A DNA stretch of 64,000 nucleotides from Bacillota bacterium (GTDB lineage Bacteria; Bacillota_A; Clostridia; Lachnospirales; Lachnospiraceae), in the NCBI GenBank assembly GCA_023407175.1, contig JAEYMU010000040.1:62001-126000 (forward strand), in the 5' to 3' direction. Position numbers and translations under genes: made by a program. Under the pieces are notes generated by a model. It was not told where the DNA came from and searched no databases. It worked only from the letters and a program-made list of their open reading frames with translations. Of this stretch, positions 1-64,000 are shown in pieces. Position 1 is the first letter of the stretch. Every line of letters begins with the position of its first letter.

Positions 1-582
1 AATCTGATAGATCAGGGGCTCCACGGTGAGTACTCCAAGGATGTTGATCGCCAACACTCCTCCCAGATTCCGAATCACCATACTTATTAATAAAAAGAAG
101 GAAACCAGGGCCGCATACAACAGCAGCTCAATACCGATTTTCTTAAATAGATCAGCCGTAAAGACTCCCATTCCACCAAACAGAACCGCTCCGACGCCGG
201 CACCGATTATAAAGGTTACAAAAATAAGCAGATAGGCTGCCGCCAGCATGGAAATACCTTTGGAAGCATAGATCTTCCATCTAAGGAAGCCCTTGGAAAC
301 AGAATTTTTCATCGTACCATGAGAAAATTCAGCCGTAACAAAAATTGCAATTATAATGCCTATAAGCAATTGGATATTGCCGGAAAAGACGGATGAGGCA
401 AAGTCCAGCCCCCCGTCAGGCAGCATGCTCTGATAGACAGCTCCATCCTCACTTGTCAGTGTGGCTGCCCAGTTTAAAATCAAGGCATTCAGGATAAAAA
501 GTGCCACCTCAATTGCAGCACAAATATAAAACGATTTGGTTTTGAATAACCGATAAAAATCCGAACGTAATAAATTCAACAT
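1..582 (-). CDS. ABC-2 type transporter permease, C-terminus beyond window
   Basis: About 194 codons are visible, starting at the ATG at 582 behind a GGAGGTT ribosome site. The N-terminus (MLNLLRSDFYRLFKTKSFY) and the four to five following hydrophobic segments are typical of the membrane subunit of ABC-2 exporters of the lantibiotic-immunity/bacitracin type. A soluble stretch reading SHGTMKNSVSKG lies after the second membrane segment and is common in this family. The ATPase gene ends 22 bases upstream on the same strand, so the two form an exporter operon. The left window edge removes the C-terminal part. The substrate cannot be read from the sequence. Confidence 0.85.
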   Translation of the reverse strand, partial: MLNLLRSDFYRLFKTKSFYICAAIEVALFILNALILNWAATLTSEDGAVYQSMLPDGGLDFASSVFSGNIQLLIGIIIAIFVTAEFSHGTMKNSVSKGFLRWKIYASKGISMLAAAYLLIFVTFIIGAGVGAVLFGGMGVFTADLFKKIGIELLLYAALVSFFLLISMVIRNLGGVLAINILGVLTVEPLIYQI

Positions 583-604
583 AATAACCTCCGTTAACTT
601 TTGT

Positions 605-1522
605 CTAATTATAGGTTCTGTCTGTAGCATCCATCAACTGCATGAAATAAGACTCTAAGTCCTGCCCTACAACCGAGCTGGAATAAATCACAAGTCCATT
701 TTTGGCAAGCTCCGTATTAATAAGGCCTGCTTTATCCAGCTCCTTTGTAATTCGAAGTGTATTATTATCAAGAACACTGATATTGGCTTCATTGATAATA
801 CCTGCTATAATCGTCCTTGCCTTAGCAGCATCATCGACCTTTATCTCAAGCTCTCCCACACAGCGCTGCTCTAATTCCTCGTTCGTAAACTCGGCAACAA
901 TCACACCGTTATTTATTACTCCATATCGGGTGGCAACCCGGGAAAGCTCTCCCAGTATATGGCTTGAAATCAGTATTGTAATTTTTCTTTCCTGGTTCAG
1001 ATGTAAAATCAATTCTCTGATTTCCTTAATACCTGTTGGGTCCAGGCCGTTAATCGGCTCGTCCAGCATGAGGAATTCCGGATCACCCAATAGTGCAATC
1101 GCAACAGCCAAACGCTGCTTCATACCAAGAGAGAAGTTCTTTGCCTTTTTCTTACCGGTTTGCTCCAGGCCGACCAGTGTCAATATCTCTCCCACTGTTT
1201 CCTTCGGATTAAGCCCCAGAAGCTTACAGTAATACATCAGATTCTGCTGTGCTGTCATATGGGGAAATACAGCCGGGTTCTCAATCATTGTACCTGTTCT
1301 TCTTCTTTGGGTATCTAAATCATCACTTTCAAAAAGCCGAATTGTTCCTTCGGTCGGACGCGCAAGACCGGCAACCATACGGATCAAGGTTGTTTTACCG
1401 GCGCCGTTTCTGCCGATAAATCCATAAATATCTCCCTTTTGAACGTTAAGGCTAATACCATTAACAGCTGCTTTTTTTCCAAACAACTTTTTAAGGTTGT
1501 TCGTTTGCAGTACATATTCCAT
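605..1522 (-). CDS. ABC transporter ATP-binding protein, BcrA/lantibiotic-export type
   Basis: A 305-residue ATPase that would power the permease encoded next to it. Walker A GRNGAGKTT is at about residues 37-45, the signature FSLGMKQRL at about 130-138 (a variant of LSGGQ common in this subfamily), and Walker B FLMLDEP at about 150-156. The roughly 95 residues after the nucleotide-binding domain form the usual small regulatory tail. The start at 1522 is preferred over an in-frame ATG seven codons upstream because a CAGGAGG site lies just before MEYVLQ. Export of a peptide antibiotic or a resistance role is a family-level guess. Confidence 0.9.
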   Translation of the reverse strand: MEYVLQTNNLKKLFGKKAAVNGISLNVQKGDIYGFIGRNGAGKTTLIRMVAGLARPTEGTIRLFESDDLDTQRRRTGTMIENPAVFPHMTAQQNLMYYCKLLGLNPKETVGEILTLVGLEQTGKKKAKNFSLGMKQRLAVAIALLGDPEFLMLDEPINGLDPTGIKEIRELILHLNQERKITILISSHILGELSRVATRYGVINNGVIVAEFTNEELEQRCVGELEIKVDDAAKARTIIAGIINEANISVLDNNTLRITKELDKAGLINTELAKNGLVIYSSSVVGQDLESYFMQLMDATDRTYN

Positions 1523-1664
1523 GTTAATATCCTCCTGTTTCATTAAATCCTGTAATATTTAAAACCAAGACTAATTCTATCATACAAATATTAGAAACGC
1601 ATTAAAAAATTATAAAATTCTCCTGATTCTTCCACTAAAAATATTAAACTATGCCATAAACTCA

Positions 1665-2144
1665 TTACACCTGTTCTGAAATCTCCTTACACACATCAAC
1701 CCATTTACTGCTGTTCGCATACTGCTCCAATTCATCACAGGTAAGCTTAATCGCTGAATTACTGCTGCCACAGGCGGGGTAGACATAGGCAAATTGTTTC
1801 AAGGAAATATCCAGATAAACCGGAAGCGATGCTGCCAGACCAAAGGGACATACCCCTCCAACTGCATGTCCGGTATATTGCAGAACCTCTTCCGGAGTCA
1901 GCATCTTCGCCTTTCTTCCAAACTCCGCCTTAAATTTGCTATTATCAATCCTGGCATCTCCTGCAGCCAAAATCAACATTGCCCCTTCCTCAGTCTTAAA
2001 GGAGAGCGTTTTGGCAATTAGACCAGGCTCTACGCCTAAGGTCTGGGCAGCCATCTCAACGGTTGCACTTGAGGTATCGAACTCCAGAATATCCGCATCC
2101 CTTCCCCATTTCTTAAAATATTCCCGCACTCTTTCAATTGACAT
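1665..2144 (-). CDS. YbaK/EbsC-family aminoacyl-tRNA deacylase
   Basis: A 159-residue single-domain protein of the YbaK/ProX superfamily, which hydrolyses mischarged aminoacyl-tRNAs in trans. The conserved lysine is in IAKTL (about residue 45), the glycine-rich active-site stretch is GHAVGGVCPFGL (about 92-103), and a GSS motif follows near 127. The length matches stand-alone deacylases. The start at MSIERV (2144) fits the family N-terminus; an upstream in-frame ATG would add 28 unrelated residues. It follows the CoiA-like gene by 28 bases on the same strand. The amino-acid specificity (Cys-tRNA-Pro or other) cannot be decided from sequence alone. Confidence 0.88.
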   Translation of the reverse strand: MSIERVREYFKKWGRDADILEFDTSSATVEMAAQTLGVEPGLIAKTLSFKTEEGAMLILAAGDARIDNSKFKAEFGRKAKMLTPEEVLQYTGHAVGGVCPFGLAASLPVYLDISLKQFAYVYPACGSSNSAIKLTCDELEQYANSSKWVDVCKEISEQV

Positions 2145-2172
2145 AAAATGTCCCATCCTCTCTTTTGCAGAT

Positions 2173-3081
2173 TTATTGTTCCTCTGACATAATTGCATCA
2201 TAATATTTTCTTGAAACCAGATGTGCATTGCCTTCTTCTATCAGCTTTCGGCATTTATCAAGAATTACCGGATTAAACTCCTGATACCTTCTGTTCTCCT
2301 CCTGTATTTGCCTCAGCTGTAACATTCTCTTTTCATGATTTCGCTTTGTCTCCTGAATCTGCTCCTGCAGCCTTACACACCGTTGTGAAAAATCACAGTT
2401 AAACTGCCCGTCCGGTAACAGGGTAAGCTCTCTGACCGGATAGCTTCCCGTACAATATTCAAATTTTCTTTCCTTCCCCAGACGGTAGCCAAAGCTCTTC
2501 TTTAGCGTAATACTTTCCCGTTCCGTATCCAAAAATACCAGATAGCCCATGGAATTTTGAAGCAGGGTCTGATACCAGCCAAGCTGTTTTACAGACTTTA
2601 CCTGACGCATTCCCATTACATAAACAGGCTTGATATGCTTGTCCTGATAACAGGCATCCCTTAATTGGAACTGCTGGAGGCTGTTGTTTTGCAGTCGGTA
2701 ATCAACCGCCAGCACCTCCCCTTCCAAGGTGTGGCAGCAAAATGTGCTGTACATCCCGTTATCCATACGTTCCCTTACCCTTATTTCCCCTTCGTTAAAG
2801 CTGCGTTTAAGCAGCTGGTATAATAACCGTTTCCCTTTTTTTAATTCCTCGGATTCCTGTCCATTGCCATATTCACAGGCCTCCAGGTCATAATGGGCAA
2901 AATAAGGCTCCTTGATCAGACCGGCGGCAAGATAAACAGAAGCTCCGCATTCGCCACAGGCCAGTTCCCGCTTAGCGGCTGCCTGCTTCCATTCCAATAC
3001 CTTGTCTTCATAATAAATTCCGTTTTCATCCTTTAAATCATAGGTACAGATGATTTTCCCCCGATATAAGCAGTTTTCCAC
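2173..3081 (-). CDS. CoiA-like competence/nuclease-family protein
   Basis: A 302-residue protein with the layout of CoiA-like proteins. An N-terminal Cys knuckle (ACGECG, residues 41-46) is followed by the EPYFAHY segment near 58-64, which corresponds to the HFAH motif of the family. A nuclease-like middle region spans about 80-185. A charged coiled coil rich in Gln/Glu/Arg lies at about 235-270. CoiA proteins act in DNA uptake and recombination during competence; whether this one does is unproven, since no com genes are nearby. It lies between a deacylase and a conserved unknown gene on the same strand, with short gaps. Confidence 0.65.
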   Translation of the reverse strand: MENCLYRGKIICTYDLKDENGIYYEDKVLEWKQAAAKRELACGECGASVYLAAGLIKEPYFAHYDLEACEYGNGQESEELKKGKRLLYQLLKRSFNEGEIRVRERMDNGMYSTFCCHTLEGEVLAVDYRLQNNSLQQFQLRDACYQDKHIKPVYVMGMRQVKSVKQLGWYQTLLQNSMGYLVFLDTERESITLKKSFGYRLGKERKFEYCTGSYPVRELTLLPDGQFNCDFSQRCVRLQEQIQETKRNHEKRMLQLRQIQEENRRYQEFNPVILDKCRKLIEEGNAHLVSRKYYDAIMSEEQ

Positions 3082-3101
3082 ACTAATCCTCCGTTTTGGA
3101 T

Positions 3102-3746
3102 TCAGGCATCCTTCCCGCCTGTGAATCTTATCCTGCTGACCTTGGCTCTGATGTTTTTTCCCTTAAGCAGATTAACTAACACAGACCGGATTTCTTCTTT
3201 ATATTCCTTGAGAAAGACGATTACAAGCTCATCCCTCTGATTGGGAGGAACTACACCGATTGCCGCCTTAATCATCTTTGCCGGAAGCTCCTTCAAAGCT
3301 GAAAGCGGCTTCGCCAGCTTATTCTCCTTCTGATATAGTATCTGAAGCAAGGCGGGCAGCAGAACATCAACCGAGGCTTCATAATTTATATTACTTATGG
3401 TAAGGCCTAAACGCAATACGGCTTCGTGCTCAATGGTTATTGCCCTGCTCTCAATTCCTGTTATTTCTGCACTGATACCATATTCCATAAGCATGGCATT
3501 CAGATTCTGACGCAAAGCCTTATCAAAATGCGGAAGGAGCGACACTATTATTTGTTCCTTTTTTGGTATTACGGATACCAGGAGGGATGACAATCCCGTT
3601 GGCTCCCCATTCTTTCCGATAAGCCTTGCAGCCATACGAAGGATTGGATTATCCTGGTTTTCCAGCTCATTTTCAATCAAAGGCACCATAAAGCGAAGTA
3701 AGGAATCATAGTCGATATCCTTAACACAGATTTCCGCCTTAATCAT
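3102..3746 (-). CDS. Conserved hypothetical protein
   Basis: I do not recognise a family. The 214-residue product starts at MIKAEICVKD behind a GGGAGGGAG site; an in-frame ATG 25 codons upstream lacks a ribosome site. It has no signal peptide or membrane segment. The composition is alpha/beta, with amphipathic stretches and two similar halves: VPLIENELE near the start and VLLPALLQILYQKENKLAKP in the middle are followed by similar basic helices. This hints at an internal duplication. It is 21 bases upstream of the CoiA-like gene and probably co-transcribed with it. Confidence 0.6.
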   Translation of the reverse strand: MIKAEICVKDIDYDSLLRFMVPLIENELENQDNPILRMAARLIGKNGEPTGLSSLLVSVIPKKEQIIVSLLPHFDKALRQNLNAMLMEYGISAEITGIESRAITIEHEAVLRLGLTISNINYEASVDVLLPALLQILYQKENKLAKPLSALKELPAKMIKAAIGVVPPNQRDELVIVFLKEYKEEIRSVLVNLLKGKNIRAKVSRIRFTGGKDA

Positions 3747-3891
3747 ATATTTTCTCCCTCCCAGCGCAATGAAACTATTTGATTTATATTCTTTTCTCCA
3801 ACAAGGACGTCTTTTATTCAAATCACCCGACCATTATAATATGATTTGGGAAAAATAACAATATATAGCACAATGGCTGATATGACAAAGA

Positions 3892-3921
3892 TTACAGTTC
3901 GGCCGATCGGCTAAGCTGTAA
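3892..3921. promoter_or_regulatory. 30-bp interrupted palindrome
   Basis: TTACAG, four bases, GCCGATCGGC, four bases, CTGTAA: three nested symmetric elements around one dyad centre. No T-run follows on either strand, so it is not an ordinary terminator. It sits about 145 bases upstream of the hypothetical gene beginning at 3746 and could be an operator for that operon. Confidence 0.45.
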
Positions 3922-3978
3922 CTCCCAAAGGTATTCTCCATTTTAATCAATCGGTGATTATCTAAATGATAGAAAAAG

Positions 3979-4046
3979 AGCTGTCTTTTAATACACTCCC
4001 CTACATTATATTATAACTAATGTCTGAAGTGCATGAAAAACAGCTC
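3979..4046 (-). terminator. Probable intrinsic terminator after the phospholipase C-family gene
   Basis: On the minus strand GAGCTGTTTTT pairs with the later AAAAGACAGCTC and is followed by TTTTTC. The arms are seven perfect base pairs plus A-T pairs around a loop of more than 50 bases, so it is weaker than a classical terminator. Confidence 0.45.
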
Positions 4047-4077
4047 CCAAATATTTATTTTATGAAACACACCCTAG

Positions 4078-4686
4078 TTAAGGCCGGCAAACCTCCAGCT
4101 CATTCCTGCTATGTGTAAGTCTGGCAATCGCCACCTCAAAAAAGGATAAAATGAGGTCAACCACCTTGTAGCATAAATCGATGATATACTGTATATCCTT
4201 GTGGACGTTTTTAAGTGCCCTAAGATATTCCTTATGTGTCTGGACAATAATGTGAATTATTTCATCCACATTACAAAATATCTGGCAGGCTTTACGCTCC
4301 CTCTGATTATCCTCTGAATTTACATACTCCTTTAAGGAAAATTTGAGTTCCTTCTCATAATATACATGCTCTGATATGCTTCCATGAAAAATATGATTAT
4401 GAGGATATGTGCAATAATCGGATAAATAATGGGTGATTACCCCCAGATGCCTGGCATAATAACCGGTAATTCCTTTATTTATATCATAGTCTACCGTTAT
4501 CTTCTTAATTTCGTCGATTAGAATTCCGAAAGTATCTTCAATCGTATGTCGTTTTGTAATAAAGGAAGGCTTTAAATCCGGTAAAACACTCCCGATATAA
4601 AATGCTTTCCTATGTTCCGTCAAGTCCTGCACTTGCATGCTATTCAATAAAAACTTGGCAAGTGAAATATGAGACTTTTTTCTCAA
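4078..4686 (-). CDS. Zinc-dependent phospholipase C family protein
   Basis: A 202-residue protein of the PF00882-like zinc-dependent phospholipase C family. The metal-ligand pattern is visible: GSVLPDLKP (32-40), KRHT (45-48), the block HLGVITHYLSDYCTYPHN (80-97) and HVYYE (107-111). It lacks a recognisable signal peptide, unlike secreted clostridial alpha toxin, and lacks the PLAT membrane-binding domain. It is therefore more likely an intracellular or membrane-peripheral hydrolase than a toxin. The start is TTG at 4686, seven bases after a GGAGG site; no in-frame ATG fits. It is transcribed divergently from the HlyC/CorC-type gene. Confidence 0.8.
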   Translation of the reverse strand: MRKKSHISLAKFLLNSMQVQDLTEHRKAFYIGSVLPDLKPSFITKRHTIEDTFGILIDEIKKITVDYDINKGITGYYARHLGVITHYLSDYCTYPHNHIFHGSISEHVYYEKELKFSLKEYVNSEDNQRERKACQIFCNVDEIIHIIVQTHKEYLRALKNVHKDIQYIIDLCYKVVDLILSFFEVAIARLTHSRNELEVCRP

Positions 4687-4763
4687 ATCATTTCCTCCTT
4701 GGATTCCTGCTAAAGGAAACCGTCCTTCTGTCTATGTGATGTCAAAACAGTACCATGGGCAGA

Positions 4764-4792
4764 ATGATACACCATTTCACACAATTTCTCAA
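4764..4792 (-). promoter_or_regulatory. Sigma-A-type promoter for the phospholipase C-family gene
   Basis: On the minus strand TTGAGA (4787-4792) and TATCAT (4764-4769) are separated by 17 bases, about 80 bases before the TTG start at 4686. Confidence 0.6.
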
Positions 4793-4874
4793 TAGGATTT
4801 ATCAAATTTACTTAGCATTTTTTTTATGCCTGTTATCTTGTTTATATAATAATCATGAAAATGTCCCGGAAAAC

Positions 4875-4903
4875 TTGACATTAAGCCAGTCATAGGGTAA
4901 TAT
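4875..4903 (+). promoter_or_regulatory. Sigma-A-type promoter for the HlyC/CorC gene
   Basis: Consensus TTGACA (4875-4880), 17-base spacer, TAATAT (4898-4903). It leaves a 5' leader of about 160 bases before the TTG start at 5073. The 386-base gap 4687-5072 otherwise holds only the divergent promoter and A+T-rich sequence. Confidence 0.7.
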
Positions 4904-5072
4904 TGTGAATTGTAAAATAGTTGATATGTAAATAATGGTTCGGGTGACAAAATCTACTCTTTATAATGGTCTTCATAATGTAATATTTATATGAATACCG
5001 CAATCGAATATGATACTCGAAGCAATCACAGTGATAATATTATTTATGATATAAAATTTAGGAGATGATCTA

Positions 5073-6359
5073 TTGGAGCCCGGTGACGTGGTGCAGCCGA
5101 TTATATTATTTGTCTTATTAATTCTGTCCTCCTTCTTCACTGTTTCTGAAGCAGCGCTTAACTCAGTGAATAAGCTAAGGATCAGAACCCTTGCCGATGA
5201 TGATGTAAGAGGAGCTAAAACCGCAGGAAAATTAATCGAAGAGCCCAGAAAAATGCTGAGTGCCATCTCAATTGGCAAAAATGTCGCCAAGCTAACTGCT
5301 TCCGCGATGGCAGCTATCATGGCATTCGATTATTTTGGCATGCCCTGGGTGGGACTTTCCGTCGGAATATTGATTTTGTTGTTCCTCATCTTCGGATCGA
5401 TTATCCCGCGTACCATTTCTTCCATTTATACCGAAAAGGTAGCCCTTGCCGTTGCTGGCCCTGTTTACCTTATAACAAAGCTGCTCTCACCCATCGTATT
5501 TATATTGAATTCTGTCTGTCACGGCTGTCTCAAGCTTATCGGCATAAATGCAAAGACAAAAACAGCAGCTATGACAGAGGATGAGCTTCGAACCATATTG
5601 GATTATAGCCACGAGGAAGGAGTCATCGAAAGCGAAGAACGCCGGATGATTACGAATGTGGTAGATTTCGGAGACTCTCTGGCCAAGGATGTTATGGTAC
5701 CTCGCACCGATATGGCCTTTGCCAATGTGGAATTCACCTATGATGAGCTGGTACAGGCCTTCTCGGAAGAAAAATACACCCGTATGCCGGTCTATTCCGA
5801 AACCCGGGACAATGTTATCGGTATTGTAAACCTTAAGGATGTTTTCTTCTACAATGGTGATGAGGCTGATTTTAATATTGTCAACATTATGCGGGAGCCC
5901 TACTTTACCTATGAATATAAGAAAACCTCCGAGCTGCTGATTGAGATGAGGAGAAATTCTATCTCTCTGGCAATCGTACTTGATGAATATGGTGCGACCG
6001 TAGGTTTGATTACCATAGAGGATTTACTGGAAGAGATTGTCGGTGAAATCCGTGATGAATATGACGATGATGAGGAAGACAGTATCAAGGTACTCGGTGA
6101 AAATGAATACCTCGTGGACGGTTATACAAAGCTTTATGAAATCAACGAGGCTCTCGGACTCGAACTGGAATCCGATGATTATGACTCCATCGCCGGACAT
6201 ATTATCTATCTTTTGGATCATCTTCCCGATGAGGGTGAATCTGTTGAAGACAATCATGTTGTATTCACAGTAGCCGCTGTTGATAAGAATCGAGTTGACA
6301 AGGTTCATATCCTTCTTAAAAAGGATGAAAAACCGGAAGAAAAAGATGATGAAAAATAA
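5073..6359 (+). CDS. HlyC/CorC (CNNM)-family transporter protein
   Basis: A 428-residue protein with the standard three-part architecture. A DUF21/CNNM membrane domain covers about residues 1-190, with four hydrophobic segments. A pair of CBS domains covers about 200-320 (DVMVPRTDMAFANV and VLDEYGATVGLITIEDLLEEIVGEI are diagnostic). A C-terminal CorC/HlyC domain covers about 340-415. The acidic run DDDEE after the CBS pair and the lysine/glutamate-rich tail are normal. Members are linked to Mg/Co efflux or ion homeostasis. The old haemolysin name is historical. The start is TTG, eight bases after AGGAG. It is a single-gene unit, followed by a hairpin terminator. Confidence 0.92.
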   Translation: MEPGDVVQPIILFVLLILSSFFTVSEAALNSVNKLRIRTLADDDVRGAKTAGKLIEEPRKMLSAISIGKNVAKLTASAMAAIMAFDYFGMPWVGLSVGILILLFLIFGSIIPRTISSIYTEKVALAVAGPVYLITKLLSPIVFILNSVCHGCLKLIGINAKTKTAAMTEDELRTILDYSHEEGVIESEERRMITNVVDFGDSLAKDVMVPRTDMAFANVEFTYDELVQAFSEEKYTRMPVYSETRDNVIGIVNLKDVFFYNGDEADFNIVNIMREPYFTYEYKKTSELLIEMRRNSISLAIVLDEYGATVGLITIEDLLEEIVGEIRDEYDDDEEDSIKVLGENEYLVDGYTKLYEINEALGLELESDDYDSIAGHIIYLLDHLPDEGESVEDNHVVFTVAAVDKNRVDKVHILLKKDEKPEEKDDEK

Positions 6360-6375
6360 GATTAAGAAATAATGA

Positions 6376-6420
6376 GGATGCCCTTGGGAGCTGGTTAAAT
6401 CCAGGCCGGGGCATCCTTTA
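6376..6420. terminator. Rho-independent terminator between convergent genes
   Basis: GGATGCCC (6376-6383) pairs with GGGCATCC (6409-6416), followed by TTTATT on the plus strand. It ends the HlyC/CorC transcript and may also stop the minus-strand pilus operon, whose last gene ends at 6456. Confidence 0.75.
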
Positions 6421-6455
6421 TTGCTTTCTTCCCCCAATTCACATATAAATACAAG

Positions 6456-7496
6456 TTACCCTCCATATGCACCCTCCTTGTTGCAGCAGGGTGCCGCATA
6501 CGCTCCCACTCTCACACACTCTTCCACATTGTAAAATGGTTCCTCACTGTACAAAATCTTTTCTTCCTTCTTCAGCTTAGGGCAGGTACTTCTATGGTAG
6601 ACCAAATACCATCCCACCTGTTCTATATAGTAAACCTCCTTTTTATTGATTTTAGCTGCCGCCGATGCGACTCTGTTATAGGTTTCTCCGGTTTCATCAC
6701 CATATGGATAGCCCTGAAATACAACAAATATACTGTTTGTTTCAAGAGTTTCGTCCCATTCATTTTCCCTGATATCCGGCAGAGAAAAATTATAGGTTAT
6801 GCCGTATTGTGAAGCAATACGGTTATGGCGGCTGGCATAGTAGGCCATGGAGCTTTCAATGCAGTCAAGCATTACACTTTTCTTAACCTTCGTAAAGCTT
6901 TCTTCCGAAAGCAGGATGCTGTCCGGGCTGTGAGTCCGAAATGCCGCATATTCGTCCATCGTCCGAAGGTCATGATAATCAATGACATAAACGGTCTGAT
7001 CGCCTTCTGCATCCAGAACTGCGTTTTTATCATAGAGCTTCACCGTATCACCCAAGGTAAAGCCATAAATAAAATCTTCATCCTCATAGAAATAGGGAAA
7101 CTTTTCAGACCACCGTTTGGACAGGCAGGTACTTCCGTCCGATTTTTTATAGGTATCGCTGTAAAAGATATAATATCCATCCTCCATTGTGACGATTACC
7201 ACCGGAATATATAAATTAAGCTTTTGTATGGCATCCTGATCCTCCAGAATATGAAAGGATGAATTCAAAGATATGTAGAAGCTCTCAATCGCTGCATCCT
7301 TATTTATCAGGATATTATTGTTATCATCCACCTGCACCAGGCGTGCTGCCCCGTCATCAATCGCTGCGTCCAGATTCCGGTCTATCTGCTCTTTATTTTT
7401 GATTACGGCCTTAAAATCATCCGTCTTAATGTCAAGCACGATAATGATGGCTAAGGCGATAATAACGAATGTCAATGTAAAGTGATACAGCTTCAT
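6456..7496 (-). CDS. Membrane-anchored pilin-like protein of the Tad-like operon
   Basis: A 346-residue protein with one N-terminal membrane helix (about residues 4-23) and a large extracytoplasmic domain. This is the pattern of TadE/minor pseudopilin-like proteins. It has no lipobox. Six cysteines are visible in the last 60 or so residues; some, such as the CC pair near the end (AAPCCNKEGAYGG), could form disulfides. I know no named family for the globular part. It is the last gene of the operon, 20 bases after the preceding surface protein, and has a GAAAGGAA site before the ATG. A role in pilus assembly or surface display is inferred from position. Confidence 0.65.
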   Translation of the reverse strand: MKLYHFTLTFVIIALAIIIVLDIKTDDFKAVIKNKEQIDRNLDAAIDDGAARLVQVDDNNNILINKDAAIESFYISLNSSFHILEDQDAIQKLNLYIPVVIVTMEDGYYIFYSDTYKKSDGSTCLSKRWSEKFPYFYEDEDFIYGFTLGDTVKLYDKNAVLDAEGDQTVYVIDYHDLRTMDEYAAFRTHSPDSILLSEESFTKVKKSVMLDCIESSMAYYASRHNRIASQYGITYNFSLPDIRENEWDETLETNSIFVVFQGYPYGDETGETYNRVASAAAKINKKEVYYIEQVGWYLVYHRSTCPKLKKEEKILYSEEPFYNVEECVRVGAYAAPCCNKEGAYGG

Positions 7497-7516
7497 ACCT
7501 GTGTTCCTTTCATTGG

Positions 7517-9373
7517 TTATTGACCATTCTTTCTGATATACCCTCCATACTGGGTCTTTATGCTGCCGTCCGCAAGAAAATTGTAAATAGCAGCCGTATA
7601 TTTTCCTCCAAGGCTTCTCGAACTGTTCTCCAGCTTTATAATAAAATAGTCCTCCTTTGCAAAGTAATAGATTCCATTTCCCTTATAAAGCTCCTGGAGT
7701 ATTTCATCAGTGTACTTCTTCAGGTAATATTTCTTAACGTTTCCTGTGAATACGGGCGTCTTGGCCGCACAGTAGGGGCAGCCCGGATCGGTATCATTCG
7801 GATACAGCTCATAGTACCTGGAGCAGACCAAACAGAGGACTATATTCCTCTTTGTAACCACGGACAGATTAACATAAAACCCCTTATAGCTTATGGTAAC
7901 ATTCTGCGGTCCGACATATATCTTGTCCAGATTGTCTGCATAGCCGTCCGTTACAAGCTCAGTATGTCCGTCCAAATAGGTGGCCTGCAAGGTTACCCCG
8001 TTTTCCTTTAGAGTGGTTCCCCGGTAAATCGATAGGCTTCCCGTTGCCGGTTCTATAATCTCCAGACGTTTCAGCCAGGCCCTGCAGTAGGGGCAGCCCG
8101 GATCAGAACCAGCTCCATTCAGGTTATAGGTATGTCCGTTCGTACATATTTTTGTCATTGGGATAACGGTAACAGCAATGGTGCAGGTCTTTGTCCCGGT
8201 GGTTTTGGCATTGTCCGCCAGACCGGAATAGGTTAATGTGACTGTCTGGTTACCCAGCTTGGTATTATCGTATCCTGATGCTGTGGCAACAATGGTTTTT
8301 GTCGAGCCGTCAAGATAGGTTGCTTTTATAGTTGAAATGATGGGATCTCCACGGTAAACCGTTTGTACCGAGTGAGTTGCAGAAATTGAGATAACTGTTG
8401 TGGAGCAATCCGGTGTGGTATCTTCCGTTAATCCGCAGTCAAGATCATAAGAATCGACCGTCTTACCGCAGGTTAATATAGAATTATAATATGTAATCCC
8501 TTCCTGCAGCCCACATATAAGCTTTTTCCCTACTATTTGACCGCATTTATACGATGTGACCGGAGAAGCAACCGTTTCAGAATATCCGCAAGCCCCAGCT
8601 CTCTTATAGACCAAATTCGGACCGCCTACATAGGTTTGATACCCGCATGTATCACAGGTGTATCCATAGACATATGTTGTATAGGCGCCTCCACATGCAG
8701 GACATCCTTTGGTATAGGAATTCGTACCATACACAATCCTCATTGTACCTGTACACACAGCATCAGCATAGCAATAACTTGTATGAATATGGGCATAAGG
8801 AACCAGTTGATAACAGGAAGAATTATGTACATGCGGCACTTCCTTGATATAGCAGCCTCCGCCTGTGATAGGGGAACCGGTATGACGATGCTCCGAATAG
8901 CAATTATTCGTATGAACATGACCTGCATCAGCAGGAGTATTAACCGCAGCGGCTAATACACTCTCATTTGTTTCCGTATTGCCAGTACCGGAGCTTATCG
9001 GATCTGAAACAGCCGGGATATCTGTCTTCACTGTTGTAAGTACATATTCATTCTTCCCCGTATAGGCCGAATTCTGGTCCTCAATTATTTCATCGGCTGT
9101 CCGGAAACGGTATTCCGGTTCGAATACCAGCTGCCGGTGTTCCAGAGTTATATCATATAAAAGCCCCGTTTTTGATAATATCTCCAGAAATTCATCGTAC
9201 CTATCCTTTGTCAGATATCCCCGGCCTCGGATCTCATTGACCAGCGTTGCAGTATCCATACCTGCCAGAGTCATAATCAGGGAGTCCTGCTTTAATCCGA
9301 AATACAGAAAGGTAAAGAAAAACATTACCAGTGTGGCCAGTATGCCATCCACAATATAGTCCAGTGGTTTCAT
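7517..9373 (-). CDS. Cys/His-rich Ig-like surface protein with pilin-like ends
   Basis: A 618-residue protein anchored by an N-terminal membrane helix (about 8-28). The next segment (RGRGYLTKDRYDEF, LSKTGLLYDI) matches the N-terminal module of DUF4320-like pilin relatives. Then comes a His/Cys region with the repeat HxHxxxCY (HVHTNNCY, HVHNSSCY, HIHTSYCY) and several CxxC pairs. Ig-like domains of the bacterial Big_3 type (YLDGSTKTIV, LGNQTVTLTYSG) follow, with zinc-ribbon-like units ending SDPGCPYC or TDPGCPYC. The last roughly 70 residues return to a pilin-like module (EILQELYKGNGIYYF). It is paralogous to the next gene upstream, two bases away, and has a GGAGGTG ribosome site. Confidence 0.75.
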   Translation of the reverse strand: MKPLDYIVDGILATLVMFFFTFLYFGLKQDSLIMTLAGMDTATLVNEIRGRGYLTKDRYDEFLEILSKTGLLYDITLEHRQLVFEPEYRFRTADEIIEDQNSAYTGKNEYVLTTVKTDIPAVSDPISSGTGNTETNESVLAAAVNTPADAGHVHTNNCYSEHRHTGSPITGGGCYIKEVPHVHNSSCYQLVPYAHIHTSYCYADAVCTGTMRIVYGTNSYTKGCPACGGAYTTYVYGYTCDTCGYQTYVGGPNLVYKRAGACGYSETVASPVTSYKCGQIVGKKLICGLQEGITYYNSILTCGKTVDSYDLDCGLTEDTTPDCSTTVISISATHSVQTVYRGDPIISTIKATYLDGSTKTIVATASGYDNTKLGNQTVTLTYSGLADNAKTTGTKTCTIAVTVIPMTKICTNGHTYNLNGAGSDPGCPYCRAWLKRLEIIEPATGSLSIYRGTTLKENGVTLQATYLDGHTELVTDGYADNLDKIYVGPQNVTISYKGFYVNLSVVTKRNIVLCLVCSRYYELYPNDTDPGCPYCAAKTPVFTGNVKKYYLKKYTDEILQELYKGNGIYYFAKEDYFIIKLENSSRSLGGKYTAAIYNFLADGSIKTQYGGYIRKNGQ

Positions 9374-9374
9374 T

Positions 9375-11942
9375 CTATGTAATCACCTCCCCACCGCATA
9401 TGTATCTTTCTCTCCGCATGGCCTCCATACCTAAGCCGGTACCTGGAATGAGCTTCTGTATCCTTTTATACATGGCTTCCCCCAGAGAAGTTACCGCAAT
9501 GGTAAAATAATCTCCTTCTTTCAGATAATAGATTCCATCCTTGTAAAGAGAAGCCAGAATTTCATGGGAATATGTCACGTCAAAGTATAGTACGGCTTCC
9601 TTTACTTTTGCATCTGCGGTGCAGACCGGACATCCCGGGTCGGTTCCGTCCTCATTGAGATAATACTGGGTGCTGCACACCGGACAGGTAACAAAGGCAG
9701 CGTTATCAACCACAGTAATGATCAGGCTGGTATCGAAGCCTCCGTAATGGATTGTGATGGTCTGCTCTCCCAGGACATCTGCCTGGTATCCGCTTACCGT
9801 CCAGCCGGTATAGGTCAGTTCCGAATGGGTGTCCTTATAAATCAGGGTAATTTCAAGCTTCAGGGCAGCCCGGTATCTGACCTGGGTTCCGCCGTCTCTA
9901 AGCCCGGCCTCTATGCCGGTCAGAGTAGTGGAGCATACAGGACACCCATCCCGATGAGCGGAACGATCATATACAAGTCTGCAATAGGAACAGGTTGTCA
10001 TACCATCCACTACCGTTACCGATATTTCATCTGAAGCCTTTTTATAATAAACAGATACCTCATAAATACCGGCAGTCTCCGGAATAAAATTGGTATACCA
10101 TCCAACCACCGCTTCCCTATGGCCGTCCCGGTATGTGGCTGTTACAGTCAAATTTACCGGATCATTGATTCCTACGGTCAGATTTTTGGGCGAGGCGGAA
10201 ATGCTAACCACCTCCGCAGCACAATACGGGCAGCCCGGATCGCTTCCATCCTCATTCAAATCATATTCCACCCCACAGGTCCCGCAGATTTTTGTGTTAC
10301 TCCTAACTGTTACCAATAGATACGTATATGCCGTGCTATAGGAGATTTTAACACTCTGCACCCCAACCAGGTTTGCATTATAGTTGCTGGTCCACCCGGT
10401 TATAATTCCGCTGGTTCCGTTTCGATAAGCTGCTGTAACGGTTATCCCCAGACCTTCCCCTTTGTTCACGGTTATGTTATCCTGGACAGCAGATATACTA
10501 ATTACAGTATGGGCACAAATCGGACAACCCTGATCCGTATCATTTTTATCCAGCTCGTATTCTGATCCGCAGATCGGGCAGGCTGTGGTCAACCTGGTTA
10601 TGTTGATTTGGACTGTTGTGGTTTTTGTTATGCCGTTTTCCGTATAGGATACCGTGACTGTCTGGGTCCCCAGGACCGTATTATTGAAGCCGGTTACCGT
10701 ATAATTTGTAACGGTCTTAGCGGTGTTATCCTGATAGATTGCGGTAACTGTAAGGTCATAATTTGTATATCTGGTTACATTCTGCGGGGATGGCAAAGCC
10801 GAGATGCTGATCAGATTCGGTTTAACCAATACGGTGACTGTACAGCTTACGTATGATCCATCTGGTTTTTCATATTCGGAATAAGTAAGGGTTACTGTCT
10901 GGATACCGGCTTTGCTTGCATCAAATCCGGATACTGTACAGTCCACTGTTTCCGTGTGTCCGTCTAAATATGTTGCTGTTGCAGTTGTTATAATTGAATT
11001 TCCTATCTCAACTGTTTGTGTTGGTGCTGTTGCAGAGATACTTGTTACTATTTTATTGCATACCGGTAAGCACATACTCCCGGACGAATCATAATAATAC
11101 CCTTCTGTTTTTCCGCAAGTCAGGTAAGATGTATAACGTTCAATTGTAGATTCTGTTTTACCACAATTTAAGCTATAAGAGCTGGGAGTTGATGTACTGA
11201 TTGTACAGGTAAGCTTATTAACCGTACCGGTACAAGTAAAGGAAGAAGGTGCCGGAATATGACCGCATGCGCTGCCTGTAGCCGTTCCATAGATATGACC
11301 GCAAGAAGAACAGGTTCTTGCATATGTTGTTATCAATACATTTTTTCCGCAGGTTCTACACAAATAATATCCCGAAGATAAATAAGTCGGTGCCACAGCT
11401 GCTCCGCAGGCAGCAGAAGAATAACACCCTGCCGAATGGGAATGATAATGTGCTGTACCATAACATCCTCCCCCACTGGTAGAATTGCCTGTATGCACAT
11501 GATATATCGGGTAGGAAGTATAACAGGAAGCTTCGTGCACATGTAATATCCCCTTATAGCAAGCATCCGTATGCATATGGGAAGAATCTGTACTAAGGCT
11601 TAATGACTTAATATCTGAACTGGTTTTATCATATGCTGCTTTATGAACGCTATTTTCATTCTCTGACGCTAAGTCCTTTGTAAAAACCGGATGGGATATC
11701 TTCATTTCAACATCATAGGAATCCCCGGTCACACTGAGCTTCTCCAGATACTCATCATACATGTCATCTGTAAGATACCCCTGATGTCTGGCTGTATCGT
11801 TAAATTCAGCGGTCAGCGTGTTCACGGTATTACCGGCAGCTTCTGCCTGTAGCTGTGCTATGTATTGAAGAGGTGTGAGTATCATCATAATTGCGGTTAT
11901 GATAATTGCTGTCACTCGGCCTGCTGCGTCCACGCTTTTCAC
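9375..11942 (-). CDS. Large Cys/His-rich multi-Ig surface protein with pilin-like ends
   Basis: An 855-residue paralogue of the following gene with more repeats. An N-terminal membrane helix (about 10-32) and a conserved module (ARHQGYLTDDMYDEYLEKL) lead into a His/Cys-rich segment (HMHTDACY, HVHEASCY and further HxH and CxxC pairs). At least five Ig-like units of about 75 residues follow. Several are separated by ribbons of the form CxxC-x14-CxxC with an acidic loop (DKNDTDQGCPIC, NEDGSDPGCPYC, NEDGTDPGCPVC). The C-terminus (YSHEILASLYKDGIYYL) matches that of its paralogue. The start is GTG and its ribosome site is weak, so the first residues are uncertain. An extracellular adhesin or minor pilin that binds metal is an inference. 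Confidence 0.75.
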   Translation of the reverse strand: MKSVDAAGRVTAIIITAIMMILTPLQYIAQLQAEAAGNTVNTLTAEFNDTARHQGYLTDDMYDEYLEKLSVTGDSYDVEMKISHPVFTKDLASENENSVHKAAYDKTSSDIKSLSLSTDSSHMHTDACYKGILHVHEASCYTSYPIYHVHTGNSTSGGGCYGTAHYHSHSAGCYSSAACGAAVAPTYLSSGYYLCRTCGKNVLITTYARTCSSCGHIYGTATGSACGHIPAPSSFTCTGTVNKLTCTISTSTPSSYSLNCGKTESTIERYTSYLTCGKTEGYYYDSSGSMCLPVCNKIVTSISATAPTQTVEIGNSIITTATATYLDGHTETVDCTVSGFDASKAGIQTVTLTYSEYEKPDGSYVSCTVTVLVKPNLISISALPSPQNVTRYTNYDLTVTAIYQDNTAKTVTNYTVTGFNNTVLGTQTVTVSYTENGITKTTTVQINITRLTTACPICGSEYELDKNDTDQGCPICAHTVISISAVQDNITVNKGEGLGITVTAAYRNGTSGIITGWTSNYNANLVGVQSVKISYSTAYTYLLVTVRSNTKICGTCGVEYDLNEDGSDPGCPYCAAEVVSISASPKNLTVGINDPVNLTVTATYRDGHREAVVGWYTNFIPETAGIYEVSVYYKKASDEISVTVVDGMTTCSYCRLVYDRSAHRDGCPVCSTTLTGIEAGLRDGGTQVRYRAALKLEITLIYKDTHSELTYTGWTVSGYQADVLGEQTITIHYGGFDTSLIITVVDNAAFVTCPVCSTQYYLNEDGTDPGCPVCTADAKVKEAVLYFDVTYSHEILASLYKDGIYYLKEGDYFTIAVTSLGEAMYKRIQKLIPGTGLGMEAMRRERYICGGEVIT

Positions 11943-11955
11943 CTTGCTTTCGATT

Positions 11956-12936
11956 TTATATAAATTCCTGTATCAGAGCTTTACAGAACTTTGCCTCTCC
12001 AGGATATATACAATCTTTCTGGAAATCAAATAGTTTCTTTCGGATTTTATTCCTATCCGCATCGGTTGGATTGTTACAAATGTCATAGATAATGCGCACC
12101 CTGACCGTATTACAATCCCCGCTGTTCTTTTTCAGATATTGCTTTACCGTGTCATAGATACCGCTTTCCTTTACCGTTGTGTCACCCAGCTTCATTCGCA
12201 GGAACAAATCTTCTGAAAGTACAATATTACGTATCATCTCCGGTATCATTTCCAAATGGGGATAGAATTCCTCCAGGCAGTTTTTCGCACCGGACCAATC
12301 CCTTAAATCCATAAGACGATAGCATTCCAGTATTTTATGATACCCAATCACTGTATTTGTAAGATCCGAGCCCTCCGGTACCTCCAATATACCGCCAGGC
12401 ATTTCACTGTATGTTTTCCCTTTCAAAAGCTCCGATACAATATCGAATTGTCTCTGATAGCATATTCTTGCATAAGGATCCTTCAACAAATCATGAAGGA
12501 CCAGGCCATCATTGGATATCCCCGATTTTCTATTGGGGTATCCATTCAGCAATGCAAAGGAATATCCATAAAAGGCAAACAGTAATAACCCAATACTATG
12601 TACCAGCGGAAGCTTAAAAGGGCTTAAAACGAATGCAGTCGCGATTATTGCCGTAATAAAATTCAGTACAATTCCGCCTATTGTCATCCACACAAAAGGA
12701 TAATTATCTTTTGCCGGAGGCTTTATCAGACACTGTCCAAGGGTTCCCATACCCCGGTATCTCCTGTGAGAATAGCTCTGATTATCTTTTATCAGGACAA
12801 TATTGAATATCCGGAGGACCAGGAAGCGATAGCCTGTAATTTTACCAAAGACCAGGTGCCCTGTTTCATGTATGATAACCTGTGCCAGAAAAGTACAAAA
12901 CACATACAAAAACAATCCGATTGATAGACCGAACAT
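11956..12936 (-). CDS. M50-family membrane metalloprotease
   Basis: A 326-residue membrane protein with the zinc motif HETGH at residues 23-27 in the first membrane helix. A second hydrophobic pair around 85-135 is followed by NGYPNRKSGISNDG, which is placed like the third metal ligand (NxxPxxxxDG) of site-2-type proteases. The C-terminal half (from about residue 150) is soluble and helical, unlike stand-alone S2P enzymes. It sits in the middle of the Tad-like operon between a small pilin-like gene and the large surface protein, with a GGAGA site before the ATG. Processing of pilin-like substrates or of a signalling factor is possible. No type A24 prepilin peptidase gene is visible in the window. 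Confidence 0.75.
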   Translation of the reverse strand: MFGLSIGLFLYVFCTFLAQVIIHETGHLVFGKITGYRFLVLRIFNIVLIKDNQSYSHRRYRGMGTLGQCLIKPPAKDNYPFVWMTIGGIVLNFITAIIATAFVLSPFKLPLVHSIGLLLFAFYGYSFALLNGYPNRKSGISNDGLVLHDLLKDPYARICYQRQFDIVSELLKGKTYSEMPGGILEVPEGSDLTNTVIGYHKILECYRLMDLRDWSGAKNCLEEFYPHLEMIPEMIRNIVLSEDLFLRMKLGDTTVKESGIYDTVKQYLKKNSGDCNTVRVRIIYDICNNPTDADRNKIRKKLFDFQKDCIYPGEAKFCKALIQEFI

Positions 12937-12945
12937 GATCTCTCC

Positions 12946-13323
12946 TTAACCTGTCAATCCGGTATATAATATTGCCTTGATATCCCCATTTTCATCATAT
13001 AAATAGGTTTTTCGATAGCTGATATCCCGGATCTTATAATTTTTTATGTTATTCGGGTCGAAGGTTCCCTTTGGGATTGCCATCTCATCAATTTTGATAT
13101 TATACTCCGATACATTGCATAAAGTGGCAATCAGCTCCGCACCGGATACTATTTCCCGGTTCAAACCATTATATTGCTGATATATCTCTTTATCCGCATA
13201 GCCTTCCCTTACACTTTTTAATGTATCTTTATAGAGTTCCGAATGATAGATGAGGAGCCACACGCCTGTACAAAATAAAATGATAGAAAACGCCAGGCGA
13301 AACACTTTATTAATATCTGACAT
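12946..13323 (-). CDS. Small pilin-like membrane protein
   Basis: A 125-residue protein with one N-terminal membrane helix (about 9-29) and a short extracytoplasmic domain. The segment IVSGAELIATL is the counterpart of GSEIVNFI and GSEVVNLI in the next two upstream genes, so all three belong to one family. The start at MSDINK is chosen for its AAGGGTGA site; a longer frame would add 23 residues with no membrane signal. It ends 10 bases before the protease gene. It lacks the Gly-cleavage motif of classical prepilins. Confidence 0.65.
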   Translation of the reverse strand: MSDINKVFRLAFSIILFCTGVWLLIYHSELYKDTLKSVREGYADKEIYQQYNGLNREIVSGAELIATLCNVSEYNIKIDEMAIPKGTFDPNNIKNYKIRDISYRKTYLYDENGDIKAILYTGLTG

Positions 13324-13418
13324 ATAATCACCCTTTTTTCTGGAGCTGCTGCTGTAAGATACCCTTTTCTTGTCTATGGCAGGGCTCAACATCTTACTTA
13401 TTAAACTCCACTGATTTC

Positions 13419-13868
13419 CTACTGCTTTATAAATTTGACACCGATTATTACGTCATTGGCATTTTTTATCACATTCCCTGAAAAGGCTGCCATTGGATCG
13501 ATATACCGCCCATCGGTGAAGCTTCGGATATTGCTTATATAGTTTCCGTTCGTATAGGTATACTCTGAACTGCCCTGAATTACTGTAATATAAAACGGAC
13601 CGGTTTCACTCCCTTTATAATCTCCCAGGTATTGTTTTATGAAATTGACTATTTCACTGCCGGCTATATTGTTTTTACTGTCAAATTTCATAATTCCGCT
13701 GTCCCTGATGTCATTGTTCAATTCCGCCATCTGGGATATTGCATTCTTGCTGATTTCCCTTCCCATATTCATAGCACTGAATCCCAGCCATACTATGATG
13801 CAGGTAATAATGGTGGCAGCTGCAATTAACAATATTTTAACTGCGTCTGAAATATAGTTTCCTTTCAT
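13419..13868 (-). CDS. Small pilin-like protein, paralogue of next gene
   Basis: A 149-residue protein: a short basic N-terminus (MKGNYISDAVKILLI), a membrane helix to about residue 30, then a periplasmic or extracellular domain. Two segments match its neighbour: GSEIVNFIKQYL in the middle and AFSGNVIKNANDVIIGVKF at the end. The three-base gap to the upstream gene and the shared ends indicate tandem duplication. The hydrophobic N-terminus and size fit a Flp/TadE-like subunit, but a prepilin peptidase site is not evident. Confidence 0.68.
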   Translation of the reverse strand: MKGNYISDAVKILLIAAATIITCIIVWLGFSAMNMGREISKNAISQMAELNNDIRDSGIMKFDSKNNIAGSEIVNFIKQYLGDYKGSETGPFYITVIQGSSEYTYTNGNYISNIRSFTDGRYIDPMAAFSGNVIKNANDVIIGVKFIKQ

Positions 13869-13871
13869 AAA

Positions 13872-14351
13872 TTACATCTGCATAAACTCAATACAGATGA
13901 TTATATTATTGGCATCCTTATATACCTTGCCGGAAAAGGATGCATTAGGATTGATATAATAGGCATCTGCCTTACTGGTGGATACCGCATTTGCGGTCTT
14001 CTCTCCCAATTTTGCCGAAGCTGTTGCAGTAGCTGTGGTGAAGGCGTAGTTATAATCCCGGTTGGCGCTTGCCTTTGTGCTTACTCTAATTGCAAGGTAA
14101 TCATCCGAGTTTAATACTTTTTTGATCAGATTTACCACTTCACTTCCCTGGACGGTGGCTCCGTCATAGATTGCCTTATCAATGTCCTGATATTGACTGG
14201 TCATGTTGTTAAGGTTACTGGTGCCTGAATTGATTGCGGATTTTCCTTCATTGGTCATCTTAAATGCCAATGCACATAAAACGCATACCACGATTACCGT
14301 TGCTACTACAATCAAAATCTTTGCTGCATCACTAATGTTATTTGTTTTCAT
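13872..14351 (-). CDS. Candidate major pilin-like subunit
   Basis: A 159-residue protein with the N-terminus MKTNNISDAAKILIVVAT, a membrane helix at about 10-32, a helical segment, and a Thr/Ala/Ser-rich region near 105-125 (TTATATASAKLGEKTA) like those of exposed pilin loops. The motif GSEVVNLIKKVL and the C-terminus ASFSGKVYKDANNIII are shared with the following paralogue. The start at 14351 has a GGGAG site; the ATG six codons upstream does not. Two hairpins precede the gene, consistent with a highly expressed structural subunit. Calling it the major pilin is an inference. Confidence 0.65.
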   Translation of the reverse strand: MKTNNISDAAKILIVVATVIVVCVLCALAFKMTNEGKSAINSGTSNLNNMTSQYQDIDKAIYDGATVQGSEVVNLIKKVLNSDDYLAIRVSTKASANRDYNYAFTTATATASAKLGEKTANAVSTSKADAYYINPNASFSGKVYKDANNIIICIEFMQM

Positions 14352-14365
14352 TTTTACTCCCATCC

Positions 14366-14417
14366 GCACGCTTTAGCGTGCACTCAAATCAATAGTTGAA
14401 AGTGCTTTTCTTTCAAC
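14366..14417 (-). promoter_or_regulatory. Two hairpins upstream of the pilin-like gene
   Basis: GCACGC-TTTA-GCGTGC (14366-14381) and GTTGAAAG-7-CTTTCAAC (14395-14417) lie in the 106-base gap before the pilin-like gene. Neither ends in a U-run. They could mark an RNA processing site or stabilise the pilin part of the operon message. Confidence 0.5.
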
Positions 14418-14457
14418 CTTCTTTCTCCTTTTTTATGTAAATATCGGACCCTTGTAA

Positions 14458-16476
14458 TTACACACTTTGCATCATTTCCTTGAACGTATTCAACGCTTCC
14501 AGGGATGTAACAAGTAAGGGAATGATCAGATAGACTATGATCAATACTGCGGGAATCCAGGATATGAATTGCGCCCGATCCGCCCTTTTTTGCACCGATA
14601 TTTCGTTCTCGAGCTTCCTGCGCTCGTGATAATTTTCACGGTCGGAGGCTATTTCATCGAAGGCTTTATATATGGCAATGGAATCACACCGGATCAAATT
14701 ATCCGTAAGCCGAATAAAGGGCCCGAAGGCTTCTTTTTCCTTCATCTGTTCCAGCGCTTCGATGTCACCGCTGCTATAATCATTGATACATTCCTGTATT
14801 GTCTGCCGGAATACTTCCGCAAACAGCTCCATTTCCTCCAATAGCTCTTTCACCGTGATATGGTCACTGTACATCAGCATATAGATAATTGAATTTAACT
14901 GATTTACTTCATCTTCCATATTCAGCTGTAAAACTTTTTTCTTATATAGAAGCATCCAGAACGGGATAAAGTAGGCTATAATGGAAGCCGCAATACAGCT
15001 AAGAAGCTCATACCAGCTAAAATATTCCTCATGATAAAGCTCTACCCTGTTGATTACCTCCTGCGCAATTGCTTCATTGACGGAGGAATTGTAAAAAGTA
15101 CCTTCCTCTGTCAACCTGTTTAGCAATTCCTCCTGATTTATCACCTCTTTATTTTTATAAATCCCTACATAGCTTATAATTGTCTCCCTGATTGCTTTTG
15201 CCGAAGCGGCATTGACGGACATAATACCATCCGGAAGAGAATTCACCGAATACAGAATATTTTTTTGATTGACCTCATGAAGATAGATGACAAACAGAAT
15301 CGATGCAAGGCATACTCCGGCCGAAAATATCATTCTTTTTAATAAAAGCTGCCTGGGTGAAATTGATTCCCCGATTCTTTTCAAAATATCTTTAATTTCA
15401 TACATTTTTTTCTCATGCTTTTCCTCATAGTTGTCCAATATCTTTTTGACAGCCCCTATCCTCTCCAATCTTTTTAGATAAGTATAATTCCCTGGCAGCT
15501 GTCTTCTTGTTTCCTTAAGCTGGTTGTTAAGAAGATAAATACCGAAGGCTGTCAGTAGGGTAGCTGCCGCGTATATAATTCCGCCCCTTCCATTATAAAA
15601 GGCTTCCAGCTCCGGAACCATGGATATACCATATTTACGAATTTCATCGATTGGAACACATACTGCAATTGTTACAAAGGTGATACCTGAGAATTTAAAG
15701 CGTATCCTTCTCTGCTTGATATTCTCTGTCTCTATTTCTTTTTTCAGATTATCAAGATTTAATGCAAACAGATTCTGTCCGTTAATTGTTTTATCATTGT
15801 ATTCCATAACATTGATACACAGGGAAAGAAACATCTTTAAGTACCTGTTGTGCATTGTAGTGTTGTAATTCATCACCGCCTCCTTTACATTACTGGCGGT
15901 TACAATTTCATACAGCTTATTTGCATGCACCCTCATTTCATAGCTTTTGATATCCCTGATGGATAACAGGATAGCATCATCAACCATACGGTTGATATAG
16001 AAATTATGGCGTACATTAGATAGAAATAAAGCCATATCCTCCAAAAGCTTCAGTTCCGTATTGGTCATCCTATAGCTGATGACCTCTGCATTAATAACAT
16101 AAACCAGCAGGATGGATACCGCCGTATTATTAAAATCCATACCTTTTAAAAATACGAGTCCAACCGCGATGAAGCAAAAAAGCCAGGTCAGAATTGTTGT
16201 GTTAACTGTCTTTCTGGCCATATCTTCCGCATCGCCGGGATACAGGATTTCATAATACCGGCTGATTCGGTCCACATAGCTGCGCGTCAGTTCTATTTTA
16301 TTAAGATACCGGTAAATAACCAGGGTAAGGTCTTTCCCTGACCTTTTTGCCAGGGAGGAGCCTACGTTTTTTTTCATCCTGTCGCTGCGGTCCTTCCTTT
16401 CAATAAGAGACAGGACGACCGGCAAGACGATCAGCAAAGCTATCCCCATGATAAGCAGCAACTGCCTGTTAATCAT
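14458..16476 (-). CDS. TadB/TadC-like membrane platform protein with two GspF-like halves
   Basis: A 672-residue integral membrane protein. The first half (to about residue 320) and the second half (from about 370) each have GspF-like topology: a membrane helix, a long cytoplasmic helical domain (for example MEDMALFLSNVRHNFY versus VNQLNSIIYMLMYSDHIT), then one or two membrane helices. In standard Tad systems TadB and TadC are separate proteins of about 300 residues; here one polypeptide has the combined size. It overlaps the upstream ATPase gene by four bases (ATGA), so partner ATPase and platform are coupled. Overall similarity to known families is low, so the GspF assignment rests on topology and context. 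Confidence 0.7.
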   Translation of the reverse strand: MINRQLLLIMGIALLIVLPVVLSLIERKDRSDRMKKNVGSSLAKRSGKDLTLVIYRYLNKIELTRSYVDRISRYYEILYPGDAEDMARKTVNTTILTWLFCFIAVGLVFLKGMDFNNTAVSILLVYVINAEVISYRMTNTELKLLEDMALFLSNVRHNFYINRMVDDAILLSIRDIKSYEMRVHANKLYEIVTASNVKEAVMNYNTTMHNRYLKMFLSLCINVMEYNDKTINGQNLFALNLDNLKKEIETENIKQRRIRFKFSGITFVTIAVCVPIDEIRKYGISMVPELEAFYNGRGGIIYAAATLLTAFGIYLLNNQLKETRRQLPGNYTYLKRLERIGAVKKILDNYEEKHEKKMYEIKDILKRIGESISPRQLLLKRMIFSAGVCLASILFVIYLHEVNQKNILYSVNSLPDGIMSVNAASAKAIRETIISYVGIYKNKEVINQEELLNRLTEEGTFYNSSVNEAIAQEVINRVELYHEEYFSWYELLSCIAASIIAYFIPFWMLLYKKKVLQLNMEDEVNQLNSIIYMLMYSDHITVKELLEEMELFAEVFRQTIQECINDYSSGDIEALEQMKEKEAFGPFIRLTDNLIRCDSIAIYKAFDEIASDRENYHERRKLENEISVQKRADRAQFISWIPAVLIIVYLIIPLLVTSLEALNTFKEMMQSV

Positions 16477-18308
16477 CCATATTCACTCCCATTCCTGCTC
16501 CATATTTGTATAAACCGAATAAATTTTTCCCCTTCCTCCCTGTTTAAATTCTTCAATACTTTTTTCATACTGCATTCTGAAAGCGGATTTTTTAACCGAT
16601 ACTCCCCCTGCTCAAACACGATAATCTCCCTGGTTTCAAATGCCCTTCTTCTGGCCAGTACCTTTAAGGCCTCTGCAATATCCTCCATCTCACTGCCGGT
16701 TTTTATGTTAGTCCGCGGCAAAGGAATGATTTCCGTGATATGACTGATATAACGGTGCCCGTCTCCGGTTTTCTCCCAATGGATATCGATATTAATTGCA
16801 TTTGCCACCTGCTCCTCTGCTGCCATTTCATGATTGAAATTTCCCTCCTTTGACAGAGCGGCATTTCTAAAATAATCCACCATAGCCTCAGTTGTAACAC
16901 AGTGGCAGGTTCCATAGGTACATTTTGTTCCTGATTGAGTCAGGGAAATATACGCGTTCGCCTGAGCAGCATCGGAAATTTCACCTAAGACCATGATTAC
17001 ACCATTGGTTTTCTTTTGTATATTAATTGCATCAATAAGACTTACCTCCTCTGTCTGCCGAAAGGCTACGGTACTAAGCTTTGTATATAAGGCATTCAGC
17101 CATAATTCAAATTCTGCTTCCGTAGTTCGTATCTCATACCTCTGGTCCATGTATTGGAACAGACATTTTAAGAAGGTGGTTTTTCCTGAATTCTGATCAC
17201 CGGAAATTATGATATTAAGCAGTCCCTTTACCATCCAGATAACAAATTGAATTACCATGTCATTATTTTTATCCCGTATCAATGCCTTTATGTCCTGGGC
17301 CCTTACGCTGTCGAACTTCCTGACGAAAAAAGCCCATCCCGAGGTAAGCTTAGGCCGGGTCACCACCACACGACTGCCGTTTTGCAGATAGGACAGCTTA
17401 AAGCCGTTGGAGGAGGTCAGATGCCCTACATTATCGTACAGGTATAAATTCTTGCACACCCTGATAAGTTCAGACTTGCTGCTAAAGCTTAGGAAGGAAA
17501 AATGTATCGGCTTTCCATGCAGAATGATCCAAACGCTTTCATATGATCTGGAAGCGGTAATATCGGAGGTTTGCATGATTTCTTCCATAAAATTATACTG
17601 CTCGTTTGTTGTACCGCTGTTTCCGCCCGATATACCGTCAATTGAATTCTGGTACAGTGTTTCATCAACACATCCAAAGCCATATGCCTCTTGAAATACC
17701 CTTTGGGCAACAATTTCCAGCTTGAGCACATAATTAAGCGGCTGTATCAGCCGGTCATAACAGGCATCCATATCCTGCCGATCAACTTCATAATGTACTC
17801 CATATTCATTCATTTTCTCCGCTTCAAAATGGCATAGTTCGTTCAGCTTTTCGAAGGCATCCAGGCCATAATCCATTTTAAATATTTGCAGAAGTATTTC
17901 GTACTTATCCTGGCCTGTCAGCCGTTCCGGCTGATGGAACGGGATAACATAATTAATTGTTTCTTCCTTGATATTTAGCCTGCTTTGCAAAATATCTTTA
18001 ATGTAGTCAAGGATATATGCCCTTTCTCCCGCATTCCCCTGGGCACAGGACCTGATCGCCAGTGTCAGCCGTTTCTTTTGTTCTCTTCGCTTTTCAGTCT
18101 CTTTTTTGTTAAGGTACAGGGCTACCAGATTTTGATTTACAATTTCATTCAGCCTGTTTTTCACACCTGTGCATAGATAGGGCAGAGAATATAAATCGAT
18201 TTCCTCCTTTTCTTCCGGCAAAACCTCCTTTTTATAGATGAAATAAGCGATAAGGCAAGCCGCAGCTATGATACCGACAATTAATATCGTATTCATGTCA
18301 AAATTCAT
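16473..18308 (-). CDS. CpaF/TadA-like secretion ATPase
   Basis: A 611-residue ATPase of the type II/IV secretion superfamily. Walker A GDQNSGKTTFLK is at about 369-380, the Walker B region GVIMVLGEISD at about 433-443, and the His-box-like GTCHCVTTEAMVDYF near 465-480, where CpaF proteins have HANS/T. One membrane helix (5-22) sits at the N-terminus, which is unusual for a CpaF ATPase and suggests membrane anchoring. The canonical Walker B Asp-Glu is replaced by LGE. It should power assembly through the GspF-like partner downstream. A GAGGGGG ribosome site precedes the ATG, and the gene lies two bases from the CpaE-like gene. Confidence 0.82.
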   Translation of the reverse strand: MNFDMNTILIVGIIAAACLIAYFIYKKEVLPEEKEEIDLYSLPYLCTGVKNRLNEIVNQNLVALYLNKKETEKRREQKKRLTLAIRSCAQGNAGERAYILDYIKDILQSRLNIKEETINYVIPFHQPERLTGQDKYEILLQIFKMDYGLDAFEKLNELCHFEAEKMNEYGVHYEVDRQDMDACYDRLIQPLNYVLKLEIVAQRVFQEAYGFGCVDETLYQNSIDGISGGNSGTTNEQYNFMEEIMQTSDITASRSYESVWIILHGKPIHFSFLSFSSKSELIRVCKNLYLYDNVGHLTSSNGFKLSYLQNGSRVVVTRPKLTSGWAFFVRKFDSVRAQDIKALIRDKNNDMVIQFVIWMVKGLLNIIISGDQNSGKTTFLKCLFQYMDQRYEIRTTEAEFELWLNALYTKLSTVAFRQTEEVSLIDAINIQKKTNGVIMVLGEISDAAQANAYISLTQSGTKCTYGTCHCVTTEAMVDYFRNAALSKEGNFNHEMAAEEQVANAINIDIHWEKTGDGHRYISHITEIIPLPRTNIKTGSEMEDIAEALKVLARRRAFETREIIVFEQGEYRLKNPLSECSMKKVLKNLNREEGEKFIRFIQIWSRNGSEYG

Positions 18309-18310
18309 TT

Positions 18311-19162
18311 CTACCCCCTCATTCCTTCACACGTCTTTGCCTTCCCTGGTGAAACACTGTTCGCCTGCCTTATCCCTGCCGCCTTCCATATCTTCCGGGC
18401 AGCACTGGCAGATTTCATCATAAAGTAATAGTTCTCGCTTTGGCTTTTACAATTCAGATTCCTTCTTACAAATTCAACTACCCGACTCTCGATCTGCGCA
18501 TCCTTAAATCCTGTGTTATAGGGTATCACACCTGAATTGGCTGGGTTGATTCTCTTATATTTTCTTCGGATATTATTGATGTTATATTTTGAATTACAGT
18601 CATAGTTACCAAATAGATAGAAGAGCTTACTGTCCATAAAAGCCTGAAAGGAATGAAAGAAAATATTCATCATGCCAATATTCTGGCTTAAATTAATTAC
18701 TACCAGATCGGCATCATCCATTAATTTCTGGGAAAGTCCGTTCATAGAAGGATTGACATCGACAAAAACCAGATCATAATAGGCTTCGATTTCCCTCATC
18801 AGTCCCGGTACGATCAATCCGATTTCATATTCAAAGGCATCTCTGTTTGTTTTTGCAGTTCCCGGCAGCAGACTGATATTAGTACCCGGCAGAGAAATAC
18901 AGCAGTTCTCTATTACTTGTTTATTGATTTTTTCCGCCTTAAAGCGTCTGATCAAAGCATCTATTCCAACATCCATAAAATAATCCCCGGCATTTTTGGT
19001 ATTATTCTCAACCAAAGGAGCCTCCAGATTATTATAATTAAAATGCGTCTGAGTAATCAGACAATGCTTTTTATCATACATCCCGCAAAGCAGGGCCGTA
19101 ATCAGGATATTACTCGTCATCCCCGACTGTCTATGCACAGGTGACCAGAATACTATTTTCAT
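18311..19162 (-). CDS. CpaE/MinD-like protein with degenerate P-loop
   Basis: A 283-residue protein with the MinD/CpaE fold signature: MKIVFWSPVHRQSGMTSN at the N-terminus, YDLVFVDVNPSMNGL as the Walker A'-type strand, and ADLVVINLSQN as the following strand. The P-loop reads HRQSGMTSN in place of KGGxGKT. The lysines that bind phosphate are therefore missing, and ATP hydrolysis is doubtful. CpaE-like proteins localise pilus machinery at the pole or regulate the ATPase. It has a paralogue three genes upstream that is even more degenerate. It lies directly before the CpaF-like gene with a GGGAGG site. Confidence 0.72.
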   Translation of the reverse strand: MKIVFWSPVHRQSGMTSNILITALLCGMYDKKHCLITQTHFNYNNLEAPLVENNTKNAGDYFMDVGIDALIRRFKAEKINKQVIENCCISLPGTNISLLPGTAKTNRDAFEYEIGLIVPGLMREIEAYYDLVFVDVNPSMNGLSQKLMDDADLVVINLSQNIGMMNIFFHSFQAFMDSKLFYLFGNYDCNSKYNINNIRRKYKRINPANSGVIPYNTGFKDAQIESRVVEFVRRNLNCKSQSENYYFMMKSASAARKIWKAAGIRQANSVSPGKAKTCEGMRG

Positions 19163-19166
19163 AAGC

Positions 19167-19808
19167 CTACCTCCCCCCTTGTGCCGCCTTATATGCTTTG
19201 TTAATCGCTCTTGTTTCGACCTCCGGACATAATAATCCTATTTCCTTTAACAAAAATTTCTTTGTTTTTCTTGAAAGGCCAACAAATTGCATGGTCTGAT
19301 TGTGTTGGCACAGAATTGCATTCTCATAATCGAGCTCATCGAAATCAATATAGTCAATACTTATGTTCTTGCCTAACTGTCCGAACAAATACTTTGTATT
19401 GACATTCACCTCAATTATATTTCTTACCAGCAGGCTTTTATTTTGGCACTTACTTTGGATAAAGAGGCTGCTGACCATTTTCATATGATGAAGGAGCAAA
19501 TCCGTGGAAAACACCACTCTATTATATTCCTCTTCGGGTATCTGAAAATCATGAGTGATAAAAATATCATCGTAGTTCTCTTTTACCCCTTCCGGAAGGG
19601 ATGTCACTGCAAAATCGATACGTCGGTAGGTAACCGGGTTGATCTCTCCATCCATTCCAAAGGGTCTGGGAATGGTATAGTAAAAGGCACCGGCAGCCCT
19701 GTTCTCCATAATCAGTACCTTCCTGCCCAGCTTCGATAATATTCTGGCCTGATATAAGATCAGGTCAAAGCATTCAATCCCTGCATATGCCACTATGTTA
19801 TTCGCCAT
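19167..19808 (-). CDS. Hypothetical Tad-operon protein, possible MinD-like remnant fold
   Basis: A 213-residue cytoplasmic protein of no named family. It starts NNIVAYAGIECFDLILYQARILSKLGRKVLIMENR. The strand-helix-strand pattern and the position of LIMEN are those of ParA/MinD-like proteins, but no P-loop is present. ISIDYIDFDELDYENA later resembles a nucleotide-fold strand. It overlaps the SAF-domain gene by 11 bases and precedes the CpaE-like gene by four bases, so it is an integral member of the operon. A scaffold or regulatory role is a guess. Confidence 0.5.
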   Translation of the reverse strand: MANNIVAYAGIECFDLILYQARILSKLGRKVLIMENRAAGAFYYTIPRPFGMDGEINPVTYRRIDFAVTSLPEGVKENYDDIFITHDFQIPEEEYNRVVFSTDLLLHHMKMVSSLFIQSKCQNKSLLVRNIIEVNVNTKYLFGQLGKNISIDYIDFDELDYENAILCQHNQTMQFVGLSRKTKKFLLKEIGLLCPEVETRAINKAYKAAQGGR

Positions 19809-20823
19809 ATTCTATCTCACCCTCTTTTGCAAAATAAAAATAACGCTCCGTTTGTACAGCTCCAAGCTCCACATTTTCTGTATCCATCTCTTCTGAGCCT
19901 AAATTATCGGGAAATGGCGTAACCGTAACTGCTTCTTCCGATGCCTCCTCATCCTTTTGCTTCTCCAAAGCCCCTTCTCCAGACAGGAATTCATCATCGG
20001 AGACCTCCCAGTCTGGAGCTGTCACATCCGCTTCCATACTTTGGGCCAATCTGTTTTCCAGAGATTTTCTTATGGTCTTATTGATTTCCTGGGAGCATCT
20101 ATCTACGATATTCGGATCATTTTCAATCAGGGACAGCACCTGAAGGCTTGGCGTATAGGTAATCTCGGAAGCCTTCTGAAGATTTGGCTCAATATACCTG
20201 GTGGTTATCAGCTCCGAACCCGGATACAGGCTTGCATCCACAATTGCCGCAGACATCCGCAGAAGCTCCGTCTCATTATTCCAGAAGTAGCAGGTTGCTG
20301 TTTCAGCCGAATACCCTTTGATGATTTTTTTAGATAAGACAACATAGCTTTCTCCGTTTGGATAACGGAGCCGCACATCCACCGTATCGTTGTTCACAAT
20401 ATTGGAATTGACAGTAATAACCCGGTATTGCGCCTCTCTCAATTCATCTGCAACCCTATGCTCTATCAGCATGGAATTTATAATCTGAGTCCCTACCGGG
20501 ATATCAATCAGGGCTGTTTTACCGATTTCCGTCTGCGTTATATAGGTTTCTTGAGGTTGAGAGGAATATACCGTTTTCTCTTCTACCAGCTCCTCCCGGA
20601 TCATATCTCCCGCATTGATATCCGCCACTGCAACATAGACAATTCTCTGGTTGGCCTCCTGCTCCTGATAGGCTTTCCTTAGCAGGGACCGGTACTCCTG
20701 CTTCACCTGTCCTGTGACGATTGAGGAAGTAAATACAGCAGCCGAACCAATGACGATCATACAGATCAGAGAAACTATGATATATTGCCGGGTTGACCTT
20801 TTAATCCTTTTATATAATCTCAT
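19798..20823 (-). CDS. CpaB/RcpC-like SAF-domain protein
   Basis: A 341-residue protein with an N-terminal membrane helix (about 15-37). An SAF domain follows at about 70-140 (VADINAGDMIREELVEEKTV, then IGKTALIDIPVGTQII), and a second beta-rich domain resembles RcpC. The C-terminal part from about 260 is acidic and probably disordered. CpaB/RcpC proteins are extracytoplasmic components of Tad pili. The start at MRLYKR (20823) is supported by a four-base ATGA overlap with the upstream small gene and a GAGGTG site; an ATG 19 codons upstream is less likely. Confidence 0.78.
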   Translation of the reverse strand: MRLYKRIKRSTRQYIIVSLICMIVIGSAAVFTSSIVTGQVKQEYRSLLRKAYQEQEANQRIVYVAVADINAGDMIREELVEEKTVYSSQPQETYITQTEIGKTALIDIPVGTQIINSMLIEHRVADELREAQYRVITVNSNIVNNDTVDVRLRYPNGESYVVLSKKIIKGYSAETATCYFWNNETELLRMSAAIVDASLYPGSELITTRYIEPNLQKASEITYTPSLQVLSLIENDPNIVDRCSQEINKTIRKSLENRLAQSMEADVTAPDWEVSDDEFLSGEGALEKQKDEEASEEAVTVTPFPDNLGSEEMDTENVELGAVQTERYFYFAKEGEIEYGE

Positions 20824-21047
20824 ACAACACCTCGAATCAAATATTTTATCAGCAGAAAATACAAGGGGATTCCTGTACATAAAACCAGAATATAAATCAG
20901 CACTATTTCCCTTTTTCCCCGATGACTTCTGCCTTGCTTTTCCTTGCGCTTCTTTAGAATTGTGTCATCACGCCACCCGATGATATATAGCAGGAACAAA
21001 AACAGCAGGATACCCAGTACTATAAGTAAAGAAGCATTCAGCAGCAT
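20820..21047 (-). CDS. Small two-helix membrane protein of the Tad-like operon
   Basis: A 75-residue protein with two predicted membrane helices (about 3-24 and 48-70) separated by a strongly basic loop (KKRKEKQGRSHRGKR). Its start and stop both overlap the neighbouring genes, by one and four bases, so it is translated as part of the operon. No family is recognised. It is short for a prepilin peptidase and has no catalytic aspartates. Confidence 0.6.
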   Translation of the reverse strand: MLLNASLLIVLGILLFLFLLYIIGWRDDTILKKRKEKQGRSHRGKREIVLIYILVLCTGIPLYFLLIKYLIRGVV

Positions 21048-21991
21048 TATTCGCAGTACATCACCAGCCCCTCATTTTTAGCAGAAAGCTCTCTTGCGGA
21101 TGCCTCCGCCCTTTTAATTATTTGAAAGGCTGCTTTTTTTATTGCCTGAATAAAGGTATAATTGGGATTTGTTTTTGGACAGGAATAATTATGATAGATA
21201 AATTCGATGACAGAGCTGCAATGATAAGCATTCTGATAAGAAACATTATCCGGTATGGCCAATATATTCTCCAAGGGTATCCGGTACTCCCAGGATATTC
21301 TTGCTCTGCTAAGAAGCGCCTCGCTGTCATAATTGCTGATAATAAACACGGCCTTGGGTATCATAGATGAGTAATTATCAAAGAAATCCTCCAGATAATA
21401 TTTATTCTGGTTCAGGTTTACGACGATCAGATCGGCTTCTTGAAGAATTGTTTTGGTACTAAGATTTTTTTGGCTTGCGGCATGCAGCATACAGATATTA
21501 AAATTCCCCTTCAATAGCTGAAGCAAGGGCTGGAAGCAATGATTAAATTCATACTCAAATATCTCATTATGAAGGATATGGCCCTGGGGGATATAATAAA
21601 GATGCTGATTGATAATCTCCTTTAGGTAGGACCGTAGGACAGCATAGCTGTCATTTGTAATGATACGGTTATTGGTTGCTATGCTTCCATTCGTAGTTAT
21701 ACTGCTATTGACTACGATATTGTGATCGGCTGCTATGCAGCCATTATTCCGATAGATTTTACGAAGCAGTCCCTCGATGCCATCTCCATCATAATAATTG
21801 GTGCCTGCATCCTCCCGAAGCCTTCGAATGCTATTTCCGGTAAAGGCTTTTCCTAAATTATAATTGCTTAGCCTGTTTTCAACCAAAACTACGGAATACG
21901 GATAGCGGATAACACTTGCTACGCTGATTGCTGCAAGATTAGACGAAACATTGCATTTCTCGCCGCAATTACTCCAAAATGCGATTTTCAA
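21047..21991 (-). CDS. CpaE/MinD-like pseudo-ATPase with hexapeptide repeat
   Basis: A 314-residue protein, the first gene of the pilus operon. It is paralogous to the CpaE-like gene at 18311-19162: both start MKI(A/V)FWS, and both have GI(E/D)(G/A)L(L/I)R, EYE(F/I), ADL(I/V)V(V/I)NL(N/S)QN and a C-terminal VIEFIYHNYSCPK / VVEFVRRNLNCKS block. The P-loop position reads NCGEKCNVSSN, so nucleotide binding is probably lost. Residues 83-118 hold six tandem hexapeptides inserted relative to the paralogue. A GGAGG site lies before the ATG. Confidence 0.68.
   Translation of the reverse strand: MKIAFWSNCGEKCNVSSNLAAISVASVIRYPYSVVLVENRLSNYNLGKAFTGNSIRRLREDAGTNYYDGDGIEGLLRKIYRNNGCIAADHNIVVNSSITTNGSIATNNRIITNDSYAVLRSYLKEIINQHLYYIPQGHILHNEIFEYEFNHCFQPLLQLLKGNFNICMLHAASQKNLSTKTILQEADLIVVNLNQNKYYLEDFFDNYSSMIPKAVFIISNYDSEALLSRARISWEYRIPLENILAIPDNVSYQNAYHCSSVIEFIYHNYSCPKTNPNYTFIQAIKKAAFQIIKRAEASARELSAKNEGLVMYCE
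21638..21745 (-). repeat. Six tandem 18-bp units encoding hexapeptides
   Basis: Within the CpaE-like pseudo-ATPase, residues 83-118 read as NGCIAA, DHNIVV, NSSITT, NGSIAT, NNRIIT, NDSYAV. Ile is at position 4 in five of the six units and Tyr in the last. The DNA units are diverged, so the repeat is old or under selection at the protein level. Confidence 0.65.
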
Positions 21992-22081
21992 AGAATAACC
22001 TCCTTATTCAATTAGGCGGACAGTGGAATGATAAAGAAAATGAATGATTAGAAAGATTTCCTATTTCTAGAATATAGTATT

Positions 22082-22110
22082 ATAATAAAGCATGCCGCTT
22101 TATTTGTAAA
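22082..22110 (-). promoter_or_regulatory. Promoter of the Tad-like operon with embedded palindrome
   Basis: On the minus strand TTTACA (22105-22110), a 17-base spacer and TATTAT (22082-22087). The spacer is almost filled by a palindrome with arms AATAAAGC and GCTTTATT (22084-22104) around five bases. A repressor bound there would block both promoter elements. The leader to the first gene is about 85 bases. Confidence 0.6.
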
Positions 22111-22174
22111 TATTTTGTTTAAGTAAAAAATATACAGACTTTTTGTCACTATTTGTATACAATAAACAAAGCAA

Positions 22175-22240
22175 GGGCTGCCGTATCAGGTAAACCTTCT
22201 GCAACACCTCCGGCTTCTATGGTACGACAGCTCCTTTTTT
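22175..22240. terminator. Hairpin downstream of leuA
   Basis: GGGCTGCCGTA (22175-22185) pairs with TACGACAGCTCC (22223-22234), allowing G-U and one mismatch. On the plus strand six T residues follow. On the minus strand, the direction of leuA, the stem is followed only by a looser T-rich stretch. It probably ends leuA and separates it from the pilus operon. Confidence 0.5.
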
Positions 22241-22258
22241 GAATTCCCTGGAAAGGAA

Positions 22259-23785
22259 TTATTCTACTTCCAGGATAATCTTATTTACCGCATTAATGAA
22301 TGCAAGTGCGCTGGCCTTCATCACATCCCGCTCAATTGCTTTTCCCTGATATAATTTCTCCTGGTATCTGATCTGGGTAGTCACCTTTCCCAGGCTTCCC
22401 TTCCCCCTGCTTAAGTTATTGATACGGTATTCGATTAGTTCAATCGGATATTGTACGGCCTTGATAATGGAGCTATACAAAGCGTCAATTACCCCCAGAC
22501 CATTACTGCTGGTAATCACTTTTTCCTCTCCCTTTGCTAATTTTACCGTAGCCATTGGCAGTGTGCTGTTTGCCACCATCTGGTATTCCTCCAGTTGCCA
22601 TAACTCTTTGCCGGAGGTGCATTTTACATTGGGAAAGCTTTGAAATAAGGCTAAGATGTCATTATCATACAGCTCTTTTTTCTGATCCGCTTCGTTTAAA
22701 AACCTCTGGAATATTTCTGTCACCTGCTCCTCAGGTATCTCAAATCCTAATTTTTCAGCTACATGAAGAAATGCATGCCTGCCCGACCTGGCCGTCAATA
22801 CAATCTCCATCGGCGGAGCCCCTACGGTTTGAGGGTCCATAATTTCGTATACATCCTTTGATTTCAGTAAACCATCCTGATGTATTCCTGAGGAGTGGGC
22901 AAAGGCATTCTCTCCTGTAATTGCCTTATTGACCTGCACATCCAGACCCATGGTAGCGCTGACCACACGAGAGGTTTCATAAATTCTGCCGGTATCAATT
23001 GTCGTATGTCCTCCATAGTATTCCTCGTGCAGCTTAATTCCCATGACTACCTCCTCTAAGGAAGTATTCCCTGCCCTTTCTCCGATTCCATTGACAGTGC
23101 ATTCCACCTTATCCGCTCCGTTGCGAACAGCAGCCAGGGTATTGGCCGTTGCCAGGCCGGTGTCATTATGGCAGTGTACACTTAATAATACCTCCGGATT
23201 TAAATTTTTCAGCCGGTCATTGATGCGGCTGATCAACTGTCCGAATTGCTCCGGAACGGCGTAGCCTACCGTATCCGGTATATTTATAATCGTAGCACCT
23301 GCCTTTACTACAGCTTCTATGGTCCTCCACAGATATTCAAATTCAGACCTGCTGGCATCCTCCAGCGAATATTGCACCTGGGGAAGATATTTCTTGGCAT
23401 ATTTTACAGAAGCAACTCCCATTTCAATTACCTGCTCCGGTGTTTTGCGAAATTTCTTTGACACGTGCACCTCGGAGGAACCTAATACAATATGAATCAA
23501 GGGATTTTGTGCCTGTTTGATGCTCTGGTAAATGGCGTCAATATCTGCTTCAACCGCCCTCCCCAGGGCAGCAATACAGACCTCCTGGCCAATTTTCTTA
23601 CTGATTGCCTTCACTGCTTCAAAATCTCCCCTGGAGGAGGAAGGAAAGCCTACCTCCATCATATCCACCTTCATCCTGGCAATCTGTACCGCTACCTCCA
23701 GCTTTTCCTCCAGATTAAGCTTTGCTCCGGGTACCTGTTCCCCATCTCTTAAGGTTGTGTCAAACACATAAATTTTTCTCGACAT
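22259..23785 (-). CDS. leuA: 2-Isopropylmalate synthase
   Basis: A 508-residue enzyme that condenses acetyl-CoA with 2-oxoisovalerate, the first committed step of leucine synthesis. The catalytic HMGL-like barrel covers about 1-275: DTTLRDGEQVPG (9-20) holds the metal-binding Asp and the substrate Arg-Asp-Gly-Glu, and SVHCHNDTGLA holds the HxH metal ligands. A linker (NAFAHSSGIHQDGLLK) follows, then the C-terminal LeuA allosteric domain from about 390, present in full, so leucine feedback is likely. AAGGAG precedes the ATG. Expression is controlled by the upstream T-box leader. No other leu genes are adjacent, which is unusual for Clostridia, where leuACDB are often clustered. Confidence 0.96.
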   Translation of the reverse strand: MSRKIYVFDTTLRDGEQVPGAKLNLEEKLEVAVQIARMKVDMMEVGFPSSSRGDFEAVKAISKKIGQEVCIAALGRAVEADIDAIYQSIKQAQNPLIHIVLGSSEVHVSKKFRKTPEQVIEMGVASVKYAKKYLPQVQYSLEDASRSEFEYLWRTIEAVVKAGATIINIPDTVGYAVPEQFGQLISRINDRLKNLNPEVLLSVHCHNDTGLATANTLAAVRNGADKVECTVNGIGERAGNTSLEEVVMGIKLHEEYYGGHTTIDTGRIYETSRVVSATMGLDVQVNKAITGENAFAHSSGIHQDGLLKSKDVYEIMDPQTVGAPPMEIVLTARSGRHAFLHVAEKLGFEIPEEQVTEIFQRFLNEADQKKELYDNDILALFQSFPNVKCTSGKELWQLEEYQMVANSTLPMATVKLAKGEEKVITSSNGLGVIDALYSSIIKAVQYPIELIEYRINNLSRGKGSLGKVTTQIRYQEKLYQGKAIERDVMKASALAFINAVNKIILEVE

Positions 23786-23811
23786 AATAGCATCTCCTTC
23801 TATGAATTATA

Positions 23812-24190
23812 GTATAAAAAAGCTCCCTCCATCTCTTATGGATGACAAGAGACGAAAAGGGAGCCTTCCGCGGTACCACTCTAATTCATACAAGCTGTAT
23901 GCACTTACTCGATACCCTATATTGTAACGGCGCTAAAATCAGATTACTATATAAAAAAACTCCTGCCTCCCGAAGAGACAGAAGTTAATCTGCTGCACCA
24001 CTCTATACTGGTTAATTTCAATACAGGTACAATAAAACCGATATCTATCCCCTGTAACGGTGGGCTTCCGACACAGCCTACTTAATTTCAGCCGGCAACT
24101 CAAAGGCGAGTTCACTATTCTCTAATTCCTGCTTCACACCAACCAGCAGGTCTCTGAAAATTATCAAACAGCTACTACTCCTTTTCAACG
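23812..24190 (-). promoter_or_regulatory. T-box leader, leucine type, upstream of leuA
   Basis: Read on the minus strand, the leader shows the Stem I region (GACCTGCTGG, GAAGCAGG, then GTGAACTCGCC). CTC is the likely leucine specifier codon. Near the end are the conserved T-box AGAGTGGTACCGCGG (23868-23882) and a terminator stem whose arms GGCTCCC and GGGAGCT are followed by six T (about 23812-23864). The TGGT of the T-box pairs with the ACCA end of uncharged tRNA-Leu. Low leucyl-tRNA charging therefore favours the antiterminator and leuA expression. A second terminator lies inside the leader. Confidence 0.93.
23953..23986 (-). terminator. Extra intrinsic terminator inside the T-box leader
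   Basis: On the minus strand AACTTCTGTCTC, a short loop, GGAGGCAGGAGTT, then seven T (23953-23959). It is preceded at 23991-24005 by AGAGTGGTGCAGCAG, which keeps the first nine bases of the T-box consensus but not ACCGCGG. It looks like a partly duplicated antiterminator/terminator module. Confidence 0.7.
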
Positions 24191-24211
24191 TCTTTTTCTT
24201 ATTTATAATGT

Positions 24212-24240
24212 ATCATATACAACAATTTTTATTTTGTCAA
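24212..24240 (-). promoter_or_regulatory. Sigma-A promoter of the T-box/leuA transcript
   Basis: Minus strand TTGACA (24235-24240), spacer of exactly 17 bases, TATGAT (24212-24217). The expected start lies near 24205, just upstream of the T-box Stem I. Confidence 0.85.
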
Positions 24241-24330
24241 TAAAATATATTCCGTTTTTATAAAATAATTCCCGGTACCTAAAAATCTCATTACAGTTTT
24301 CTAAAAACAAATATATCTTTATTCCCAGCA

Positions 24331-25008
24331 TTAATACTCCGCTATTTTAATCTTTTCTATCGTTACCTTCTCTGCCGGAACACCCAACTCCTCATCGCTT
24401 TTCTTAACCTTGGAGATTTCGGTAAGGACCTCGTAGCCTTGATAGACCTGACCAAATACAGTATTAAGCCGGTAGAACCAAGGGGCTCCTCCTACACTGG
24501 AGTAGTTCTTTCTTGCCGTGTCATTGAATTCTATATTATATTTTTGCTCAATCTGATCAAGCAGCTCGTCCTTATAGGTCTGGTTAGCTTCCACGATGAA
24601 GAAACGGCTTTCATTCGTATCCGGTCCGGTATTACTCATACAAAGGGCTCCATAATATGGCTGAAGTGCCGGGTTAAATTCATCCTCGAAATCCTCTCCC
24701 CAGATGCTTACTCCACCATTTCCCGTTCCGGTAGGGTCACCGCTTTCCAGAATGGAATCCTCAAAGATACGGTAGAAGGAAACCCCATTATAATATCCCT
24801 CCCTGGCATGGGTTATAAAGTTTTCAACGGCCTTGGGAGCCCCATCTGCAAAAAGCTTTACATAAATAGTTCCATAATCCTGAACAACAATTTCCGCAAT
24901 CGTGTCACCCTTTTGCGGCTTTGACAGCTGATTGATTTTCTTCTGACAACCGGACAACAGGGTAACTGAAAAAAGCAAGCATACTATTAATAGAAATAAT
25001 CTTTTCAT
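24331..25008 (-). CDS. Cyclophilin-type peptidyl-prolyl isomerase lipoprotein
   Basis: A 225-residue exported lipoprotein. The signal peptide (about 1-20) ends in the lipobox LLSGC, so the mature protein is lipid-anchored outside the membrane. The cyclophilin domain covers the rest: FADGAPKAVENFITHAREGYYNGVSFYRI is the family start, SGDPTGTGNGG the active-site loop, and ALCMSNTGPDTNESRFFI the later core. The usual FHR catalytic Arg appears as FYR. An insertion of about 20 residues (EDFEDEFNPALQ) is common in clostridial members. Folding of exported proteins is the likely role. The start is the ATG behind AAGGTGG. Confidence 0.9.
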   Translation of the reverse strand: MKRLFLLIVCLLFSVTLLSGCQKKINQLSKPQKGDTIAEIVVQDYGTIYVKLFADGAPKAVENFITHAREGYYNGVSFYRIFEDSILESGDPTGTGNGGVSIWGEDFEDEFNPALQPYYGALCMSNTGPDTNESRFFIVEANQTYKDELLDQIEQKYNIEFNDTARKNYSSVGGAPWFYRLNTVFGQVYQGYEVLTEISKVKKSDEELGVPAEKVTIEKIKIAEY

Positions 25009-25053
25009 TGTCAAACCACCTTGTTTTATCTCTTGTTATTTTAAATTTTCTTT

Positions 25054-26820
25054 TTATCCTTTGATATCCACCAGAACATAGACATCCGCATACCTGTATA
25101 TCCCGCTTTCCGATATATTAATGCTGATTGACTGGGCAATTACCGTGATAGCCGCCGATGCATTTTCCTGTGTAAAGGTTAGTTCTCCGGTATCCACAGT
25201 TGAAGTCTCGGAATTCATAAACCAATCAAACAGCTCTGTTGTATCAAAGCGAACCAGCTCCTGCTCGCCTTCCTTCAATATCATAACCGGCATTCCATCC
25301 GCAGGCTCCTCTATAGCAAGCCCATAACTGACACCGTCCTTATTATATTCGTATGCGGACTTATTGCCGCTGTCCGAGGTAATATCCAGACGTATCAGAT
25401 AATCATGTCCTGTAATCGGTATCAGGGAGCCGTCCTTCCTTGAAATATAAATATAGCGGGTATCATTTTTATCTACGGCAAAGGATGAGAAGCCAAAGGT
25501 CTTTTCAAAATTGCCGGATTCATAGTAACCGGATAGCCAGGATATCTTCTTTGTATCATCAAAACGGTCCAGATAGTTGACGGAGGAAATAATCGTCTCC
25601 TGATCCTTTTTTGAAATTTCGGGGTTTGGTATGATTTCCTTCCCCTCAAGCATTTGATTTTCCTTCAGAACAGCCTCCAGACGTGATACCTGATTGAATC
25701 TGCTTACAGTAAAGGCATCACAGGGAGGAATAATCGAAACCAAGGCCAGGAATATCAATATCGGAACAATGACGCCGTTTTTTCGCACAGGGAGAATACA
25801 GAACAAAATCCCTGCAATCATTGCGAAGGTCCCAAACAGGATGACATAATATCTGCCATAGGTAACGCCCTCATTGATCCCTTTGATTATGGAGGATACT
25901 GTTTGAAACAGTACCACGGGTACAAGTATCTTCGGAAAAACCATTCTAAAATATTTGGCAAATAGATTGGACATCCGGGCTGCCAGCAGATAAATCATAA
26001 TTACAGCGATGGAATAAGAGATTAAAAGCGGCTCCAATAAATTATTTGTCCAAAAATCGCCCATAATATGAAGGGCTATATAAAGCAGCAGGATTATGGT
26101 GTAAACCACCGCAATCGGAATAATGATATAGGAAACCAAGGTTTCCAAAAACCTCGCCGGAACGGTTGCCTTTCTAAGCTTTTCCTCATACAGTTCATCC
26201 TCTTCCCGGAGTTCCTTCGGATAGGCAGGAATCAGAGAAAGAAAATAAACCGGAGCAAGCAAAAGAAAAACAAGATTCGCCGAATGCTCATAGGGATGGT
26301 ATCTGTCAACAGGAAGGATAAGGCCATTGATTGCGACCACTATAAGTACTATCCCCAAAAACAAAATTCCATTGAAAAAGACCGCTTCAAAAAAGCTTTT
26401 AAATACCGCCATAAAGCTTTGATTAAAATCAAACCTGCTTCGTATTGCCGGAACCCACAAAAAGGCAAGGAACAGGATAAAGAATATCACACTGGTTCTT
26501 GTAAAAAGCTCTGTCCCCTCCTTGGAAGCATGAACAAGCAGGTAAAATATAACCGCAGCGATTGCTGTAACACCGGCAAAGATCAGGCGCACTGTTTTAT
26601 TTATATAAAATCTTTCGTAAATCAACTGCAAGACCACAGATAAAAACACTCCGAAATAAAGGGCTGTTAAGTATTCCATAAGGGATTCCTCCCCTTTTCC
26701 TGAAATAACAACCGAATTAATAATAACAGCAGCGACCAGCAGTATCACTGTGAATGGAAAACGGATTATCGTATCAAGGAATCCCTTCCAGCGAACCTTT
26801 ATATTGGTAATCAGCCTCAC
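25054..26820 (-). CDS. DUF4153 integral membrane protein
   Basis: A 588-residue protein with about eleven hydrophobic segments in residues 15-375, followed by a soluble extracytoplasmic C-terminal domain of about 200 residues. The membrane part, including the helix pairs around IRFPFTVILLVAAVIINSVV and the LPVDRYHPYEH loop, matches DUF4153 proteins, which are widespread in Clostridia and have no known function. The start is GTG at 26820 with an AAGGGG site ten bases upstream. It lies 45 bases upstream of the cyclophilin gene on the same strand and may be co-transcribed with it. Confidence 0.8.
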   Translation of the reverse strand: MRLITNIKVRWKGFLDTIIRFPFTVILLVAAVIINSVVISGKGEESLMEYLTALYFGVFLSVVLQLIYERFYINKTVRLIFAGVTAIAAVIFYLLVHASKEGTELFTRTSVIFFILFLAFLWVPAIRSRFDFNQSFMAVFKSFFEAVFFNGILFLGIVLIVVAINGLILPVDRYHPYEHSANLVFLLLAPVYFLSLIPAYPKELREEDELYEEKLRKATVPARFLETLVSYIIIPIAVVYTIILLLYIALHIMGDFWTNNLLEPLLISYSIAVIMIYLLAARMSNLFAKYFRMVFPKILVPVVLFQTVSSIIKGINEGVTYGRYYVILFGTFAMIAGILFCILPVRKNGVIVPILIFLALVSIIPPCDAFTVSRFNQVSRLEAVLKENQMLEGKEIIPNPEISKKDQETIISSVNYLDRFDDTKKISWLSGYYESGNFEKTFGFSSFAVDKNDTRYIYISRKDGSLIPITGHDYLIRLDITSDSGNKSAYEYNKDGVSYGLAIEEPADGMPVMILKEGEQELVRFDTTELFDWFMNSETSTVDTGELTFTQENASAAITVIAQSISINISESGIYRYADVYVLVDIKG

Positions 26821-27217
26821 CGATTTCTATCCCCTTCCGCAATTTATTCATCCAATGCTTTGGATGTTGTCAATTATATTATATCTCCTGTTCTCTGGCA
26901 TATTCCAGTTGACCGCAGGTATTTTGCCACTGGATTTGTTGTGCCATAATTACGCAGATCATTATATCATGTATTTATGCAGATTAGGAGCTCAAGGACT
27001 GCGTCTTTTCGTGTACATTATAGCATGAATCCAGATAATTTTTCCATCCATATTATTTCTTAGTCATACCTTTCAACAAGATTCTTGAATATTTTGGTAA
27101 TTATTTCTCAAAGCTTATGCTTTTTATGGATTTTTTTATCAATTATATACCAAAAACCGCTTTACAAATGGATAAAAATATGTCAAAATAAAAAAAATCT
27201 CAGGAGGTATATTTAAC
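26821..27217. other. Divergent intergenic region, no gene seen
   Basis: A 397-base gap between the DUF4153 gene and the NCS2 permease. It holds a small hairpin in the minus-strand leader (CATCCAA-4-TTGGATG, 26849-26866) and a TATAAT-like box near 26878-26883 without a clear -35 partner. Plus-strand A+T-rich sequence contains TTTACA near 27160 as a weak promoter candidate. No purine or PRPP riboswitch consensus was recognised in front of the permease. Confidence 0.5.
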
Positions 27218-28687
27218 ATGGCTTCAAAGACGAACCAACCTTCCGGCTATTTGCCGGACGAAAAACCCCCGGTCGTGGAACTAATCCTGTTTGCATTACA
27301 ACAGATCGTTGTAATGTTTCCGGCAACAGTGCTTGTTGCATTGATTACCCATTTCCACGTATCAACTACTATTTTTGCCAGCGGTTTGGCAACCCTCTGC
27401 TTTATTCTTATCACCGGCAGGAAAATACCATTATACTATGGTTCCAGCTTTTCCTACATCACTGCCATCGGCTCCATTGTTACCGCAGATATTATCAGTT
27501 CAAATGACCCCGCTCTTTTGAATTCAGCAATAGCCCAAGCCCAGTTCGGTATCGTAATGTCGGGCTTCGTGTCCATAGCCGCCGGCTTTATCATTAAAAG
27601 CCAGGGCAGGAAGACAATTGATCGGATTCTTCCTCCCACTGTAACCGGCAGTATCGCCATGATCATTGGATTATCCCTTGCTGCAAATGCAATGCAGAAT
27701 GCCGCCAGTACAAGTGATATCTCCTATATTCTGAGCAATCCGGATATTTTCGCAAAATCTGTGGTGTCCGCAGCCGAATCCAATGTGTTTACTAACTATT
27801 CCTGGATTATAGCCATCATTACTCTTGTTTCTACAATCGTATATTCTGTATACCTGAAGGGCAAATTAAGTCAGTTGCCTATTCTTTTTGGTCTTTTAAC
27901 AGGATATGCCGCCGCCCTGATTATCGGTGCCGCAACGGGTCTTCCCTTTGTAAGCTTCGATGCATCCATCAAGGGAGTGGCTTCCAGTGAATTAACAGGT
28001 ATCTTCCACCTGCCGAAGTTCACACTTCCGATACCGAGCCTTGCAGCTATTGCAGCAATTATGCCCATTGCTATCGCTACCATTCCTGAATCAACAGCCC
28101 ATGTTTATCAGCTCGATATCTATGTAAATGATTTGGCTAAGAAAAAGGGCTCCAAGAAAAAATATAATATCGCCGATAAATTAGGCCTGAACCTGATTGG
28201 TGACGGTTTGGGCGATATTATCTCCGGTTTTATCGGAGGACCTGCCGGAACCAATTACGGCGAGAATATCAGTACCATGGCTATTTCCAAAGTATTTGCT
28301 ATTCCCGTATTAATTGCTGCCGCTATCATTACAATGGTTATTTCCTGCTTTACTCCGCTCATCACTCTGGTATACTCCATACCGACATCGGTAATTGGCG
28401 GACTTTCCATCTATCTGTTCGGTGTTATTGCAGCACAGGGTATTACCATTATGTTAGCCAGCAAGGTTGATATGTTTAAAGCAAAAAATCTGGCAGTTAT
28501 CGCAATCATATTAGTAATTGGCCTTGGAGGCTCCTACGGATTTTCCCAGGGTATGATCAAGGTATTCGGCGTTCAGTTCCCGGCCCTTGCTACTGCGGCA
28601 GTTGTAGGTATCGTTTTCAACCTGCTGCTCTCGATCGGTCAGAAGGATGAAACTCCTGCAACGGAGCAGCCGGATAATATACAGTAA
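27218..28687 (+). CDS. NCS2-family nucleobase permease (uracil/xanthine type)
   Basis: A 489-residue transporter of the nucleobase-cation symporter-2 family with about 12-14 hydrophobic segments. Diagnostic features are PLYYGSSFSYI near 70 (substrate-site region), PPTVTGSIAMIIGLSLA near 145, the TM8 glutamate region ATIPESTAHVYQLD near 290 and TM10 GGPAGTNYGENISTMAISKV near 345. The TYGENI-like stretch with Asn-Tyr-Gly-Glu resembles UraA uracil permeases. The cytoplasmic stretch KKKGSKKKY is basic. It is a monocistronic unit with an AGGAGG ribosome site, flanked by a strong terminator. Uracil is the best guess for substrate. Confidence 0.88.
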   Translation: MASKTNQPSGYLPDEKPPVVELILFALQQIVVMFPATVLVALITHFHVSTTIFASGLATLCFILITGRKIPLYYGSSFSYITAIGSIVTADIISSNDPALLNSAIAQAQFGIVMSGFVSIAAGFIIKSQGRKTIDRILPPTVTGSIAMIIGLSLAANAMQNAASTSDISYILSNPDIFAKSVVSAAESNVFTNYSWIIAIITLVSTIVYSVYLKGKLSQLPILFGLLTGYAAALIIGAATGLPFVSFDASIKGVASSELTGIFHLPKFTLPIPSLAAIAAIMPIAIATIPESTAHVYQLDIYVNDLAKKKGSKKKYNIADKLGLNLIGDGLGDIISGFIGGPAGTNYGENISTMAISKVFAIPVLIAAAIITMVISCFTPLITLVYSIPTSVIGGLSIYLFGVIAAQGITIMLASKVDMFKAKNLAVIAIILVIGLGGSYGFSQGMIKVFGVQFPALATAAVVGIVFNLLLSIGQKDETPATEQPDNIQ

Positions 28688-28745
28688 TGACATGTGCAGA
28701 TTATAATATAGTCCGGCTTCGCCGAATCATATCGCATTAAAATCA

Positions 28746-28768
28746 GGAGGCAGCTAATCGCTGCCTCC
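28746..28768 (+). terminator. Terminator of the NCS2 permease gene
   Basis: GGAGGCAGC (28746-28754), five-base loop, GCTGCCTCC (28760-28768), then a T-rich stretch ending TTTTTAT. Confidence 0.8.
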
Positions 28769-28815
28769 CTTCATATCTTTTTATCTTGCGCCGTCTTAGG
28801 GCCTGCAAACAGACT

Positions 28816-30903
28816 CTAGGATTCTGTCTCCTCTTCCTTGGCGTTCTCCTCCATTACCTTTTGCTGTACATCGGAAGGCGCCTGCTCATAGCGGGTGAAC
28901 TCATAGGAAAATTCCCCGATACCGCCCGTCATCGAACGAAGATCGGTGGAATAGCCATATAGCTCTGACATTGGAATGTCGGCCACAATTTCCTGTTTTC
29001 CTCCGGTAATTGGATTCATTCCCAACACTCTGCCTCGACGTTTATTCAAATCACCCATGATATCACCGGTATACCTATCCGGAACCACCACCTTTAAGGA
29101 TGCGATAGGCTCAAGAAGCACCGGGGAGGCGTCCATAAAGCCCTGCTTGAAGGCCTGAATGGTTGCCATCTTGAAGGCCATTTCTGAGGAGTCAACCGGG
29201 TGATAGGAGCCGTCAACCAGGGTTGCCTTTAAGCCTACGACCGGATAGCCTGCTACCGGTCCCTTTATAACACATTCTGCGATACCCTTTTCCACTGCCG
29301 GGAAGTAATTCTTCGGTACGGAACCACCGAATACCTTCTCTTCAAAAACATAGGCTTTCTCCATATCCCCGGAGGGTTCAAATTCAATATGAACATCTCC
29401 GTACTGCCCATGACCGCCAGACTGCTTCTTATACTTACCCTGTATCCGAACCTTCTTACGAAGGGTCTCACGAAACGGTACTCTGGGCTTCATAACCTCA
29501 ATTTCTACCTTATATCTGGTCAGCAACTTGGTTACCACAATTTCAAGCTGCTGGTCACCAATGCCGTATAAAAGGGTCTGCCTGTTTTCCTTATCATTTA
29601 CAACCTTCAGGGTCAGGTCTTCATCCATCAGCTTTCCAAGGGCTTGGGATACCTTATCGTCATCTCCCTTATTCTTGGTCTTAAAGCGCTGGCAGGTATA
29701 GGGTATAGAAACTGTAATCCTGTCATATACCACCGGAACAGCCTTCGTAGACAGGGTATCCCCTGTCACGGTATTACTAAGCTTTCCTAACGCACCGATA
29801 TCGCCGGCATGGAGCTCGGTTACTTCAATCTGCTCCTTACCTCTCAGTACATAAAGACGGTTTACCTTTTCCTCTGTATCCTTATCTGCATTAAAGATAA
29901 CAGAATCCGATTTGATCACACCTGAGTAAATTTTAAATAAAGAAAATTTTCCGATGAAGGGATCGGCAATTGTCTTGAATACTCTTGCGGAGAAGGACTT
30001 CTTCTCATCATAATCCGCTGCAAACGTTTCTCCCGTTTTAACATTCTTTCCTGCGACACTCTTTTTGGCCGGATCAGGAAAATATTTTTCAATCGCCTGC
30101 AATATCATTGTGGTTCCCTGAGCATTAATGCCGGAACCGCACATTACCGGAACAATAGAACCATCTATCACATTATTTCGAAGTGCCATTGAAATCTCTT
30201 CCTGCGTAAACTCTTCCCCTGAGAAATATTTATCCATCAATTCCTCGCTGGTCTCAGCCACTGCATCAAGCAACGCTTCTCTGGACTTCAAAAGATTTTC
30301 CATACTATATTCAGGAATTTCACATTCTACATAATTGCTGGCATTGGTAAATCTTCTGCCCGCCATCTTAACCACATTAACAAATCCCACAAATTTCTCA
30401 TTTTCCCTGATCGGAATATGAAACGGAGCGATCTTTTTCCCGTAAAGGTCGGTTAATTTCTCAACTACTTCCCGGTAGCTTGCATTATCGTCATCCATAT
30501 CTGTCACAAAAACAAGTCTGGGTAAATTATATTTCTCACAATAATCCCAGGCCCTTATTGTACCAACCTCAACTCCCGCTTTGGCCGAGATTACGATAAT
30601 TGCGGCATCTGCCACCGCCAGTGCCTCTTCTGTTTCACCTACAAAGTCAAAATATCCAGGGGTGTCCAATAAATTAATCTTAACATCCTCATAAATAACT
30701 GGTACTACGGTTGTACTGATGGAGAATAGTCTCTTTTGCTCCTCTTTGTCATAATCACTGATTGTATTTCCCTCTTCCACTTTTCCCTGACGCTTGAGAA
30801 TCCCTGTTGTATACGCTATGGCTTCGACTAAAGTAGTCTTGCCACAGCCACCGTGGCCCAACAAAACAACATTGCGAATCTTTTCCGAAGTGTAAACATT
30901 CAT
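28816..30903 (-). CDS. Elongation factor G-like translational GTPase
   Basis: A 695-residue EF-G paralogue. G1 is GHGGCGKTT (about 14-22), G2 lies around the STT segment, G3 is DTPGYFDF (about 79-86), and the G4 position reads VTDMD rather than NKxD. Domains II-V follow in the normal order, with RVPFRETLRKKV starting domain IV and a C-terminal EF-G domain V ending ARYEQAPSDVQQK-like. Such EF-G-like proteins accompany canonical EF-G in many Clostridia; their function is unclear and some relate to ribosome protection or recycling. The start at MNVYTSEK is chosen for the GGAGG site; 70 further in-frame codons upstream are not EF-G-like. Confidence 0.9.
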   Translation of the reverse strand: MNVYTSEKIRNVVLLGHGGCGKTTLVEAIAYTTGILKRQGKVEEGNTISDYDKEEQKRLFSISTTVVPVIYEDVKINLLDTPGYFDFVGETEEALAVADAAIIVISAKAGVEVGTIRAWDYCEKYNLPRLVFVTDMDDDNASYREVVEKLTDLYGKKIAPFHIPIRENEKFVGFVNVVKMAGRRFTNASNYVECEIPEYSMENLLKSREALLDAVAETSEELMDKYFSGEEFTQEEISMALRNNVIDGSIVPVMCGSGINAQGTTMILQAIEKYFPDPAKKSVAGKNVKTGETFAADYDEKKSFSARVFKTIADPFIGKFSLFKIYSGVIKSDSVIFNADKDTEEKVNRLYVLRGKEQIEVTELHAGDIGALGKLSNTVTGDTLSTKAVPVVYDRITVSIPYTCQRFKTKNKGDDDKVSQALGKLMDEDLTLKVVNDKENRQTLLYGIGDQQLEIVVTKLLTRYKVEIEVMKPRVPFRETLRKKVRIQGKYKKQSGGHGQYGDVHIEFEPSGDMEKAYVFEEKVFGGSVPKNYFPAVEKGIAECVIKGPVAGYPVVGLKATLVDGSYHPVDSSEMAFKMATIQAFKQGFMDASPVLLEPIASLKVVVPDRYTGDIMGDLNKRRGRVLGMNPITGGKQEIVADIPMSELYGYSTDLRSMTGGIGEFSYEFTRYEQAPSDVQQKVMEENAKEEETES

Positions 30904-31098
30904 CTTGATTTCCTCCAATACGCTTATAGTAAGTAGGTTTAGGGTAACGCAGCCTCGAAAAATGCATAAAAACCGCGAATAACAGCATATCTTCACCCAA
31001 AGATACTTCTTAGTATATTTTACTAGAGCAAGTCCACATTTACAATAGTTTTTTGTAAATATAACCAAACATTGTTTTACAATTACAGAACAGGGCAA

Positions 31099-31139
31099 AA
31101 GTCCTGCATACACACTATAAAAGTATGCTTGCAGGACTT
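31099..31139 (-). terminator. Hairpin between the DUF4179 gene and the EF-G-like gene
   Basis: Perfect arms AAGTCCTGCA (31099-31108) and TGCAGGACTT (31130-31139), with further inner pairing (TAC/GTA). On the minus strand TTTTG follows, so it probably ends the ECF sigma/DUF4179 operon. Confidence 0.65.
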
Positions 31140-31198
31140 ACACAGGCTAACTTCACAAAATATTTTTTACGGCAATAAAAGCTTCCTTTCCATTTCAA

Positions 31199-32491
31199 TT
31201 ATTTTATCTGTACGGTAACGGGTATGTCCAGTGACTGCACCGGTGTATAAATCCATTTCACTTTATACCTATGTTCTTCGTAATTCTTTATCCTTAACGT
31301 AGTATATACGGTGCTTTTATCCTCCGGTTTTGCTGCCATGTTAAAGTCTGTGGAATAACAGTTCCCCTCCGTGTCATAATATTCAAAGGGAATGACCTGT
31401 TGAAAGGAATTGGGCCGCTCAGAAGCATTCTTAATTACAACCACCAGGGTTGTATCCTCCATGGTCATGGAGTCCACACTGACACCCTCCGGCATATTTG
31501 TGATTGTTTTTCGGGAATAATCTATTTCTCCGTACAGCTTATCCTTATCTTTCATTCTGATACCGTTAATGTACAGGGTCAGATCAGACGAATCTGAAAA
31601 ATAACTGCTTTCATAATACAATGCCAAGGCCCCCTGGTCCTCACCTTCAGACCATGCAGTAACACCATCACCGGTTGGTACTCCATACATATTCCCCTTT
31701 TCATCCTCGAACGTTACCTCCAGTCCATCGATAACGGCGCTGTTTTTATCATCATAGTCAAGATGCAATATGGACTGGGTAGGATAGATATCAAGAGACT
31801 TTAAATAAATTCTCTGCTCCATGACTTCAATCCACCGGTCAATTATAATTGTTGCTTTGGCCTTGATATACTGGCTGTCCGGATGCAGCTGAAAGCTGAA
31901 GGTATCATTCCCGGCCGCATTCACGGTCACTGTGAAGATAAAATCCTCCGGCATTTCCTCCGCGTGTATAAAATCAAGTGAAACCTCCTCCGTTTTACCT
32001 GGTTCATATACTGAATCCGCGGTAATAAACGCCGTTAATTCATTCCCATTGACATCCCGGAATTTATAATTCCAGGTTCCTTCCTTTACCGGAGCCTCCA
32101 CGCGAAAGAACAATGAAATGTGCGTGGAATCCAGTATCATATAATCAACGGTAACTGTTACATCCTCCTGGGTTTGGCTCTCACCGATTGCCTGATAATA
32201 TTCATGATCCACAGCAGCCTTCAAGCTCTTATCCAGGGCAACAGCACGTACAAGCTCCTTCAGCGCCGGTATATCACTCATCGCCAAAGCTACGGCGGGA
32301 AACAGATTAACTGCTATTACAAAGGCTGCTGCCAGGGATGCAAAGAAAATTGACGGGGTCTTTAATATTGCAGCCCTTCTTCTACTCTTCTTTGCTCTTT
32401 TCACCGCTTTGACAGGCGAATATACTGTCACTCCAGACAATTGCTCCAGTTCTACCTTCAGTTCCTTGAACTCTTCCATGCGATCCATCAT
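31199..32491 (-). CDS. DUF4179/DUF5643 membrane protein, putative anti-sigma factor
   Basis: A 430-residue protein with a short cytoplasmic N-terminus (about 1-45, basic near the membrane: VKRAKKSRRRA), one membrane helix (about 47-70), then DUF4179 (about 75-165) and a C-terminal beta-rich domain like DUF5643. Together with the ECF sigma factor gene that it overlaps by four bases, this is the standard arrangement of an extracytoplasmic-function sigma/anti-sigma pair. It would hold the sigma factor at the membrane until an envelope signal arrives. The second of two adjacent ATG codons (32488) has better spacing from GGAGG. Confidence 0.85.
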   Translation of the reverse strand: MMDRMEEFKELKVELEQLSGVTVYSPVKAVKRAKKSRRRAAILKTPSIFFASLAAAFVIAVNLFPAVALAMSDIPALKELVRAVALDKSLKAAVDHEYYQAIGESQTQEDVTVTVDYMILDSTHISLFFRVEAPVKEGTWNYKFRDVNGNELTAFITADSVYEPGKTEEVSLDFIHAEEMPEDFIFTVTVNAAGNDTFSFQLHPDSQYIKAKATIIIDRWIEVMEQRIYLKSLDIYPTQSILHLDYDDKNSAVIDGLEVTFEDEKGNMYGVPTGDGVTAWSEGEDQGALALYYESSYFSDSSDLTLYINGIRMKDKDKLYGEIDYSRKTITNMPEGVSVDSMTMEDTTLVVVIKNASERPNSFQQVIPFEYYDTEGNCYSTDFNMAAKPEDKSTVYTTLRIKNYEEHRYKVKWIYTPVQSLDIPVTVQIK

Positions 32492-32955
32492 TCCGCCTCC
32501 AATTCCAGCCTTAATAAGGCCAATGCTTTCCTCTGTCTGGTTGCAACCGTTCCCTGGGGAAGCTTTAATATTTCTGCCGTCTCCACCAGGGTATAATCAT
32601 TAAAATACCTCAGATTAATTATGATTTGAAGCTCAGAGGGGAGCTTTGCAATTGCCTCCCTAAGCGGAAGTGAATCATAATCAATATGGCTTTGCTCCGG
32701 TACTTCTTCCAGCGGAGCCACCCTCTTTAAATGCTTCAATTCCTTATTACAGACATTGATCAAAATTCTTGTTATCCAGGTTTTAAGGTATTCCGGATGC
32801 TTTAACTTCCTTATATTTTTATAAGCAAGATATGCTGCTTCATCCACGGCCTCAAGTGCCGCAGCCTCACTTCTAAGGTAAAGATATGCCATCCGGTAAA
32901 GCTGGCCCTTCAGGGTATTGAATTCGGATATGAACCTATCCTCCGGCAGTTTCAT
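32488..32955 (-). CDS. ECF-type RNA polymerase sigma factor
   Basis: A 155-residue sigma factor with sigma-2 (about 10-70: FNTLKGQLYRMAYLYLRSEAAALEAVDEAAYLAYKNI) and sigma-4 (about 100-150: PLREAIAKLPSELQIIINLRYFNDYTLVETAEILKLPQGTV). The sigma-4 helix-turn-helix ATRQRKALALLR is intact. The length is normal for ECF factors. Its gene overlaps the membrane anti-sigma gene downstream. Auto-regulation through an ECF promoter is usual, but no clear AAC/CGT promoter pair was found in the 380-base upstream gap. Confidence 0.92.
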   Translation of the reverse strand: MKLPEDRFISEFNTLKGQLYRMAYLYLRSEAAALEAVDEAAYLAYKNIRKLKHPEYLKTWITRILINVCNKELKHLKRVAPLEEVPEQSHIDYDSLPLREAIAKLPSELQIIINLRYFNDYTLVETAEILKLPQGTVATRQRKALALLRLELEAE

Positions 32956-33335
32956 AAGGCTTTTCCTTTCTCCATATCATTTTCAAACAGGGGATTGCAT
33001 TCTAATGTCGTTTCCACTTTTCTCCTGTTTTCTTATATCTATTAGAGCAATCAGAAGCACAAATTTATTGCGATAAAACAATTTTTTTTCAGAACTTGCA
33101 TCTGCAATGATACCGATCCCTGATGAAACTCCTTACCGGTTGCGATTGATCGGAAAATATTACTGATATCATACCACATAAGAAAGAAAGATTAAAATTC
33201 CTCTCTGATTATTTTAATGCCTCCTGGTAGCTTAAGCATATTTACAAGCAGCTTAAGAAATGGTAATATCCGATATATAATCTTAAATCATATCGAGGGT
33301 TTTCATGAACATTACATAGGAGGTAAGCTTGCATT
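32956..33335. other. Divergent intergenic region, no gene seen
   Basis: A 380-base gap between the ECF sigma gene (minus) and the deaminase gene (plus). Apart from the plus-strand promoter at 33253-33281, I see only A+T-rich sequence with no long hairpin, repeat or reading frame with a ribosome site. Confidence 0.5.
33253..33281 (+). promoter_or_regulatory. Probable promoter of the deaminase gene
   Basis: TTAAGA (33253-33258), 17-base spacer, perfect TATAAT (33276-33281), about 47 bases before the GGAGG-led start codon at 33336. Confidence 0.5.
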
Positions 33336-33824
33336 ATGGAAAGACGTGATAAAATCAATTATTATCTGGATTTGGCTGAAATGGTTTCGCAGAGAGGCAC
33401 CTGCTTAAGAAAGCTTTACGGTGCGGTTATCGTTAAGAATGATGAGGTTATCTCAACCGGTTATGTAGGCTCTCCAAGAGGCCGGAAGAATTGTTCAGAT
33501 CTCGGGGTATGTGTCCGTGAAAAGCTAAAGGTTCCAAGAGGGGAACGTTATGAGCTGTGCCGCAGCGTCCATGCAGAGGCAAATGCAATCATAAGCGCTT
33601 CCCGGGATAAGATGATCGGAAGCGCGATATATCTAGTAGGCATCGACATGAAAACCGGCGGTTATGTTGAAAATTCCAGCTGCTGTTCTATGTGTAAACG
33701 GCTGGTAATTAACGCAGGAATTGAAAAGGTAATCATAAGAGATACCAAGGAGGATTACCGGGTAGTCAATGTTGAGGATTGGATCAACGATGATGAGTCA
33801 CTTTCCGGCACCTTCGGATATTAG
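33336..33824 (+). CDS. Deoxycytidylate deaminase-family protein
   Basis: A 162-residue zinc deaminase resembling ComEB/dCMP deaminase. The catalytic HAEANAI (about 85-91) and the zinc cysteines CCSMC (about 116-120) are present; the family motif PCxxC has Cys in place of Pro. GAVIVKNDEVISTGYVGSPRG near 29-50 is the typical substrate-loop region. dCMP deaminase supplies dUMP for thymidylate synthesis. A good AGGAGG site lies nine bases from the ATG. It is monocistronic, with a long perfect terminator hairpin after it. Confidence 0.85.
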   Translation: MERRDKINYYLDLAEMVSQRGTCLRKLYGAVIVKNDEVISTGYVGSPRGRKNCSDLGVCVREKLKVPRGERYELCRSVHAEANAIISASRDKMIGSAIYLVGIDMKTGGYVENSSCCSMCKRLVINAGIEKVIIRDTKEDYRVVNVEDWINDDESLSGTFGY

Positions 33825-33870
33825 AAATTGTGCAGGCCTCACCTGCTTTTATTGTAAAACGCAAAATAAT

Positions 33871-33905
33871 CGCAAAAGTATTCCGCTAAACGGAATACTT
33901 TTGCG
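33871..33905. terminator. Bidirectional hairpin terminator
   Basis: A perfect 15-bp stem (33871-33885 with 33891-33905) whose lower half is A/T-rich (CAAAAG/CTTTTG), between the convergent deaminase and HPr-like genes. Confidence 0.75.
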
Positions 33906-33938
33906 ATATCAGCTGTTCTTCCTGTATTCTTCATTCTG

Positions 33939-34166
33939 TTAAATTCCATCAACTGCCCATTTGTTAATTTTTTCCATAAAGCTTTTATCCTCTGTCACTA
34001 CTTTTATCGCATGATTGTAATCAAGGGCCATTAAGCCCAGGATTGATTTTGCATCTGCTATCTGATTATTATCGGTGTGCACTCCGACATCATAGCTTGA
34101 TTTACATGCCAAGTTCATAAAGTCCCTTAAATCATTCGCCTGTGTCAGCTTGATAAAACGATACAT
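33939..34166 (-). CDS. HPr-like protein lacking the phosphorylated histidine
   Basis: A 75-residue HPr-fold protein. The regulatory serine segment is conserved (ADAKSILGLMALD, about 38-50, corresponding to Ser46 of HPr). The active-site loop that normally reads GIHARPA is replaced by NDLRDFM, and the region is about four residues shorter. It therefore cannot act as a phosphoryl carrier in the PTS but could be a Ser-phosphorylated co-regulator of CcpA, like Bacillus Crh, which also lacks His15. The start at MYRFIKL has a GAGGTG site. It lies downstream of the sugar ABC importer on the same strand, after a 181-base gap. Confidence 0.75.
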   Translation of the reverse strand: MYRFIKLTQANDLRDFMNLACKSSYDVGVHTDNNQIADAKSILGLMALDYNHAIKVVTEDKSFMEKINKWAVDGI

Positions 34167-34347
34167 AAAACACCTCTTCATTATTTTCTATTCACCGATG
34201 CCCTACGGTTAAAGCCGCACCTTTTCCTCATTGCTGCCCTGAATTGCCGATTAGCTGTAAAGGTATGGCAATTAACCGTAAAAACACCGAAGGCTATCTC
34301 TTATGTAGCAGTTAAGTTCTGCCATTAATCGCAAACATCATGGCATA

Positions 34348-35394
34348 TTATTTCATTGCTGCAAAGGTCAGGCTGTCATCAACGAAGTCGTCTACATTGC
34401 TTTTATCAATTACACCGGTTCCGGCATCCACATATTCATCATAAGCTTCTCCCTTAAGAATCTTAAGTGTGGTGTCCACAGCGGCTTTACCAAGGGAACC
34501 TGGGTCGTTCATGGCTGTAATTGCATAAGCTCCTTCCTTGATCTTCTTTACGGCTTCCATCAATCCATCCACTCCGGTAACAACAACATCATTGATGCCA
34601 TTCTCCTGAAGCACCTGTAATGCGCCTAACGACATATCATCATTATGTCCGTAAACTGCGATAATATCAGGATTGCTTTGAATTAAGTCCTGTGTCGCAG
34701 TTACAGCCTTGGATCTTGTATAATCACAGTAGGCAGATTGGATAACCTGAAGACCGGGTGCCTCTGCGATTGCATTTTCAAATCCGTCTCTTCTTGCCAT
34801 CATTACTGTGTCACCGGCCGCACCCTGAATTTCAAGAATTTTTCCGCTTGCTTTTTCTTTACCGCCGAGAAGCTCAACCAATGCTTCTCCCACCAGACGT
34901 CCCATTTCCTCGTTATCTCTTCCTACATAAGCCGTGTTTCCGTCGGAAACATTTCTGTCTACGGTAATAACCGGAATTCCTGCTGCCTTACACGCTTCGA
35001 TACCGGGCTGTACTCCTTCGGCATTTACCGGATTCAGTATTAAAGCATCAATTCCGCTGGAAATCAGGTCCTGAATATCTGTATTTTGCTTTGAAACATC
35101 GTTTTGCGCATCGGCATAAACAAATTCAACCCCAAGTTCCTTTGCATAATCTTCCGCAACATCCTTCATGGCAACATAAAAGGGCGAATCTAAGATACAT
35201 TGTGAAAACCCAATCTTATATGTAGTATCCTCACCACTGTCTGAGGAAGCATCCGGTGCCTTTGTTGCATCACCTGTCTGTTCCGTTGAATTGTTATCGC
35301 CTGATGTCTCATCGGATTTTTGCGAACAACCGGCAAACGATAATATCACCATCATTACCATCAACAAAGCTATACCCTTTTTACATTTTTTCAT
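34348..35394 (-). CDS. Sugar ABC transporter substrate-binding lipoprotein
   Basis: A 348-residue solute-binding protein of the ribose/galactose (periplasmic-binding 4) family. The signal peptide ends in the lipobox SFAGC (residue 23 Cys), then a Ser/Thr/Asp linker, then the two-lobed domain: DVSKQNTDIQDLISSGIDAL, PVITVDRNVSDGNTAYVGRDN and VYGHNDDMSLGALQVL are the typical sugar-site strands. It is the last gene of the kinase-ATPase-permease-SBP operon and would deliver the sugar taken up for the microcompartment pathway. The start is the ATG eight bases after GGAG; a GTG two codons upstream is too close to it. Confidence 0.92.
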   Translation of the reverse strand: MKKCKKGIALLMVMMVILSFAGCSQKSDETSGDNNSTEQTGDATKAPDASSDSGEDTTYKIGFSQCILDSPFYVAMKDVAEDYAKELGVEFVYADAQNDVSKQNTDIQDLISSGIDALILNPVNAEGVQPGIEACKAAGIPVITVDRNVSDGNTAYVGRDNEEMGRLVGEALVELLGGKEKASGKILEIQGAAGDTVMMARRDGFENAIAEAPGLQVIQSAYCDYTRSKAVTATQDLIQSNPDIIAVYGHNDDMSLGALQVLQENGINDVVVTGVDGLMEAVKKIKEGAYAITAMNDPGSLGKAAVDTTLKILKGEAYDEYVDAGTGVIDKSNVDDFVDDSLTFAAMK

Positions 35395-35445
35395 AATCAC
35401 TTCTCCTTTTCTTGATTTTGCATTATTATATTATGAAGAGACTTT

Positions 35446-35467
35446 TTCAATAGTCCGGACTATTGAA
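35446..35467. repeat. 22-bp perfect palindrome between permease and binding-protein genes
   Basis: Arms TTCAATAGTCC and GGACTATTGAA with no loop (35446-35467), in the 85-base gap between the permease stop and the binding-protein start. In RNA it gives a stem with a tight loop and no U-run downstream, so it may act in message stability or as an operator. Confidence 0.6.
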
Positions 35468-35479
35468 TGAGCAGCTCAA

Positions 35480-36433
35480 TCATACCGCTTTATTTTTCTT
35501 TTCCACAAGCATTTTATTAAGCAATAATGCGGCTACTATGATCGCACCCTTTGCTATCTGCTGATAAAAGGATGCCAGTCCCACAAGATTAAAAATATTT
35601 GTAAGTATCTGCAACAGGAATACACCTCCAAAGGTTCCTATCACGGTTCCGACACCACCGGAAAGACTTGCCCCTCCGATAACAGCCGCAGCAATTGCGT
35701 TCAGCTCCATTCCGTCACCCGCTGTCGGCTGGCCGGTTGCCAGCCAGGAGGCGGTCAGAATACCGGCAAAAGCCGCCAGACAGGCTGATATTGCATAAGT
35801 AATGATGTAATTCATCCTCGTCTTTATTCCTGAGAGCATGGCTGCTTCTTTATTACCCCCAATCGCATAAAGGCTTCGTCCAAAGGATGTGTATTTCAGC
35901 ATAATAGATACAAGAATCGTTAATACAATCCATATAATTCCGCTGATCGGCACACCTGATATAAACCCGCCGCCAAGCTTTCTGAAACCACCGCTTAATC
36001 CAAAAACCGGAACTCCCTTTGTTGTCAGCAGTGCGGCACCTCTCGCCGCCTGCATCATAGCCAATGTTGTGATAAAATCCGGCAATTTGAATTTAGCGAT
36101 CAGCAAACCATTCAGTGCACCTAATCCAACACCCAAAACCAGACTGATTATAATCGCAGCCACAAAATTCATGTTATGGCTAAGCAGGATGGCGCATATC
36201 ATACCCGAAAAAGCCGCAACGGATCCCACCGAGAGATCAATACCGCCTATGATGATGACCAGTGTCATACCGATTGCCACCACTCCGGGAATGGATGCCT
36301 GCTGCAGCAGATTCAGAAAATTTTTAACCTTCAGGAAACTAGGTGATAGAATCGAAGCGATTACAATAAAAACCAGCAGCAGCACTAACAAATTATACTT
36401 TTTTAACCATTCGCCCATATTAATTTTTTTCAT
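35480..36433 (-). CDS. Sugar ABC transporter permease, RbsC-like
   Basis: A 317-residue membrane protein of the ribose-type (BPD_transp_2) permease family with eight to ten hydrophobic segments. GGIDLSVGSVAAFSGM near 62-77 and AAAVIGGASLSGGVGTVIGTFGG near 250-272 are family signatures; the latter contacts the ATPase. It overlaps the ATPase gene by 14 bases. Together with RbsA- and RbsB-like partners it makes a complete importer for a monosaccharide or polyol. Confidence 0.93.
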   Translation of the reverse strand: MKKINMGEWLKKYNLLVLLLVFIVIASILSPSFLKVKNFLNLLQQASIPGVVAIGMTLVIIIGGIDLSVGSVAAFSGMICAILLSHNMNFVAAIIISLVLGVGLGALNGLLIAKFKLPDFITTLAMMQAARGAALLTTKGVPVFGLSGGFRKLGGGFISGVPISGIIWIVLTILVSIMLKYTSFGRSLYAIGGNKEAAMLSGIKTRMNYIITYAISACLAAFAGILTASWLATGQPTAGDGMELNAIAAAVIGGASLSGGVGTVIGTFGGVFLLQILTNIFNLVGLASFYQQIAKGAIIVAALLLNKMLVEKKNKAV

Positions 36434-37940
36434 CGTGAATTCCTCCTGTCACCGATACCTGTAATATTCTATCCTGATTAAAATTGGCTTTTGAAGATGC
36501 CATTACCTGCCTGCCGTCATACATAACCGAAATGTTGTCGCAGATTCTAAGCAATTCCTCCAATTCCGAAGAAACAACAATGATACTCTTTCCCTGCTCA
36601 GACAACATTCTTATTATTTTATATATTTCTTCCTTGGCCATAACATCGATGCCCTGTGTCGGCTCATCAATCAGCAGAATATCACAATCCTGGGCAAGCC
36701 ATTTGGCAAGAACAACCTTCTGCTGGTTTCCGCCCGATAAATTTTGTGTTACCGTTTTGATAGTCGGTGTTTTTATATTCAGCTTTTTCTTATAATCATG
36801 GCAGGTTTCATCAATGGATCTGTAATGAATAAATCCTCGTCTGATAAACCTTTTTAAGGCAACCATGGACATATTTTCCCAAACTGGAAGGATCAATATC
36901 AGTCCCTGTGTTTTTCTGTTTTCCGGCACCAGGCCGATTTTATGCCTGATTGCATCCTTCGTGCTTTTAAAGCACACTTTTTTACCGTTTATCAGGATTT
37001 CTCCCCCGGTATATGGATCCACACCAAATATTGATCTGAGAATTTCAGTTCTCCCCGAGCCTACCAGGCCATAAAAGCCCAGCACCTCACCCTTATGCAA
37101 TTTAAAATTAATTCCTGATACCTTATGATTGCTCATATTCTTCATTTCCATGACCACCTGGTCGGATATGGGATTTACATCGCTCTCCTCCTTATGAAGC
37201 TGACTCAGTCTGGCGCCTGTCATATATTCCACCAGCATATCTTCATTTAATTCATTCACCAGCTTGCAAACCACAAATTTTCCATCCCTGAGTACTGTAA
37301 TTCTGTCACCGACAATAAACAATTCCTCTAAATGATGAGAGATATATATAATTGTGATGCCCGCCTTCTTTAAATCTTCAATGACCCTCAGCAAAGTTTC
37401 AAATTCGCTTTTGGATAAGGTAGAGGAGGGCTCATCCATTACAATTAATTTTGCATTACTCGCCAACGCCTTCATAATTTCTGTCAGCTGACGCTGGCCG
37501 ATATTCAATGACTTGATCTTTGCCTTGACATTAATCCTTAAATTCAACTGATCCGCAATTTCCTGCGTCTTCTTATAAACCTCGTTCCAATTGACCAGTC
37601 CCGCCTTATTTCTGGGATAATTGTTAATAAAAACATTTTCCCCCACATCCAATTCGTTAATTAATGACAGCTCCTGATAAATAACAGAAATACCCTGCTT
37701 TTTCCGTTCCAGTGTTCCATGGGGCCTTAACTCTTTTCCGTCAAAAATAATTTTGCCTCCGTCCTCAACATAAGCTCCGGACAGTATCTTCATTAATGTT
37801 GATTTACCCGCACCGTTGGCGCCGATCAGACAGTTGACTTCACCGCGTTTCACACAAAAGTCTACCTTGTCTAAGGCTCTTACCCCCGGAAACAGTTTAT
37901 CAATTGCTTTCATCTCCAAAATATTACCCTGTTCCTGCAA
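36420..37940 (-). CDS. Sugar ABC transporter ATP-binding protein, RbsA-like
   Basis: A 506-residue double ATPase. N-terminal domain: Walker A GANGAGKSTLM (about 38-48), signature LNIGQRQLTEI, Walker B LIVMDEPSSTL. C-terminal domain: a P-loop region reading GLVGSGRTEILR (GRT instead of GKT, as is usual for RbsA-type second domains), signature LSGGNQQKV, Walker B ILLIDEPTQGID. It is 30 bases after the kinase gene and overlaps the permease gene. The conserved GXXGXGRT variant indicates a normal asymmetric importer ATPase rather than damage. Confidence 0.94.
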   Translation of the reverse strand: MQEQGNILEMKAIDKLFPGVRALDKVDFCVKRGEVNCLIGANGAGKSTLMKILSGAYVEDGGKIIFDGKELRPHGTLERKKQGISVIYQELSLINELDVGENVFINNYPRNKAGLVNWNEVYKKTQEIADQLNLRINVKAKIKSLNIGQRQLTEIMKALASNAKLIVMDEPSSTLSKSEFETLLRVIEDLKKAGITIIYISHHLEELFIVGDRITVLRDGKFVVCKLVNELNEDMLVEYMTGARLSQLHKEESDVNPISDQVVMEMKNMSNHKVSGINFKLHKGEVLGFYGLVGSGRTEILRSIFGVDPYTGGEILINGKKVCFKSTKDAIRHKIGLVPENRKTQGLILILPVWENMSMVALKRFIRRGFIHYRSIDETCHDYKKKLNIKTPTIKTVTQNLSGGNQQKVVLAKWLAQDCDILLIDEPTQGIDVMAKEEIYKIIRMLSEQGKSIIVVSSELEELLRICDNISVMYDGRQVMASSKANFNQDRILQVSVTGGIHDEKN

Positions 37941-37970
37941 CTTAAATTTCCTCCTTTAACATAAGCTGTA

Positions 37971-39476
37971 TTACTGCTCATGCATCATATCTTTTAAGTT
38001 TTCATATAGCCCCAGATATCTTTTAAAATGGATTTTATATTCTTCGTGATTCTTTAAATCAGGTTCTATAATAGATTTAGGCCGAACCATACCGCACGCC
38101 GCAGCATCAACATCCTTATAGCAGCCCGAGCCTGAAGCAGCTACCACACAGCAGCCCAGAACACCCGCCTGAGAATCCCTGTTTACAATTATTTTTTTAC
38201 CCGTAACATCCGATATGATCTGCATCCATACATTATCCCTGGTAACTCCGCCACAGGCTGTAATCGAATGAATCTGATAACCCTGTGTTTCAAAATTACG
38301 GATAATATTATTTGTTCCGAAGGCTACGGATTCAATTAACGCACGGTAGACATGCTTCCATGTATGCTTAATATTCAGTCCGAATATGACTCCCTTCGCC
38401 ATGGCATCCTTATAAGGTGTCCGATTGCCCTGAAAAAAATCAAGAACCGTAATTCCATCTGCACCAATCGGCATGTCGGCTGCACTTTTCTCCAGCATGG
38501 CATAAGGATTTCCGCCTTCATTCCCGATATGAAAGTTTTCCCTGAACCAATTTACCAGTCCTGAAGCCGAAATCTGTCCGCCCTCCAGCAGCCACAGACC
38601 ATCGACAACCGCACTGTCATAGGGGCCCCAGACTCCTGATATATCCGGCTTATCCTGGGACAGGCACAAATGTACGAAGCTTGTACCCATGATAATCCCC
38701 AGCTTCCCCGGTCGAAGCACATCCAGTCCAAACATAGCCATATGCGCGTCTATCCCTCCCTGTACAACGAGCATACCCTTATTAATTCCAAAGGTCTCGG
38801 CAAGATCGGTACGGATTTTTCCAAGCACAGCTCCGATTTTGTCAACCCGGGTCACGATTTTCTCTTCATAATCTTCGAAGCCTATTTCTTCGAAAAAATC
38901 TCTTTGATAACCGCCCAGGGATCTCACATAATTCCACTTACAGGTAGTATTGCAGATAGAAGAAGACAAAATTCCGCACAGCTTAAAATTAATCCAATCC
39001 AACTGCTCCACCAGCCTATAGCAGCTATCATAAACCTCCCTACGATTATGCTTTATCCAAAGAGCCTTCGGGATCATCCACTCAAAGGAGGTCTCCTGAC
39101 CGCAGTAATTCAAAACCGGGTGCTTCGAATGGTTGATCTTTATCATTTCATTCTTTGATCTGGCATCCATCCACATCATGGCATCCATCAGAGGAGCCCC
39201 CTCTTTATCAATTGCAAAGACCGTGGAAGATGTGGAACAGACGCTGCAGGCTATGATGTGCTGTTTCTCCTCCTCAGATAAATCATTCATGCAATTCTTG
39301 AGAGTATCAAGAATTGCATCCCACCAGTCAAGGGGCTTCTGTTCTGCCCATCCAATTTCGGGATATGTAGTTTTCCAGGACTTTTGATGACTGGTTATCA
39401 TGTTTCCGTTTTCATCACAGATACCGATTCTGACCCCCTGCGTGCCTGTATCGATTCCCATAAAATAAGAATTCAT
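37971..39476 (-). CDS. FGGY-family carbohydrate kinase
   Basis: A 501-residue sugar kinase with both FGGY domains. The N-terminus (FMGIDTGTQGVRIGI) is the phosphate-1 site, WMDARS near 99-104 contributes to sugar binding, GVWGPYDSAVVDGLWLLEGGQISASG near 285-310 is typical of pentulose/ribulose-type kinases, and ITACGGVTRDNVWMQIISDV is the adenosine site. The catalytic Asp is in QGGIDAHMAM (about 240). The substrate is probably a five-carbon ketose or polyol, not firmly deducible. The start overlaps the stop of a small dehydrogenase remnant (ATGA). It is first in line with the ABC importer, driven by the promoter at 39704-39732. Confidence 0.88.
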   Translation of the reverse strand: MNSYFMGIDTGTQGVRIGICDENGNMITSHQKSWKTTYPEIGWAEQKPLDWWDAILDTLKNCMNDLSEEEKQHIIACSVCSTSSTVFAIDKEGAPLMDAMMWMDARSKNEMIKINHSKHPVLNYCGQETSFEWMIPKALWIKHNRREVYDSCYRLVEQLDWINFKLCGILSSSICNTTCKWNYVRSLGGYQRDFFEEIGFEDYEEKIVTRVDKIGAVLGKIRTDLAETFGINKGMLVVQGGIDAHMAMFGLDVLRPGKLGIIMGTSFVHLCLSQDKPDISGVWGPYDSAVVDGLWLLEGGQISASGLVNWFRENFHIGNEGGNPYAMLEKSAADMPIGADGITVLDFFQGNRTPYKDAMAKGVIFGLNIKHTWKHVYRALIESVAFGTNNIIRNFETQGYQIHSITACGGVTRDNVWMQIISDVTGKKIIVNRDSQAGVLGCCVVAASGSGCYKDVDAAACGMVRPKSIIEPDLKNHEEYKIHFKRYLGLYENLKDMMHEQ

Positions 39477-39610
39477 AAAGCATTGCCCTCCACCGGCATT
39501 GTCACTTTGGATAAATCTTCATTAATCATTACCTCATCCGCTTCAACCCCCGGCATAGCAACTTCCTCCACTCTGATATCTCCCAGGGCATAAAGTCTTA
39601 CTGCTCTCAT
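39473..39610 (-). pseudogene. N-terminal stump of a zinc alcohol dehydrogenase
   Basis: A 45-codon frame (ATG at 39610, TGA at 39475-39473) whose first 28 or so residues, MRAVRLYALGDIRVEEVAMP and onward, match the start of medium-chain zinc dehydrogenases. The intact Zn-dehydrogenase at 44685-45749 begins its core with MRAVRLFAPKDIRCVEVDVP. The match breaks off after ADEVMI, and the remaining 16 residues look unrelated. The stop overlaps the kinase start by four bases, so the stump may now serve as a translated leader for the kinase. It is probably the remains of a deleted dehydrogenase gene that once headed this operon. Confidence 0.7.
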
Positions 39611-39660
39611 AATCGGTACCTCTACCTCTCTGTATCAGATTTTCATCAATTGTTATAATG

Positions 39661-39677
39661 TTATGAACATGTTATAA
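39661..39677. promoter_or_regulatory. Operator-like dyad in the kinase operon leader
   Basis: TTATGAACATGTTATAA is symmetric except for one pair, and is flanked by two copies of TGTTATAATG (39651-39660 and 39670-39679). It lies about 20-40 bases downstream of the expected transcription start of the kinase operon, where a repressor would block elongation or initiation. Confidence 0.5.
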
Positions 39678-39703
39678 TGCACAAGGAACATTTGTATATC
39701 TTC

Positions 39704-39732
39704 ATAATACTATATATTTTTTTCGTTGTCAA
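39704..39732 (-). promoter_or_regulatory. Sigma-A promoter of the kinase/ABC importer operon
   Basis: Minus strand TTGACA (39727-39732), spacer of 17 bases, TATTAT (39704-39709). A 10-bp inverted repeat, AATAATTAAT / ATTAATTATT (39731-39765), overlaps the upstream edge of the -35 box. Confidence 0.78.
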
Positions 39733-39888
39733 TAATTAATAAAACAAACTTTTAAATTAATTATTTTTTGTATACAATTAAATGGGTAAATTCGGGGGTT
39801 TTCTGTTTTTTTAACAAGCAAAAAAAACAAAGATTGCCAGTAAATCAAGCATTTCAAGGCCATATCGTCAATACGGGGCAAAAATTCA

Positions 39889-39917
39889 TTGACATTTTCA
39901 TATTATTATGATATTTT
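39889..39917 (+). promoter_or_regulatory. Sigma-A promoter of the Fe-alcohol dehydrogenase gene
   Basis: TTGACA (39889-39894), 17-base spacer, TATTTT (39912-39917). Transcription would start near 39924. It is divergent from the kinase promoter, about 157 bases away. Confidence 0.7.
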
Positions 39918-39926
39918 AAATTTGTG

Positions 39927-39957
39927 ATTACATATGATACATTTATAATTACATATG
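39927..39957 (+). promoter_or_regulatory. Operator-like direct repeat downstream of the Fe-ADH promoter
   Basis: ATTACATATG occurs at 39927-39936 and 39948-39957, exactly 21 bases apart (two helical turns). The second copy continues into GTTCATA, which is shared with the minus-strand reading of the kinase-side dyad (ACATGTTCATAA). Confidence 0.5.
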
Positions 39958-39995
39958 TTCATATAATTAAGGATTTCGAAAGGAGTTTTCACTTT

Positions 39996-41159
39996 ATGAT
40001 CAGAAGCTACCGCGAATTATTTCAGCCCGCTCATACGTTGATCGGCATGGGCTGTATCAATGAAATTCCCCGCTATATTGATGCGTTTAACGCCAAGAAA
40101 GCGTTCATCATTTCAGATGCAGGCCTGGTTAAGATAGGAACTGTAAAGAGAATAACCGATGTGCTGGACCGTGCCGGAAAAGCCTATGAGATTTTTGACA
40201 AGGTTCTTCCAAATCCCACCACCGCCATAGTAAAGGAAGCAACCGAGGCTCTTCAAAAGGAACGCTGTGACTATATTATCGGTATCGGAGGTGGCTCCCC
40301 GCTGGATGTTGCAAAGGCCGTCGGCATTCTGGCGGTTAACGGCGGAGAGATCAGGACCTATGAAGGTATTAATAAATCGGCTAAACCGGCTCTCCCCCTG
40401 ATTGCCGTCAATACTACCGCCGGTACAGGCTCCGAGGTTACCCGGGATTATGTGATCACCGACGAGGACAAAAAAATAAAAATGCTTATGGTGGATTCCA
40501 ATTGCCTTGCAGCCCTGGCAATTGACGACCCGCAGCTTATGCTTGAAATGCCTCCTCATCTGACTGCGGCAACCGGAATGGATGCGATGACTCACGCGAT
40601 CGAGGCATATGTATGCAAATCTAATTTCCCCTATTCTAACGGACTTGCACTCGAGGCCATTGCGCTGGCAGCGAAATCCTTGAAGAAAGCTGTCCAGGAA
40701 GGCAATAATGCAGAAGCCAGAACGGATATGTGCTGGGCTGAATATATGGCCGGGCTGGCATTTTCCAATTCCGGACTGGGCCTGGTTCATGCAATGGCCC
40801 ACCAGCTTGGCGGCTTTTACAACATGCCTCACGGTGTTGCCAATGCAATTCTTCTTCCCTTCGTAATGGAATACAATTCATTGGTATGCAAAGAGCGATA
40901 TAGCGCCGTCGCAAAGGCACTCGGAATTAATACCGGCAAAATGACTGCGGATCAAGCTGCCAACGCGGCCATTCAGTTCATCCGGGATCTATCCTGTGAG
41001 CTCAATATCCCCTCTCTTCACTCCTTAGGCTTTAATCCGGCCGATGTGATTACCCTGTCGTTAAATGCTTTGAACGATACCTGCTTATCCGATAATCCAA
41101 GAAGCCCCAGTCTGGTTGATGTTCAGAACATCTATATGAATGCCTATGAAAGCAAATAA
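39996..41159 (+). CDS. Iron-containing alcohol dehydrogenase
   Basis: A 387-residue group III alcohol dehydrogenase. The cofactor loop is IGGGSPLDVAKAVG (about 94-107) and TAGTGSEVT follows near 137-145. The metal ligands lie in DDPQLMLEMPPHLTAATGMDAMTHAIEAY (Asp about 193, His about 197) and in GLVHAMAHQLGGFYNMPHG (two His). Members reduce acetaldehyde, propanal or butanal with NADH, or oxidise 1,3-propanediol. In this cluster the likely job is reduction of acetaldehyde made by DeoC, regenerating NAD. No encapsulation helix is visible. The start at 39996 has an AAAGGAG site; 24 upstream in-frame codons are not family-like. Confidence 0.92.
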   Translation: MIRSYRELFQPAHTLIGMGCINEIPRYIDAFNAKKAFIISDAGLVKIGTVKRITDVLDRAGKAYEIFDKVLPNPTTAIVKEATEALQKERCDYIIGIGGGSPLDVAKAVGILAVNGGEIRTYEGINKSAKPALPLIAVNTTAGTGSEVTRDYVITDEDKKIKMLMVDSNCLAALAIDDPQLMLEMPPHLTAATGMDAMTHAIEAYVCKSNFPYSNGLALEAIALAAKSLKKAVQEGNNAEARTDMCWAEYMAGLAFSNSGLGLVHAMAHQLGGFYNMPHGVANAILLPFVMEYNSLVCKERYSAVAKALGINTGKMTADQAANAAIQFIRDLSCELNIPSLHSLGFNPADVITLSLNALNDTCLSDNPRSPSLVDVQNIYMNAYESK

Positions 41160-41167
41160 GTGATAAC

Positions 41168-41208
41168 AAAAAAGTGACTATTGCATTCCTGTGCAATAGT
41201 CACTTTTT
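41168..41208. terminator. Bidirectional terminator
   Basis: Twelve-bp perfect stem GTGACTATTGCA / TGCAATAGTCAC with six A before and five T after, between the convergent Fe-ADH and SorC-type regulator genes. Confidence 0.9.
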
Positions 41209-41229
41209 ATGTCAGCCTCATAGAATCTT

Positions 41230-42198
41230 CTATTCATCGTCAAGGCTATCATCACCAAACCTGTTCAGTACCCATCCAGCCGTTTCTTCATTTGTAATCA
41301 GTACATTAATACATCCGCCGTTCAAAGCCCCGCAAATACAATTCACCTTGCTTTGGCCCATGGCAACACCGATCCTGTATTCCTTTTCCCTGATATTCGC
41401 CAACGGTACGGCGATTGTTCTGTCATCCAGCTGCCGGTCACATAAATTACCGTTAAAATCAATGACATGGGAGCAAATATCACCTACCGCACCTTTTTCA
41501 GATAATTGTAACATTTGTTCCTTACTCAGATATCCCGCACTGACCAAAGCGCTCTGATTTCCAAAGGAGCCCATGGTAAACATAGCTATATTTGATTTCA
41601 TGCCATAATCTATAATTCTATCAATATTATGATCCTGAAGCATAAATTTCTTCAAGGTACTGTCATCAACCACAGCCGGTAAAGGCAGTATATAGGGTGT
41701 TCCGGATAAAGCCGATGAAAAATTCTTTGCTATCTCTGTTGCATAAATATTACTTTTCAGATTACTGATACCTCCGCAAAGCTGTACGGTCACAATGTTA
41801 TCCAAATCGTTTCTTTTAAAGGCCGCGCGTGAACAATGATAAATCGTTTCACCCCAGGACAGGCCGATAATATCCCCGCTCTTCAAAATAGAATCCAAAT
41901 ATCTGGCGGCTTCCTTTCCTAACTTGGCGATCGGATTTTCATCTGTCCCCTTCGGCACTATGATTACTTTTTTCAAATTAAATTTATTTTTAAATTTTCT
42001 TTCCAGATTGGATTCAATTTTCGTAGGATCATGTACCTCAACCTTAACAATTCCCGACTCCTTCGCCTCATTCAATAGCTTTGATATGTATGGGCGCGAA
42101 AGATTAAGAGTTTTAGCCACCAGATCCTGGCTAAAATTCTGTTCATAATACAGCTTTGCCACTTTAACCAAGAGCTCTATTTTTTTGTAGTCATGCAT
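41230..42198 (-). CDS. SorC/DeoR-family (SorC type) transcriptional regulator
   Basis: A 322-residue regulator. The N-terminal helix-turn-helix (about 8-50: VAKLYYEQNFSQDLVAKTLNLSRPYISKLLNEAKE) is the SorC-type DNA-binding domain. The rest is the sugar-phosphate-binding domain related to glucosamine-6-phosphate isomerase (SGDIIGLSWGETIYH, VTVQLCGGI). Bacillus DeoR, a member of this family, senses deoxyribose-5-phosphate, which fits a cluster containing DeoC. It probably represses the divergent kinase and Fe-ADH promoters. The start at MHDYKK follows TGGAGG. It is the only regulator gene in the BMC cluster. Confidence 0.88.
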   Translation of the reverse strand: MHDYKKIELLVKVAKLYYEQNFSQDLVAKTLNLSRPYISKLLNEAKESGIVKVEVHDPTKIESNLERKFKNKFNLKKVIIVPKGTDENPIAKLGKEAARYLDSILKSGDIIGLSWGETIYHCSRAAFKRNDLDNIVTVQLCGGISNLKSNIYATEIAKNFSSALSGTPYILPLPAVVDDSTLKKFMLQDHNIDRIIDYGMKSNIAMFTMGSFGNQSALVSAGYLSKEQMLQLSEKGAVGDICSHVIDFNGNLCDRQLDDRTIAVPLANIREKEYRIGVAMGQSKVNCICGALNGGCINVLITNEETAGWVLNRFGDDSLDDE

Positions 42199-42288
42199 AT
42201 TGTTATCCTCCATTATTAAGAATGCATTACGGTATTCTATGCTGGCTATTTTTTAAACCGATACATTGAGCTTATGCTGCCAATAAAT

Positions 42289-42317
42289 AATATAGCACAT
42301 ATTTCAGGAATTATAAA
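42289..42317 (-). promoter_or_regulatory. Candidate promoter of the SorC-type regulator gene
   Basis: Minus strand TTTATA (42312-42317), 17 bases, TATATT (42289-42294), about 90 bases before the regulator start. Confidence 0.4.
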
Positions 42318-42410
42318 GTTGTTATTAAACATTTTCCTTTGATTAAAAATTATCATAAAAAGCAATCATTCCATCCTTTGCTTTGCAAAAACGCAGAGAT
42401 GAACTGCTGC

Positions 42411-44492
42411 CTACACAATAAATCTCTCGATTGCGCCGACCAGCTGCTGCGAATCCTCCTTTAGACAGCCCGCAGATTGATTCAGGGATTCGACCGACCG
42501 CAGCTGATTACCGGAGATCTGGCTCACGTTATTGCTCAGGGCGGCAATCTCCTCCAATACAGCTGAAATATTCTCGATTGCGCCCAGGGTATTTGCACGG
42601 GTCCCTTCCATATTCTCAACATTCTCAATGATCTGCCTGAGGTAATCCGTCAGGCGGTCGACACTTTCATTAATACCCCGATATGATTCCGCTGTGTTTT
42701 TTACCGCGTTATCCTGTAATACGATAACATTTTCGGCGCCTTTTGCGGTTTTTACCACATTCCGGGTGGTGTCCTGTATATTGTCAATAATATTCTTTAT
42801 ATCGTCAACAGAGCGCTTGGTCTGTTCTGCAAGGCTTCTTATTTCACCGGCAACGACCGCAAAGCCCATGCCTACTTCACCGGCTCTAGCCGCTTCTATG
42901 GAAGCATTCAGGGACAGCAGGTTTGTCTGATTGGATATGTCATTGATTACATTTGTAATTGAACTGATTGACATTGATTTTTCCGCCAGCTCCTCGATTC
43001 CCTTTACAATTTCCGTTGTTATACTTATCGTTTGTTTGGTCTGGCTGGTAAGCTCCTGTGTCGCAGCTGTTCCCGCCAGGATGCTCTTCTTGGTTCCCTC
43101 TGCAATTTTTCCGATTTCACCGGCGCTGTAGCTCATCTTCTCTATTTTTCCGGACAGGCTGTCCATTTGATTCAGGCACTCTTCCGCCTCCTTCGCCTGA
43201 GTATTCACTCCCTGCTCAATTTCATTCATAGCGGAAGAAATATCACTGGTGGCTTTCAAAAACAGCTCGGAGGTTGACGATACATTGCCGGATGCTCTGG
43301 ATACCTCTTCGCTTGATTCCTTTACCTGGCCTATAAGCCGCTTCATATTGGAAAATGTATTGTTTATTTCATTAATCAATAACCTGAATTCATCCTTGCG
43401 CCTGGTTGTAAAATCCACTGTCAGATCTCCGGCTGCTGCCTGCTTCAGCTTCCCGATAATATCCTTGATGGTTCTGTCTATCCCATATGATATGAACAAA
43501 CCGATCATCACGGCAATAATGCATGCAATGATTACAATTAAAACAGTAACGTGCTTAATCTTTTCAACCTGTTTAAGTATTGTGCTCTGTGGTATGACCG
43601 CACAAACCATGGCTCCCGTATCACCGATCCTGGAATACATAAATAAGCTGCTTTTCCCCTGGAATTCAACATTAAAGGCATCACTCTCCTTATCCGAGGA
43701 TACTGCCTTACTATAAAAATCCTTATCACAAAAGATAGCCTCCGAAGCCTGTCCGGTACCACTGTCTGTTATCTCTTTGCCGTCCGCCGTAACAAATGCA
43801 AGACTCCCTGTTTGATCAAAATTCATGCTTTGAAGGATGTCTGTAACGGATTTACGATCCATATCAATAACAATAAGCGAATCTTCCCCAGTGTAGCTGC
43901 GAACCAGCCGCAATGCATACTTTTCCGGTCCTACTCCCAGCCGGCTGTCCAGATAATCATCCTGTCCCAGCCAGAGTATCTTCGCCGTACCCTTGATTAC
44001 TGCGCCGTTCGTTGTCTCAAAATAGCCGCCGCATATTTTACTTATTATCGATGTCAGTGTCGTTGCAGACTGCTCCGAATCCGATAATACGGAAATATGA
44101 GAGATAAAATCATCCGCCGCTTCTTTTTCCAGAATGTCATTTTTAATATTCTTAAAATTCTTTGTTTTAAGCGATATATCATAATCATAGGTGCCTAAAA
44201 AGTATTTATTCATAATGTTATCATTCAGATATTGATCTGATGCGGCTTCCACCGAATCCACACCCATGCTTATATACTTCCCTGTCATCTCAATCGCCTG
44301 CCGGGTAGATTTCTCATAGCTGCTTCGTATGCCCTCAGATGCCGTATTAAAGGAAACTGCCCCCAGAAATATAATAAAGGCAATCGGTACAAAAAAACAG
44401 ACAATCAGCTTCGCGCGTATTGTTAAAAAGTTGTGGCTGACCTGATGCTTTACTTTATGATCAGCCTTACGCTTTATCCTACGGTTCTTCAT
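42411..44492 (-). CDS. Methyl-accepting chemotaxis protein
   Basis: A 693-residue chemoreceptor: a strongly basic N-terminus, membrane helix 1 (about 26-46), an extracellular sensor of about 260 residues of double-Cache-like layout, membrane helix 2 (about 312-335), a HAMP linker, and a long signalling coiled coil. The kinase-contact hairpin is intact ([19 protein letters not shown], then [19 protein letters not shown]). No C-terminal CheR-tether pentapeptide is present. Its place inside the sugar/microcompartment cluster suggests it senses the same nutrient or its binding protein. The start at MKNRRI follows GGGAGG. Confidence 0.93.
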
Positions 44493-44560
44493 ATGATTTC
44501 CTCCCTTGTGATTCAATTATTCCTTTTCCGGCGCCGCAGGAGATAAAATACAGCAGTTGA

Positions 44561-44671
44561 AAAAGGGGACTGTCCCACTATTATTTGTTCATCAGCAGCA
44601 AACAGGCAAATTGATTATTACTTTAAATCAATATACTGTTTCTGAAAATAATAGTGCAACAGTCCCGTTTT
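44561..44671. mobile_element. 111-bp MITE-like inverted-repeat element, possibly acting as terminator
   Basis: The arms at 44561-44585 and 44647-44671 are inverted copies: AAAAGGGGACTGT, two or three differing bases, CACTATTATTT; about 22 of 25 positions match. The interior holds a smaller hairpin, TTGATT/AATCAA. On the minus strand the right end is followed by a T-run (CCCCTTTTTC), so it would also terminate the dehydrogenase operon. No target duplication is obvious. No transposase is nearby, so a non-mobile structured terminator remains possible. Confidence 0.5.
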
Positions 44672-44684
44672 ATTTTCATTCAGA

Positions 44685-45749
44685 TTACAGTTCCGGCTTA
44701 AATAAAACCTTTGTAAACACCTCTGTCCTGTTATACATCATTTCAAATACCTGTTTACATTCCTCGAGGCGGACACGGTGCGTTATGAGCGGATTTACGT
44801 TGATCTGCCCGCTATGCATAAATTCGAGAGCACTCTGCCATTCATTAACCGGCAGTGGATTAATAGAAGAGTTCCAGCTGCCGTAGATTTTTAATTCCCC
44901 CCGTAAAATACTGGCAATGGCTTTATTGGGAAAGGTAACATCATCGTATGTAATGCCTCCGTATACAACCTCTCCGTTTTTCTTACAAGCTTCAACCGCC
45001 TGTACATGGGTGATTTTATTCCCGGCAAATTCAATCGCGATGTCGACACCTTCACCCCCGGTTAACTCTTTGATTGCCTTCACGGCATCCCCTTCCTTAC
45101 CGTTTACGCCATGGGTGGCACCAAGACGCTTCGCCAGCCTTAATTTATCCTCCGCTACATCGACAGCAATCACTGTGGTACAGCCCAGGGCCTTCAGCCA
45201 CTGTGCCGTTATATAGCCAATTGCCCCCAGCCCAAACACCGCAGCTGATTTTCCGGCTATAATTTCCACTTTTCTGACAGCATGAAGGCCCACGGATACC
45301 GGATCTGTAAAAGAGCCCATTTCATAATCCACGTTGGCGGGAAGCTTTAAGCAGTTTCCCGACTCAACAACAATATATTCCGCCATCGCCCCGTCTCTTC
45401 TTGAACCATAGTAATCATAGGTATCACATAAATGCGACTGACCAACCTTGCAATACTGGCATTCCCCGCATGGAAGCAGGGGCATTACCGCCACCCTGTC
45501 CCCGATGGCAAGTCCTCCCTTGACCTTATCGCCGCAATTAATAACTTCACCGGCAAATTCATGACCGATTGTGGTTGGGAAATGATAGGTTCCCTTTACC
45601 ATAACACGGGGTATGTCAGAGCCGCAGACCCCGCAGCTTTTCACCTTAATTAAAACCTGGGTATCCTTCTCGATTGACGGGACATCAACCTCAACACATC
45701 TGATATCCTTTGGTGCAAATAAACGTACCGCTCTCATCTTCTGAGCCAT
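44685..45749 (-). CDS. Zinc-dependent medium-chain polyol/alcohol dehydrogenase
   Basis: A 354-residue dehydrogenase of the sorbitol / galactitol-1-phosphate dehydrogenase group. Catalytic-zinc residues are in CGVCGSD (about 37-43) and GHEFAGEV (about 62-69); the structural zinc site CGECQYCKVGQSHLC (about 94-108) is complete. The NAD fold is AAVFGLGAIGYITAQWLKALG (about 165-185), with the Asp after VIAVD indicating NAD rather than NADP. It should oxidise a polyol or polyol phosphate to a ketose, feeding the pathway and making NADH. It is the last gene of the microcompartment operon, 35 bases after deoC, with an AAGGAGG site. Confidence 0.9.
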   Translation of the reverse strand: MAQKMRAVRLFAPKDIRCVEVDVPSIEKDTQVLIKVKSCGVCGSDIPRVMVKGTYHFPTTIGHEFAGEVINCGDKVKGGLAIGDRVAVMPLLPCGECQYCKVGQSHLCDTYDYYGSRRDGAMAEYIVVESGNCLKLPANVDYEMGSFTDPVSVGLHAVRKVEIIAGKSAAVFGLGAIGYITAQWLKALGCTTVIAVDVAEDKLRLAKRLGATHGVNGKEGDAVKAIKELTGGEGVDIAIEFAGNKITHVQAVEACKKNGEVVYGGITYDDVTFPNKAIASILRGELKIYGSWNSSINPLPVNEWQSALEFMHSGQINVNPLITHRVRLEECKQVFEMMYNRTEVFTKVLFKPEL

Positions 45750-45784
45750 AGTAATTCCTCCTTAAATTATCTGCCTGCCACCTG

Positions 45785-46555
45785 TTAATATGCACTTGTC
45801 GAGGCAGTTCCATTTATAATGGAAATACCGGAACTCGTTCCGAGACGGTTGGCTCCTGCCTCAATCATTTCTTTTGCGGTTTGCGCAGACTTTACTCCGC
45901 CGGATGCCTTAACGCCCATTTCCGATCCGACTGTTTTTCGCATCAGCCGAATATCCTCCACTGTAGCACCCCCGGTGGAAAAGCCTGTTGATGTCTTTAC
46001 AAAATCGGCTCCCACCTCTTTACATATCTTGCACGCATGAATTTTTTCATCATCTGTCAACAGACAGGTTTCAATAATAACCTTGACGACAGCTCTTCCA
46101 TTCACACCGATTACAACATTGGCGATATCCTTTTTTACAAAATCCCAGTTTCCTGATTTTATCATTCCGACATTAACTACCATATCCACTTCTTTTGCGC
46201 CGTTTTCAATCGCTTCGTTGGCCTCAAAAACCTTTGCCTTTGTGGTCGTGGCTCCCAGAGGGAAGCCAATAACGGTACACACCTTTACATTGGAGCCTCT
46301 TAGCTCCTCGAAGCACTGCGGAACATAGGACGGGTTTACACAAACGGAGCAAAAATTGTTGTCCTTTGCTTCCTGGCAAAGCTTCTTAATTCCGTCAACG
46401 GTTGCATCCTGCTTCAGCAGGGTATGATCAATCATTCCTGCAATATTGCTGTTCCCTGAGAGCCCCCCGGTTTTCGCCGCAAATCCGCCCTCTCTTGCTA
46501 ATCTTTGATAAATTTCGTCTACAATTCTTTCAATCAATTTATCTGCTTCTGTCAT
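45785..46555 (-). CDS. deoC: Deoxyribose-phosphate aldolase with encapsulation-like N-terminus
   Basis: A 256-residue class I aldolase that cleaves 2-deoxyribose-5-phosphate to acetaldehyde and glyceraldehyde-3-phosphate. The Schiff-base lysine is in DFVKTSTGF and the second active-site lysine in [19 protein letters not shown] starts the barrel at about residue 41. The first 35 residues are extra compared with ordinary DeoC. They form an amphipathic helix ([20 protein letters not shown], 2-21) followed by a Gly/Ser/Asn linker, the hallmark of bacterial microcompartment cargo. It lies 39 bases after a pentamer gene. The start at MTEAD follows TGGAGG. Confidence 0.95.
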
Positions 46556-46594
46556 AATTACCTCCATTTTGTGCTTCCAAAATCCAACTATACT

Positions 46595-46894
46595 TTAAAT
46601 ATGAAACGATGAGTGAACCTCTGCTTCGGAAATAGCAGGCAACTGATCCAATATGCCCAAAATCGCGGCATCCGTATAAACATCATTTCCAATAATCATC
46701 TTTGCAGAACCGCCCTCCGCCGTATACAGCACATAATCACCGATTCCGGCACAGCTATTATCCATGGCAAGCAGAACCGGACCGCGTTCCGCGCCTGATT
46801 CATCCACCCCCCGAATCATCATAAGCTTTTTCCCATAGTGGGAGGGAATCTTAATTATTGAAATTAAATTGCCTACTACCTTTCCTATTGTCAA
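46595..46894 (-). CDS. BMC pentamer shell protein (EutN/CcmL family), TTG start
   Basis: A 99-residue vertex protein of the microcompartment. TIGKVVGNLISIIKIPSHYG is the family N-terminus, DSCAG-like NSCAGIGDYVLYT is the core, and VYTDAAILGILDQL is the C-terminal strand-helix. EutN/CcmL pentamers cap the twelve vertices of the shell. The start is TTG (46894), eight bases after AAAGGA; a longer frame runs 26 codons upstream into the preceding shell gene. The last 14 residues (ISEAEVHSSFHI) extend beyond the usual end. It is the third of three different pentamer genes in this operon. Confidence 0.9.
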   Translation of the reverse strand: MTIGKVVGNLISIIKIPSHYGKKLMMIRGVDESGAERGPVLLAMDNSCAGIGDYVLYTAEGGSAKMIIGNDVYTDAAILGILDQLPAISEAEVHSSFHI

Positions 46895-46895
46895 T

Positions 46896-47318
46896 TTATT
46901 TTTCCTTTCCCGGAAGAATATTTTCAACATCACTGTGAGGACGGGGAATAACATGAACCGATACCAATTCACCTACGCGCTTAGCCGCTGCCGCGCCAGC
47001 CTCTGTAGCCGCCTTTACAGCTCCGACATCTCCCCTTACCATGACGGTAACCAGACCGCTTCCTATCATTTCCTTGCCTATCATTTTGACATTAGCAGCC
47101 TTTACCATAGCATCTGCCGCTTCGATGGCTCCTACTAATCCTCTTGTTTCTATCATTCCTAATGCATTCTGTTCCATTATTTTCATTTCCTTTCTGATTG
47201 GTTTTTGATCGACTGATATTTTATTTTCAACTCTGGCTGAAACCGGATTATTCCCTGGCTGCAAGACATCGGCGGCTTTATTTTCCACTGTCTTTAAAGT
47301 CTTCTTCATTGTATCCAT
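46896..47318 (-). CDS. BMC hexamer shell protein, possibly N-terminally extended
   Basis: The BMC domain (from about residue 48: [27 protein letters not shown], ending [16 protein letters not shown]) is a PduA/EutM-type hexamer that tiles the shell facets. It is about 75 percent identical to the next gene upstream, from which it arose by duplication. An in-frame 47-codon extension ([20 protein letters not shown] and onward) starts at an ATG that shares a base with the upstream stop (TAATG), with a GAAGGA site 10-11 bases before. A second start at MEQNAL (47177) has AAAGGA ten bases before it. Both starts may be used. Confidence 0.85.
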
Positions 47319-47587
47319 TACGGAAGAATTCCTTCGACATCCTCATGCGGACGCGGAATTACATGAATGGACACAACCTCCCCGATTCTCTTTGCCGCTG
47401 CCGCTCCGGCCTCCGTAGCTGATTTTACAGCTCCGACGTCTCCTCTTACCAATACAGTAACCAATCCGCTGCCAGCCTTTTCTTTTCCGATCAATTGTAC
47501 ATTTGCTGATTTCACCATTGCGTCAGCTGCCTCAATTGCCGCCACAAGGCCTCTTGTTTCCACCATTCCTAGTGCATTTTTTTCCAT
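47318..47587 (-). CDS. BMC hexamer shell protein (PduA/EutM-like)
   Basis: An 89-residue single-domain shell protein: [20 protein letters not shown], the pore loop around [29 protein letters not shown], and the C-terminus [18 protein letters not shown]. It assembles into flat hexamers with a central pore through which substrates pass. The length is minimal for the family. The start at 47587 is favoured by AAAGGAG nine to ten bases upstream. It lies between a pentamer gene and the extended hexamer gene, which begins on its stop codon. Confidence 0.95.
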
Positions 47588-47615
47588 TCCCGATACTCCT
47601 TTCACACTTAAATTT

Positions 47616-47879
47616 TTATTTTTGAAGCCTCATTTCATCTACAATGCCTACGATACTTGCATCCACAGGTACCATTCCAGCATTCAGAGCATTTGCTCCT
47701 TCCTTGCTGGAAGCAATGTAAACTTCATCACCATAACCTGCCACATGGGATGCGTCTGCCGCCACCAGTATTTTATCCCCCATGTCCTTCGATAATCTGA
47801 CAATAAGCAGCTTCACACCTGTGAGGGTTATATCCTTCGCCGTTGAAGTAATTGTACCAATAACCCTGCCGACAAACAT
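47616..47879 (-). CDS. BMC pentamer shell protein (EutN/CcmL family)
   Basis: An 87-residue vertex protein: [71 protein letters not shown]. All core positions of EutN/CcmL are kept. It has a strong GGAGGTG site. In the operon it is second of the three pentamer genes. The three differ clearly from each other and may give vertices of different binding properties. Confidence 0.93.
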
Positions 47880-47960
47880 CTTTTCACCTCCAAGTCCCGG
47901 ACCGGTATTAATATTTATATCCCATGAAAGTACATGGGAGCGACAAGATAACCGGAACAA

Positions 47961-48275
47961 TCACTCCGGTGTATCTTTGCCTTCGTATTTATGAAAGACG
48001 GTTTTTCCATCTATTTCTATGGAATCAATAATTCCGATAATCGCCGCGTCCACCGGCCTCTTTTCTGAGATTGCAGAAAGTCTGGCCGAGCTTCCGCTCA
48101 CCACCAGCACCGTCTCCATCTCACCCGCCCCCACCGTGTCTACGGCAACATAAATCTTCGACCCCGGCTGCATGGTATTCATATCAATTGTTCTTACGAC
48201 AAGAAGGGACAGTCCCTTCAGCCCGTCTGTTTTATTCGTGCTTACGACATTACCAATTACTTTGCATACCTCCAT
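47961..48275 (-). CDS. BMC pentamer shell protein (EutN/CcmL family)
   Basis: A 104-residue vertex protein: MEVCKVIGNVVSTNKTDGLKG, LLVVRTIDMNTMQPGSKIYVAVDTVGAGEMETVLVVSGSSAR, VDAAIIGIIDSIEID. The C-terminal tail (KTVFHKYEGKDTPE) is somewhat longer than in the other two pentamers. It is the first shell gene of the operon, preceded by the gene of unknown function. It ends 81 bases before the next pentamer start. Confidence 0.93.
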   Translation of the reverse strand: MEVCKVIGNVVSTNKTDGLKGLSLLVVRTIDMNTMQPGSKIYVAVDTVGAGEMETVLVVSGSSARLSAISEKRPVDAAIIGIIDSIEIDGKTVFHKYEGKDTPE

Positions 48276-48345
48276 AGTGATCCCCCGTTTCTGCGTATGG
48301 CCATGATCTATTCAACGCCGTCCCGGCAATATCGGAAAACAGTCT

Positions 48346-49062
48346 TTACTCCGGACAAAGCCGTATAATCCTTATATTATTCTCACAGATTATATCATTG
48401 GCCAGCGGGGTAATGATGCATCTGGCACTCACCGTAATTTCGCCACTCCCTTCTCTCAGGGCATTTTTCACATCCTCTTCCAATAATACGGAAGGAGCGG
48501 CAATCTCTTTGCTCTTTGCTTCCGGCTGATTGAGATAACAGATTCCGCACCCCAGTGCTTTTGCCTCAGCAAGCAGCTTATGATAGGTTTTCTGCACCAG
48601 ATTCCTGTTTTCTATTCTCCTCGGCAGAACAATTCGTACCTGTTTTCCTAAAAGCAGTGCCTTAATCAGCAATTTTACCGCCGGGTGGCAGCTGCCTCCA
48701 AGCTTGACCAACTGCTCCAAAAGCTCGATGTCCGGTGCATATATATCCATCTGCCGCACCTCGTCAAGACACCCATTCCATTTCCTGCATGTGGCCGGAT
48801 TTTCGATATCATATACAAAATCCACCTGCATTTGCGCCCGCAATGCCCTCATATATTCCGCGAACTCCAAATCCCTGCAGATATTTTCCAGTGTCATTAC
48901 AATTGCTTTCGGCTCCCCGGGATTTTCTTTTTTATCAGCTATGGCAGCTTTTTTATCAGCATCCGGTTCCTTACCCGCAATCAGTTCTCTGACGCTGCTG
49001 TCATTTAGTTGATTTATGTATTCTCTTACTAAATCCTCAATCATTTTTTTATGATCCGCCAC
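48346..49062 (-). CDS. Microcompartment-associated protein of unknown function
   Basis: A 238-residue product if translated from GTG at 49062, which has GGAGG seven bases upstream; ATG codons at 49095 and 49092 lie inside tpiA and have no ribosome site. From the GTG start the first residues are an amphipathic helix (HKKMIEDLVREYINQL, 4-19) followed by a polar linker, as in encapsulated enzymes. Domains after about residue 60 resemble a flavodoxin-like or Rossmann fold (LGKQVRIVLPRR, ALGCGICYLNQ). The C-terminus ITPLANDIICENNIRIIRL resembles the end segment of EutT/PduL-type BMC proteins, which may be coincidental. No catalytic motif is recognised. Confidence 0.75.
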   Translation of the reverse strand: MADHKKMIEDLVREYINQLNDSSVRELIAGKEPDADKKAAIADKKENPGEPKAIVMTLENICRDLEFAEYMRALRAQMQVDFVYDIENPATCRKWNGCLDEVRQMDIYAPDIELLEQLVKLGGSCHPAVKLLIKALLLGKQVRIVLPRRIENRNLVQKTYHKLLAEAKALGCGICYLNQPEAKSKEIAAPSVLLEEDVKNALREGSGEITVSARCIITPLANDIICENNIRIIRLCPE

Positions 49063-49084
49063 ACCCAGTCCTCCATTTGACACA

Positions 49085-49879
49085 TCACTCATCAAGCAGG
49101 CCGATAATCTTTTTAAACGCCTCCGGCTTTAAGCTTGCTCCGCCGATTAAAAAACCGTCAACATTTTCTATTTTACTGATTTCTCCCACATTTTTTTCAT
49201 TAACACTTCCTCCGTAGAGCAGGGCAGCCTGTCTTCCGAACATATTCTTGACTACCCCCTTGATGTAATCATGAGTTTCCCTGATTTCCTCAAGACTGGC
49301 GCTTACTCCTGTGCCGATTGCCCATACGGGTTCATAGGCTACGATTATGCCAGAAAGCATATCCTGTGTTATTCCGTGCAGATCCTCTGTGATCTGCTCC
49401 TTTATCACCACTTTCCAGGTTCCGTTCCTGCGCTGCTCCAGATTTTCACCGATGCAGACCAGGATGTTCAACCCATATTTGACACCAGCATGTACTTTTT
49501 TGTTGATTTCCTTATCCGTCTCATTATAATATGCTCTTCTTTCCGAATGTCCCGTCAACGCATAATCACACCCCAGCTCCTGAAGCATGGGTATTGAAAT
49601 TTCACCGGTATAGGCACCACTTTCCTTGTAATGAAAGCTTTGCGGACCATAATGAATGTTTTCCGCTCTAAATTCCCCTGATAATGCGGCCAGAGAAGTA
49701 TAAGGCGGGAAGATGACCAGCGTATTTGCCGTTTTAATGCTTTCCATTTCAGTTAAGAATTTTTTCCCTTCCGAAATAGTCATATTCATCTTCCAATTAC
49801 CGGCAATTATCAGCTTCTTCCTCAGACTACCGTACAAGGCATCTTTTACCGCCATAAAAATGTCATTTTTATTGATCAT
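49085..49879 (-). CDS. tpiA: Triosephosphate isomerase with encapsulation-like N-terminus
   Basis: A 264-residue isomerase that interconverts glyceraldehyde-3-phosphate and DHAP. All catalytic elements are present: AGNWKMN (Lys), ALTGHSERR (His), VAYEPVWAIGTG (Glu) and LYGGSVNEKN (phosphate site). Compared with ordinary enzymes, which start near RKKLIIAGNW, it carries an extra 19 residues (MINKNDIFMAVKDALYGSL) forming an amphipathic helix. Its place at the head of the microcompartment operon and this helix suggest that it is packaged with DeoC and is not the glycolytic enzyme. The start follows AAAGGCGG. It is driven by the promoter at 49945-49973. Confidence 0.95.
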   Translation of the reverse strand: MINKNDIFMAVKDALYGSLRKKLIIAGNWKMNMTISEGKKFLTEMESIKTANTLVIFPPYTSLAALSGEFRAENIHYGPQSFHYKESGAYTGEISIPMLQELGCDYALTGHSERRAYYNETDKEINKKVHAGVKYGLNILVCIGENLEQRRNGTWKVVIKEQITEDLHGITQDMLSGIIVAYEPVWAIGTGVSASLEEIRETHDYIKGVVKNMFGRQAALLYGGSVNEKNVGEISKIENVDGFLIGGASLKPEAFKKIIGLLDE

Positions 49880-49944
49880 TTCAATTACCGCCTTTAATTA
49901 GTTACTTTTGATTATTGCTTTGTAAATTATGTTACTTTATTTGT

Positions 49945-49973
49945 AGAATAGCATACCCTTTTTTAAATGTCAA
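49945..49973 (-). promoter_or_regulatory. Sigma-A promoter of the microcompartment operon
   Basis: Minus strand TTGACA (49968-49973), spacer of 17 bases, TATTCT (49945-49950). The leader of about 60 bases contains GTAACATAATTTAC, a small dyad (GTAA/TTAC, about 49921-49934) that could be a regulator site. The gap 49880-50223 otherwise holds only the divergent promoter and A+T-rich sequence. Confidence 0.75.
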
Positions 49974-50148
49974 CCAATTTTCATAAAAACGCAAATTAAT
50001 TGATAATTACATCCAATACTCCACGGAATTTTATCTGTGAGAGCAGCTTCAGCTCATGAAAGCAAATTAATCGGCGCCCTGATTATCCAGTAATCAATAT
50101 CGTTTGATAGTTATTCTGCATCAATTGTCACAAAAAACTGCTATTTAA

Positions 50149-50177
50149 TAGACATCTATTTTCTCCTATGCTATAAT
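50149..50177 (+). promoter_or_regulatory. Sigma-A promoter of the glycerol-1-phosphate dehydrogenase gene
   Basis: TAGACA (50149-50154), 17-base spacer, perfect TATAAT (50172-50177). The ATG at 50185 lies at the expected transcription start and so cannot have a ribosome site; the ATG at 50224 is used instead. Confidence 0.7.
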
Positions 50178-50223
50178 TGCTGTCATGATAAAACAAATCC
50201 ATCTCCGAAAGAAGGGTGTTATT

Positions 50224-51582
50224 ATGCTGCTATCCAGCCATTTATCTATTACAGAAATGATCCAAAGAGATTTTCCCTGCGAATGCGGACGAACCCACTT
50301 AGCTTCAATTAACTATGCAGCAATCGGTGAAGGGGTTCTGAAGGAGCTCCCGGGACTGCTGTTAAAAAATAGTCTTCAAAAATCCTTTATTCTATGTGAT
50401 TCCTCCACCTATGCGGCTGCAGGTAAGTTCATTGTTAACGAAATGAAGAACAGAGGACTTCCTTTTGTTAGCTATATAATCAATGAAGCTGAACCGGTAC
50501 CGGACGAAAAAACACTCGGTGAGCTTTTAATCCATATGGATCATGACTGCGACCATATCATCGCAGTTGGAAGCGGAACCATCAATGACCTCAGCCGTTT
50601 CTTAAGCTTCCGGCTTGGTCTGCCCTATATTATAGCCGCCACCGCTCCTTCGATGGACGGTTTCGCCTCCAATGTTGCGCCGCTGATTGTTAAGCACATG
50701 AAAACCACCTACGAGGCACATGCTCCCTTTGCTATTTTTGGCGATACCTCTGTTTTGGCCAAGGCCCCCCTTCTGATGATATTTGCGGGTATCGGAGATA
50801 TCCTGGGAAAATACACCTGTCTTTGTGATTGGAGGGTATCCCATATTCTAACAGGCGAATATCATTGTAAGATAATTGAAGCTATTGTAAAGCAGTCGAT
50901 CGAAACGGTTGTAAGCCAGTTGGAACACGTGAAAAGCGGTGATCCAGGAGCAGTTGAAAACATTATGGAGGCTCTGGTTTTATCCGGTATTGCCATGAGC
51001 TTTTCCGGTAATTCAAGACCCGCATCAGGAAGCGAACACCATTTGTCCCATTACTGGGAAATGGTATTTTTATTTAACGGCAAAAAGCCGGTTCTTCACG
51101 GAACCAAGGTCGGGATTGGCACAATTGCAGTTATCCGGGCCTATGAATTACTGCTGTCCCGGAACATAGATTTTAAACGTGCAAGAGAGCTTGCTAAAAT
51201 GTACTCCTTTGATGACTGGAAGCAAAAGATGAGGGCAGCCTACGGCCCTGCCTCTGATTCCGTCATCGCGCTTGAGGAGAAGCTTGGAAAGAATAGAACT
51301 TCGGACCGCCTTATGCGGATTGATTTAATAGAAAAGCACTGGGACAGGCTGAAGGAAGTCATTGGTCAGCTTCCTTTAGCCGATACGGTATATGATTATT
51401 TATCCGAGCTTGGAGCTCCCGCCACACCGATGGCTGTCGGGATTGATAAGCAAACCTTTCTTGTAAGCTTTGCCGCAGCCAAGGAATTACGCAACCGCTT
51501 TGGATTGCTCCAGATACTGTATGATTTAAATCTATCGGAAGAAACAGCAGAGCTTGTATGGGACTATTTTATGAATAAGTAA
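50224..51582 (+). CDS. araM: sn-Glycerol-1-phosphate dehydrogenase (AraM/EgsA family)
   Basis: A 452-residue dehydrogenase that reduces DHAP to sn-glycerol-1-phosphate with NAD(P)H. CECGRTH near the N-terminus, GSGTINDLSRFLS (cofactor loop), APSMDGFASNVAPLI, GIGDILGKY (metal Asp) and SGSEHHLSHYWEM (metal His pair) are all conserved AraM/EgsA motifs. HGTKVGIGT holds the third metal His. In this cluster it would use the DHAP from the operon's triosephosphate isomerase and re-oxidise NADH. No extra N-terminal helix is evident. It is divergent from the microcompartment operon and has a weak AAGGGTG site. A general cell-envelope role is the alternative. Confidence 0.9.
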   Translation: MLLSSHLSITEMIQRDFPCECGRTHLASINYAAIGEGVLKELPGLLLKNSLQKSFILCDSSTYAAAGKFIVNEMKNRGLPFVSYIINEAEPVPDEKTLGELLIHMDHDCDHIIAVGSGTINDLSRFLSFRLGLPYIIAATAPSMDGFASNVAPLIVKHMKTTYEAHAPFAIFGDTSVLAKAPLLMIFAGIGDILGKYTCLCDWRVSHILTGEYHCKIIEAIVKQSIETVVSQLEHVKSGDPGAVENIMEALVLSGIAMSFSGNSRPASGSEHHLSHYWEMVFLFNGKKPVLHGTKVGIGTIAVIRAYELLLSRNIDFKRARELAKMYSFDDWKQKMRAAYGPASDSVIALEEKLGKNRTSDRLMRIDLIEKHWDRLKEVIGQLPLADTVYDYLSELGAPATPMAVGIDKQTFLVSFAAAKELRNRFGLLQILYDLNLSEETAELVWDYFMNK

Positions 51583-51609
51583 TATAGCTTGTATCCTTTG
51601 TCAAAAAAT

Positions 51610-51742
51610 AAAAAGAGAAGGATGCCTCTAAGGTCAATTATCCGTATATCATACATCATACTGTATTCTTATATAAGAATTCTTCCGTATTTTGCATTGC
51701 TTTTGGATATTATGACCTTGAGACATCCTCTTTATAATTTTT
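51610..51742. repeat. 133-bp imperfect long inverted repeat between convergent genes
   Basis: Left arm 51610-51643 and right arm 51705-51742 are inverted imperfect copies: AGGATGCCTC / GAGACATCCT and AAGGTCA / TGACCTT, with A-rich and T-rich ends. The 61-base interior has its own palindrome (TTCTTATATAAGAA). It could be a strong bidirectional terminator or a degenerate MITE. Confidence 0.55.
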
Positions 51743-51764
51743 CGGTTTTTCAGCGAATCTGCAA

Positions 51765-52949
51765 CTATTTCAGCAGGGCCTTCATTACCAGCCGATAGCA
51801 GTCCGCCACCTTCTCCAACTGCTCCAGCTCGATATATTCGCCAATGGTATGGGCCAGATTTTCTCTGGAAGGGCCAAGCCCTATTGTTTTAATCCCTGCC
51901 TCCCCGGCATAGTGGCTGCCGTTGGTGCAGAAATTATACTGGGAGATTTCAGGTGTGTATCCCTGCGCCGTCAGTTCCTGAAAGACATCCTGAATATAAG
52001 CTTCTGAAGCCTCAAACAGCCAGCCTGGGAAAAAGCGTTCCTCTTCGATAACTTCCCCTGTATAGCAGTGCTCCCTTCCAACTGCATAGGAAACCCTTGC
52101 CCTGATGTTTTCATCCTCACCCATCATCTCCATGAGCAGCTTTTTAATCGGTGAAAGAACACTCTCCTTTGTCTCACCGACCAGCAGCCGCCTGTCATAG
52201 GTGGCACGACAATGTTCCGGCACCACCGAGGCTCCCGGATACGGGTCTGATTTGATGTCTGTCAGCTCAAGGATACCTTTTCCCAGTACAGGATGCTCCG
52301 TAGGGGGTAAGGACCGGATTGCCTCTATCACTTTACCCATCTGATATACGGCATTGTTTCCCTTCTCAGGATTGGCGGAATGTGCTGGAACTCCAAAGGT
52401 CTCTATGACAATTTCCGCTCTGCCACGCTGACCAATATTAATATTAAGCTGGGAGGACTCCCCGATGATTACATAATCCGGCTTGACATAAGCACTGATT
52501 TCCCTTGCCGCAACCCCTTCAAAGCATTCCTCATGTACTACTCCTGCTACATAGATATCCCCTGCAAAATCCTTACCGGTTTCCCTTGCGTAGGCATAAG
52601 CCGCATAAGCCATGGCCGATAATGCCCCCTTCATATCGGAGGTTCCTCTACCATACATCCTTTGGTCACAAATTTCCCCGGCAAAGGGTTCGTGCTCCCA
52701 TTTCTCCCTCTGGGTAACGGGAACCGTATCCATATGTCCGTCGAATAAAAGCTTCGGCCCGGGTTTCTTTCCCTTGATGCGGCCGATGGTATTGCCATAT
52801 TTGTCTATATGAATTTCATCAAACCCATGAGTCTGCATGAACACCTTTAACTTTTCCGAGACACCCTTTTCCTCCCCGGAATAACTCTTCTCCTGAATTA
52901 ATTCCTGACACAGGCAAAGCAGTTGTGCTCTATCGTCTTTTGTAAGCAT
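51765..52949 (-). CDS. ygeY: M20-family peptidase/hydrolase, YgeY type
   Basis: A 394-residue zinc amidohydrolase. Metal ligands are in FDGHMDTVPV (His, Asp), GRGTSDMKGALSAM (Asp), VHEECFEG (catalytic and bridging Glu pair), GESSQ, and the late His in NLAHTIGEY. YgeY-type proteins belong to clusters with diaminopropionate ammonia-lyase and hydantoinase that were linked to anaerobic purine or selenium-dependent metabolism. The likely substrate is an N-acyl or N-carbamoyl amino acid. It overlaps the regulator gene by 20 bases and is the last gene of the operon. Confidence 0.9.
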   Translation of the reverse strand: MLTKDDRAQLLCLCQELIQEKSYSGEEKGVSEKLKVFMQTHGFDEIHIDKYGNTIGRIKGKKPGPKLLFDGHMDTVPVTQREKWEHEPFAGEICDQRMYGRGTSDMKGALSAMAYAAYAYARETGKDFAGDIYVAGVVHEECFEGVAAREISAYVKPDYVIIGESSQLNINIGQRGRAEIVIETFGVPAHSANPEKGNNAVYQMGKVIEAIRSLPPTEHPVLGKGILELTDIKSDPYPGASVVPEHCRATYDRRLLVGETKESVLSPIKKLLMEMMGEDENIRARVSYAVGREHCYTGEVIEEERFFPGWLFEASEAYIQDVFQELTAQGYTPEISQYNFCTNGSHYAGEAGIKTIGLGPSRENLAHTIGEYIELEQLEKVADCYRLVMKALLK

Positions 52950-54723
52950 AATTCTGTTCTCCTATTCCATCCATATTGACATTCCTAATTTTATAGGTAT
53001 CCAGCTTTCTGTACAGGGTAGCCATTCCGATACCCAGCTTTTGTGCGATCCTGCGCTTGCCCTCTGTGGAATCCCCGTAAATCCAGATGGCTTTTTGTAT
53101 CTCCTTTTCCTCCAGCTCCTGAATGGTATGTACATATTGATCCTCCATACCGGTGGTAATACTCCACAAATCCAGGTTCAGATTATTACGCTCGATCATT
53201 CCGTCCTCCTCCATCATACTGACCATAAACTCAACCACATTCTGCAGCTCTCTTACATTACCCGGCCAGTCATACCGTTTCAGCAGCTTAATCACCTCAG
53301 GGTCCATATATTTGAACTTTTTCTCCTGCAGCCGGCAGTACTTATGAATAAAATACATCACAAATTCCTCAATCTCCTCCTTGCGTTCCCGCAAAGGTGC
53401 CACATGGAGGGGAATTACATTCAGCCGGTAATACAAATCCTCCCGGAAGACCTTCTTTTCCATCATTTCATGAAGATTTCGGTTGGAGGCGGCTATGATG
53501 CGTACATTAATGGGTATGCTCTGGCTGGAACCCACTCTTGTAATACGGTGCTCCTGTAAGACCCGAAGTACCTTTCCCTGCAGATGAAGGGGAAGATCAC
53601 CGATATCATCAAGAAAGATCACTCCTTGATTTGCCAGCTCAAACTCACCCATCCGGCCGGCAGGGTCCGCTCCCTGGAAAGCTCCCGCCACATAGCCAAA
53701 GAGCTCACATTCCATGGTAGAATCCGGAATGGAGGCACAGTTAATCACGACAAAGGGCTTATCTGCCCGGTCACTTTCCTTCCAGATAGCCTTTGCAACA
53801 ACTTCCTTGCCTGTCCCGCTTTCTCCCGTAATTAATACGGTTGTATTTGACCTGGCTATTTTTTTTATATTTTTTGTCAAATCCCTTGTGATAGCACTAC
53901 TTCCGATAATTCCTTCCTCGCTGTAGGCTCTTGACTTCTGGCTGTATTCATACAGTTGATTCTGTAATACACTGATATCGCTGAATAGAAGCATCCGGCT
54001 GGCGGAATCACTCTGGTGCATATCATATAGGGAGCCCAGAACCGTATATTTGTGTCCCCTTATAGCGAGCAGATATTCCCTCTGGTGATTCATGCTGTCA
54101 CCGGTTTCCCGAAGCTTCACCGTTTCCTTTTGTAAATCCTCCTCTTCCTCCAGGTGCAGCTGCTTTCTGGCGGCTTTATTGGCCGATATGATATTATCCT
54201 CCTCCCCCAGCACCAGTACGCTTTGGTCCACCCTGTTTACCATTTCCTGCAAAATCAAATTTAATTCCCTGTTGCGTTCCTTCTCCTCCTGCTCCATGGC
54301 CTTGGAGGCAATCATATCCGCAATCTGGCGTAAAAACTCCAGATAGGTGCTCTGCCTTCTCTGGATATGCTCCTTCTGTTCCTTTGTTACACAGGCAAGA
54401 CCAATGACGCCGATTGCATTGCCAGCCATTAATATGGGAGCAGAGATCTCATAGGTTTCATTGCAGTTCCCCTGTCTGGGGCATTTACTGCAAAGCTCAT
54501 GTCCGCCCGGCTCATCAATGATCATCTGCTCCCCGTGATTCATTACATAATCAAAGACAAAGGCCGTACTGCCTACATAGGAATTAATCTCAGATTCAAA
54601 GATACCGGTACCGGCAATTCTGAAGAAGTCCGTATCCACAATAACAACATCAACCTGAACCACCTCTGCCATAATTTTTGCATATTGCACCACTGCATCC
54701 TGTATTTTTCTTAAATAGGTCAC
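52930..54723 (-). CDS. Sigma-54-interaction-domain transcriptional regulator
   Basis: A 597-residue activator with four parts. The N-terminal sensor (about 1-140) resembles GAF-like sensors and carries the cysteine cluster CSKCPRQGNC (Cys at 78, 81, 87, approximately). A PAS-like segment spans about 165-265. An AAA+ domain spans about 285-510 (Walker A TGESGTGKE, Walker B VIFLDDIGDL). A C-terminal Fis-type helix-turn-helix spans about 555-590. The loop that contacts sigma-54 reads GAFQGA instead of GAFTGA. It probably controls the hydantoin/diaminopropionate operon in which it lies. No canonical -24/-12 promoter was found in the visible part of the operon. Confidence 0.88.
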   Translation of the reverse strand: MTYLRKIQDAVVQYAKIMAEVVQVDVVIVDTDFFRIAGTGIFESEINSYVGSTAFVFDYVMNHGEQMIIDEPGGHELCSKCPRQGNCNETYEISAPILMAGNAIGVIGLACVTKEQKEHIQRRQSTYLEFLRQIADMIASKAMEQEEKERNRELNLILQEMVNRVDQSVLVLGEEDNIISANKAARKQLHLEEEEDLQKETVKLRETGDSMNHQREYLLAIRGHKYTVLGSLYDMHQSDSASRMLLFSDISVLQNQLYEYSQKSRAYSEEGIIGSSAITRDLTKNIKKIARSNTTVLITGESGTGKEVVAKAIWKESDRADKPFVVINCASIPDSTMECELFGYVAGAFQGADPAGRMGEFELANQGVIFLDDIGDLPLHLQGKVLRVLQEHRITRVGSSQSIPINVRIIAASNRNLHEMMEKKVFREDLYYRLNVIPLHVAPLRERKEEIEEFVMYFIHKYCRLQEKKFKYMDPEVIKLLKRYDWPGNVRELQNVVEFMVSMMEEDGMIERNNLNLDLWSITTGMEDQYVHTIQELEEKEIQKAIWIYGDSTEGKRRIAQKLGIGMATLYRKLDTYKIRNVNMDGIGEQNYAYKRR

Positions 54724-54771
54724 GCTTTCACCTCCTATATATCCAGATCAACCGGCCGATGCTCTATCATT

Positions 54772-55980
54772 CTACCGATCCAGTCCCCTCCAGACGATAT
54801 TCTCGTATCTTTGGGGGTCCGTATCCCCCTCCGTGGAAAAGCATATTACTCTTGATGCTTCGTTTAGGCCCAGTGCGTTCTTTAAAGGAGCGTAGGCCTC
54901 CTCTGTCATAATCGCAGCCAAAGCGCCGAAGGGTACGGCGCCGGATTCTCCTGAGGTAACCGGAGAATCTCCCTTTCTGGGTGCTGCAAGCATTCGCATT
55001 CCTTGTACCGTTACCCAGTCCGGACAGGATAAGAAGGCTGTGGCATGATTTTTTAAAATATCCCAGGACAGGATATTGGGCTCCCCGCAGGCAAGGCCGG
55101 CCATAATGGTCGGCATATCCGTATCCACAATCCTGATATTTCCGTCTCCTGCCTTTGCTCCGAGGTAAATGCAGTCAGCCTCTGAGGCTTCGACAACAAC
55201 CACCGCCGGAGGATTTTCCGAATATTTATTTGCAAAATACCCCTGTACAGCACCTGCCAGCGAACCTACTCCCGCCTGGATAAACACATGGGTTGGCGGA
55301 GCGCCTGTTGCAGCTGTCAGCTGCTCATCCGCCTCCATTGCCATGGTTCCATAGCCCTGCATAATCCAGGACGGAATTTTCTCATAGCCCTCCCAGGCCG
55401 TATCCTGAACCATAACACCATTAGGAACACGCTCCACTGCCTCGGCCGCCATACGGACACAGGCATCATAATTCACCTCTTCAACGGTTGCCTCGGCCCC
55501 CTCCCTAAGGATATGGTTTAAGCGGGTCACAGTTGTTCTCCCCGGCATATAAATCACACATTTTTGTCCGAGAATTCTGGCTGCCCAGGCTACTCCCCTT
55601 CCATGATTTCCGTCGGTTGCGGAAAAAAAGGTCGCCTGGCCGAATTCTCCTTTGATTTTCTCTGATATCAGCTCCTGATAGGGCAGCTCGCTGATATCTC
55701 TTCCTGTTTTTTCGGCAATATATCTTGCCATGGCATAGGAGCCTCCCAGCACCTTGAAGGCGTTCAGCCCAAAGCGGTAGGATTCATCCTTGATCCATAG
55801 GGAGCCCACTCCCAGATAGGATGCCATTTTCTTAAGTCCCGTCAAGGGCGTAGGCTCATACATGGGAAAGCTTTCGTGGAAGGCCTTAGCCCTGCCAACC
55901 TCCTCAAGTCCCATGATGCTCAAATGCTTATCCCCTGTTTTGGGTAGGGAATTCATCACCCATTGTATGCTCTCTGTCAT
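54772..55980 (-). CDS. dpaL: Diaminopropionate ammonia-lyase
   Basis: A 402-residue fold-type II PLP enzyme, also called YgeX, that converts 2,3-diaminopropionate to pyruvate and ammonia. The PLP lysine is in FGLNAFKVLGGSYAMA (about 80-95), TDGNHGRGVAWAA follows near 121-133, and GSLAGAVQGYF contributes the phosphate loop. The N-terminus (IQWVMNSLPKTGDKHLS) is the family start, so the 53-base overlap with the upstream hydrolase gene is real. Pyruvate and ammonia from this step would serve as carbon and nitrogen. Confidence 0.93.
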   Translation of the reverse strand: MTESIQWVMNSLPKTGDKHLSIMGLEEVGRAKAFHESFPMYEPTPLTGLKKMASYLGVGSLWIKDESYRFGLNAFKVLGGSYAMARYIAEKTGRDISELPYQELISEKIKGEFGQATFFSATDGNHGRGVAWAARILGQKCVIYMPGRTTVTRLNHILREGAEATVEEVNYDACVRMAAEAVERVPNGVMVQDTAWEGYEKIPSWIMQGYGTMAMEADEQLTAATGAPPTHVFIQAGVGSLAGAVQGYFANKYSENPPAVVVVEASEADCIYLGAKAGDGNIRIVDTDMPTIMAGLACGEPNILSWDILKNHATAFLSCPDWVTVQGMRMLAAPRKGDSPVTSGESGAVPFGALAAIMTEEAYAPLKNALGLNEASRVICFSTEGDTDPQRYENIVWRGLDR

Positions 55981-56872
55981 AAGCCTTTCCCCCTTGATTA
56001 TTCTCCAAAAATTTCATAATTATGGCTTCATAGGTCTCCGGCTCAAGGGTGGAAGCCCTTGCATGGGATGCAGCTTCCATAATATACAGCTCACAGGCAC
56101 CCCCGCAAGCCGCTTTAAGTCTATGCTGGGTCTGCACCGGAACCAGTTTGTCCTGTCCTCCTCCGATCAAAAGCACCGGTATCTGAATCCTTCCGATACT
56201 TTCTATAGTACTGCTGCCCTTTATCTTGAATTTACCCAACCTTCTGCACCAAAAGCCAATCCCCGGAGCATAAATTCTTTTAATCAGGCCAGAGGCTATC
56301 GGAAGCATCTTATCAAAAAGCTGTCCGGGATTTTCATAGCTGCTGTCGGCAATCAGGGCAGAAGCCTTCCGGTTTATGAGCTCCGGCTCCAGCTGCAGCA
56401 CTGCCGCCGCACCGGTAGAAACACCGTCCAGAATAATCTCTGTTTGCTCCCCCAGCTCCCTCTTGAAATAAAGAAGCCAGTCCGCCAAATCCCGTCCGTC
56501 GGTGATGCCCATTCCCAGATATTTTCCGCTGCTGCCTCCGTGTCCCCGCAGATCCGGCAGGAACACATCATACCCAAGGCTATGATAGAAATCAGCCGCC
56601 TTAAGACGGGATAATCCGTCATCCATCCAACCATGCACCAGCAGGACAAGTCCAGCACCTGTCTTACTCCGGTAATAGCCCTGAAGCCCTCCGGTTTCGC
56701 CTTCTATCCTTAGGATGCGGTAGCCCTCCGGAATTACGGTCTTTATCACCTTCTTTTTCCCTGCCTGCTTTGGGCGTACACAGATCATGGAAAAATACTG
56801 ATGCGTAACAAAGGCATAAAAACAGCCCGGTAAGACCACCAAATTAAATAGGAGTAAAGCAGCCACTATCAT
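55928..56872 (-). CDS. Alpha/beta hydrolase with N-terminal membrane anchor
   Basis: A 314-residue hydrolase. An N-terminal hydrophobic segment (1-27) could be an anchor or signal. The oxyanion region is LLVHGWMDDG (about 77-86), the RGHGGSSGKY segment follows, the nucleophile serine is in LDGVSTGAA (GxSxG), and the acid and His are in GGQDKLVPV and EAASHARA. The substrate is unknown. Similar proteins act as esterases or peptidases. It lies inside the hydantoin cluster and its last 17 codons overlap dpaL. Confidence 0.82.
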   Translation of the reverse strand: MIVAALLLFNLVVLPGCFYAFVTHQYFSMICVRPKQAGKKKVIKTVIPEGYRILRIEGETGGLQGYYRSKTGAGLVLLVHGWMDDGLSRLKAADFYHSLGYDVFLPDLRGHGGSSGKYLGMGITDGRDLADWLLYFKRELGEQTEIILDGVSTGAAAVLQLEPELINRKASALIADSSYENPGQLFDKMLPIASGLIKRIYAPGIGFWCRRLGKFKIKGSSTIESIGRIQIPVLLIGGGQDKLVPVQTQHRLKAACGGACELYIMEAASHARASTLEPETYEAIIMKFLENNQGGKAYDREHTMGDEFPTQNRG

Positions 56873-56887
56873 ACCTTCTCACCCTCC

Positions 56888-58468
56888 TTATCTGTATAAT
56901 ACTTTTCCGGCCAGGGTATTTGTAAACTCTCCCTGCTCCACCGCTACGGCTCCGTTGACAATCACATATTCGATGCCCTCCGGATGCCTTGCCGGGTCTG
57001 TAAAGCTTCCCTTATCCCTTACCGTATCAGGATTGAAGATGCAAATATCCGCATAATACCCCGGTTCCAGCTTCCCCCGGTTTTTGATGTGCATTGCCTG
57101 TGCGGCCTTCCAGGTCATCTTATAAATTGCCTCCTCCAGAGTTAATACCTTACTCTCCCTGACATAGCTTGATAAGATACGTGCAAAGGCACCGTAAACT
57201 CTGGGATGAGGCTTACCTCCCAGCAGTCCGTCGGTGCAAGCATTCATCTCAGGCCTCTTCATGAAGCAGGCAATATGCTCCTCGGTGCCATAAAAATCCA
57301 CCATCCCCACCGCATTTTCCTCCTCCAGCAAAAGGTCAAAGGCAGCTTCATAAGGGTCCTTCCCGCGAAGCTCTCCAAGCTGTACCAGATTTAGTCCCAC
57401 GGCCTCCCGGTTTTTTTCCGTCTTCACACTGGTAATAAAGATCTGATCCAGCCCTGCGAAATCAATAAAATTATCCCAGCCCTCAATTCCATGTTCCATA
57501 TCATAAATCATTTTCCTGCGCAGCTCCATATCGGATAACCGCATAAGGAGCCGGTCTGTGCCTCCGTCATGGGCCCAGGGCGGTAATATGACCCCCAGCA
57601 TGGTGCTTCCCGCCACATAAGGATACTGGTCAAAGGATACCCTGACTCCCTCCGCGGCGCAGCGATCCAGTATGGCAAGCACCTCACCAATCTTATTCCA
57701 GTTTTTTCTTCCGCATACCTTAAAATGAGAGAAATGGATGGGTATGACGCTTTTTTTGCCGATACGGACAATTTCTTCCATGGATTCCAGTATGCTGTCC
57801 GCTTCACTTCTCTGATGCACCACATAGATGCCGCCGTATTCCCGGGCCACCTTACAGATTTCAATAATTTCCTCTTCCTCCGAATAGGCGCAGGGCATAT
57901 AGATCAACCCGTCAGAGATTCCAATGGCTCCCGCCTCCATCTCCCTGCGGACAATTTCCTTCATCCGTTCCAGCTCTTCCTTCGTCGGCTGCCGGTTCTC
58001 AAGTCCCATGGCCTCCATGCGGATATTGCCATGGGGCAGCAGATAACATACGTTAACCGCCGGATGTGCCGCCTCGATCAGCTTAAGATAATGTGCCGTA
58101 TCCTGATAGGTCCAATCAACGGAATCCGAGGCCCCGTCCAGCCCGGCCAGATTCTTACGCCAGGGGCTAATACAGGCTATAGGAAGGGGTGCCATGGATA
58201 TGCCGTCCTGTCCAAGAACCTCCGTTGTAATTCCCTGCTTCAGCTTGGGAAGGACCTCAGGGCGAAGGAGCAGCTCAAGGTCGCTGTGGCTGTGGGTATC
58301 GATAAACCCCGGGGCTACTGCCAGTCCCTTCGCATCGATCACCTGGTCGGCCCTTTTTGCCGTGCGGCCTATCTCTTCGATTTTGTCCTGATGAACCAGA
58401 ATATCCCCATAATAACCCGGGCCTCCTGTTCCATCCACGATATATCCATTCTTGATCAATATTCTCAT
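56888..58468 (-). CDS. N-acyl-D-amino-acid deacylase (amidohydrolase family)
   Basis: A 526-residue metal-dependent amidohydrolase. Metal ligands are in GFIDTHSHSDLE (HxH, about 56-67), a Cys or Lys bridge region near the MPCAYSEEEE segment, VHQRSEAD (His) and IHFSHFK (His); the catalytic Asp lies in MNACTDGLLGG. The terminal beta-sandwich (LEPGYYADICIFNPDTV) is complete. Such enzymes release D-amino acids from N-acyl or N-carbamoyl derivatives, which fits hydantoinase and racemase upstream. It overlaps the ATPase gene by four bases. Confidence 0.9.
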   Translation of the reverse strand: MRILIKNGYIVDGTGGPGYYGDILVHQDKIEEIGRTAKRADQVIDAKGLAVAPGFIDTHSHSDLELLLRPEVLPKLKQGITTEVLGQDGISMAPLPIACISPWRKNLAGLDGASDSVDWTYQDTAHYLKLIEAAHPAVNVCYLLPHGNIRMEAMGLENRQPTKEELERMKEIVRREMEAGAIGISDGLIYMPCAYSEEEEIIEICKVAREYGGIYVVHQRSEADSILESMEEIVRIGKKSVIPIHFSHFKVCGRKNWNKIGEVLAILDRCAAEGVRVSFDQYPYVAGSTMLGVILPPWAHDGGTDRLLMRLSDMELRRKMIYDMEHGIEGWDNFIDFAGLDQIFITSVKTEKNREAVGLNLVQLGELRGKDPYEAAFDLLLEEENAVGMVDFYGTEEHIACFMKRPEMNACTDGLLGGKPHPRVYGAFARILSSYVRESKVLTLEEAIYKMTWKAAQAMHIKNRGKLEPGYYADICIFNPDTVRDKGSFTDPARHPEGIEYVIVNGAVAVEQGEFTNTLAGKVLYR

Positions 58469-59301
58469 AGAGCTATCTTGCCTTCTTCCAATAATTCCTT
58501 TATTTCATCAATATTGATGACACCATTATGCTCTCCGCTTGCATCCAGAAGCTGGGCCATACGGGTTACCATAGGCGGCTTTACATAGCCCTCCTTCAGC
58601 TTCTCCGGCTGTGAGAAAATCTCGGCCGGTGTTCCATCCATATAGATCTCACCCTTCTTCATGACCATAATCCGCTTGGCATATTGGGCAACGATGTGCA
58701 TTTCATGGGTGATTATCAGGATGGTATGGCCATGCTTTTCATTCAAATCCTTTAAAAACTCCATGATTTCAAGTGACTGTCTGTAATCCTGGCCTGTGGT
58801 GGGTTCATCTACAATGATTACCTGGGGCTTCAGAGACAGGATGGAAGCGATGGCTACCCGCTGACGCAGGCCCTTCATCAAAAGCACCGGCTGTTCTTCA
58901 AACAGCTCTTCCTTTACCCCTGCGGTAGACGCCGCCTCCTTCACCCTTATCTTTACTTCCTTATCCTCAAGACCGATGTTCCGGGGAGCGTAAGCAATCT
59001 CATCGTATACCTTGGAGTTAAATAGCTGATGGTCCGGATTTTGAAACACATAGCCAATATTTTTCACCAGCTCCTTTACCTTTGGCTTTTGCTCCACATG
59101 GAGCCCTCCGACGATGATCTCACCGCTGGTAGGCGCAAGAATTCCGTTCAGACATTTGGACAGGGTAGTTTTCCCACAGCCGTTTTGTCCGATCAGCGCC
59201 ACGAATTCCCCCTTATTTACGGTAATGTTTATATTTTCCAAGGCCACTGTGCCGTCATCGTAGGTAAAGTTCAAATTTTTTACTTGAATTATTTCTTCCA
59301 T
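58465..59301 (-). CDS. ECF transporter ATPase with variant signature motif
   Basis: A 278-residue ATPase, second of the ECF pair. Walker A is GQNGCGKTT, the Q-loop VFQNPDHQLF and Walker B VIIVDEPTTGQD are normal. The ABC signature, normally LSGGQ, reads MKGLRQR. The C-terminal ECF-specific groove segment is present. The start at MEEIIQ (59301) has GAGGAG eight bases upstream, although an ATG at 59313 overlaps the stop of the partner gene. Together with the next ATPase it drives uptake through the T and S components. Confidence 0.88.
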   Translation of the reverse strand: MEEIIQVKNLNFTYDDGTVALENINITVNKGEFVALIGQNGCGKTTLSKCLNGILAPTSGEIIVGGLHVEQKPKVKELVKNIGYVFQNPDHQLFNSKVYDEIAYAPRNIGLEDKEVKIRVKEAASTAGVKEELFEEQPVLLMKGLRQRVAIASILSLKPQVIIVDEPTTGQDYRQSLEIMEFLKDLNEKHGHTILIITHEMHIVAQYAKRIMVMKKGEIYMDGTPAEIFSQPEKLKEGYVKPPMVTRMAQLLDASGEHNGVINIDEIKELLEEGKIAL

Positions 59302-59309
59302 AGATCTCC

Positions 59310-60200
59310 TCATTTCTGCGCTGCTGATGGCCCCGCCTGCGAGGCTTTGCGCATTCCGGTTAACAGTTCTTTGATTTCCCGGGTGATCTCCTCTAATTTC
59401 ACAGGTCCTGTTTTATCAATTCCGAATTTATCATAGAGATAATACAGCAGTTCAATTCCCTCCGGTACCTTCAGGCTGTTTTCCTTTAGCAGCTCCACAT
59501 CCCGGAAGAATTCTCCGGTCTCCATATGACGGATAATCCGGCCCTCCTTCATCAGCACTACTTCATCCGAAAGCTCTGCGATTTTTTCAATATTATGCTC
59601 TATAACAACAACAGTCATTTTTAATTCCTGCTTGATATATTCCAGTATTTCAAAAACCTCATCCTTGGATTTTGGATCGAGCATGGAGGTGGGCTCATCC
59701 AGAATGATCATTTTTGGCTTTGTTGCCAATACCGAGGCGATGGCAACTCTTTGCTTTTGCCCTCCTGATAAATCAAAGGGCGGTTTCTCCAGAAGCTCCT
59801 CTAAATGACAGATTTCACTCACCCACGCGATTCTCTTCTCTATTTCTTCCACCGGAACTCCGATGTTCTCCAATCCGAAGGCAATTTCTTCCTCCACACT
59901 CATGGTCGTAAACTGGGCATCGGGATCTGAGAAGACCATACCGGCCCTTTCTGCGATCACACGGGAATCACAGTCTTTTACCGGCTCTCCGTAAAGCAGT
60001 ACCTGTCCCTTATAGATGCCGGTGGTGCTGTTAGGTATAATCCCTTTGATACAGGATACCAGGGTTGTCTTTCCTGATTCGTTGGAGCCTACAATTCCCA
60101 AAAATATATTTTCCTTGATTGCCAGATTTACATGATCAAACACATAGTCCTTTGTTCCATCATATTTCCAGCATAAATCGGTTATTTCCACTGCGTTCAT
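59310..60200 (-). CDS. ECF transporter ATPase
   Basis: A 296-residue ATPase, first of the pair: Walker A GSNESGKTT (Ser-Gly-Lys), Q-loop VFSDPDAQFT, canonical signature LSGGQKQR, Walker B MIILDEPTSML with Asp-Pro-Lys. The C-terminal extension contains the ECF coupling segment. Start at MNAVEI after CAGGAGG. It precedes its partner with a four-base overlap and follows the T component by 23 bases. Confidence 0.92.
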   Translation of the reverse strand: MNAVEITDLCWKYDGTKDYVFDHVNLAIKENIFLGIVGSNESGKTTLVSCIKGIIPNSTTGIYKGQVLLYGEPVKDCDSRVIAERAGMVFSDPDAQFTTMSVEEEIAFGLENIGVPVEEIEKRIAWVSEICHLEELLEKPPFDLSGGQKQRVAIASVLATKPKMIILDEPTSMLDPKSKDEVFEILEYIKQELKMTVVVIEHNIEKIAELSDEVVLMKEGRIIRHMETGEFFRDVELLKENSLKVPEGIELLYYLYDKFGIDKTGPVKLEEITREIKELLTGMRKASQAGPSAAQK

Positions 60201-60223
60201 TTGCTTGCCTCCTGTCAGCTAAA

Positions 60224-61093
60224 TTATAAGATTGATCCAAACCATGCGTTCAGAACGGAATTCTTCAGCGCGAATATGTCAAAGGTGACTTTAAAGGTGA
60301 GGACTCCCACAAACAATGCAAGGATGGATACGGCTACCACATAATCAAGGATGGTTTTCTTAAATTTGGTTCTTAGATAGTCCGGCCGCTTCTTTCCCTG
60401 GTAAGTCCCTTTGATTTCCGTACCCTTTGCATAAAGTCCGGTGCTAATGTCCTCAGAGCGCCGGATTGCAAGAGTGAACAGCGGGATCATGTACATGGGA
60501 AAATGACTCACCCTGGTGAGAAATTTTTCATGCTCCATGTCAAGGCCCCTTGCCCTTTCCGCCTCCTTGACAATCCTGTAATCCTCCAGGAACATTCCTG
60601 CGGAGCGGAGCGTGAGGCCAAGAAAATAGGAAACTGCAAAGGGCACATTCATACAGCGAAGCCCTACCAGAATATCCCTTTCCCTATTCGTGGAGAAAAA
60701 GAAAATCGAGGCAAGTAACAGGGTTACGATACGAACATAAACCATGATAGCCCATAATACGGAAAATCTGTAGAATTTCAACCCAAGTAATATTACAGGA
60801 ACCTCACCATTAAGCTTTGTCGGAAACACAGTATAGGAAAAGGTAATAAAACAGGCTACCAAAATCAACATAGGAATATAAATCTTAAGCTGACGCATAT
60901 CGATACGTGCAAACTTAAATAAACAAAGGGTAGCAATTAACAAAAGAAGATTAACCTCCGGCATCTGAATGAGCAGGGGTACAAAGCTCATAGCCAAATA
61001 CAATATAATTCTGGTTACCGGATGTAATATATAAATTGGGGATTTTATCGGTACATATCCCAGCACCGTTTTTCTCATATTTTCATGCTTCAT
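60224..61093 (-). CDS. ECF transporter transmembrane component (EcfT)
   Basis: A 289-residue membrane protein with five to six hydrophobic segments. The coupling-helix motifs that bind the two ATPases are visible: AERARGLDMEH (first A-R-G) and LYAKGTEIKG (second, with A-K-G in place of A-R-G). Start at MKHENM after TGGAG; an ATG four codons upstream is less well placed. It links the substrate-binding S component to the ATPases. Confidence 0.88.
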   Translation of the reverse strand: MKHENMRKTVLGYVPIKSPIYILHPVTRIILYLAMSFVPLLIQMPEVNLLLLIATLCLFKFARIDMRQLKIYIPMLILVACFITFSYTVFPTKLNGEVPVILLGLKFYRFSVLWAIMVYVRIVTLLLASIFFFSTNRERDILVGLRCMNVPFAVSYFLGLTLRSAGMFLEDYRIVKEAERARGLDMEHEKFLTRVSHFPMYMIPLFTLAIRRSEDISTGLYAKGTEIKGTYQGKKRPDYLRTKFKKTILDYVVAVSILALFVGVLTFKVTFDIFALKNSVLNAWFGSIL

Positions 61094-61281
61094 AAAAATC
61101 TCCATTCTGTCACAAACCCGCGAATTTGGGCATCAGCACAAATTTGCCATGTGAAAAATCAAGATTTTCCACATTACGTCCTTCCACGGCATGCCATCAT
61201 TTTTTTCTCATTTTAATAATTCATGGTTATAAGTTTGGGCAGCACTGAATGCTGCCCGCCTTATAGCAAAGCTGCTTATTT
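61094..61281. promoter_or_regulatory. Intergenic region with two hairpins inside the ECF operon
   Basis: Two inverted repeats lie in this 188-base gap between the S and T components: ATGTGAAAAATC-AA-GATTTTCCACAT (61149-61174, one mismatch) and GGGCAGCA-5-TGCTGCCC (61237-61257). Neither ends in a clear U-run. They might set the relative amounts of S component and energising module. Confidence 0.45.
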
Positions 61282-61878
61282 TTATGCCCATAAGCCTTTG
61301 CAGAATGTTCTTGTTTTCATTACAAGTGGAGACAGGAATTTTAACATAATAACACCTAGGATTGCAGATGCAACGGTGTTGCCTAAGAACCAGCCAAGGA
61401 AGTTCAGCGGAATGCCGGCCGGGGTGATGATGCCGAAGGCCAGTAATACCAGATTTCCCTCTGCCGCACCGATGATATTGGCAACCAGTGTGCCAAGAAC
61501 TAAAAATACAGCATAGTCCTTGCCGCTCTTTAAACTTGGATCACAGTTCAGCTTCCGGAAAAAGTAACCTGCAAATGCCGCCTGGGCAAGGTTGCCGGGT
61601 ATGTAGGCGATGGAAATCGGCAGCGCCGCCGACCCGGATATGGCATTCGATATCATTGGAAAGACCACGGCTGCAATGGCTCCCCAGCCGCCGTACCAGA
61701 TACATCCTACCGATTGAATCGCCTGTCCCGGCCAAAAACATGATACCGGCCCGATAGAAACCGCAAGACTGCCGAAGGTTCCTACAACGATACCAACACC
61801 GGTGAACAATGCCATCATAACATAGTGGGATAGCCCGGGCTTTCTGACCTCACCCTCCTCAAGTTTCCAAATATTCAT
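61282..61878 (-). CDS. ECF transporter substrate-binding S component
   Basis: A 198-residue membrane protein with about six hydrophobic segments, Gly/Ala-rich (VSIGPVSCFWPGQAIQ, PISIAYIPGNLAQAAFAGYFF), of the size and layout of ECF S components. The family resembles uncharacterised DUF- or QueT-like S components; the substrate cannot be named. The surrounding genes suggest a hydantoin, ureide or amino-acid derivative. Its ATG overlaps the racemase stop (ATGA) and AAGGAGG lies within the end of that gene. Confidence 0.75.
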   Translation of the reverse strand: MNIWKLEEGEVRKPGLSHYVMMALFTGVGIVVGTFGSLAVSIGPVSCFWPGQAIQSVGCIWYGGWGAIAAVVFPMISNAISGSAALPISIAYIPGNLAQAAFAGYFFRKLNCDPSLKSGKDYAVFLVLGTLVANIIGAAEGNLVLLAFGIITPAGIPLNFLGWFLGNTVASAILGVIMLKFLSPLVMKTRTFCKGLWA

Positions 61879-62624
61879 CTCTTTTCCTCCTTATGTGGTT
61901 TAATATTTATTGCCTCGCATTCTGTGCGTTTTGGCTGATGTTTTGCATAGAGCCCCGCCCCTGACACACTGTCCCCGTCGGAAAGAAGGGAAAGCAGGGT
62001 GGAAACTCCCGTAATAACCGGATCGATGACGGATACCTGCGTCTGCTCCATAATCTTTTTCTTTGAAACCATTGTCATACCTGCGCAGCCGTATATTACC
62101 ACCTCCGCCTGCTTTTCCTTCGCCCCCTGAATCACCTTCAAAAGCTTTCCCTCCAGCTGCTCTGCATCGGATAAAAATTCCTCAATCGGGGTGTTCAGCG
62201 TCATTGAGCCGGCATTCCTTGCTTGCAGCCCATAGGTGTCAATCATGGACTCCATCATCGGCAGGGCCTTACTGCTGGCAGCCAGAACACTGAATTTATA
62301 GCCTAAGAGAAGGGCTCTGGAAAAGGCTGCTTCCGCAATTCCGAGGACCGGTACCGGTGAGATTTCCTTCAGGGAATAGAGACAGGGATCTCCGAAGCAG
62401 GCTAACAAAATGCCGTCATACCGGGTCATATCCTGCTCCGTAAAATATTCAATGACCTCCGCTCCGGCCAGGGTATAGTCCGTAAAGCTTTCCAGCACCG
62501 GGGGAGCTTTTTTCATGCAGATTACTTCTATCTGCGCCGGCAAATTCTCCTTACTAAGGGTTTCTCTGATATCCCGTGTCATCTTCTCCGAGCTGTTTGG
62601 ATTGATCACCAGTATTCTTCTCAT
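61875..62624 (-). CDS. hyuE: Asp/Glu/hydantoin racemase family protein
   Basis: A 249-residue racemase. The family start RRILVINPNSSEKMT is present. The two catalytic cysteines are in LLACFGDPCL and VIYGCAGMT. Hydantoin racemases interconvert D- and L-hydantoins so that the stereospecific hydantoinase can use both. The start at MRRILV follows AGGTGAT; an upstream GTG at 62633 is an alternative that adds three residues. It follows hyuA by five bases. Confidence 0.88.
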   Translation of the reverse strand: MRRILVINPNSSEKMTRDIRETLSKENLPAQIEVICMKKAPPVLESFTDYTLAGAEVIEYFTEQDMTRYDGILLACFGDPCLYSLKEISPVPVLGIAEAAFSRALLLGYKFSVLAASSKALPMMESMIDTYGLQARNAGSMTLNTPIEEFLSDAEQLEGKLLKVIQGAKEKQAEVVIYGCAGMTMVSKKKIMEQTQVSVIDPVITGVSTLLSLLSDGDSVSGAGLYAKHQPKRTECEAINIKPHKEEKR

Positions 62625-62629
62625 AGGCA

Positions 62630-64000
62630 TCACCTTAAGGAGCGGTGCAGGAATTTACCGCTTCCCGGCTCTGCCAGGAACTGACCGTCCCTGGCAATAA
62701 TTTCACCCCGGCGCATGGTAAGTACCGGAAGTCCCTTTACCTGCTTGCCCTCATATACAGAGGAATCAATTCCGTAATGCAGCGTATTGGCTGACAGGGT
62801 CATAACCGCATCCGGATCAACCAAAACAATGTCCGCATCGCTTCCCGGCTGGAGGACACCCTTTTGGGGATACATGCCAAAGACCTTTGCCGGATTGGTG
62901 CTGGTAAGCTCCACCACTTTCTCCAGACTCATTCTTCCGGTACCGACACCCTCTGTCATAAGCACGCTTAACCGTTCTTCCAGCCCGCTTACTCCGTTGG
63001 CGATTTTTTTATAATCCGGAATCGGATTCCCTTTGGCATCCTTACTTAAATAGCTTGTTTTTTCCCTGTCATCATACAAACAGTTATCCGAGCTTACGAT
63101 GCACAGGTTTCCCTTCTTCAGAGCCTCCCACAGTGCCTCCTGGTCTTCCTTGTCACGCAGGGGCGGACTGCAGATGTAGCGAAAGCCTGTTTCTTCCTCA
63201 TCCATAACCTCCTTGGTAAACTGAAGATAGTGCAGGCAGGTTTCGGCTATAACGGGATATCCTTCGTCTTGCGCCTCCCTGATCGCCCTTAAGGCTTCCT
63301 CACAGGTCACATGAAAAATATACAGCTCACAGCCTGCATATTTGGCATATTGAATCATCTTTGCCGTAGCAAGTCCCTCTACAATCGGAGGCTTTGACAG
63401 GTAATGATATTTCCAGCCCGTGGTTCCTTGCTGCTCAAACAGCTCATCATTGTATTCGGAGATAGAATTATCCTCCGCATGTACCCCCGGCCTTGCTCCC
63501 CACCTTTTCGCCTCCAGCATGACCCGGAGCACGTCCTCGTCAGGAATCATAACACCTGCCTTACGGTAGGTGGTGAACATTTTCAGTGTCGGGCACCCGG
63601 CTTCTACCATTCCCTTGATTTCCCCAAGAACAGAAGCTGTTGCTTCTACGATTTTGGCATGCACGCCATAATCAATGGCTGCCACCTTCATCTCCGCCTT
63701 TCTCTCTTCAATCTTTTGAAGTACGGAATCTCCCGGCTGGGTATTGGTAAAATCAATAATCGAGGTAACGCCTCCCAAGGCAGCCGCCTTACTGGCGCTG
63801 TAAAAATCCAGGGGACCGATGCAGCCCATAAAGGGGGCTGCTATATGAACATGGGGATCAATAAGACCCGGTATCACGTATTTACCCGAAGCGTCAATCA
63901 CTTCCCTTGCTTCCCCGAATAATGAGCTGTCCCCGATTGCCAGTATCTTCTCGCCTTCTACGGCAAGATCCGTATTACACATTCCCTTCGCCGTCACTAC
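62630..64000 (-). CDS. hyuA: Dihydropyrimidinase/D-hydantoinase, N-terminus beyond window
   Basis: About 456 codons are visible; the gene runs off the right edge, lacking perhaps the first 10 residues, since the frame begins at VTAKGMCNTDL, normally residue 10 or so. The amidohydrolase metal site is complete: IDPHVHIA (HxH), CPTLKMFTTYR (carboxylated Lys), GVHAED (His), YIFHVTCEEA (His) and SSDNCLY (Asp). It opens cyclic imide rings of hydantoins or dihydropyrimidines, giving N-carbamoyl amino acids. It is the first visible gene of the operon, so its promoter lies outside. Confidence 0.93.
   Translation of the reverse strand, partial: VVTAKGMCNTDLAVEGEKILAIGDSSLFGEAREVIDASGKYVIPGLIDPHVHIAAPFMGCIGPLDFYSASKAAALGGVTSIIDFTNTQPGDSVLQKIEERKAEMKVAAIDYGVHAKIVEATASVLGEIKGMVEAGCPTLKMFTTYRKAGVMIPDEDVLRVMLEAKRWGARPGVHAEDNSISEYNDELFEQQGTTGWKYHYLSKPPIVEGLATAKMIQYAKYAGCELYIFHVTCEEALRAIREAQDEGYPVIAETCLHYLQFTKEVMDEEETGFRYICSPPLRDKEDQEALWEALKKGNLCIVSSDNCLYDDREKTSYLSKDAKGNPIPDYKKIANGVSGLEERLSVLMTEGVGTGRMSLEKVVELTSTNPAKVFGMYPQKGVLQPGSDADIVLVDPDAVMTLSANTLHYGIDSSVYEGKQVKGLPVLTMRRGEIIARDGQFLAEPGSGKFLHRSLR

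Follow-up and report, generated by a model that had tools for sequence, protein, structure and literature searches.

The locus described here appears to encode a bacterial microcompartment similar to the SPU4 (sugar phosphate utilization) type, with deoxyribose-phosphate aldolase (DeoC) and triosephosphate isomerase (TIM) as its probable cargo. The usual module of aldehyde dehydrogenase (AldDH), RnfC-like protein, BMC-T shell protein and phosphotransacylase is absent from the locus, and acetaldehyde would instead be reduced. We give this reading a probability of about 0.45. It lies in a 64-kb stretch of DNA (64,000 nucleotides, hereafter the window) that was analyzed as a whole.

The core of the locus is a single minus-strand run (44685-49879) whose genes were assigned to families with Pfam and NCBIfam profiles. 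It opens with tpiA (49085..49879), encoding a TIM extended at its N terminus by some 19 residues (TIGR00419, 150 bits against a cut-off of 131), followed by an accessory protein gene (48346..49062) between tpiA and the first pentamer gene, which was not named in the initial annotation. The shell genes comprise three pentamers (EutN/CcmL, PF03319) and two hexamers (BMC-H, PF00936), namely P1 (47961..48275), P2 (47616..47879, 81 bp after P1), H1 (47318..47587), H2 (46896..47318, extended at its N terminus by some 47 residues if translation begins at the first ATG) and P3 (46595..46894, with a probable TTG start). The run ends with deoC (45785..46555; TIGR00126, 296 bits against a cut-off of 117), whose product has an amphipathic N-terminal extension, and a zinc dehydrogenase gene (ZnADH, 44685..45749), for which the nearest solved relative is galactitol-1-phosphate 5-dehydrogenase. 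The shell, DeoC, TIM and ZnADH reading frames are all open, with clear ribosome-binding sites at several starts, such as AAAGGCGG preceding the ATG of tpiA. TIM retains its catalytic motifs (NWKMN, GHSERR and YEPVWAIGTG), and DeoC keeps the catalytic lysine and aspartate motifs. Chance origin of the gene set is excluded because much of it recurs in related genomes.

The flanking genes on the minus strand encode a methyl-accepting chemotaxis protein (42411..44516, labeled by eye from its translation), a SorC-family regulator close to Bacillus DeoR (41230..42198; 328 bits, below the equivalog cut-off of 420), a pentulokinase-like FGGY kinase (37971..39476) and a ribose-type importer made up of an ABC ATPase (36420..37940), a permease (35480..36433) and a sugar-binding protein (34348..35400). 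On the plus strand lie a lactaldehyde-reductase-like Fe-alcohol dehydrogenase (Fe-ADH, 39996..41159; 443 bits, below the cut-off of 523), a candidate acetaldehyde reductase, and an AraM-type protein of the glycerol-1-phosphate dehydrogenase family (50185..51582; 202 bits against a cut-off of 413). Profiles and coordinates thus agree with the initial annotation on the operon of shell genes, deoC, tpiA and zinc dehydrogenase and on the genes named around it.

The missing module was sought by tblastn against the 64 kb with AldDH, PduL, Pta, RnfC-like (PduS), BMC-T and RpiB queries from related loci. AldDH, PduL, Pta, RnfC-like protein and RpiB were not found there, all matches having E values of at least 0.4 (for RpiB, PF02502, the best value with the G163 query was 0.82). 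BMC-T was likewise not found in the 64 kb; its queries matched the two BMC-H genes, and any other match had an E value of at least 0.12. The claim that the locus has no AldDH/PduL module is therefore borne out within the window by tblastn. The absence of RpiB is shared, as RpiB matches in G001 and G003 also fall outside the stretches of their loci (L001 and L013). Of the general metabolosome set (signature enzyme, AldDH, PTAC and AlcDH), the window has DeoC and alcohol-dehydrogenase candidates, and AldDH and PTAC were not found in it. Since the usual aldehyde-consuming enzyme is not encoded with the locus, the toxic aldehyde would be handled otherwise or by a gene elsewhere.

Compartments with DeoC are catalogued as the SPU type (PMC4207490, PMC8217296, PMC11346464, PMC8156839), and the accessible text of these papers confirms the statement of the initial annotation that sugar-phosphate loci bearing DeoC figure in published surveys; the idea that no compartment of this kind is known was accordingly rejected. 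The window shares with SPU loci the DeoC-type aldolase (PF01791) and with SPU4, as described in the same text, the shell make-up of two hexamers and three pentamers, a likeness judged on gene content. It differs in that AldDH (PF00171), phosphotransacylase and RpiB, the last of which the accessible text of the 2021 catalogue gives as common to all seven SPU subtypes, were not found in the window, and it adds the zinc dehydrogenase and the Fe-alcohol dehydrogenase. The BUF microcompartments, as presented in the accessible text of PMC8217296 and PMC8156839, are defined as lacking AldDH and resemble the window, within its 64 kb, in having shell genes without this enzyme; unlike them, the window has a signature aldehyde-producing enzyme, DeoC. 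A DeoC/TIM compartment without AldDH was not found in the accessible literature, a statement that covers the text apart from the supplementary BUF2/BUF3 descriptions.

Comparison with related genomes places the locus close to compartments that carry the module. Hexamer or pentamer genes accompany DeoC, within the stretch examined, in 11 other loci. Nine of these have AldDH (L001, L013, L020, L023, L025, L032, L066, L074 and L078); of the remaining two, L003 is truncated at the end of its contig, and L064, from genome G187, is without AldDH. ZnADH is 66-88% identical across five related DeoC loci, the values besides that of G187 being 84% (G392/L066), 70% (G599/L074), 69% (L001) and 66% (G757/L078). 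These four are intact relatives that combine ZnADH and DeoC with AldDH, RnfC-like protein and BMC-T, most of them also with TIM. Consequently, the window appears to be an SPU4-like variant lacking the module and a derivative of a known type, and the "different chemistry" put forward in the initial annotation was too strong. The closest of the four is G392, which, like G187, was sampled from the family of G008 (Catonella morbi). Its locus shares with the window ZnADH (84%), hexamers (83 and 78%), FGGY kinase (59%), DeoC (59%), TIM (48%) with an N-terminal extension and three pentamers, and differs in having AldDH (PRK15398, 645 bits against a cut-off of 403), RnfC-like protein, BMC-T and Pta.

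The position of the AldDH module bears on how it may have been lost. In L013 (whose FGGY kinase is 45% identical to that of the window), L020 and L025, the AldDH, RnfC-like and BMC-T genes directly follow P1 and precede the next shell gene, whereas in the window P2 follows P1 with no such block between. In the relatives with the closest ZnADH (L066, L074 and L001), the block does not adjoin P1, and L078 has no pentamer within the 13 kb examined. A putative loss of a single block after P1 is therefore drawn from the L013 type, which is more distant. The non-compartment cassettes of G854 and G1004 (L079 and L080) resemble the window in having DeoC beside a similar ZnADH (61 and 57%) and a SorC regulator; unlike the window, they show no shell-gene match in the stretch examined, their DeoC is without the extension, and they encode an additional ZnADH, an arabinose-isomerase-like protein, an SDR and an FGGY kinase that differs from that of the window.

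The DeoC survey (E value of 1e-85 or lower) gave matches in 9 of 397 family genomes. Surroundings were read for G187, G392 and G163, and the other six showed no shell match in the 3.0- to 3.7-kb stretches scanned. ZnADH matches were found in 2/392 order genomes, 4/391 class genomes, 1/395 relatives, 1/38 genomes of the G599 family and 1/1 of the G187 genus, with G187 among the matches in the order, class, 395-relative and genus surveys. Absences in these surveys are soft, since G392 is missing from the 395-relative survey despite its 84% identical ZnADH, having been either outside that sample or overlooked in the initial screen.

The closest parallel to the missing AldDH is found in G187 (L064/L065), which has ZnADH (88%), DeoC (70%), SorC regulator (65%), FGGY kinase (69%), Fe-ADH (66-68%) and TIM, with AldDH absent from the locus. 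It differs from the window in its single hexamer, the lack of a pentamer in the locus and the presence of other compartment loci elsewhere. Among eight related genomes searched, a close Fe-ADH (68%) occurs only in G187, the best match of the other seven being 43%, and it is placed divergently to the FGGY kinase (69%), the same layout as in the window. The proposed disposal of acetaldehyde as ethanol thus gains partial support from the co-occurrence of Fe-ADH with a DeoC locus without AldDH. This pattern fits acetaldehyde reduction, as a link drawn from the gene content of two genomes.

In the proposed pathway, a sugar or polyol would enter by the ribose-type importer and be phosphorylated by the FGGY kinase, and ZnADH would oxidize the phosphorylated product to the substrate of DeoC, either deoxyribose-5-phosphate or a closely similar compound, giving NADH. 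Inside the shell, DeoC would split this substrate into acetaldehyde and glyceraldehyde-3-phosphate, and TIM would pull the latter to dihydroxyacetone phosphate (DHAP), which would exit to glycolysis. Acetaldehyde would be reduced to ethanol by Fe-ADH with the NADH derived from ZnADH, and no acetyl-CoA would be made in the organelle. The inducer of Bacillus subtilis DeoR is deoxyribose-5-phosphate, and the resemblance of the SorC-family regulator to DeoR was counted in favor of a pathway of this type. A comparison of the promoter regions for a shared operator left no long palindrome after filtering. The best stretches common to the gap between FGGY and Fe-ADH and that between TIM and AraM either coincide in part with -35-like hexamers or are rich in AT. 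Promoter-like sites numbered 45 (30.0 in shuffles) and terminator-like sites 13 (11.5 in shuffles), so single sites carry little weight. A T-box leader elsewhere was the sole Rfam match at the gathering threshold.

The N termini suggest which proteins may be encapsulated. That of DeoC is amphipathic (shuffle p 0.003), and the N-terminal helix of the accessory protein is strongly so and resembles an encapsulation peptide (p 0.0005). The C terminus of this protein has a weak TIGR02536/PduM-type match; it has three matches among 5.8 billion proteins at an E value of 1e-3 or lower (99, 48 and 44% identity), and its predicted structure (mean pLDDT 52) was set aside. A TIM extension of similar length occurs in G187 and G392, a form absent from the other eight TIMs compared; it is not significantly amphipathic in the window (p 0.25), the values for G187 and G392 being 0.02 and 0.42. 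No significant encapsulation-type N terminus was found in Fe-ADH or ZnADH (p 0.08 and 0.70), and acetaldehyde would therefore probably have to exit the shell before its reduction.

A serious rival, which we consider possible and somewhat below the main reading, is that the locus forms half of a split metabolosome, for which another compartment locus provides AldDH, phosphotransacylase, RnfC-like protein and BMC-T in trans, with DeoC and TIM entering a shared or mixed shell. It draws its weight from G187, where the DeoC locus has no pentamer and a compartment locus with a class-II aldolase and AldDH lies about 30 kb from it on the same contig. G187 also has a satellite encoding RnfC-like protein and BMC-T, and AldDH occurs in two more of its shell loci; satellite loci are also described in the accessible text of the 2021 catalogue. 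Against such sharing, the window, unlike G187, has its own set of hexamers and pentamers, and the AldDH of that class-II-aldolase locus shares just 43-50% identity with the SPU AldDHs used for comparison. Decay of the locus, with the module deleted, the shell and aldolase operon left as a remnant and acetaldehyde passing to a cytosolic AdhE, is improbable. The further reduced state of G187, with its single hexamer, and the AdhE-size frames with an AldDH domain (881-899 amino acids) in G187, G392 and G163 would agree with it; the open frames, the preserved DeoC and TIM motifs, the several clear ribosome-binding sites, the ZnADH 88% identical to that of G187 and the retention of two hexamers and three pentamers speak against it.

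The pathway of the initial annotation, in which acetaldehyde becomes ethanol and AraM converts DHAP into glycerol-1-phosphate, is very improbable. AraM does adjoin tpiA, but it is transcribed divergently from its own promoter-like site, scores below its cut-off and has no tblastn match at E values below 1e-3 in 21 related stretches. The glycerol-1-phosphate leg is thus not supported; AraM was rejected as a pathway member for lack of conservation and is probably a divergent neighbor outside the system. A weak AraM match (24%) lies near a deoC gene in L051, where shell matches are absent.

What usually defines a catabolic organelle is an acylating AldDH enclosed in its shell, with CoA recycled inside. 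The SPU4-like reading could extend to a CoA-independent compartment holding only the aldolase and TIM, with one product drawn off to DHAP, the aldehyde released under control for ethanol formation, the redox balance closed by ZnADH and Fe-ADH, and no acyl-CoA chemistry, which we regard as rather unlikely. The window and its close AldDH-bearing relatives form a matched pair for asking what role a shell may have without CoA chemistry inside. Additionally, engineering could draw on the locus for a simple natural shell, made of two hexamers and three pentamers around a possible core of two enzymes.

Within the window, two hexamer (BMC-H, PF00936; H1 and H2) and three pentamer (EutN/CcmL, PF03319; P1 to P3) shell genes lie in one minus-strand run at 44685-49879, in the transcription order triosephosphate isomerase (TIM), accessory protein, P1, P2, H1, H2, P3, deoxyribose-phosphate aldolase (DeoC) and zinc dehydrogenase (ZnADH), in agreement with the single operon of shell genes, deoC, tpiA and zinc dehydrogenase described in the initial annotation. 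Clear ribosome-binding sites were found at the TIM, P2, H1, DeoC and ZnADH starts, those of H2 and P3 being less certain. The expected catalytic motifs are present in both DeoC (296 bits; NCBIfam cut-off, 117) and TIM (150 bits; cut-off, 131). Downstream of the run lie a chemotaxis receptor (labeled by eye) and a SorC-family regulator, for which the best family was DeoR of Bacillus (328 bits, below the cut-off of 420). The gene calls also confirmed the proposed flanking genes: a minus-strand FGGY kinase and ribose-type ABC importer, divergent from a plus-strand, lactaldehyde-reductase-like Fe-alcohol dehydrogenase (Fe-ADH; 443 bits, below the cut-off of 523), and, on the opposite side of the operon, a divergent AraM, of the glycerol-1-phosphate-dehydrogenase family.

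The reported absence of an acylating aldehyde dehydrogenase (AldDH)/PduL module near the locus held throughout the 64-kb window, where AldDH, PduL, Pta, RnfC-like and RpiB queries from related loci gave nothing below an E value of 0.4, and BMC-T queries matched both hexamers and otherwise nothing below 0.12. The window DeoC has thousands of relatives; among the best 120 of the 7999 scored, the closest to this extension-bearing enzyme were 84-85% identical, and the contigs listed for them did not exceed 24.5 kb. One contig scan yielded 53 DeoC loci, and hexamer or pentamer genes were matched close to seven of them (L001, L003, L013, L020, L023, L025 and L032). In the family to which Catonella belongs, 397 genomes gave nine strong DeoC matches, with surroundings read for three, and genomes G599, G757, G854 and G1004 were added through ZnADH searches. 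Together with L064, L066, L074 and L078, these seven make 11 DeoC loci whose examined stretch includes a hexamer or pentamer gene, and AldDH was present in nine of them. In L020, L074 and L078 it was recognized by its similarity to the proteins of L013 and L001, and in the others by PF00171 or both. The remaining two were L003, cut at a contig end, and L064 (genome G187), with no AldDH in the locus. Left out of this count were L047, where DeoC is accompanied by TIM and an AldDH-like frame but no shell match was found in the sequence examined, and L067 (genome G163), with only a partial pentamer domain. The latter (36 positions of PF03319; L067:8891-9994, minus strand) reads through, in the same frame, into a Pta-like protein (labeled by eye) and adjoins an extension-bearing DeoC and two RpiB-like genes (by eye); no PF00936 match was found in the G163 genome at E≤1e-5.

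In genome G392 (L066), whose FGGY kinase (59%), ZnADH (84%) and hexamers (83 and 78%) resemble those of the window and whose TIM has an N-terminal extension, a single run comprises FGGY, ZnADH, TIM, accessory protein, AldDH (PRK15398; 645 bits, cut-off 403), RnfC-like protein, BMC-T (two PF00936 stretches), two hexamers, DeoC, three pentamers and Pta. G599 (L074) and L001 carry TIM, a PduM-like protein, AldDH, RnfC-like protein, BMC-T, two hexamers, DeoC, ZnADH and three pentamers, and G757 (L078) has the same set but no TIM or pentamers within the 13 kb examined. The order in L013, L020 and L025 is accessory protein, P1, AldDH, RnfC-like protein, BMC-T and then other shell genes, whereas in the window P2 directly follows P1, with a spacing of 81 bp. 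On one reading, a contiguous AldDH/RnfC-like/BMC-T block would thus be missing between P1 and P2. However, the block is not beside P1 in L066, L074 and L001, whose ZnADHs are closer to the window's, and the history of the window locus may therefore be less simple. Two short hairpins lie in the P1-P2 gap and its edge (47880-47970), at the position of the AldDH block in L013, L020 and L025. G392 also has a second compartment locus (L072:7954-15463), perhaps a BUF-type one, in which two hexamers and a pentamer adjoin amidohydrolase-like and 2-oxoacid:ferredoxin-oxidoreductase-like genes (labeled by eye), with no AldDH listed there.

The initial annotation had proposed a compartment in which acetaldehyde is reduced to ethanol while DHAP becomes glycerol-1-phosphate. 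That interpretation was borne out in part. Among eight genomes searched, a close Fe-ADH relative occurred in G187 only (68%; best in the other seven, 43%), and none of comparable identity occurred in the genomes whose locus includes AldDH (G392, G599, G757, G001 and G003). Fe-ADH is thus common to the two loci without AldDH, a distribution that, with two cases only, fits acetaldehyde reduction in place of oxidation. We favor an AldDH-free reductive compartment, at a probability of about 0.45. An AldDH supplied in trans follows closely as a tentative alternative, and G187 is the case that speaks for it. There, a single run holds an extended TIM (51% identical to the window's), DeoC (70%), ZnADH (88%), SorC regulator (65%) and one hexamer, and the FGGY kinase (69%) and Fe-ADH (66-68%) are divergent as in the window, about 9 kb from the DeoC run. 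The same contig carries, some 30 kb away from the DeoC locus, a compartment locus of the class-II-aldolase kind that encodes AldDH, PduL, RnfC-like protein, BMC-T and pentamer, and the genome has two further AldDH-bearing shell loci of ethanolamine type (labeled by eye). A DeoC/TIM module that lacks an AldDH of its own can therefore coexist, in one genome, with AldDHs of other compartments, which is mainly why the AldDH-free reading is not firm. G187 also contains a lone RnfC-like/BMC-T pair (L070:6542-8457), with no other shell match within the 14 kb examined.

The DeoC-bearing sugar phosphate utilization (SPU) loci mentioned in the initial annotation do exist: in published surveys, SPU was named for loci with DeoC, AldDH and RpiB, one including TIM (PMC4207490, 2014), and seven subtypes share PF01791 and PF02502, with AldDH described for them and BUF used for loci without AldDH (PMC8217296, 2021). 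Two other papers list SPU4 in gut Clostridia (PMC8156839, 2021) and an SPU-like locus of a Firmicute, unassigned there (PMC9052549, 2022). Compared with these catalog descriptions, the window resembles SPU4 in shell make-up and its signature enzyme, DeoC, but lacks RpiB and an AldDH in the locus; it is therefore, by the published definitions, an SPU4-like variant and not a full SPU member.

For N-terminal extensions, the hydrophobic moment was compared with that of shuffled versions of each sequence. In the window, DeoC (P = 0.003) and the accessory protein (0.0005) gave a signal and are the likely cargo, and TIM did not (0.25); ZnADH (0.70), FGGY (0.41), AraM (0.33) and Fe-ADH (0.08) were not significant. 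Values for DeoC and TIM were 0.017 and 0.021 in G187 and 0.0115 and 0.42 in G392. Of three AldDHs serving as a yardstick, those of L013 (0.0115) and G392 (0.04) were positive; that of L001 (0.42) went undetected, showing that the test overlooks some. TIM is a possible further cargo, since its extra N terminus is common to the window, G187 and G392.

Elsewhere in the window, a minus-strand T-box leader (23845-24197; 130 bits) lies upstream of a 2-isopropylmalate-synthase-like gene (22259-23785, by eye), and a minus-strand operon resembling a Tad-type pilus or secretion apparatus (14458-21991, by eye from translations) lies near large cysteine-rich repeat proteins (7517-11942, by eye). The minus-strand region 51765-64000 encodes, partly by eye, a YgeY-type hydrolase, sigma-54 regulator, diaminopropionate ammonia-lyase, two amidohydrolases, energy-coupling-type ABC genes and an Asp/Glu-racemase-like gene, and might serve as an island for breaking down purine- or hydantoin-like compounds.

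Regarding the substrate, the nearest solved structure to the window ZnADH is galactitol-1-phosphate 5-dehydrogenase, and the nearest solved relatives of the FGGY kinase are xylulose/ribulose kinases. The resemblance of the regulator to DeoR suggests that the intermediate is deoxyribose-5-phosphate or an analogue; as a guess, a deoxypentitol or pentitol as starting compound would suit the importer, kinase and dehydrogenase. The cassettes of DeoC and a ZnADH of the same kind in G854 (L079:9425-16955) and G1004 (L080:7989-15524) also include an arabinose-isomerase-like protein, an SDR, a second ZnADH and another FGGY kinase, possibly an undescribed sugar pathway. Since the stretches examined in these two genomes show the DeoC-ZnADH pair without a shell match, the pair seems to be a separate pathway, enclosed in some lineages.
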